Source: a virus
Virus record (IMG/VR): IMGVR_UViG_3300033273_000484
Location: 1 to 28,493 of that record
Direction: 5' to 3' (one strand)
DNA: 28,493 bases
In this document: positions 1 through 28,493 of the stretch, one piece after another
Layout of the letters: each line of letters begins with the position of its first letter
Position numbering within the stretch: position 1 is the stretch's first letter
The notes under the pieces: generated by a model
The model's database searches: none
What the model was told of the DNA's origin: nothing
Seen by the model: the letters and a program-made list of their open reading frames with translations, nothing else
Translations under genes and position numbers: made by a program

Positions 1-2
1 AT

Positions 3-71
3 CTTGAATACGATCTAAGGTTTTCCAAGGTTACTCACGAACTGATAAATAACCCAGAAACCATTGCATGA
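3..71 (+). CDS. 3' end of an upstream gene (partial)
   Basis: An open frame enters from the left edge in frame 3 and reads 22 codons (starting LEYDLRFSK, ending NNPETIA) before a TGA at 69-71. The other two plus frames close within 18 bases, so this is the only frame that could carry a gene into the window. The product cannot be recognised from so short a tail. A late-promoter-like octamer lies inside it, as it does over the ends of other genes here. It could also be chance. Confidence 0.5.
   Translation, partial: LEYDLRFSKVTHELINNPETIA
44..51 (+). promoter_or_regulatory. Late-promoter-like octamer GATAAATA
   Basis: GATAAATA matches the T4 gp55-type late -10 consensus TATAAATA at seven of eight positions, and ATAAATA is the core I recall for T4-like cyanophages. 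It lies 64 bases upstream of the glycosyltransferase-like gene, farther than the other copies here, and inside the tail of the preceding frame. Confidence 0.45.
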
Positions 72-115
72 ATTGATTTGTGGTGGTAGAATAACAACAT
101 TGCAATTCTAAATTA

Positions 116-868
116 ATGTCTAAAGGATTTACAATTAAAGCAAAGGCTCCGACTGTCAAGAAAAAAGAAGATGAATTTGATCTGAATGCTGCTAAGGCAA
201 TGATCAAAGGTAAGAACATTGTGTTCTGTCTTCCAGGTCGTGGAGTCTCGTATATTTTTCTAAAGAATTTTGTACAACTCTGTTTTGATATTGTTCAGAA
301 CGGTGGTAGTATTCAGATTTCTCAGGACTACTCGTCCATGGTTAACTTTGCACGGTGTAAAGTACTGGGTGCGAATGTTCTCCGTGGTCCTAAACAAGTA
401 CCCTGGGATGGCAAACTCAAGTATGACTATCAACTTTGGATTGACTCTGACATTGTTTTCAACACAGAAGCTTTCTATCGTCTGATTGCAATGGACAAAG
501 ATATTGCAGCAGGTTGGTATATGACTGAAGATGGGAACACCACTTCCGTTGCTCACTGGCTTGAAGAAGATGACTTCAAGAATAACGGTGGTGTGATGAA
601 CCATGAAACTGGTGAGACGATGAGTAAGCGTCGTAAGCCTTTCACAGTTGACTACACTGGTTTCGGTTGGGTTCTGATTAAGGAAGGTGTCTTTGAGAAC
701 TTGGAGTATCCTTGGTTTGCTCCGAAGATGCAGGTGTTTGACTCTGGAGAAGTTCAAGACATGTGCGGCGAGGACGTATCTTTCTGTCTTGATGCGAAGG
801 AGGCGGGTTATGAGATCTGGTGTGATCCGAAGATCCGTGTGGGTCATGAGAAGACTCGTATTCTTTGA
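116..868 (+). CDS. GT-A-type glycosyltransferase-like protein
   Basis: This 250-residue protein probably transfers a sugar from a nucleotide-sugar donor. A hydrophobic strand ending in W-I-D-S-D (Asp110-Ser-Asp112) has the form of the metal-binding DxD motif of GT-A folds. Near the C-terminus, Gly-Glu-Asp-Val-Ser-Phe at 218-223, followed by an A-G-Y-E-I-W segment and His244, resembles the E-D...H end of family-2-like transferases. I see no signal peptide or membrane segment, so the enzyme should be cytosolic. The start at 116 gives a lysine-rich N-terminal tail (about 20 residues) before the fold; no strong ribosome site precedes it. Arginine codons are seven CGT and one CGG with no AGA, unlike the AGA-rich structural genes downstream. 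The acceptor is unknown: virion protein, host envelope glycan or phage DNA are all possible. Confidence 0.7.
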   Translation: MSKGFTIKAKAPTVKKKEDEFDLNAAKAMIKGKNIVFCLPGRGVSYIFLKNFVQLCFDIVQNGGSIQISQDYSSMVNFARCKVLGANVLRGPKQVPWDGKLKYDYQLWIDSDIVFNTEAFYRLIAMDKDIAAGWYMTEDGNTTSVAHWLEEDDFKNNGGVMNHETGETMSKRRKPFTVDYTGFGWVLIKEGVFENLEYPWFAPKMQVFDSGEVQDMCGEDVSFCLDAKEAGYEIWCDPKIRVGHEKTRIL

Positions 869-869
869 T

Positions 870-895
870 AAAAAATCGGCGCGTTTCGGCGCGTC
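870..895 (-). terminator. UUCG-type hairpin with A6 on its 5' side; minus-strand terminator form
   Basis: Bases 878-884 pair with 889-895 (GGCGCGT with GCGCGTC; five Watson-Crick and two G-T pairs) around a TTCG loop. Read on the minus strand it is a GC-rich stem with a GAAA loop followed by GA and six T (870-875), the usual intrinsic-terminator layout. On the plus strand no T tract follows, so there it may only protect the 3' end of the glycosyltransferase mRNA, whose stop is two bases before this feature. The sequence also reads as two copies of TCGGCGCGT. Confidence 0.45.
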
Positions 896-939
896 AAAAA
901 CCGCAAAAAATCACAAACGTATTCTAAGGTATTTTAATT

Positions 940-1089
940 ATGGCAGTTAAATCGAAAGTGGGTCTGGTGAAAGATGGTTTCATGCCTGGGAAGCCTAAAA
1001 AGACTCGTCAAGGTTCTAGTAAAAACACCATACTTTCAGCAACCTCTCGTAATAGTAAGAAAAGAGCATACAGAGGTCAAGGTCGATAA
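940..1089 (+). CDS. Small basic conserved-type phage protein
   Basis: This frame encodes 49 residues starting MAVKSKVGLVKDGF and ending AYRGQGR, rich in Lys, Arg and Ser, with no membrane segment. An AAGG at 926-929 could serve as a ribosome site, about ten bases before the ATG. I recall similar small basic ORFs beside baseplate genes in T4-like cyanophages, but the function is unknown to me. The charge suggests binding to nucleic acid or an acidic protein surface; that is inference. Its stop codon overlaps a late-promoter-like octamer for the next gene. Confidence 0.65.
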   Translation: MAVKSKVGLVKDGFMPGKPKKTRQGSSKNTILSATSRNSKKRAYRGQGR

Positions 1090-1092
1090 ATA
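1085..1092 (+). promoter_or_regulatory. Late-promoter-like octamer GATAAATA over a stop codon
   Basis: GATAAATA spans the TAA stop (1087-1089) of the 49-residue gene and lies 26 bases before the ATG of the next gene, the spacing expected for a T4-type late promoter. Confidence 0.55.
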
Positions 1093-1118
1093 CCTGTAAC
1101 GTATTTTAAAGGTGTATT

Positions 1119-1262
1119 ATGGGAGCAAAAGGACCCAATCCAGGAGATAATCCACCAGCAACTCCTGAAGGTACTTTGGATGCAAAGTATGATGTTGCAT
1201 CTAATGCAAAGGCACGTTCTCAAACCAAGAAGAACACTGCATCACCATTAGCAGCAGGTTGA
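1119..1262 (+). CDS. Small Pro/Ala/Asn-rich protein of unknown function
   Basis: This frame encodes 47 residues starting MGAKGPNPGDNPPATPEG and ending SPLAAG. The ATG is preceded at five bases by AAAGGTG, a good ribosome site, and the stop sits three bases before the next ATG, so the two genes are probably translated together. The composition is low in hydrophobic residues and likely disordered. I do not recognise a family. The late-promoter-like octamer, ribosome site and tight coupling favour a real gene over a chance frame. Confidence 0.6.
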   Translation: MGAKGPNPGDNPPATPEGTLDAKYDVASNAKARSQTKKNTASPLAAG

Positions 1263-1265
1263 TTT

Positions 1266-1790
1266 ATGTCTGAACGTGAATCTTATGTCCAGGAATGGAT
1301 AGAACAAGTTTCTAAAAAACATAAAGAACTTGGTGGTTTTGCCATTTGTCCATATGCATCTGGATCAGATACCTTAATTAAAGACACTCCGATTGATGAT
1401 ATTGTACCCGAACCAGGGTATGATGTCATCCTTTTTATTGTTGAAGACTTTTGGAAACCTGCGAAAATTAGAAAGTGGGTTGCAAAATATAACGAAAAGT
1501 ATCCACTCTATTGGTTTGTGGAAGACTTAGCGTGTGAAAATACATATATTAACGGAGTTAAAACAAATAATTCTCAACTTAATTTGATACTGTGTCAATC
1601 AAGAAGAAAGATTGCACAAATGCGTAAAAAATTAGCAAAAACTGACTACTACAATTATTGGAGCGAAGAATATTTGAACGAAGTTTTAGGTGATGACAAG
1701 AAATTGATACAAAAAATCAAAAATCCATGTCCATATCAAGCAAAAAAAGAGTTAATTGATGAAGTACTAGACTACGAATCTTCCAAATAG
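1266..1790 (+). CDS. Conserved-type phage protein of unknown function, 174 residues
   Basis: The protein is soluble with mixed alpha/beta character. Near residue 25 it has F-A-I-C-P-Y-A, which loosely recalls the CPFA signature of DUF1415 proteins, followed by a hydrophobic strand (YDVILFIVEDFW) and a basic helix (about residues 117-128). The C-terminal quarter is charged and helical. The ATG follows the previous stop by three bases, consistent with coupling. It resembles none of gp53, gp48 or gp54 as I remember them, so although it sits directly upstream of gp25 I do not assign a baseplate role. The DUF1415 link is only a weak suggestion. Confidence 0.6.
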   Translation: MSERESYVQEWIEQVSKKHKELGGFAICPYASGSDTLIKDTPIDDIVPEPGYDVILFIVEDFWKPAKIRKWVAKYNEKYPLYWFVEDLACENTYINGVKTNNSQLNLILCQSRRKIAQMRKKLAKTDYYNYWSEEYLNEVLGDDKKLIQKIKNPCPYQAKKELIDEVLDYESSK

Positions 1791-1827
1791 TCTTATACAT
1801 ATATTAAGTACCTCTTGTTTGCACTAA

Positions 1828-2268
1828 ATGGCCTTAGAAATTAGGGACATAGATAATTCTTCATTTAGATACAGGAAGACTTCTCGTAGTTTTAAGGATA
1901 TTAGCCTTACTTTTGCGAAAAATCCTGTCACAAATGATATATTGCCTATTAAAAATGAAGATGCAATCAAGAAGTCGGTGATGAACCTAGTTAAAACTAG
2001 ATTAGGTGAGCGTTTTTTTAACGATTTATTAGGTACTAGACTCGAAGACAGTCTTTTTGAGGTAGGAACTTCGTCACTCATCTACTCTTTGGAGAGTGAA
2101 ATTGCTATTTTATTAGAAAACTTTGAACCAAGGATCAACAATACCAAGGTTTTTGGTGAATATCAAGATGAATCCAACGATTTACTCCTTAGAATAACAT
2201 ATGATATTGTTGGATTACCAATTCCAACCCAAGAAATCGAATTTATCTTAGAACCCACTAGAATCTAA
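1828..2268 (+). CDS. gp25: Baseplate wedge protein gp25
   Basis: This 146-residue protein (T4 gp25 is 132) is the small wedge subunit that binds gp6 and starts sheath assembly at the baseplate; its family has a lysozyme-like fold without the enzyme activity. The N-F-E-P-R-I segment at 98-103 carries the conserved EPR signature of gp25-like proteins, and the region before it, with D-A-I-K-K-S-V-M-N-L-V and E-R-F-F, matches the family's helical part. The stop overlaps the start of gp6 by one base (TAATG), so the two are translationally coupled. No clear ribosome site precedes the ATG; the leader ends in CACTAA. An exact late-promoter octamer is absent upstream, with only TATACATATATT near 1794-1805. 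Confidence 0.92.
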   Translation: MALEIRDIDNSSFRYRKTSRSFKDISLTFAKNPVTNDILPIKNEDAIKKSVMNLVKTRLGERFFNDLLGTRLEDSLFEVGTSSLIYSLESEIAILLENFEPRINNTKVFGEYQDESNDLLLRITYDIVGLPIPTQEIEFILEPTRI

Positions 2269-4139
2269 TGTCCTTCAATCAGTTTACCAACTTAGATTTT
2301 AACGATCTAAGGACTCAAATTAAAGACTACCTTAGATCCAGTAGCGATTTTAGTGATTTTGACTTTGAAGGATCTAATTTTTCGGTCTTAATTGACCTAT
2401 TAGCGTACAACTCGTACATCACTGCGTTCAATACGAACATGACAGTGAATGAGGTGTTCCTTGATAGTGCAACATTGAGAGAAAATGTTGTTGCACTCGC
2501 TAGAAATATCGGATATACCCCAAGATCAGTCAGAGCAGCACGTGCTAAAGTGTCTTTTAACGTTATTTTGACCGATAGTACCGACGTTAGAACAGTTACT
2601 CTTCAAGCCGGACAAGTTGCACAGGGTGCTTTGACTCAAAGTAGTTATATTTACTCGATTCCTGAAGATTATACTGTTCAAGTTGATAGTCAAGGGGAAG
2701 CTCTTTTCGGAGATCTTGAAATTTATGAAGGAATTTTCGTAAAAAACACTTTTACTGTTGATGCATCTACTCCTAATCAGAGATTTATTCTTCCAAATGC
2801 AAATATTGACACTACAACAGTAAGAGTTAAGGTAAAAACTAACATAACTGAACAATATAGCGTTTTTGAGAACGTTTTGAACGTTAATGCGAACTCAAGA
2901 CTGTTTTTATTGCAAGAAATTTCCGATCAAAAGTATGAAGTTCGTTTTGGTGATGGAATTTTAGGTAAAAAACCAACTCCAGGGTCAATTATTGAAGTTT
3001 CTTACATTGTAAGTAACGGTAGAGAGGGAAATGGAGCTCAAAATTTCACTTTTTCGGGAATTTTAAAGGATAATAACGTAAATCCTATTACAACTGGAAT
3101 TTCTCTTCTAACAACTATCTCTCCCGCTCAAAATGGTGATAATATTGAAGATTTAGACTCCATCAAATATCTGGCACCTCGTGTATACTCCTCACAGCTA
3201 CGTGCCGTGACTGCCAGTGACTATAAAGGACTCATTCCATACATTTACACCAACGTAGACTCTGTAACCGCCTACGGGGGTGAAGAGTTGGATCCACCAG
3301 AATACGGAAAAGTCTTTATTTCCATTAAACCTAGGGGTGCGAATACACTTTCTCAACTTACGAAAGAAGAAATTGAAAGATCTTTAAAACAATACTCAAT
3401 TGCTGGTATTAAACCAGAATTGATTGATCTCAAATATCTTTTTGTTGAATTTGATACCACTGTTTATTATAATAAGAACCAAACTTCTGATGTTTCTGAA
3501 ATTAGAACAAAAGTACTTAATACATTGACTAATTACGCTTCTTCTAGCGATACTAATAACTTTGGTGGAAGAGTTAAGTATTCTAAGATCAATGCATTAA
3601 TAGATGATACGGATAGTGCAATTACTTCTAATATTACAAAAGTAAAAATGCGTAGAGATATGTCTCCCGCATTTAATACGTTCTCGACATATGAAATTTG
3701 TTTTGGAAATAGAGTTTACGTCAAAAAAGATGGGTATTCTATCAAATCTTCTGGATTTAAAATATCTGGAGTGAATGATACTCTTTATATGGGTGATATT
3801 GCAAATGATGATAGTTCTGGAAGAGTATTCTTCTTCAAACTAGTTAATAACAATCCATCTATTGTAAAAACTAACGCAGGAACAATTGATTACGTTAAAG
3901 GAGAAATTCTTCTTGATGTTGTAAATATAACATCTACTGCGTTAAATAATAATGTTATTGAAGTTCAGGCAATTCCTGAGTCAAATGATGTTATTGGATT
4001 GAAAGACTTATATCTCCAAATTGACGTTGGCAATTCTGTGGTAAATACAGTGGAGGATACTATTACCTCTGGCGAGAATACTGCTGCAACATTGTTTGTA
4101 CCTACATCTAGTTACCTAAACGGAAAGTTCACAAGATAA
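2268..4139 (+). CDS. gp6: Baseplate wedge protein gp6 (baseplate J-like)
   Basis: The 623-residue protein is close in length to T4 gp6 (660), which forms the wedge-joining ring of the baseplate with gp25 and gp53. The N-terminal helical part (about 29-86) has the D-F-E-G-S signature, then L-L-A-Y-N and a T-L-R-E-N-V-V segment ending in G-Y-T-P, as in T4 gp6. Roughly residues 300-470 fit the baseplate J-like core, with R-A-V-T-A-S-D-Y and Y-G-K-V-F-I-S-I-K-P. The last 150 residues are beta-rich. The start overlaps the gp25 stop, and gp7 begins one base after its stop, so gp25-gp6-gp7 form one translation unit. Confidence 0.93.
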   Translation: MSFNQFTNLDFNDLRTQIKDYLRSSSDFSDFDFEGSNFSVLIDLLAYNSYITAFNTNMTVNEVFLDSATLRENVVALARNIGYTPRSVRAARAKVSFNVILTDSTDVRTVTLQAGQVAQGALTQSSYIYSIPEDYTVQVDSQGEALFGDLEIYEGIFVKNTFTVDASTPNQRFILPNANIDTTTVRVKVKTNITEQYSVFENVLNVNANSRLFLLQEISDQKYEVRFGDGILGKKPTPGSIIEVSYIVSNGREGNGAQNFTFSGILKDNNVNPITTGISLLTTISPAQNGDNIEDLDSIKYLAPRVYSSQLRAVTASDYKGLIPYIYTNVDSVTAYGGEELDPPEYGKVFISIKPRGANTLSQLTKEEIERSLKQYSIAGIKPELIDLKYLFVEFDTTVYYNKNQTSDVSEIRTKVLNTLTNYASSSDTNNFGGRVKYSKINALIDDTDSAITSNITKVKMRRDMSPAFNTFSTYEICFGNRVYVKKDGYSIKSSGFKISGVNDTLYMGDIANDDSSGRVFFFKLVNNNPSIVKTNAGTIDYVKGEILLDVVNITSTALNNNVIEVQAIPESNDVIGLKDLYLQIDVGNSVVNTVEDTITSGENTAATLFVPTSSYLNGKFTR

Positions 4140-4140
4140 A

Positions 4141-7100
4141 ATGACAGAAAAGAGAGTTAGCATCAACGAGATTATCGAATCTCAGATTCCTGATTTCTTA
4201 CTACAGGATTCTCCTACGTTTACTAGTTTTCTTAAACAATACTACAAGTCATTAGACTTCCAAGGTGGTGCGGCTGATCTTGCAACAAATTTAAAACAAT
4301 ATAAGAATATTGAAAAATTTAGTATTAATAATCTGATCCCCTATACTGGATTAACTCAAGATATCAATGTTATTTCTGAAACAATATACGTAGCAAGTAC
4401 TTTAGGTTGGCCAGATAAAAATGGTCTCATTAAAATTGATAATGAAATAATTCACTATAAATCAAAAACTGATAATAGTTTCGAGGGGTGTTCTAGAGGT
4501 TTTAGTGCCATTGACTCGATCAAATCCGCGAGTGATAATGAATTCTTATCATTTAGAGTATCCTCTGCAGATTCTCATACTACAGGTACACTGGTACATA
4601 ACTTAAGTAATCTTTTTATAAAAGAGTTCTTCACCAAATTTAAAGCAGAGTTTTTACCTGGATTTGAAAATAGAAAATTTACTGACGGTGTAGATATTCA
4701 AAATATTTTAACCAGGGCTAAAGATTTTTATAGATCAAAAGGAACAGATCAATCATACAAAATTCTTTTCAAAGTTTTGTTTGGTCAAGATATTGAACTG
4801 ATTAAACCCCAGGACTACATGATAGTTCCTTCTGATAATAACTATTTTATAACTAAAAACGTACTGGTAGAAAAAGTTTCTGGGGGAAATCCTCTTCTTA
4901 TCAAAGGAGGAACTTTATTCCAAGAAGTTGCTGGTATTGGTACGGTATCATCATCAATTTACAATATTGAATATAGACCGATTGATGGTAAAGAGTTTTA
5001 TGAAATTTCTCTAGACTCTGCAGACTTTTCCAATCTTTTCCAAGTATCTGGAAAAACTAGATTATTGGAAGATGTTCCCGCAGGATCCACCAGCATATTG
5101 GTTGACTCTACTTTAGGATTTTCTCAGTCTGGGAATGTACATATAAAACCAAAGAATTCAAATAATTATATTAATGTTTCTTATACTGATAAGACTACTA
5201 ATCAATTTTTAGGTTGTTCTGGAATTACTAAAGAACTATCTTTTGCATCTCCTATTGTAGAAGATAAGTTTGCTTACAGTTATATTGGTTTTGGTCAAAC
5301 ATCAAAAGTTGATTTTTTATTGTCAAATATTGTAGATAGTGTAGATTTTTCTGAAACTACTAATCTAAAGGTGGGAGACAAAATATCTCTTTCTGGTTTT
5401 GGTAAAGATCTAAAAGACTTTAGTGAATTTAATACTTGGATTTATAACGTACCTACTAATCACACCCTTGATGCGGTAAATCAAGTAGATACAAATAAAT
5501 TTAGAATTGATATACGAAATCTGGTAAATTTATATATTGGAGAACCAGTAAAATTATATGATAATGACAGAAATGTTTGTAATGGAACTGTTGTAGATAT
5601 TATCTACCCAAGTTTAGATGAAAAGAGGAAATATGCTAAACAAGCAGTAATTCAAGTCACTTCTCAAGAATACAATCCTATTGACTCTACAACTCTCGCT
5701 AGAGTTGTGGTAAGAACTAACCACTTTACTAATTTCTTCCAAGATATCTCTGATATCCCTGCAGGAATTCAAAATAGTTATATTGATTTTAAAGAAGAGT
5801 TTTTCTATGTAACTTCAACTGGTTCTCCTAACTATGAAATTTTTGCTACTGATACAAAAACAGAGGTAAGTGTAAGTGGAGTTAATACTTCTAAAATTCT
5901 TGAGTCTACAAATCATAGATTTTATGATGGGGAAAACATATATTTTATTCCGACTGACGCACAAGCTGTTGGAGTAGATACTGGATTTTATTTTCTCAGT
6001 AGACGCAATAACGACTCCTTCTCACTTGCGTTCAGTAAGGCAGATTCTTTTGGTAATAAACATATTGCCTTTACTCCAAATGGTGGCGTTGTTGGTAATA
6101 TCTATCGTTCTTCTTATGAAAACAGAACGATTAAAAATCAAAAATTATTCAAAAAATTTGGACTTAAGAGAAGTAAATCATTCTTTGATGATAAAAATAG
6201 AAGATCTACTGAAAATAGACAAGTTGGACTTCTTGCAAATGGAGTAGAAATTCTTTCACCTACCCTCTTTGATGAAAATGTCTATCATGGGCCAATCACC
6301 AGTATTGAAGTTACCAATTCTGGTAAAAATTATGATGTTATCAATCCACCAAAACTCGAAATAGTAGATTCTCAAGGATCTGGTTGTAAAGGTATTGTAA
6401 ACGTATCTGGATCTGTAGAGGAGGTTAAAGTAGTTAAACCTGGTATTGGATATGCTACTAAACCAGATATTTCTATTACTGGTGGTAATGGAGTTGGTTG
6501 CGTTCTAGAGTCCAACTTAGTTAAATCTAGAACTATACTTAAATTTAAACCAAATCAACCAAATATTGATATCGCTGCCGATCTTATTTCTTTCGATGAC
6601 GATCATAATCTTCAATTAGGCGAAGAAGTAATTTATAATGCAAACGGCAATACCTCTATAGGTGGATTAGTTTCTGATGCACACTACTATGTTGCAACAC
6701 CAACCTCAAAGGTAGTAAAACTTCATAGTTCTCCCCAAGATGCAGTCGCTGGAATTAATACAGTCAATATTACTGCAATTAGTTCTGGTTCTCATGCAAT
6801 TGAGACATTGACGGTAAAAAATACCATCAGCACAATTTACGTTAAAGAAAAGGGTAGTGGATATTCTAATAGAACTATTACTGTTCCATCTTTTTCAAGT
6901 TACGGAAGTATTTCTGGAATTAATACTTATGATTCATATATTGTTGCAAGAGGTCATGGTTTTAGTGAGGGTGATATTGTTCACTATTCGTCTACAGGAA
7001 CCCCTATATCGGGGATGACGACAACTTCCGACTACTATATTCATGTAATTGATGCAAACCGTTTCAGAGTCTCTGTGGCGGATACTATTACTCCGAATTC

Positions 7101-10100
7101 AAATTATGAAGAAGACAAATATATTAGATTTACAAATATCGGTGTAGGAACCCACTCATTTTTCTATCCTAAGATTACTATTCAAATTAAAACTACTTCT
7201 GAACAAGGGGATATTGAAGTTGTAGAACCAGAACTTGAAGCAAAGATTCTTGGTTCAATTACTGATGTTTTTGTTGAGAATGGTGGTGTTTCATATGGAT
7301 GTACAAGTCAATTAAATTATCATAGAAGACCAGAAGTTAGAACTACAAAAATTAGTTCAAAAGCTATTATTTCTCCCATCATTGTTGATGGTAAAATTGT
7401 TGATGTAAAAATTATTAATAAAGGTCACGGATATCGATTAGACTCGGATATTATTGTAACTGGAGAGGGTGCGTTTGCTGATCTTATTCCTGTTGTTGAA
7501 GAAGGAAAAATTACAGCAGTTAATGTACTAAATGGTGGTGTAGGTTATGGTAAATCTAATACCGAACTTTCTGTAGAACCTAGAGGTAGAGGGGCTAAAT
7601 TCTTAGCTAATGTCAAGAATTGGAAAGTTAATCAAGTTGAAAAACTAAAGAATTCTATTTCTGAAGAAGATGATGGATATTTTATTCCAAGTAGAAATGA
7701 AGATTTACAATTACAATTTGTCAACTTCTTTGCACCTAAAAAGTTAAGAAGACAACTTGGAGATAATTTTACAGAAAATAATACAGAATCTCCGAATACA
7801 AAAGTACATTCCCCGATTATTGGATTTGCTTATGATGGAAATCCTATCTATGGTCCATACGGTTATGAAAATATTACTGGAGGTGGAGTAAGAAAAATTG
7901 ATCCAGGTTATGAAATTGATTTGGATTTGACGCCTGGTATCAGACCACCAGCTCCTGAATTTACTGCTGGATTTTTTATAGAAGACTACAAGTTTACTGG
8001 TTCTGGAGATCTTGATGAAAGTAATGGAAGATTCTGTAAGACGCCAGAATATCCAGATGGAATATATGCATACTTCACTTCAATCGTTACCGATAGTACT
8101 GGTAGATCAACTCCCACATATCCATATTTTATTGGTCCATATTTTTATGGACAACCTTTTGAAGAAAACTTTTTACCTTCTATAAATCAGGATAAAGATT
8201 TAACAAAATATGGACTAACCAGAAACGTTTCTCCATATTATATTTCATCCACAGATTCTGAATATCCACTTATCGATAAAATTAACGATAAGTATAAACA
8301 AGAGTTTAGAGTTTCTGAAATTAGAACCTCTGGTATTAAGGATACTTCTATCTTTGCTGCGGGTGATAATTATCAAGTTGGAGATACACTTGTAATTGAA
8401 AAAAGAGGTGATACTGGAAGTGGTGCAAATATTGCAGTCTCAAAGGTTAAAGGAAAAACCATTGATACTTTTAGTGTAAATGAAACTGTAGTAGAAGGAG
8501 TTGTATTCGATCTTAAGAAGAAAAATACAGTAACCGCAAGGTTGTCGGACCCACACAATATTCTTAATGGGGAGATTATCAATATCTCTGGAATATCCAC
8601 TATAACTTCAGAACTTATTGAGGGCGATAGACCCGTTTTTGTAAAACAGAAGAAAACAAAACTGACTACAAGTATGACTGTTAGTCAGTCTGGAGTTACA
8701 ACAACAATTTATGTAAATGATATTAGTGGATTCAAAGTCGATGATATGATCGGCATTGGAACAGAAGAATGTAGGATTATTAGAATTGATAGTGAAAACT
8801 CTGCCTTTGATATTAATAGAATTCGATATCCAGGAATTCATACAGCACGAGTTGATGATGTAACCCTTCTTCCAACAGTATTTGATTTTACTCTTACTAA
8901 TGATGAAATACCAAGTGATTATGTATACACAAATGAGGTTACTTACTTCGATCCAAAAGTAACAGTTGGTACTGGAACTACTGGTGGAGTTAGAGAAGTT
9001 CTTGGTGTTGGGGGGACTATTGTTCAATATAGAACTATACCTAGCCGTAGTATCTACCTTCCAGGACATAAGTTCTTTACAGGACAAAAACTAACATATC
9101 ATGTCGGTCTCGCTGGAACATCTCTGGTAATAAACAATGTTGGATCTGCTTCTTCTATTGTTCTTCAAGATGGCCAAGAAGTTTATGCTGTAAATCTCGG
9201 TAAAGATCATATTGGATTATCTACAATAGGGTTTACCTCAACAACTGGAATTGGAACACAGTTAAGTTCTGCAGAATTTGTCAATTTTAATGATATATTC
9301 CCGACCATTGGTTACGCACACTCATTACGTACAACTTATTCAGATATTACTGGTTCTGTTGAAAGATATAGTGTAAACGTAGGCACTACAACTTCCCATG
9401 GATTGACTTCTGGGGATAGAATTACCCTATCTATCAATAATAGAGAAACAGAATCTATAAAAATTCTTTATAATCCTATTATAAGAAAACTTACAACAGG
9501 ACCAATTAGTTTTGCTTCAACTGCAGTCAATGTCGATGATAATACTATCAACTTACCTGGAGAAGATTTAAAGTCTGGTGATAAAGTTGTGTATTATGCA
9601 ACTACTTCGGCTTCTGGTCTAGTAAATGATACTTGTTACTATGTGCTGAAAGAAGATCGTGATAAAATTAAATTATGTCAATATAAGACTGATGTTGAAA
9701 AAGGAATTTCCGTAGACATTGACGGTACTGGGGGTGCGGTACAGAATCTTTATAAGGTTAATCCTGCAATTAGAGCTATCAAAAATGATACCATAACCTT
9801 TGATGTTTCTGATCCCAGTGTTTCTGAAATGGCACTAGAATTTTATGAAGATCCTGATTTTACCAGAAGAATTGAACTGATTGGTTCAGAAGAACTTGGT
9901 TTTGCTATTAACAGAACTGGAACACCTGGAACAGCTGATGCTAAGGTTGAGATACAAACAACTTTTGAAGATGTACCAAGAACTTTATTTTATACACTAG
10001 TTCCAAAGGGACCTATTGATGAAAGAAAGAATCAAATATCTAGAGATGAATCTGTTTTTGGTGCAAATAAATTAGAAATTTATCCACACTCACTAAACAC

Positions 10101-13100
10101 AGATTACATTATTACTAGAAGTTCTGATACCTCATATATTTTCAATCTTCTCAGAAGACCAAATCAATCTGAGAAAGATGCTTACAATAGTTCAAATTCC
10201 ACAGTAACTTATACAACCACATCTAAAACAGCTGATGGACCAATTGATAAACTCAGAATTAACTTTGCGGGTATAGGATATGACAGAATTCCTACAATAT
10301 CAAAAATAAAAACCAAGAAAGGCAAAAATGCCAATATTAAGTTAATTTCTGATGGAATTGGTAAAGTTGAAAAATATGAAAGAGTTAAGGATGGATTTGA
10401 TTATCCAACAGATCCAACATTATCACCAGAACTGAGTACTCCTGCAGTTGTTGGTATTAAAGATATTAAGACGATTGACTATATTGGTATTACTACTGGT
10501 GGTCGTGGATATAATCAACTACCAACTCTTATAGTACCACAAAATACAAGTATCAAACTTATTCCACATCTCCAAGGTGGTTCTGTAGTTAAGGTAGATG
10601 TTGCAGAAAATGCAATTGATTTTAGTGAACCCTTGGATATTGTCACTATTCACCATTCTCAAGGATTTGATATTGACTTTATAACCATCAGTGGAAATTC
10701 TATTACTTTAGAACTTTCTAATGCAGACATTTTGACATCTGGAATTACAACAGTATTCCCATTCGCTCCTGGAGATGAAATTTATGTTGAAGGATGTAGA
10801 TTGACCAATGATACAGATCACTTGGCAAACTATAATTCAGATGCTTACGGTTATAAGTTCTTCAAAGTAACTGGTATCAGTACAACAAATAATACTGTTA
10901 CTTACGATATGACTGGTATTTCTACCGGCACATTTGGAACATATAGTGATGACATTACACTTGGTTATGTAGTCAATAAGAAGGTAGTGCCACAATTTGA
11001 AATGGTACTTAAAGATGATGTCAGGTACTTATCCAATGAAAAGGTATCTGCAAATACGTATACCGCTAGAGTTATGGAAGATGGTTGGGATAATGATCTC
11101 AACCAACTTAGACTCATCGATTCCTTTGGTAATCTGCGTGTTGGTGATAAACTTTCGGGAGAGAGTTCAAAAGTTATCGGTACTGTTGAATATAGAAGTA
11201 TATTTACTCTCAAATCTACTTTAGGTATTTCTAGAGATAAGGTTGGAACTTACGATAATTCTGTTGGTATTCTAAATGATTTCCAACAGAGAATCTCTGA
11301 TAACTTCTACTATCAAAAATTTGCATATTCTATCAAGAGCAATCTTAGTTATGATAAGTGGAAAGAACCAGTTAGATCTCTTGTTCACCCATCTGGATTC
11401 AAAGAGTTTTCAGATTATGAATTAATTACAGAACCAACTTCGGCTGAAGTTGTTGCAGGTATTGCAAAGTCGGAAAATCTAAAACCAATTGTAGCTGATA
11501 ATAGTTCCAGTCTTTTAGTCAATATTGATACTGTAACTTCAGTAAATGAAGAAATTAACTTTAATATGGTTTACGAGGAAGATAGACTTCCTGATGGTTC
11601 TGTTCAAAAAGTCTTCATGGATGGTGGCATTCCATTGAAGAGTTACATTCTTAGCAAAACCAATAAGGTCATTAAAATTGACGATATTTCAGATCAGTTT
11701 AATGGATCTTCAAAACAAGAATTGAGGGGTAGATATGCAGATGCTTCTGATTTACTAGATCTCAATAGGCAGTTTATTATTGATGAAGTTCATGCTAAGA
11801 CTTTATATAATTATACTGGACTCACTACTGATGTAAGTTATGATGAAACTGAGTTTAAATCAAAAACTGGAAGAGTTTTAGATGCTGTTTCTCATGATTT
11901 AAAATACAATTCTAATAATGAAACTGTAGGTGTTGCATTTACTTATTGGAATGCTGGATCTTTTGTTGGTGTTAATACTGTAGAAACAGTTTATGGTTAC
12001 AATTACATGAGATTCCTCGGTCAATATGTAATTAATAATCAAACGCCACCAACTTATTATCAATCAGGAACATCACAATTATTTAATTTCAGTGTTTCTC
12101 AGGATTATGCAAATGATTATTTTGTATTGAATCATGATACTAGAGATTTAATTGTTAATAATAAAGATGAGATTCTTGATAAGTCCTTAGCATCAATTGC
12201 AATTCCATATCCAACATTTATCTTCCCAGGAAGTACTAATGATGAAGAACAAAATAGATATGCAATTGGTTATAAACTGATCAAAGAAAATGAAGATGAA
12301 ATTGTAAATTTAGCATATAGTCAAACTGTTGCTACTTATTCTGGTATTGGAACACTAGAGAATCATGCAAGAAAACAAGTTCGTCATTTTGTAGATGCAG
12401 TTGCTACGGACTTGTTTACTGGTGGAAATCGTTATACAAGAAGAGAAACTGAAAGATACTTTGATGGTCCATATCCAGATCAAACTGAACTAGTTGGTGG
12501 AGCTGCTGAAACTATTTTCTTATTAGATCAAGCTAAGACACAAATGCGAATAGCTGTCAGGAATGGTCTTGGAGTAACTTATGCAGCTAGTTTGGGGCCA
12601 TCACAATATGGCGGTGCTGGGGGAGACATTCCAAACACTAGTAATAATGCTTGTCAGGATGTACAAAATACCATTATTACATTATCTGCAATTGTTACGG
12701 GACCTGTTGGTCTGGCAACTATCAACAACTTAGTAATTCTCAACCCTGGTACTTATACCGCAGGTGCTCAGAAGTGTTATCGAGATCTTAAGTATATCGT
12801 TGATGGTGTTGCTCAAGATATTGCATATGACACTAACCAACATACCATAAGAAACACTAAGTTCTACTTTGATGCACAAGGTAATCAGAAAACTGACGGT
12901 CTTGTATATGAAGAAGCTGAATCTATCCATGTGTTTAGAACTGCCATGGATTATATGAAGAAGGCAGTTAGAAATGAATTGTACTATACCAATAATACTT
13001 TAGTACCATTATCGCAATCCGCTGTTGGTGTCGGTTCTAGTGCGTATACTGCAACCATTCAAACTGATATTGAGAATCTTGTTGGAATCTTAACTGTTGC

Positions 13101-16100
13101 AATTGGAAATAGCAGTCTTTCTCAAATTCCTACTGTTGGATTTGGAACTGGTGATTGTGCAGACGTTAGATTCGCTCTTCGGAACTATGTCGGTATTGTA
13201 ACTAATATCATCGGCATTGGTACAGATCAGGCTCCTGGAATTACAACATATCCGTCATTAACAAGAGGTGGAATTGTTGTTGGACTTTCCACGTTTAAGT
13301 TGACTTCTGGCGGTACACCATTATTTAAGAGAGTATTTGATTCTTCAGATACAAACATAATTGATGTTATTAGTGATAAATTTACTTTAAATAACCACAA
13401 CTTCCAAACTGCACAAGAACTAATTTATGATCCTCTGGGAGGAACTCGAATTGGTATAGCGACAACTTCTTACACAACAGGACCAAAAGATATTCTTATG
13501 GAGATGAATCTCCCTAAAGGCACTGCAGTTAGAAATAACGGTTTAGGTCAACCTATTGATCCTATTACTGGTGTTGCAACTGTTATGGTTCCTGCTCCTG
13601 GGACAAATGTTACCAAATATTATAATGATGTTACTGGCACTGGTAATACTAATGGAGTCAATTGTGTATTAGATGTTATTCAGGTTTTTGGTTCGGATAC
13701 TAATGGTGTTGCAATTTCTACAGTTGCATCTCTTGTTACTGGTGGTTCTCAGTTTGGTGTTGGAGAAACGGTTACTATTTCTGGAGACCAGTTAGATGGA
13801 ACATCTCCAGCAAATGACTTAACTTTCACTGTTACCGCAGTTGGTCCAACTAGAATCCAAGGAGAAGCGAATAATACTTATTCCGATATTTCTGGAACTT
13901 CAACAGTTGGAACTGGAGCCTCATTTACTATTTCTAGAAATAATACTGGAGAAATACTTGAAGTAGTTGCTTCAAAAGGTGGTTCTGGATATGCAACTAC
14001 TTCGGTTATTACTATTGCAGGTACATCATTGGGCGGTTCATCTCCAAACGATGATATTACCGTTACTCCTTTGGTTCTTGGATCTAACGTTCTTCCCGAT
14101 AAGGTATTTGTATATAAAGAAAGTGAATCCGAGATTAAGTTGTCTGGATTTAGTACTTCCGTATTTTTCAATCTAATTAGTCCTGGTGGAGGAAATGCAT
14201 CTCTAACACTTGTTGACCCCAATCCATCTACAAGTATTGCAATTGATGGAATCGTTCAAAATCAATTAAGAAGAAAGAATTTGCAATTAACTTTGGGTGA
14301 ATCAGTTGGAATCAATACAACAACTCTTCAAATTTCTTCTGGTATTAACTCTGTGGTGAATGGTGATATTATTAATATAGATGATGAATATATTTTAATT
14401 AAGAGTGTTGGTGTTGTTGGTGATGATGTCATTGAGATTGAAAGAGAGTACCTTGGTACAACAGGTGCAGCGCACACTATTGGTGCTGGAGCTACGGTAC
14501 TGAGTGGTGATTACAATATTGTAGGAGATACAATATTCTTCACCACGCCACCCTACGGCAAACAGGGTCCAGTTGGTCTTGAGACTGGTTCTACTTTTAA
14601 TGGTAGGGCGTTTAGTAGAAGAATGAATCCAAACTTCCCTGAAGATAAGAATGTCGTTTTTGATGATATTTCTTTGTCGTTTACTGGTATCGCAGCAACT
14701 GAATTTACACTCAAAGTTAATGATGAAACTACTACGACGGCATTTAATGATGTAAACAAGGGAACCGATATTAGCAACAATCCATTTATATTCATTAATA
14801 ATGTTTTCCAGAGACCTAAAAAAGATTTTACTATTGATGGATCTACTGAAAATAAACTAAAGTTCCTATCTGGTACTCCTAATGCAGGTAGAATTTCTAG
14901 AGTTGCAATAACTACTGGATTCGGTTACATGGTTCCTGTTGGAGCTGCAGGTAGTATTCAAGTCGATGCAAATGGAGGAATCAGTACAATTACTGTGGAA
15001 GGTTCGGGTGCTGGATATCAATTCCCTCCCGCTGTAAGTATCGCGTCTTCACTTGGTTATGGGGCAACAATCACTGCCAATTTGGGAGCCGGTGGTACAA
15101 TCACACACTTTACATTAACTGGTATTGGTACTGATTATACAAACAACGCTCAAGTATTAATCACAAGTCCTACTGGTTATTCTAATGTTGATCTACATTA
15201 TGCTGGAGTTAGTACAGGTGTTGGTATTGATGCAACCGCAAAAGTTACTATTGGTGTTGGTTCTAGTATTATTGATTTCCAAATTGATAATCATGGAAGA
15301 GGTTATAAAGTTGGTGACAAACTCAAAGTTCCCAATCTGATTATCGATCCTAATGCTGGAACATTTGAAGAATTCCAAATTGAAGTTAAAGAGGTAGAAA
15401 CTGACAAATTTGCAGGATTCTATCCTGGACAGTTTATTTTGTTTGATGACTTCTCTTCACAATTCAATGGATTTAGAAAGAAATTTACTCTAACAATAAC
15501 AGAAAATGGAGTTACTGATATACGTAGTCTAAGAACTTTAGACGGTTCTGATCTATTAATTGAAAATAACTTATTCATCTATATCAACGATATTCTCCAA
15601 GAACCACAAAAGTCATATAGTTTTAGAGGATCTAGAGTTATCTTTACTGAGGCACCAAAACCAAATTCCACATGTTCAGTATATTTCTTCCGAGGATCAA
15701 GTGCTGATGTTGAAACTGTTATTCCTCCAAAGACTATAAAAGAGGGTGATGCTGTAGTAATCAAGGAAAATAGGCAAGATCCTATTGATAGAGATCAATT
15801 TGAAAGAATTGTTAAGAGAATTAATGCATCTGATGAATTTGACACTTTCTCATACGCGAGTATTGGTATTGATACAAATCCATCTAAGATTAGACCTCTA
15901 ACTTGGAGAAAACAGGAAAATGATAGAATAATTAATGGTAATGTTATATCTAAATCTAGACCAGGACTTTCTGGTAGGATTCATCCTTTTGCTAGAATAA
16001 TCAATAATGTTAATGTTGGTGATGATCACATTTATGTGGATAACGCATTCCCAATCTTTACCGAAGTTGATACTTTAAGTGAAGACGATAGAGATGTCTT

Positions 16101-17964
16101 TATTGTTGAGGATAGAGACACTACTGTTGCAATTGCAACTGCTGTTGTTTCTAGCGCTTCGACGGTATCGTCTATTGTTATCTCTGAAGGTGGTGTGGGT
16201 TATGCATATACAAATAACCCAGTAATTACTATTTCCTCTTCATCAATTGAAAGTAAAGATCCCATTAATGACTGGAAAGGAACCGTGGGTATAGGTTCCA
16301 CAACCATAACATTCTTAGATATTGAAAAGGGCAATGTTTCTATTTCCGTAGGTAATAGTTCTAGATATGCATTTAGTGGTGGATCTGAAGTTTGGTTTGA
16401 TGGTAGTATTGGTTATGGTGGAACAATTGTCTTTAATTCTGTCGCAGTTGGAGGAACTAACATTTACTTAACTGTAGGTGAATATGGATATATCAATAGA
16501 ACTATTGGATATGGTCAAACTATTGATACTTCATGGGTTGAGTGTAATCTTCTTGAGGAAAGAATTGAACCTGCTACTGGACAAATTGATATTGAATTTA
16601 GTAATTACGGTCAAGCTGGACAATCATTCAAGGATGCTGTTTATTCATCAACCTTAGACTCTTGGGCCGTTGTTGGAACTGCAGGATCGATTTTCTCTGC
16701 GGTTGGTTTAGGATCCACTTCATTCAGAAGCAGATTCTCTAATACCACCCAAGATATTAATAGCGTAGTTACTTCTAGAGAGGGATTTGTCGCTGTAGGT
16801 AATAATGGAACTATCCTCAAGAGTGTGAATGGTATTATTTGGGAAAGAAAGCAGATCACTACACAAAACTTGAATAAGGTCATATATCATGGATCTACCT
16901 ATGTGATTGTGGGATCAAATGGAACGGTATTGAGAGGTACTTCATATACTAATATTGCAGAAGTTACGAATAATCTGACAACAGAGATTATCTCTATTCA
17001 GTATGATGAATTGTACGTTGCAATTGATATTAATGGTGATATATTCTACTCTTCAGATCTTGAGTTCTGGAACAAGAAAGAAATCAATGTATTTGGATCT
17101 GATGTACCAAAAAATTTATTATTTGTTCCTGAATATGGTAATGATGGAAGATATATTGTAGTTGGTTCAGGTTCTACAATTGTGTTCTCTGATCAAAAGA
17201 TCAATAGAGCAACTGCAGAAACATCTCAGACTAATGGAATTGTAACTTCTATTTTTATCACCAATGGTGGATTTGGTTACTCTCAAGACAATCCACCTTC
17301 CGTATTAATTGAGAGTCCTATTATCAAGAGAGAGAAACTTTCTTCTATTAAGGCAAAAGGTGATTTTGGTACAATTATTGGAATTAATACCTTTAGTTCT
17401 GGAACTACTGGAATTGGTACTACTACACCTAAAATTGATTTTGTTCTTAAATCTGAAAATTATGATAATTCTAATCTTGGAATAGGTTATTCTTCATTAA
17501 ATACTTTTGGTATTTCTGCAAGTCAACTTGAGAAAGGTGATTTCTTTATCATTCATGGTAGTAACGTATCTATCGGTGCCGCACTAACTGGAATTACAAC
17601 ATTTAGTGGACTTAATGGAATGGCCAATTATCCAAATTCTAAAGTTGGCACTGCTACGAGTTTCATCGATGGAGTATACAGAGTTGAAAGTGTAACAACA
17701 GCAAACTCTGGTATCGTAACAGTTACTTGTAATTTTGCACCTAATGATTACAACGTTGCAGGCGCTTCTCTCAAGGTATACAGGAGAGGTGCGGATGTAA
17801 GTGGAGTCAATACTAATCAGTTCTATGGTTATTATTCATGGGGTAAGATTTATGATTTCAGGAATAGAATTTTTGGAAATCCACAAGAGTTTACCGTTGA
17901 ACGTGACAATGGAATCGTTGGAATTGATACGTCAGCGAAGATCTATAGAACTAGGTCAATTTAA
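4141..17964 (+). CDS. gp7: Giant gp7-like baseplate wedge protein, 4607 residues
   Basis: T4 gp7 (about 1030 residues) organises the baseplate wedge and binds gp8 and gp10. Two blocks here match the C-terminal half of T4 gp7. Residues 14-30 and 180-225 contain I-P-D-F-L-L-Q-D-S and F-Y-R-S-K-G..S-Y-K-I-L-F-K-V-L-F. Residues 2380-2430 contain Y-Y-Q-K-F-A-Y-S-I-K-S-N-L-S, then K-W and L-V-H-P-S-G-F. In T4 these blocks are close together; here about 2150 residues separate them and about 2180 follow. Inserted and appended parts, in order: beta modules with G-x-G-Y signatures (715-1157), a YHYH-type region (about 1220-1345), channel-like beta modules, helical repeats (2577-3030), further beta modules (3270-3860) and a propeller-like region (4161-4355). 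The frame is uninterrupted for 13.8 kb with steady AGA-rich codon use, so fusion by error is unlikely. gp7 identity is firm for the core; roles of the rest are inference, probably receptor or surface contact. Confidence 0.88.
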   Translation: MTEKRVSINEIIESQIPDFLLQDSPTFTSFLKQYYKSLDFQGGAADLATNLKQYKNIEKFSINNLIPYTGLTQDINVISETIYVASTLGWPDKNGLIKIDNEIIHYKSKTDNSFEGCSRGFSAIDSIKSASDNEFLSFRVSSADSHTTGTLVHNLSNLFIKEFFTKFKAEFLPGFENRKFTDGVDIQNILTRAKDFYRSKGTDQSYKILFKVLFGQDIELIKPQDYMIVPSDNNYFITKNVLVEKVSGGNPLLIKGGTLFQEVAGIGTVSSSIYNIEYRPIDGKEFYEISLDSADFSNLFQVSGKTRLLEDVPAGSTSILVDSTLGFSQSGNVHIKPKNSNNYINVSYTDKTTNQFLGCSGITKELSFASPIVEDKFAYSYIGFGQTSKVDFLLSNIVDSVDFSETTNLKVGDKISLSGFGKDLKDFSEFNTWIYNVPTNHTLDAVNQVDTNKFRIDIRNLVNLYIGEPVKLYDNDRNVCNGTVVDIIYPSLDEKRKYAKQAVIQVTSQEYNPIDSTTLARVVVRTNHFTNFFQDISDIPAGIQNSYIDFKEEFFYVTSTGSPNYEIFATDTKTEVSVSGVNTSKILESTNHRFYDGENIYFIPTDAQAVGVDTGFYFLSRRNNDSFSLAFSKADSFGNKHIAFTPNGGVVGNIYRSSYENRTIKNQKLFKKFGLKRSKSFFDDKNRRSTENRQVGLLANGVEILSPTLFDENVYHGPITSIEVTNSGKNYDVINPPKLEIVDSQGSGCKGIVNVSGSVEEVKVVKPGIGYATKPDISITGGNGVGCVLESNLVKSRTILKFKPNQPNIDIAADLISFDDDHNLQLGEEVIYNANGNTSIGGLVSDAHYYVATPTSKVVKLHSSPQDAVAGINTVNITAISSGSHAIETLTVKNTISTIYVKEKGSGYSNRTITVPSFSSYGSISGINTYDSYIVARGHGFSEGDIVHYSSTGTPISGMTTTSDYYIHVIDANRFRVSVADTITPNSNYEEDKYIRFTNIGVGTHSFFYPKITIQIKTTSEQGDIEVVEPELEAKILGSITDVFVENGGVSYGCTSQLNYHRRPEVRTTKISSKAIISPIIVDGKIVDVKIINKGHGYRLDSDIIVTGEGAFADLIPVVEEGKITAVNVLNGGVGYGKSNTELSVEPRGRGAKFLANVKNWKVNQVEKLKNSISEEDDGYFIPSRNEDLQLQFVNFFAPKKLRRQLGDNFTENNTESPNTKVHSPIIGFAYDGNPIYGPYGYENITGGGVRKIDPGYEIDLDLTPGIRPPAPEFTAGFFIEDYKFTGSGDLDESNGRFCKTPEYPDGIYAYFTSIVTDSTGRSTPTYPYFIGPYFYGQPFEENFLPSINQDKDLTKYGLTRNVSPYYISSTDSEYPLIDKINDKYKQEFRVSEIRTSGIKDTSIFAAGDNYQVGDTLVIEKRGDTGSGANIAVSKVKGKTIDTFSVNETVVEGVVFDLKKKNTVTARLSDPHNILNGEIINISGISTITSELIEGDRPVFVKQKKTKLTTSMTVSQSGVTTTIYVNDISGFKVDDMIGIGTEECRIIRIDSENSAFDINRIRYPGIHTARVDDVTLLPTVFDFTLTNDEIPSDYVYTNEVTYFDPKVTVGTGTTGGVREVLGVGGTIVQYRTIPSRSIYLPGHKFFTGQKLTYHVGLAGTSLVINNVGSASSIVLQDGQEVYAVNLGKDHIGLSTIGFTSTTGIGTQLSSAEFVNFNDIFPTIGYAHSLRTTYSDITGSVERYSVNVGTTTSHGLTSGDRITLSINNRETESIKILYNPIIRKLTTGPISFASTAVNVDDNTINLPGEDLKSGDKVVYYATTSASGLVNDTCYYVLKEDRDKIKLCQYKTDVEKGISVDIDGTGGAVQNLYKVNPAIRAIKNDTITFDVSDPSVSEMALEFYEDPDFTRRIELIGSEELGFAINRTGTPGTADAKVEIQTTFEDVPRTLFYTLVPKGPIDERKNQISRDESVFGANKLEIYPHSLNTDYIITRSSDTSYIFNLLRRPNQSEKDAYNSSNSTVTYTTTSKTADGPIDKLRINFAGIGYDRIPTISKIKTKKGKNANIKLISDGIGKVEKYERVKDGFDYPTDPTLSPELSTPAVVGIKDIKTIDYIGITTGGRGYNQLPTLIVPQNTSIKLIPHLQGGSVVKVDVAENAIDFSEPLDIVTIHHSQGFDIDFITISGNSITLELSNADILTSGITTVFPFAPGDEIYVEGCRLTNDTDHLANYNSDAYGYKFFKVTGISTTNNTVTYDMTGISTGTFGTYSDDITLGYVVNKKVVPQFEMVLKDDVRYLSNEKVSANTYTARVMEDGWDNDLNQLRLIDSFGNLRVGDKLSGESSKVIGTVEYRSIFTLKSTLGISRDKVGTYDNSVGILNDFQQRISDNFYYQKFAYSIKSNLSYDKWKEPVRSLVHPSGFKEFSDYELITEPTSAEVVAGIAKSENLKPIVADNSSSLLVNIDTVTSVNEEINFNMVYEEDRLPDGSVQKVFMDGGIPLKSYILSKTNKVIKIDDISDQFNGSSKQELRGRYADASDLLDLNRQFIIDEVHAKTLYNYTGLTTDVSYDETEFKSKTGRVLDAVSHDLKYNSNNETVGVAFTYWNAGSFVGVNTVETVYGYNYMRFLGQYVINNQTPPTYYQSGTSQLFNFSVSQDYANDYFVLNHDTRDLIVNNKDEILDKSLASIAIPYPTFIFPGSTNDEEQNRYAIGYKLIKENEDEIVNLAYSQTVATYSGIGTLENHARKQVRHFVDAVATDLFTGGNRYTRRETERYFDGPYPDQTELVGGAAETIFLLDQAKTQMRIAVRNGLGVTYAASLGPSQYGGAGGDIPNTSNNACQDVQNTIITLSAIVTGPVGLATINNLVILNPGTYTAGAQKCYRDLKYIVDGVAQDIAYDTNQHTIRNTKFYFDAQGNQKTDGLVYEEAESIHVFRTAMDYMKKAVRNELYYTNNTLVPLSQSAVGVGSSAYTATIQTDIENLVGILTVAIGNSSLSQIPTVGFGTGDCADVRFALRNYVGIVTNIIGIGTDQAPGITTYPSLTRGGIVVGLSTFKLTSGGTPLFKRVFDSSDTNIIDVISDKFTLNNHNFQTAQELIYDPLGGTRIGIATTSYTTGPKDILMEMNLPKGTAVRNNGLGQPIDPITGVATVMVPAPGTNVTKYYNDVTGTGNTNGVNCVLDVIQVFGSDTNGVAISTVASLVTGGSQFGVGETVTISGDQLDGTSPANDLTFTVTAVGPTRIQGEANNTYSDISGTSTVGTGASFTISRNNTGEILEVVASKGGSGYATTSVITIAGTSLGGSSPNDDITVTPLVLGSNVLPDKVFVYKESESEIKLSGFSTSVFFNLISPGGGNASLTLVDPNPSTSIAIDGIVQNQLRRKNLQLTLGESVGINTTTLQISSGINSVVNGDIINIDDEYILIKSVGVVGDDVIEIEREYLGTTGAAHTIGAGATVLSGDYNIVGDTIFFTTPPYGKQGPVGLETGSTFNGRAFSRRMNPNFPEDKNVVFDDISLSFTGIAATEFTLKVNDETTTTAFNDVNKGTDISNNPFIFINNVFQRPKKDFTIDGSTENKLKFLSGTPNAGRISRVAITTGFGYMVPVGAAGSIQVDANGGISTITVEGSGAGYQFPPAVSIASSLGYGATITANLGAGGTITHFTLTGIGTDYTNNAQVLITSPTGYSNVDLHYAGVSTGVGIDATAKVTIGVGSSIIDFQIDNHGRGYKVGDKLKVPNLIIDPNAGTFEEFQIEVKEVETDKFAGFYPGQFILFDDFSSQFNGFRKKFTLTITENGVTDIRSLRTLDGSDLLIENNLFIYINDILQEPQKSYSFRGSRVIFTEAPKPNSTCSVYFFRGSSADVETVIPPKTIKEGDAVVIKENRQDPIDRDQFERIVKRINASDEFDTFSYASIGIDTNPSKIRPLTWRKQENDRIINGNVISKSRPGLSGRIHPFARIINNVNVGDDHIYVDNAFPIFTEVDTLSEDDRDVFIVEDRDTTVAIATAVVSSASTVSSIVISEGGVGYAYTNNPVITISSSSIESKDPINDWKGTVGIGSTTITFLDIEKGNVSISVGNSSRYAFSGGSEVWFDGSIGYGGTIVFNSVAVGGTNIYLTVGEYGYINRTIGYGQTIDTSWVECNLLEERIEPATGQIDIEFSNYGQAGQSFKDAVYSSTLDSWAVVGTAGSIFSAVGLGSTSFRSRFSNTTQDINSVVTSREGFVAVGNNGTILKSVNGIIWERKQITTQNLNKVIYHGSTYVIVGSNGTVLRGTSYTNIAEVTNNLTTEIISIQYDELYVAIDINGDIFYSSDLEFWNKKEINVFGSDVPKNLLFVPEYGNDGRYIVVGSGSTIVFSDQKINRATAETSQTNGIVTSIFITNGGFGYSQDNPPSVLIESPIIKREKLSSIKAKGDFGTIIGINTFSSGTTGIGTTTPKIDFVLKSENYDNSNLGIGYSSLNTFGISASQLEKGDFFIIHGSNVSIGAALTGITTFSGLNGMANYPNSKVGTATSFIDGVYRVESVTTANSGIVTVTCNFAPNDYNVAGASLKVYRRGADVSGVNTNQFYGYYSWGKIYDFRNRIFGNPQEFTVERDNGIVGIDTSAKIYRTRSI
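6289..7610 (+). repeat. G-x-G-Y beta-repeat array inside gp7 (first cluster)
   Basis: Residues about 717-1157 of gp7 carry at least six copies of a 30-40 residue pattern: I-x-x-[IV]-x-[IV]-x-x-x-G-x-G-Y, a short strand, then G-x-G-x-x-A/K and another strand. Examples end in PGIGY, GSGY, KGHGY and GGVGY. Further copies lie at 10240-10640, 13948-14075, 14893-15345, 16171-16245 and 17239-17320, and in gp8 and the DUF4815-type gene. The repetition is at protein level; the DNA has diverged. Confidence 0.75.
7800..8175 (+). other. YHYH-type domain embedded in gp7
   Basis: Residues about 1220-1345 contain I-I-G-F-A-Y-D-G-N-P-I-Y-G-P-Y-G-Y, later L-D-E-S-N-G-R-F and P-D-G-I-Y-A-Y-F, and finally Y-P-Y-F-I-G. 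This order matches the YHYH domain family as I know it, found in secreted and surface proteins, whose biochemical role is not settled. It lies between beta modules in the large insertion, well away from both gp7 core blocks. Confidence 0.65.
11266..11430 (+). other. Second half of the gp7 core
   Basis: Residues about 2376-2430 match the T4 gp7 segment that reads S-Y-Y-V-M-K-I-K-S-N-L-P..W-K..V-R-F-V-H-P-V-G-F. Here the equivalent is Y-Y-Q-K-F-A-Y-S-I-K-S-N-L-S..K-W-K..V-R-S-L-V-H-P-S-G-F. The recall of T4 gp7 is from memory, but the shared order of residues is strong. It marks where the wedge-core fold resumes after the insertion. Confidence 0.75.
11869..13060 (+). repeat. Helical VDAVAxD repeats inside gp7
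   Basis: Two clear units (12370-12570, residues 2744-2810; 12772-12987, residues 2878-2949) share R-x-[FY]-[IV]-V-D-[AG]-V-A-x-D-[IL], an N-x-x-T-R turn, Y-F-D, an acidic A-E-[ST]-I segment and a closing helix with M..A-V-R-N. Weaker units lie at about 11869-11970 (V-L-D-A-V-S-H-D-L) and from 13156 (C-A-D-V-R). They are predicted helical, in contrast with the beta modules on both sides. Confidence 0.65.
14665..15705 (+). repeat. Two F-S-x-Q-F-N-G beta modules inside gp7
   Basis: Residues about 3508-3582 and 3770-3855 share D-D-[IF]-S, a QFNG or SFTG turn, F-x-L-x-[IV], a loop, then I-F-I-N-N-V or I-Y-I-N-D-I followed by [LF]-Q-x-P, a D/S-[FY] pair and a closing strand with F..A-P or S-G-T-P. 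The same pattern occurs in the 225-residue protein encoded at 27702-28379 (residues 37-110). Confidence 0.65.
16621..17205 (+). other. Propeller-like (BNR/Ycf48-like) region of gp7
   Basis: Residues about 4161-4355 contain roughly five short units of the form [FY]-V-A-V-G-x-x-G-T-I-x-x-S-x-D/N-G-x-x-W: V-A-V-G-N-N-G-T-I-L-K-S-V-N-G-I-I-W, then V-I-V-G-S-N-G-T-V-L, an I-F-Y-S-S-D..F-W unit and V-V-G-S-G-S-T-I-V-F-S. These resemble the blades and Asp-box turns of sialidase-like or Ycf48-like propellers. Five recognisable blades suggest a partial or degenerate propeller. Confidence 0.6.
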
Positions 17965-17967
17965 TTC

Positions 17968-17975
17968 AATAAATA
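17968..17975 (+). promoter_or_regulatory. Late-promoter-like octamer AATAAATA before gp8
   Basis: AATAAATA begins four bases after the gp7 stop and ends 30 bases before the gp8 ATG, in the only sizeable gap (41 bases) between the giant genes. It would let gp8 and its downstream neighbours be transcribed independently of the 13.8-kb gp7 gene. Confidence 0.55.
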
Positions 17976-18005
17976 CTAAGAAGGAAAACCCCTGTTTGTT
18001 CTAAA

Positions 18006-19601
18006 ATGCCTGCAATTATATCGGATCAATTCAGAATTCTCAACGCCGAGAACTTCGTAAAGAACATTACCGGCGTTGCGAATACTACTGATAAGTATTA
18101 TACGTTCATTGGTATGCCTAATGCCTTAGAACCGACGGCAGGGGGTGCTGCAGATTGGACTACCAACACTCCCTCTCCCTTGGATGGGTTTAAGGAAGAA
18201 AGTGAAATAAAACAATCTATCATTGCGATGAAACAAATTACGTCTCAAGACGTAAGAAGATTGGTTAGAAAGGTAGAATGGGTTTCTGGTACTACCTACG
18301 AAATGTATAGACATGATTATACAGTTTATAATCGAACACCAGTAAACCAATCAACTTCTTTATATCAGTCAAATTATTATGTTATAAATGATGATCTAAG
18401 AGTTTATATTTGTTTACAAAATGGAACAGATCCAGAAAACCCTTCTGGAAAACCATCGTTTGACCAACCAGACTTTATTGACTTGGAACCAAGGGCTGCA
18501 GGAACCTCTGGTGATGGTTATGTTTGGAAATATCTTTATACTATTAAACCTTCTGAGATTGTAAAATTCGATTCTATTGAATATATTCCAGTACCAGAAA
18601 ATTGGGGAACTTCTGGAGAAAGTATTTCTACTAAAAGTAATGCTATTGCAGGAAAAGTAGAAACTATTCTTATTGAAGATAGGGGATCTAACTATCAACC
18701 AATTTCAACATCATTCTCGAATGTTCCTATTTTAGGTGATGGTAGTGGAGGTAAAGCAACTATTACTATCGATTCTTTTGGTAAGGTATCAGAAGTATTC
18801 GTAACTGATGGAGGTAAAGATTACACTTACGGAACTATTCAGTTTTATCCAGGTGCTCCAGAAACAGATAGTGGGGAGGCTCTGAGTAATTTAGCAAATA
18901 CAGGAATTGGAACAACTTCATTTGCATCATTTAATGTTATTATACCACCCAAAGGTGGTCATGGTTTTGATATTTACAGAGAATTGGGTGCATACAGAGT
19001 TCTTTTATTCTCAAGATTTGAAACTATTGAAACAAATCCAGATATTATTTTAGGTAATGATTTTGCAAGAGTTGGTATTTTGAAAAATCCAACTATATTC
19101 GGAAGTAATAGTGAAATATTAAGTCAGAATATGGTAAGTGGATTGGGAGCTCTCAAATTGTCTGGGGTAACTACTGCAACAACATATGCAGTTGACTCTG
19201 TAATCAAACAAACTGTTGGTTTAGGATCCACTGCAATTGGATATGTTGCATCTTGGGATAAAACTACAGGAGTATTAAAATACTATCAACCAACTGGACT
19301 TGCTTCTAGTGAATCTGGATTTAAGATTATCCCATTCACCGCTTCACCTGACACTGGATATGGAGTTACTATCAATTGTTCATCAATTGTTGGACCAGCA
19401 TTATCCATTGACACCGCATTTCAAGGTGTAACTACATCAATAAATAATAAGATATATCAATTAGGTCTAGACTTTGTAGCTGGTATTGGATCTGAGGAAT
19501 TTAATAGAAAGTCTGGTGAACTAATCTACATAGATAATAGGGCCCCGATCCCTAGATCCGCTAGCCAAAAAGAAGATATCAAAGTTGTACTGGAGTTCTA
19601 A
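18006..19601 (+). CDS. gp8: Baseplate wedge protein gp8, enlarged
   Basis: The 531-residue protein (T4 gp8 is 334) is the wedge subunit that dimerises and binds gp7 and gp10. The segment G-D-G-Y-V-W-K-Y-L-Y near residue 169 matches G-D-G-Y-V-W-E-Y-L-F of T4 gp8, and the C-terminus (503-531), with S-G-E-L-I-Y-I-D-N-R-A-P-I, matches S-G-E-M-I-Y-M-E-N-R-P-P-I. Between these, about residues 215-290 hold two of the G-x-G-Y-type beta modules seen in gp7 (ending DRGSNY and DGGKDY), which helps explain the extra length. An AAGAAGGA tract lies 20 or more bases before the ATG, too far to be an ordinary ribosome site; TGTTCTAAA directly precedes the start. The next gene starts six bases after the stop. 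Confidence 0.92.
   Translation: MPAIISDQFRILNAENFVKNITGVANTTDKYYTFIGMPNALEPTAGGAADWTTNTPSPLDGFKEESEIKQSIIAMKQITSQDVRRLVRKVEWVSGTTYEMYRHDYTVYNRTPVNQSTSLYQSNYYVINDDLRVYICLQNGTDPENPSGKPSFDQPDFIDLEPRAAGTSGDGYVWKYLYTIKPSEIVKFDSIEYIPVPENWGTSGESISTKSNAIAGKVETILIEDRGSNYQPISTSFSNVPILGDGSGGKATITIDSFGKVSEVFVTDGGKDYTYGTIQFYPGAPETDSGEALSNLANTGIGTTSFASFNVIIPPKGGHGFDIYRELGAYRVLLFSRFETIETNPDIILGNDFARVGILKNPTIFGSNSEILSQNMVSGLGALKLSGVTTATTYAVDSVIKQTVGLGSTAIGYVASWDKTTGVLKYYQPTGLASSESGFKIIPFTASPDTGYGVTINCSSIVGPALSIDTAFQGVTTSINNKIYQLGLDFVAGIGSEEFNRKSGELIYIDNRAPIPRSASQKEDIKVVLEF
19439..19446 (+). promoter_or_regulatory. Possible internal late promoter AATAAATA in gp8
   Basis: The same octamer and leading C as at 17967-17975 occur inside the gp8 coding region, 161 bases before the DUF4815-type gene. 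It falls on ordinary Asn and Lys codons in AT-rich DNA, so chance is a real alternative. Confidence 0.25.
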
Positions 19602-19607
19602 ATCAAC

Positions 19608-22600
19608 ATGGCACAGAATATCAATTTAAACGCTTCTCCATACTTCGACGATTTTGATTCGTCAAGTAATTATCAGAGGGTTTTATTCAAGCCAGGAACT
19701 CCTATTCAGGCAAGAGAACTTACTACCCTACAGTCAATTCTACAAAATCAAGTAGAACAGTTCGGTAAACACTTTTTTAAAGAAGGATCCGTCGTAATTC
19801 CTGGTCAAATTGCATATGATCCCGACTATTTCTACGTTCAGATTGATGCTAATCACTTGGGAGTTCCAGTAGAAATTTACTTAGAATCTTTGATTGGTCA
19901 AACAATTAGGGGACAAGTTAGTGGCGTCAAGGCGAAAGTTGTAGATTATATCACATCTTCTACTTCCGAAAGAGGAAATCCTACTCTCTATGTGAAATAT
20001 CAAAGTGGTAGTGAAAATGATGAAGGTGCTAATGGAAATCAAAAAACCATATTTGATGGTGGCGAAAACCTCGTTGTCACTAAAGATGTAAAATATTCAT
20101 TATCTACAATTAAATCCGAGTCTACTTTTGCTACTACTCTCCTTACAGATGCAGTTGGCGAAGGTTCGGTTGCAAAAATTGCAGATGGCGTCTATTTCAT
20201 TAGAGGATTTTTTGTAAATGTTCCTGCTCAGAAAGTAATTCTTGATCAGTATAGTGATACTCCATCATATAGAGTTGGACTCTTTATCAATGAAAATATT
20301 ACTGTTGCTTCAAATGAAAATCCAGATTTATTTGATAATGCAAGAGGATTTTCAAACTTTGCAGCACCAGGTGCAGATAGACTAAAAATAACTACAACTT
20401 TAATTAAAAAAAGTTTAGATGATCTTAATGATGAAGATTTTATCGAATTACTCAGGATTGAAAATGGAATAGTTCAAAAATTTGTAAAAGATAGTGCTTA
20501 TAATATCATCAATGATGAACTTGCAAGAAGAACATATGATGAGTCTGGTCATTACTATGTAACTCCCTTTAAAATAGAAGTAAAAGAGTCTTTGAATGAC
20601 CAGGTTGGTAATGATGGTGTCTATTTACCATTCCAACAAACTCAATCTGGAATTGTACCTTCTGACGATTTTCTTTCCTTACAGATTTCTCCAGGAAAAG
20701 CATATGTTAGAGGATATGAAATTGAAACTATTAGTACAACATCTGTAGATGTCCCTAAAGCAAGAACTACTGAATTAAAAGAAAATTCAAGTGTTCCATT
20801 TACTTTGGGTAGACAATTTGAACTCAATAACCTCCATGGTTCACTTCCAGTAGGATTTTCGACAGCAACTGTTAAATTACATGCAGATAGAACTGTAACT
20901 GGTGGTTCTGCGTCTGGTCTCGAAATAGGTGTTGCAAGAGTTTATGATTTAAAACTGAAAAATGCAGAATATCAAGATAATTCTACGACATTTGTAACTC
21001 ATTTGTATGATGTTCAGACATACAATTACATAAATTTAAATTCTAGTATTAGTTTAAGTTTACCAGCATACATTGAGGGTAAAAATAGTAGTGCTCACGG
21101 ATACCTAGTAAATGCTGTAGATAATAGTAACCAAATCATACTATATCAAGTTTCTGGAACTTTTATCAAAAACGAACAAATTAAGATCAATGGTGTAGAT
21201 AACTCTAGAACTATTGAAGATGTTCGCGATTATAGTATGAATGACGTGAAACAATTATATTCCAGTTCCGCATCATTTACAGCAGATCTTAAACTCGATA
21301 GAAGTATTTCTTTAGCAGCTCAAGGAGATGAATTTAGTATTACTTCTGATGGTGTAGTCAAGTCTCCAAATCAAACATTTTTTGTAGGTATTCAAACTGG
21401 AGATGTTATTGCATATGCGAAAGAAGGCGATACATTACCTACTTTCAATAGAGTAGTTAACGTTAATCCAACTGCAAAAACTATCACGGTAGAAGATACT
21501 ACATCAATTACCGATGTTTCTGTGGGAACTTTGCCTGCCTCTACTATTAGTGTAAGTAATGTTCTGAAATTGACTCCTCAAGAGTTTGGACTAAACGAAG
21601 CATTTCTCTATGCACCTCTTGAAGAAACAAATGTATCTGATACTGATATTTCAGAATCTAATATTGTTGTGAGAAAGGCATATGATGTTACTATTGCATC
21701 TGGTGGTTTGAATCAAACTTTGGAAACAGATGTTTCCCTAACTCTAGAACCATTTGATGAGGAAGATTATAACCTTACATTTACTGGAAATGGTAATGTT
21801 GAAACATTAAACAATAGAAAATTAACAGTAAGTGGTAGAACAATTACACTTCAAGATATTAGTGAAAACGGTTCAGCGAGACTTACTGTAACATTTAAGA
21901 AAAAAGATCTTACAACAAAGAGTAAAGTTTACAATAGAAATGCTTCTCTTATTGTTAATCTTTCTTCTCAGACTGCTTCTGGTACTGCATCTACTTCGAT
22001 TCAAGATGGATTGACATATGGTCCAATTTATGGAACAAGAGTTCAAGATAAACAAATTTGTTTAAATGTTCCTGATGTTCAAGAAGTTCTTGCCATATTT
22101 GAGTCAAATGACACCAATGATCCAGAACTTCCTAAATTAACTCTAACAAACTTTAATGCAAATGTACTTAACAGCATTAAAGGAGAATATATTAAGGGTG
22201 AGACTAGTGGAGCCGTTGGATCTTTAGTATCAAGTAATTCTACAAATGAAGTTGAGTTTGTATACTTAAACGAACAAACCTTCCAAACTGATGAAAAAGT
22301 AACATTTGCAGAATCACAAATTACTGCAAATATTTTCTCTATTTCAGTTGGTGATAGAGATATTGTGGCCAACTTTGAGTTGGACCCGAATCAAAAACCA
22401 GAATTTGCAGATTATTCTTATCTACTAAGAAGAAGTGATACAAATGCACCTACGAGAAAGATTAGAGTAATCTTCAATCACTACGTTTTAAACGCTGATG
22501 ACCCAGGTGATTTTGTAACTGTAGACTCATATGAGAAACAAAGATACAAGTCAGATATTCCTTTAATTGAAGGTATTGGGTGTAGTGATATTATTGATGT

Positions 22601-25600
22601 AAGACCAAGAGTAGTGCCCTTTGATGTATCCAGTGCGACTAGATCTCCATTTGAATATAACGCAAGAACATTTGACAAAGCTACCAACTCTTCTCCTTTC
22701 AATTTAGTAAGTGATAAAGCAATCAATTTAGATTATAACTTCTATGTCGGTAGAATTGACAGACTTTATTTAAATAAAGATGGTGAATTTTTCCTCGCAG
22801 AGGGTGTTGCTTCTAAGACACCAAAAGAACCACAGGTAGTGGACACATCTTTGGATGTTGGTACTATTGATATTCCACCATATACATACAAAGTTGATGA
22901 TGTTGAAGTCGTTCTAACTCCTCATAAGAGATATAGAATGGTTGATATTGCTCAACTAGAAGATAGATTGACAAGTGTAGAAAATTACACTGCATTATCT
23001 TTGCTTGAAACTGAGACTAAAAACCTTACTATTAGGGACTCTCAGACAGGTCTGGATAGATTTAAGTCTGGTTTCTTTGTTGATAATTTTAGATCTGTAT
23101 TTGGTGGAGGAATAGGAGATCAATCTTACAAGTGTGCAGTTGATACTGAAAATGGTCATCTAAGACCAACTCACTACACTACTGCATTTGATTTACTTCT
23201 TGGTTCTGAAGCAGTTATTGGTGCTTCTAATGTTGCAGATCCTTCAGCGGATCTTAGATTTGTGAAAGATCTCGGAACTCCAAATACTATCAAAAAAGGT
23301 GATGTAATTTGTTTGAATTTTGAAGACACTGTATATTTCTCTAACAAATTTGCAACCAGATCGGAAAATGTAAATCCATTCCACGTTGTAAACTGGATTG
23401 GTGCTATTGAATTGAATCCTGGAACTGATACATGGATTGAAACTAGGAAAACTAGTAGAACTGCCGATATTGAAGGTAGTTATTCGGCAGCTCTAGGAAT
23501 TACTGGCGCTGATAGTAATACTGGAATTTCTCCTGTAGAGTGGGGTTCTTGGGAAACTACTTGGAGAGGAACTCAAGTTACTGGTAGAAGTACAAGAGTT
23601 AGAAGAGGTAGAGTAAGAGTAAGAAGAACTGTCCGAACTGGACCAAGAAGACGTAGAGGAAGACTAAGGACTACCACTACCACTAGAACGAGAAGAATAG
23701 TAAGAACAACAAGTACAACTACTCTAACCACAACAAGACAACAGAGATCTGGAACTCAGTTCCGTGTTAGAGAGAGATTTGATACTACAAATCTGGGAGA
23801 TAGAGTAGTTTCTACCGAAGTTGTTCATACAATGAGAAGTAGAAATATTGAATTTATTGCTAGAAGAATGAAACCCAATGGTAGAGTTTATCCCTTCTTC
23901 GATAATGTTGATATGTCGAAGTATATTATTCCTAAACTCGTGGAAATCGAGATGGTTAATGGAACTTTCCAAGTTGGTGAAACTATTATTGGAAATAGAG
24001 GTGCAGCCTCTATTAGAGTGAGGGCTGCAAAAGCAGACCATAAGTACGGTCCTTATAATAGTCCATCTCAAACCTATAAACAAAATCCATATAAATCTGG
24101 AGAGGTTTTACCACAGGCATACTCTACAACATCAACTATCCTTAATATTGATACAGCTGGATTAGAACTTCAGTCTGCATCTGGATATTTTGGATATATT
24201 GTTGAAGGAATGCAATTGGTTGGACAATCTAGTGGTGCTGTTGCAACAGTAAAGACTATTAGATTGAAAGCAGATAATTCTGGTACTATTATTGGTTCTT
24301 TATATCTACCAGACCCAACATTACCATCAACACCTTCATTCAATACTGGAACGAAAACTTTTGCACTTACTTCCAGTAAAACTAAGTCAACCATTGTTGG
24401 CACTAAAGATAGTGAAGCTGAAACAACTTACACTGCAACTGGAACTCTACAAAATGTAGAGAACCTTACTCTTAGAATGAGAAATGCAGATGTTGAAAGA
24501 AATACTGTTTCTGGATCCAGAACACTAACCAGTTCACGAACCAGAACCAGATCTAGAACAAGTTTCAGAAGTAGAACAACTAGACAGAGGAGGTGGGTTG
24601 ATCCACTTGCACAATCTTTTGAAGTTCCAGATGAAAATGGAATCTTTATTTCTAAGGTAGATTTCTTCTTTAGAACAATTGATTCGACTGGACTACCAGT
24701 TACATGTCAAATTAGAACAATGCAAACTGGTTTACCAACTCAAACAATTGTTCCATTTGGTGAAATTGTTCTAACACCAGATCAGGTTAGTGTTTCCGAT
24801 GATGCGACTGTACCAACTACCTTTGAATTCCCATCACCAGTATATCTTGCACCTAATCAGGCATATTGTTTCGTTCTCCTTTCTGCTTCAAACGAATACA
24901 ATGTTTGGATTTCTAGAATGGGTGAAAGAGATGTTTCTACTTTAGATAAAGCAGAATCTGAACAAATTATTGTTTCGCAACAACCATTACTTGGTTCATT
25001 GTTCAAATCTCAGAATGGCGCAACATGGGATCCTGCACAATATGAAGATCTCAAATTGACTGCATACAGAGCAGAATTTTTTGATGGTTCTTCAACCGCT
25101 AGGTTCTATAATCCAGATTTGGATATTGGTAATAATCAAATTGCAACCCTAGATGTTAACCCTCTAGAAACAACTTCTAAATCCATAGTAGTTGGTATTG
25201 CTAAGAGTCTGTCTACAACAGAAATAGGTAATTTAACACCAGGTGTGAAAATTTTACAACAATCGAACAATGGATTCTCTGGAAATTTGAGAAGTTTAGT
25301 AGGTGCTATAGGTATTGGTAGTGATCTTGTAATTACTAATGCGGGAACAGCATTCACTTCAAATTCTACAACATATAGTAATGTAGATCTAATTTCTTTG
25401 ACTGGAAGAGGAAAGGGCGGAAAAGCAACAGTAACTGTTAGTGGTGGTGTTGCAGTTGCCGCAACAGTTTCTGTGGGTGGTACTGGTTATGCATATGGAG
25501 ATTCTTTAACTGTAGATTATGCAGATACTGACAACTTTGGTAATAACTTAATCCTTTCTATTCCAAATACTGTTGGTGTTATTTCCGCATTCAATTCTTT

Positions 25601-27113
25601 AATTATTGATAGAGTTCAGGGTGATATTGCAGTTGATGGATCCTCAACCCTTTTCTATGTTGGTTCTAGTGGAACTGCAAATATCGCAGGTGCATCCAAT
25701 GTTAAATTTGCAGAAACCCTGAGTGATGGATTGCATCTTAAGGTTAGACATCAAAATCATGGCATGTATGCTGTCAATAATCTAGTTAAATTAACTGGAA
25801 TTCAACCAGATCAAAAACCACAAAAGATCAGTGCAAAGTATGAATCATCTTCTACAGATAATCTAACTGTAACAAGTGTTGGAATCTTTACCAGTTTTGA
25901 AAATGTGCCGGTTTCTACTGTAAATCCAGGTTATATTATTATCGACGATGAAATCATTAAGTATACGGGCGTAAACACTGCAGCAAGTTCTCTTACTGGA
26001 ATTAGTAGAGCTCAAGATAATACAATTGCGGAACGTCATAAGATAAATGAACCAGTATTCAAATATGAAATGAATGGTGTTTCATTGAGAAGAATTAATA
26101 GAACTCATGACTTCTCAGACGTTAATCACTCACTATATCCAATCGATACTGATTCATACCACATCAAGATTGATGCCGCGGATATAAATTATGGAACAGA
26201 CAGAACTACTGGAAATGCCAACTCTTTCCCAGTGTTGCACTTCAATGAGGACAAAAAGTGTGGATCTTATGATCAACTAACACTTAAAAACTCTACAAGG
26301 ACTGCACATGCTACCCAAAATATAACATATAGTGCATTAACACCAAATCTACAAACTGCAATTCCAGAGGGAACAAGCATATCCGCAAAAGTCAGAAGTT
26401 TCTCAGGAAGTTCTCCTGGAAATCTCGCACAAATTTCTTTCCAAGATCAAGGATTTGAAGATATTAGTCTTGAGAGTACTAATTTCTTTGAAACTCCGAG
26501 AATCGTATGTTCTAAAGTTAATGAAGATGAATTCCTACAGGATTTCCCTGGAAGAAAGTCTTTCACTATTGAAGTAACTTTATCAACTAGCGATACTAAG
26601 GTATCACCAATGATTGACCTTGATAGAACCAATGCAATCTTTACTGGAAATAGAATTAACTCTAATATTACTGATTTTGCTACTGATGGTAGGGTGAATT
26701 CTGTTGACGAAGATCCTTCAGTTGCAACATATGTTACAAAAATCATCAAACTCGAAAGAGGTGCAGATAATTTAAGAGTATTCTTTGACGCATACAGACA
26801 TTCTAGTAATGATATTAGAGTGTTGTATAGACTATTCAGAACTGATACTGATGAATCTAACCAGTCATATGAACTATTCCCTGGATATAAGAATCTAAAT
26901 GCTAGTGGTGATGTTGTTGATCCTGCTAAGAATGATGGTTTGCCTGATAAAGTAGTTGATTTTTCAAATACCGATGATGATTTCAGAAGTTATGAGTACA
27001 CAGCTAAGAATTTGGCACTATTCAATGGATTCCAGGTTAAAATTATTATGACTGGAACAAATATTGCGAAAGTGCCTCTGATTAGAGATCTGAGAGTTAT
27101 TGCGACTGCTTGA
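19608..27113 (+). CDS. Giant DUF4815-type virion structural protein, 2501 residues
   Basis: The N-terminus (residues 1-65: P-Y-F-D-D-F, V-L-F-K-P-G, I-Q-A-R-E-L, L-Q-S-I-L, Q-F-G-K-H-F-F-K-E-G-S) matches DUF4815, found in tail or baseplate structural proteins of marine T4-like phages. About residues 1319-1392 and 1638-1663 are Arg/Thr-rich. D-P-L-A-Q-S-F at 1665-1671 opens a jelly-roll-like stretch to about 1830, with typical strands K-V-D-F-F-F and C-Q-I-R. A G-x-G-Y beta module lies near 25318-25515 and an I-D-D-E-I-I-K-Y module near 25921-26000. The C-terminus (F-N-G-F-Q-V-K-I-I-M-T-G-T-N..L-R-V-I-A) is like that of cyanophage homologues I remember. Its place after gp8 corresponds to T4 gp9/gp10, so a role at the baseplate rim or in fibre attachment is plausible. 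TGGAG lies 13 bases before the ATG, and the start is probably coupled to gp8. Confidence 0.82.
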   Translation: MAQNINLNASPYFDDFDSSSNYQRVLFKPGTPIQARELTTLQSILQNQVEQFGKHFFKEGSVVIPGQIAYDPDYFYVQIDANHLGVPVEIYLESLIGQTIRGQVSGVKAKVVDYITSSTSERGNPTLYVKYQSGSENDEGANGNQKTIFDGGENLVVTKDVKYSLSTIKSESTFATTLLTDAVGEGSVAKIADGVYFIRGFFVNVPAQKVILDQYSDTPSYRVGLFINENITVASNENPDLFDNARGFSNFAAPGADRLKITTTLIKKSLDDLNDEDFIELLRIENGIVQKFVKDSAYNIINDELARRTYDESGHYYVTPFKIEVKESLNDQVGNDGVYLPFQQTQSGIVPSDDFLSLQISPGKAYVRGYEIETISTTSVDVPKARTTELKENSSVPFTLGRQFELNNLHGSLPVGFSTATVKLHADRTVTGGSASGLEIGVARVYDLKLKNAEYQDNSTTFVTHLYDVQTYNYINLNSSISLSLPAYIEGKNSSAHGYLVNAVDNSNQIILYQVSGTFIKNEQIKINGVDNSRTIEDVRDYSMNDVKQLYSSSASFTADLKLDRSISLAAQGDEFSITSDGVVKSPNQTFFVGIQTGDVIAYAKEGDTLPTFNRVVNVNPTAKTITVEDTTSITDVSVGTLPASTISVSNVLKLTPQEFGLNEAFLYAPLEETNVSDTDISESNIVVRKAYDVTIASGGLNQTLETDVSLTLEPFDEEDYNLTFTGNGNVETLNNRKLTVSGRTITLQDISENGSARLTVTFKKKDLTTKSKVYNRNASLIVNLSSQTASGTASTSIQDGLTYGPIYGTRVQDKQICLNVPDVQEVLAIFESNDTNDPELPKLTLTNFNANVLNSIKGEYIKGETSGAVGSLVSSNSTNEVEFVYLNEQTFQTDEKVTFAESQITANIFSISVGDRDIVANFELDPNQKPEFADYSYLLRRSDTNAPTRKIRVIFNHYVLNADDPGDFVTVDSYEKQRYKSDIPLIEGIGCSDIIDVRPRVVPFDVSSATRSPFEYNARTFDKATNSSPFNLVSDKAINLDYNFYVGRIDRLYLNKDGEFFLAEGVASKTPKEPQVVDTSLDVGTIDIPPYTYKVDDVEVVLTPHKRYRMVDIAQLEDRLTSVENYTALSLLETETKNLTIRDSQTGLDRFKSGFFVDNFRSVFGGGIGDQSYKCAVDTENGHLRPTHYTTAFDLLLGSEAVIGASNVADPSADLRFVKDLGTPNTIKKGDVICLNFEDTVYFSNKFATRSENVNPFHVVNWIGAIELNPGTDTWIETRKTSRTADIEGSYSAALGITGADSNTGISPVEWGSWETTWRGTQVTGRSTRVRRGRVRVRRTVRTGPRRRRGRLRTTTTTRTRRIVRTTSTTTLTTTRQQRSGTQFRVRERFDTTNLGDRVVSTEVVHTMRSRNIEFIARRMKPNGRVYPFFDNVDMSKYIIPKLVEIEMVNGTFQVGETIIGNRGAASIRVRAAKADHKYGPYNSPSQTYKQNPYKSGEVLPQAYSTTSTILNIDTAGLELQSASGYFGYIVEGMQLVGQSSGAVATVKTIRLKADNSGTIIGSLYLPDPTLPSTPSFNTGTKTFALTSSKTKSTIVGTKDSEAETTYTATGTLQNVENLTLRMRNADVERNTVSGSRTLTSSRTRTRSRTSFRSRTTRQRRWVDPLAQSFEVPDENGIFISKVDFFFRTIDSTGLPVTCQIRTMQTGLPTQTIVPFGEIVLTPDQVSVSDDATVPTTFEFPSPVYLAPNQAYCFVLLSASNEYNVWISRMGERDVSTLDKAESEQIIVSQQPLLGSLFKSQNGATWDPAQYEDLKLTAYRAEFFDGSSTARFYNPDLDIGNNQIATLDVNPLETTSKSIVVGIAKSLSTTEIGNLTPGVKILQQSNNGFSGNLRSLVGAIGIGSDLVITNAGTAFTSNSTTYSNVDLISLTGRGKGGKATVTVSGGVAVAATVSVGGTGYAYGDSLTVDYADTDNFGNNLILSIPNTVGVISAFNSLIIDRVQGDIAVDGSSTLFYVGSSGTANIAGASNVKFAETLSDGLHLKVRHQNHGMYAVNNLVKLTGIQPDQKPQKISAKYESSSTDNLTVTSVGIFTSFENVPVSTVNPGYIIIDDEIIKYTGVNTAASSLTGISRAQDNTIAERHKINEPVFKYEMNGVSLRRINRTHDFSDVNHSLYPIDTDSYHIKIDAADINYGTDRTTGNANSFPVLHFNEDKKCGSYDQLTLKNSTRTAHATQNITYSALTPNLQTAIPEGTSISAKVRSFSGSSPGNLAQISFQDQGFEDISLESTNFFETPRIVCSKVNEDEFLQDFPGRKSFTIEVTLSTSDTKVSPMIDLDRTNAIFTGNRINSNITDFATDGRVNSVDEDPSVATYVTKIIKLERGADNLRVFFDAYRHSSNDIRVLYRLFRTDTDESNQSYELFPGYKNLNASGDVVDPAKNDGLPDKVVDFSNTDDDFRSYEYTAKNLALFNGFQVKIIMTGTNIAKVPLIRDLRVIATA
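23562..23783 (+). other. Arg/Thr-rich segment 1 of the DUF4815-type protein
   Basis: Residues 1319-1392 contain 25 Arg in 74 residues, with runs such as G-P-R-R-R-R-G-R and alternating R-V-R, broken by Thr-rich stretches. Acidic residues are almost absent. The DNA is correspondingly purine-rich, mainly AGA codons. It lies between folded-looking parts, so a surface-exposed basic linker is likely. Confidence 0.8.
24519..24593 (+). other. Arg/Ser/Thr-rich segment 2 of the DUF4815-type protein
   Basis: Residues 1638-1662 contain 10 Arg in 25 residues, in an alternating R-T-R-T-R-S-R pattern directly before the W-V-D-P-L-A-Q-S-F motif. It is the second basic patch and sits at the edge of the jelly-roll-like region. 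Confidence 0.75.
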
Positions 27114-27114
27114 T

Positions 27115-27345
27115 ATGAAAAAAATTCCAGTAAAGGATCAACCAGGTTTATACCGTGATGAAAAAAGCGGAGCAATATTAAATTGCTCCGATATTGAATA
27201 TAATAATTACATGGAAGCGAAAAGATTTAAGTTGAGGGAACTTGAAGAAAAAGAAAATGAAAAAGAAGAAATCCGACAATTAAAGTCGGATGTAGAAGAT
27301 TTGAAGGACATGTTAAAACTGGTCTTAAATAAAATGGATAAATAG
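27115..27345 (+). CDS. Small coiled-coil protein, likely virion-associated
   Basis: The 76-residue protein has an N-terminal segment K-K-I-P-V-K-D-Q-P-G-L-Y-R-D with G-A-I-L-N-C, then a highly charged helix (about residues 35-76) with heptad-like Leu/Val/Met spacing, ideal for a coiled coil. I chose the ATG at 27115, one base after the preceding stop (TGATATG); an upstream TTG at 27100 would overlap the giant gene and adds only five residues. I recall similar short proteins after the DUF4815 gene in cyanophages; their function is unknown to me. A hairpin lies inside the gene, and its stop overlaps a late-promoter-like octamer. Confidence 0.75.
   Translation: MKKIPVKDQPGLYRDEKSGAILNCSDIEYNNYMEAKRFKLRELEEKENEKEEIRQLKSDVEDLKDMLKLVLNKMDK
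27161..27190 (-). terminator. Perfect 9-bp hairpin with A6 on its 5' side; minus-strand terminator form
   Basis: CGGAGCAAT (27168-27176) and ATTGCTCCG (27182-27190) pair perfectly around a five-base loop. Six A (27161-27166) and one G precede it, so on the minus strand the stem is followed by C and six T, a standard intrinsic-terminator layout. No T tract follows on the plus strand. It lies inside the coding region of the coiled-coil gene, so codon choice there may have been shaped by the structure. Confidence 0.5.
27337..27344 (+). promoter_or_regulatory. Late-promoter-like octamer GATAAATA over a stop codon
   Basis: GATAAATA encodes the final Asp-Lys of the coiled-coil gene and overlaps its TAG stop (27343-27345). 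It ends 22 bases before the next ATG. Confidence 0.55.
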
Positions 27346-27366
27346 CTAAAACTGTAAGTTCTAATA

Positions 27367-27702
27367 ATGGCGGCAAGGAATGTAAATCTAGTTCTTGAGC
27401 AGGGTGTTGATTTTCAAGCCACTTTTACCATTAACAATGCATTTAACAATGCACCTTTGAATCTTACTGGTTATACTGGAATCTCTTCCATAAGAAAACA
27501 CCCATCCTCAACGACTGCATATCCACTGACAGTATCTTTTCCAGATCGTTTGAAGGGAAAAGTAAAAGTTTCTATGGGATACACTGCCTCAAGTGAAATT
27601 GAAGGTGGTCGTTATGTTTATGATTTAATTTTGGTGTCCACGAACGATTACAGAACAAGAGCTGTTCAAGGTAATGTTCTAGTAACCCCAGGTGTTGTCT
27701 GA
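27367..27702 (+). CDS. Probable virion accessory protein with a single beta-sandwich
   Basis: The 111-residue protein starts R-N-V-N-L-V-L-E-Q-G-V-D-F, continues with L-N-L-T-G-Y-T and K-V-K-V-S-M, and closes with G-G-R-Y-V-Y-D-L and a final V-L-V-T-P-G-V-V. This order (QG-D-F-x-x-x-F, LTGY, G-R-Y-V-Y-D) is shared by short phage beta-sandwich proteins, including the N-terminal type of baseplate upper proteins such as BppU. There is no signal peptide. The ATG has no clear ribosome site; GTTCTAAT precedes it. Its stop overlaps the next start (TGATG). A structural role, for instance decorating the baseplate or fibres, is inference. Confidence 0.72.
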   Translation: MAARNVNLVLEQGVDFQATFTINNAFNNAPLNLTGYTGISSIRKHPSSTTAYPLTVSFPDRLKGKVKVSMGYTASSEIEGGRYVYDLILVSTNDYRTRAVQGNVLVTPGVV

Positions 27703-28379
27703 TGGCAGAATACGTAGTATCAGTAGACCAAAGTCCAGAATATGACGTTGGTGTCAATTATGAGATACCATCAAAATCTCTTCAGAATTCCAATCTGATT
27801 CTGGATCATCTGAACTCTCAGTTCAATGGATCTAAAACTATATTTAATTTAACTCACCAAAATAATGTTTATACACCAATAAACGATCAACAAATATTGG
27901 TAGTTAAAAATAATCTAGTCCTAGAACCAGTTGAGGACTATAATGTTTCTGAAAGTAATATACAGTTTACAGTAGCGCCATTATCTACTGACGATATATT
28001 CATTGTAGCACTACAATATACTGCTGATCTAACCAGAACTGTCAATTTTATTGTTGATTCTGGTTCCGCAGATATGAATATTGGAGTCAAGGGATCACTA
28101 GCTTTGGATGTTACTGGTAGTATTGAACATGTTCAAATAATGGCAGATCATCCTGGAAGTGTTTCTGTAGAGATAAAAAAAGCATCTTACAGTTCTTTTC
28201 CAACTTTTCAGACTATAACTAATGGTCAATACGTAAGTCTAAGTAATGGCCAAATTGTCAGAGATGATACCCTAAATAATTGGGATAAAATAATTACATC
28301 GGGTGACATTCTGCAATTTGAAGTCATTTCGGTCAATAACATTAGGAGATTCCTAATCTCTTTGAAATTAAATTTATAA
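27702..28379 (+). CDS. Probable virion structural protein with a Q-F-N-G module
   Basis: This 225-residue protein is beta-rich throughout. Residues 37-110 hold L-N-S-Q-F-N-G, F-N-L-T, a loop, L-V-V-K-N-N-L-V-L-E-P..D-Y and I-Q-F-T-V-A-P, the same module that occurs twice in the giant gp7. The second half (about 120-225) has alternating polar and hydrophobic strands and ends in a short basic-hydrophobic segment, R-R-F-L-I-S-L-K-L-N-L. An AGGTG lies eight bases before the ATG and the start overlaps the previous stop by one base, so it is coupled to the 111-residue gene. Function is unknown; sharing a module with gp7 suggests it is part of the particle. Confidence 0.75.
   Translation: MAEYVVSVDQSPEYDVGVNYEIPSKSLQNSNLILDHLNSQFNGSKTIFNLTHQNNVYTPINDQQILVVKNNLVLEPVEDYNVSESNIQFTVAPLSTDDIFIVALQYTADLTRTVNFIVDSGSADMNIGVKGSLALDVTGSIEHVQIMADHPGSVSVEIKKASYSSFPTFQTITNGQYVSLSNGQIVRDDTLNNWDKIITSGDILQFEVISVNNIRRFLISLKLNL
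28341..28357 (+). other. Perfect 7-bp hairpin near a gene end
   Basis: ATTAGGA and TCCTAAT pair around a GAT loop, 19 bases before the stop of the 225-residue gene. The following bases are CTCTTTG, not a clear T tract, so a terminator is not well supported. Confidence 0.3.
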
Positions 28380-28382
28380 ATA
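28375..28382 (+). promoter_or_regulatory. Late-promoter octamer TATAAATA over a stop codon
   Basis: TATAAATA is an exact match to the T4 late -10 consensus. It spans the TAA stop (28377-28379) of the 225-residue gene and ends 43 bases before the next ATG. Confidence 0.65.
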
Positions 28383-28409
28383 ACAATAGTTATTTCATCT
28401 GTAGCCAAG

Positions 28410-28416
28410 AAGGGAG
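28410..28416 (+). promoter_or_regulatory. Ribosome binding site AAGGGAG
   Basis: AAGGGAG lies nine bases before the ATG at 28426. It is one of the strongest ribosome sites in the window and supports this start. Confidence 0.65.
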
Positions 28417-28425
28417 TTGTTTTAA

Positions 28426-28493
28426 ATGGCACTATTAGTCCCCAATATTGGAGAACTTGAATCACTAAGGTACTTGGTTGCAAATAACAACCA
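28426..28493 (+). CDS. Start of a further virion structural or fibre gene (partial)
   Basis: Twenty-two codons are visible before the window ends, reading M-A-L-L-V-P-N-I-G-E-L-E-S-L-R-Y-L-V and three Asn. This opening resembles the start of fibre or structural proteins I recall from T4-like cyanophages. The exact late-promoter octamer and good ribosome site upstream support a well-expressed gene. The full product cannot be judged from this fragment. Confidence 0.7.
   Translation, partial: MALLVPNIGELESLRYLVANNN

Follow-up and report, generated by a model that had tools for sequence, protein, structure and literature searches.

The window analysed here is the whole of IMG/VR virus record IMGVR_UViG_3300033273_000484 (28.5 kb; positions 1 to 28,493), from a marine cyanobacterial virus, and carries a T4-like cyanophage baseplate cluster. 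Two genes for baseplate wedge subunits (1828-2268 and 2268-4139), whose products we take to be gp25- and gp6-like, are followed on the plus strand by a giant gene (4141-17964) for a gp7-like baseplate wedge protein of 4607 aa, identified by its match to PHROG 2885 (baseplate wedge subunit) and by its position, the gene at the corresponding place in S-SSM7 being annotated as gp7 baseplate wedge initiator. The 4607-aa protein contains a YHYH domain (PF14240, E 1.7e-22, residues 1218-1314, approximately 7792-8082) and a basic stretch at aa 640-689 (6058-6207; net +10 in 50 residues). A homologue of the baseplate wedge protein gp8 (18006-19601, plus strand; PF09215, E 1.3e-12; PHROG 438), used below as the control neighbour in charge tests, precedes the DUF4815 gene, the end of which is overlapped by a small ORF (27100-27345); a small gene also lies directly 3' of the DUF4815-type gene in S-SSM7, S-CAM9 and S-SM2. 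The last protein (225 aa; 27702-28379) matches PHROG 701 and PHROG 19630, and both are also matched by the 4607-aa protein, which suggests that the two proteins have structural domains in common.

The gene at 19608-27113 (plus strand) encodes a giant baseplate protein of the DUF4815/VrlC type, 2501 aa in length. Its product passes the curated Pfam threshold for PF16075 (DUF4815; E 1.2e-53, 182.7 bits against a cut-off of 30), is spanned by PHROG 358 over residues 1-2501 and is matched by phmmer to phi812 ORF65 in the PDB (E 3.2e-37); no NCBIfam family was found for it. It shares with VrlC-type proteins both full-length homology and a gene place directly after gp8, an order also present in S-SSM7, S-CAM9, S-SM2, P-SSM7, S-SM1 and P-TIM40. 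By homology to phi812, the protein is probably a virion baseplate component. A tblastn search with aa 1251-1699 gave 406 phage records, and 392 of these have Synechococcus, Prochlorococcus or Cyanophage in their names; aa 1601-1860 as query matched 1526 phage records. Two contigs from other metagenomes (L002 and L004) are 100% identical to the window in their best tblastn segment, so a nearly identical virus recurs.

A sequence-only reading had noted two strongly basic Arg/Thr patches within 23562-24593 (aa 1319-1662), unusual in a virion protein that looked neutral or acidic otherwise. Both patches are real. Patch 1 (aa 1320-1393, loop 1 below; 23565-23786, plus strand) is rich in Arg and Thr and has 25 Arg among 74 residues, alongside 2 acidic ones and not a single Lys; patch 2 (aa 1638-1662, loop 2; 24519-24593, plus strand) has 10 Arg among 25, with neither acidic residues nor Lys. 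The maxima in 5000 whole-protein shuffles were 17 Arg in 74 residues and 9 in 25, so that patch 1 lies far above the shuffle maximum and patch 2 above it by one. When patch 1 was removed first, none of 5000 shuffles reached 10 Arg in 25 (maximum 8). The Arg:Lys ratio was 30:0 in the loop cores (aa 1321-1376 and 1629-1664) against 99:112 elsewhere in the protein (Fisher p 1.7e-9). The surroundings are acidic as described: the whole chain has a net charge of -53, and aa 1320-1369, at +20, give the highest 50-residue value across the ten window ORFs scanned. The region as a whole is not basic, however, as aa ~1413-1610 between the patches are of ordinary composition and form a conserved domain. 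Patch 1 also contains weak short repeats (scores 30-34), and L002 differs from the window there by one residue (Thr to Arg).

In alignments of 98 and then 178 loci, the patches fell in poorly conserved columns (1630-1649 for patch 2) of two distinct loops, both hypervariable and rich in Ser and Thr; the flanks and the intervening sequence are better conserved. Loop 1 comes after a W-x5-W motif and ahead of the conserved middle domain (aa 1413-1610; 23844-24437, plus strand), and loop 2 leads from the middle domain back to a domain with the motif VDPLAQSF (aa 1664-1825; 24597-25082, plus strand) that phmmer matches to phi812 ORF65 748-964. An AlphaFold model of aa 1225-1860 as a monomer, built from 101 sequences, was of fair quality (mean pLDDT 77, pTM 0.60) and largely confident in the middle domain. 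Its only long interior stretches with pLDDT below 50 were aa 1319-1377 and 1639-1665 (model residues 95-153 and 415-441), which are the two patches. An earlier model, based on 40 more closely related sequences, had long strands running through both patches; these were dropped, as that model had a mean pLDDT of 48 and the better one places the patches below 50. Hypervariability and low model confidence together suggest that the loops may be exposed.

The region around the patches has the phi812 DUF4815 baseplate fold. Foldseek matched the model to 9euf_0 (E 7.1e-14, query TM 0.41, rmsd 10.7 A over 607 columns), and VIA-align superposed it on the phi812 pre-contraction chain with Z 21.8 (3.6 A over 331 residues) and on the post-contraction chain with Z 23.3 (1.8 A over 175 residues, where the VDPLAQSF domain aligns). 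The next structural row had only Z 12.6; it and those below were set aside as common beta-sandwich folds. Judging from the aligned lengths, the sandwich is probably discontinuous, with N-terminal strands at aa 1231-1290 (23298-23477, plus strand), near which the aligned spans with phi812 and other folds begin, its remainder in the VDPLAQSF domain, and a second, Ig-like domain inserted between them. Loop 2 would then be the return crossing.

The charge of the loops is not conserved across homologues: summed over both loops it ranges from net negative to +33, so strong basicity is no general requirement of the DUF4815/VrlC family. S-SSM7 is one natural relative with weak charge. The family at large thus goes part of the way towards what the sequence-only reading had named as counting against its interpretation, homologues with neutral residues throughout the region and no change in host range or assembly. 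Within the window's clade (80-100% identical) the charge is kept: in each of its 17 loci the best 74 residues contain 17-26 Arg. The remaining 81 of 98 loci have 7-17, sometimes away from the loops. In six within-clade pairs, the Arg present in one sequence only numbered 8/8, 10/6, 12/6, 10/8, 5/7 and 3/2, so the Arg total is better kept than the Arg positions. Across 11 pairs, dN in the loops was approximately 2 to 7 times that in the flanks, and dN/dS was 0.13-0.44 in the loops against 0.06-0.12 in the flanks, with some synonymous distances near saturation. The loops evolve fast yet under constraint. In ACG-2014f and S-CAM7 (L089 and L094) loop 1 is nearly absent, reduced to a few residues, and loop 2 has a poly-proline run.

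Strong basicity recurs in separate lineages, through Arg in the window's clade and through Lys, or Lys and Arg, elsewhere. L096/L108 and L072 are strongly basic, and the sequences closest to them, by tree or table, carry far less charge. Loop charges are +22/+11 in Sf-FS3 (L096), from 18 Arg and 19 Lys, and +10/+3 in S-8S55, from 2 Arg and 18 Lys. S-SCSM2R, which was not part of a tree, is strongly basic too (+14/+8, from 6 Arg and 21 Lys); like Syn30, S-SSM2, S-BM1 and S-H9-2, of which the last is least certain, it was added to the loop-charge table by fixed columns, with insertions lost. The basic loops are a lineage variant within a protein of known kind.

We compared loop charges in two protein sets, in exploratory tests for which many windows and blocks were tried once the patches were known. 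The full-length set comprised 52 of 80 full-length proteins (of 99) at 95% identity and gave 51 phylogenetic contrasts; the larger set retained 113 of 179 proteins after 90% identity and length filters, 111 of which entered tests with 110 contrasts covering aa 990-1860 only. Contrast values for loop-loop, offset, block, column and slope tests are through-origin, and some contrast p-values (the 36-aa window scan, loop lengths and random controls) derive partly from Spearman tests on contrasts of arbitrary sign. The net charges of loops 1 and 2 rise and fall together, with rho 0.60 across the 113 dereplicated homologues (uncorrected) and, on contrasts, r 0.74 in the full-length set and r 0.58 in the larger one. 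The best 36-aa window tested against loop 1 charge was loop 2 itself. Covariation of loop length, as expected if the loops were paired as strands, was absent (contrasts rho 0.05), and an alternating arrangement, with Arg in every other position, gave p 0.34, 0.03 and 0.01 over three stretches, too weak for use.

The net charge of the remaining chain also fell as summed loop charge rose (r -0.60, p 2.2e-6, 51 contrasts). On contrasts summed loop charge correlated with the remaining Asp/Glu (r +0.57) and not with the remaining Arg/Lys (r -0.02), so the offset arises through Asp/Glu. Among 36 close relatives (2459-2512 aa) the offset had a raw rho of -0.88 and a contrast r of -0.70, whereas across all 52 proteins it was weak when uncorrected (rho -0.27, p 0.055) and not significant once the seven most basic were left out (-0.14). 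Regression of the rest of the chain on the loops gave contrast slopes of -1.05 (close group) and -1.00 (all 52) against uncorrected slopes of -1.50 and -0.43, so the slope is near -1 on contrasts only. Random two-window controls (n=376) had a mean rho of +0.12 (sd 0.14) and a minimum of -0.31, compared with -0.64 for the loops. When six sequence sets, including each strongly basic clade, were dropped in turn, the loop-loop correlation stayed between 0.50 and 0.84 and the offset between -0.55 and -0.67.

Contrast correlations for gp8 and two small neighbours were -0.14, +0.02 and +0.09, none of them significant. gp8 was readable in 45 of the 52 loci of the full set and in 28 of the 36 of the close group; in the close group its uncorrected rho was -0.53 (p 0.003) and its contrast value -0.19, not significant. 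The uncorrected value leaves some room for an acidic trend that reaches past the DUF4815 protein. Within the protein, the offset is spread over blocks 301-400, 1001-1200, 2168-2267 and 2368-2467, and is not found in blocks 1201-1300 and 1413-1612. The block with net charge most clearly opposite to the loops is aa 1035-1130 (22710-22997, plus strand; r -0.52, p 5.6e-9, 110 contrasts), as located with 12-aa windows and dropped-clade checks. Against all flanks jointly, the offset across the 111 proteins of the larger set (aa 990-1860) was small (r -0.25, p 0.0075). A search of 484 columns for single-column partners returned one that clearly passed, 1063 (q 0.0014), which changes in the wrong direction, and a borderline one, 1695 (q 0.05).

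Residues 1112 and 1122 (22941-22943 and 22971-22973) sit in a motif with the consensus MKDI..IEDRLKNVE. By eye, its second Lys is Thr in the shown members of the window's clade except L003 (Ala) and separately Thr in L096 and L108, and its first Lys is replaced by Val or Ile in the clade, by Gln in L096 and by Arg in L108; the column test gave no support for single residues.

Because the two loops covary, the offset lies in the same chain, gp8 has no tree-corrected offset and loop charge differs among phages isolated on one strain (see below), we prefer to see in the loops a structural, electrostatic function within the baseplate rather than a binding site for lipopolysaccharide. The patches would be two rapidly evolving loops, probably exposed, that belong to a single beta-rich module and are set in a common electrostatic environment that would make their charges rise and fall together. 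In the window's lineage the loops are strongly basic through Arg, balanced by Asp/Glu elsewhere in the chain, most clearly around aa 1035-1130. Given that balance within the chain, the loops would most likely lie packed against, or close to, acidic surfaces, be these on their own oligomer or on adjacent subunits of the baseplate, and this packing may help to set stability or domain mobility. We put forward packing against acidic surfaces, with the charge balanced inside the same protein, as quite plausible while a little short of probable. The Asp/Glu offset lends indirect support to the earlier suggestion that acidic neighbours in the baseplate are what the patches touch; the contact, like the closeness of the loops, the oligomer and any part in baseplate rearrangement, is what we infer.

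An improbable extension of this reading is that the paired basic loops act as an electrostatic latch, holding the DUF4815 domains against acidic parts of their own oligomer before contraction and releasing them on baseplate rearrangement, with a strength tuned in each lineage by matched changes in loop and body charge. The model could be superposed on a longer part of the pre-contraction chain than of the post-contraction one, these being deposited with different modelled lengths (1082 and 908), which may offer a faint hint of such a latch.

A somewhat unlikely alternative is net-charge buffering, in which the loops change for local reasons and acidic gains elsewhere, with no contact involved, keep a giant protein in solution and away from nucleic acid. 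A slope near -1 is also compatible with this alternative, as are the spread of the offset over many blocks and its origin in Asp/Glu rather than in loss of Arg/Lys. However, no such offset appears for random segments of the protein or for blocks 1201-1300 and 1413-1612, while aa 1035-1130 stand out. Relaxed drift of low-complexity sequence, in which Thr/Ser-rich loops move through AGA and ACA codons and acquire charge without function, is about as improbable as the latch. It would account for the raised dN of the loops, for the weak repeats in patch 1 and for the near loss of loop 1 in ACG-2014f and S-CAM7. But Lys, one transition from AGA, is absent from the window's loops; dN/dS never rises above 0.44, some synonymous distances being near saturation; and the charges of the two loops covary.

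We likewise consider it improbable that an anionic receptor, be it lipopolysaccharide or some other glycan of the host surface, is the target of the basic loops. Receptor-contacting loops are often hypervariable, and these loops are hypervariable and may be exposed. Receptor binding by itself predicts no acidic offset in the same chain, however, and loop charge differs widely among phages isolated on one Synechococcus strain: in eight hand-picked phages, summed loop charges were +33, +13, +6 and -5 for those isolated on WH8102 and +22, +16, +11 and +4 for those isolated on WH7803, an isolation strain not being the same as a host range. The proposal of a lipopolysaccharide-binding surface has thus gained no support. 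Tandem-repeat expansion was rejected as the repeats are weak and short, and so was a hidden or overlapping gene behind the Arg bias: the antisense ORF at 23724-24083 overlaps patch 1 at its end alone, a stop interrupts that frame in 18 of 22 sequences (the window, L002, L007 and L017 being the open ones), and none of the five other frames of the window is free of stops across loop 1.

Returning to packing of the loops against acidic surfaces, the coupling between loop charge and the rest of the chain offers a concrete, checkable hypothesis about which parts touch in a widespread baseplate family, and the case illustrates how extreme a local charge a very large virion protein can carry. The DUF4815/VrlC family and its place in the baseplate were already known from PMC7029224 and from the PDB phi812 entries. 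The literature searched, which leaves out most subscription papers, contained little on DUF4815/VrlC function and no description of these loops or of their charge coupling.

Among known systems, ORF65 of the Staphylococcus phage phi812 (DUF4815; PDB 9euf before and 9eui after contraction, and 9euj) is a baseplate subunit, three stretches of which each match the window protein significantly, although it has 1152 aa compared with 2501. In TmpG, its counterpart in Kayvirus 676Z, both loop places can be aligned to the window protein; what corresponds to loop 1 there is not rich in Arg and Thr, and the counterpart of loop 2 is short and contains some Arg, Lys and Thr. The VrlC proteins of T4-like cyanophages and pelagimyophages are like the window protein in full-length similarity and in gene place after gp8, and differ in that those outside the window's clade have 7-17 Arg in their best 74 residues against 17-26 within it. 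According to PMC7029224, VrlC appears to replace T4 gp7; unlike this, the S-SSM7 record has a separate gp7 annotated upstream of its VrlC-type gene. Sf-FS3, S-SCSM2R and S-8S55 resemble the window in that both loops are net positive, but their charge comes with much Lys.
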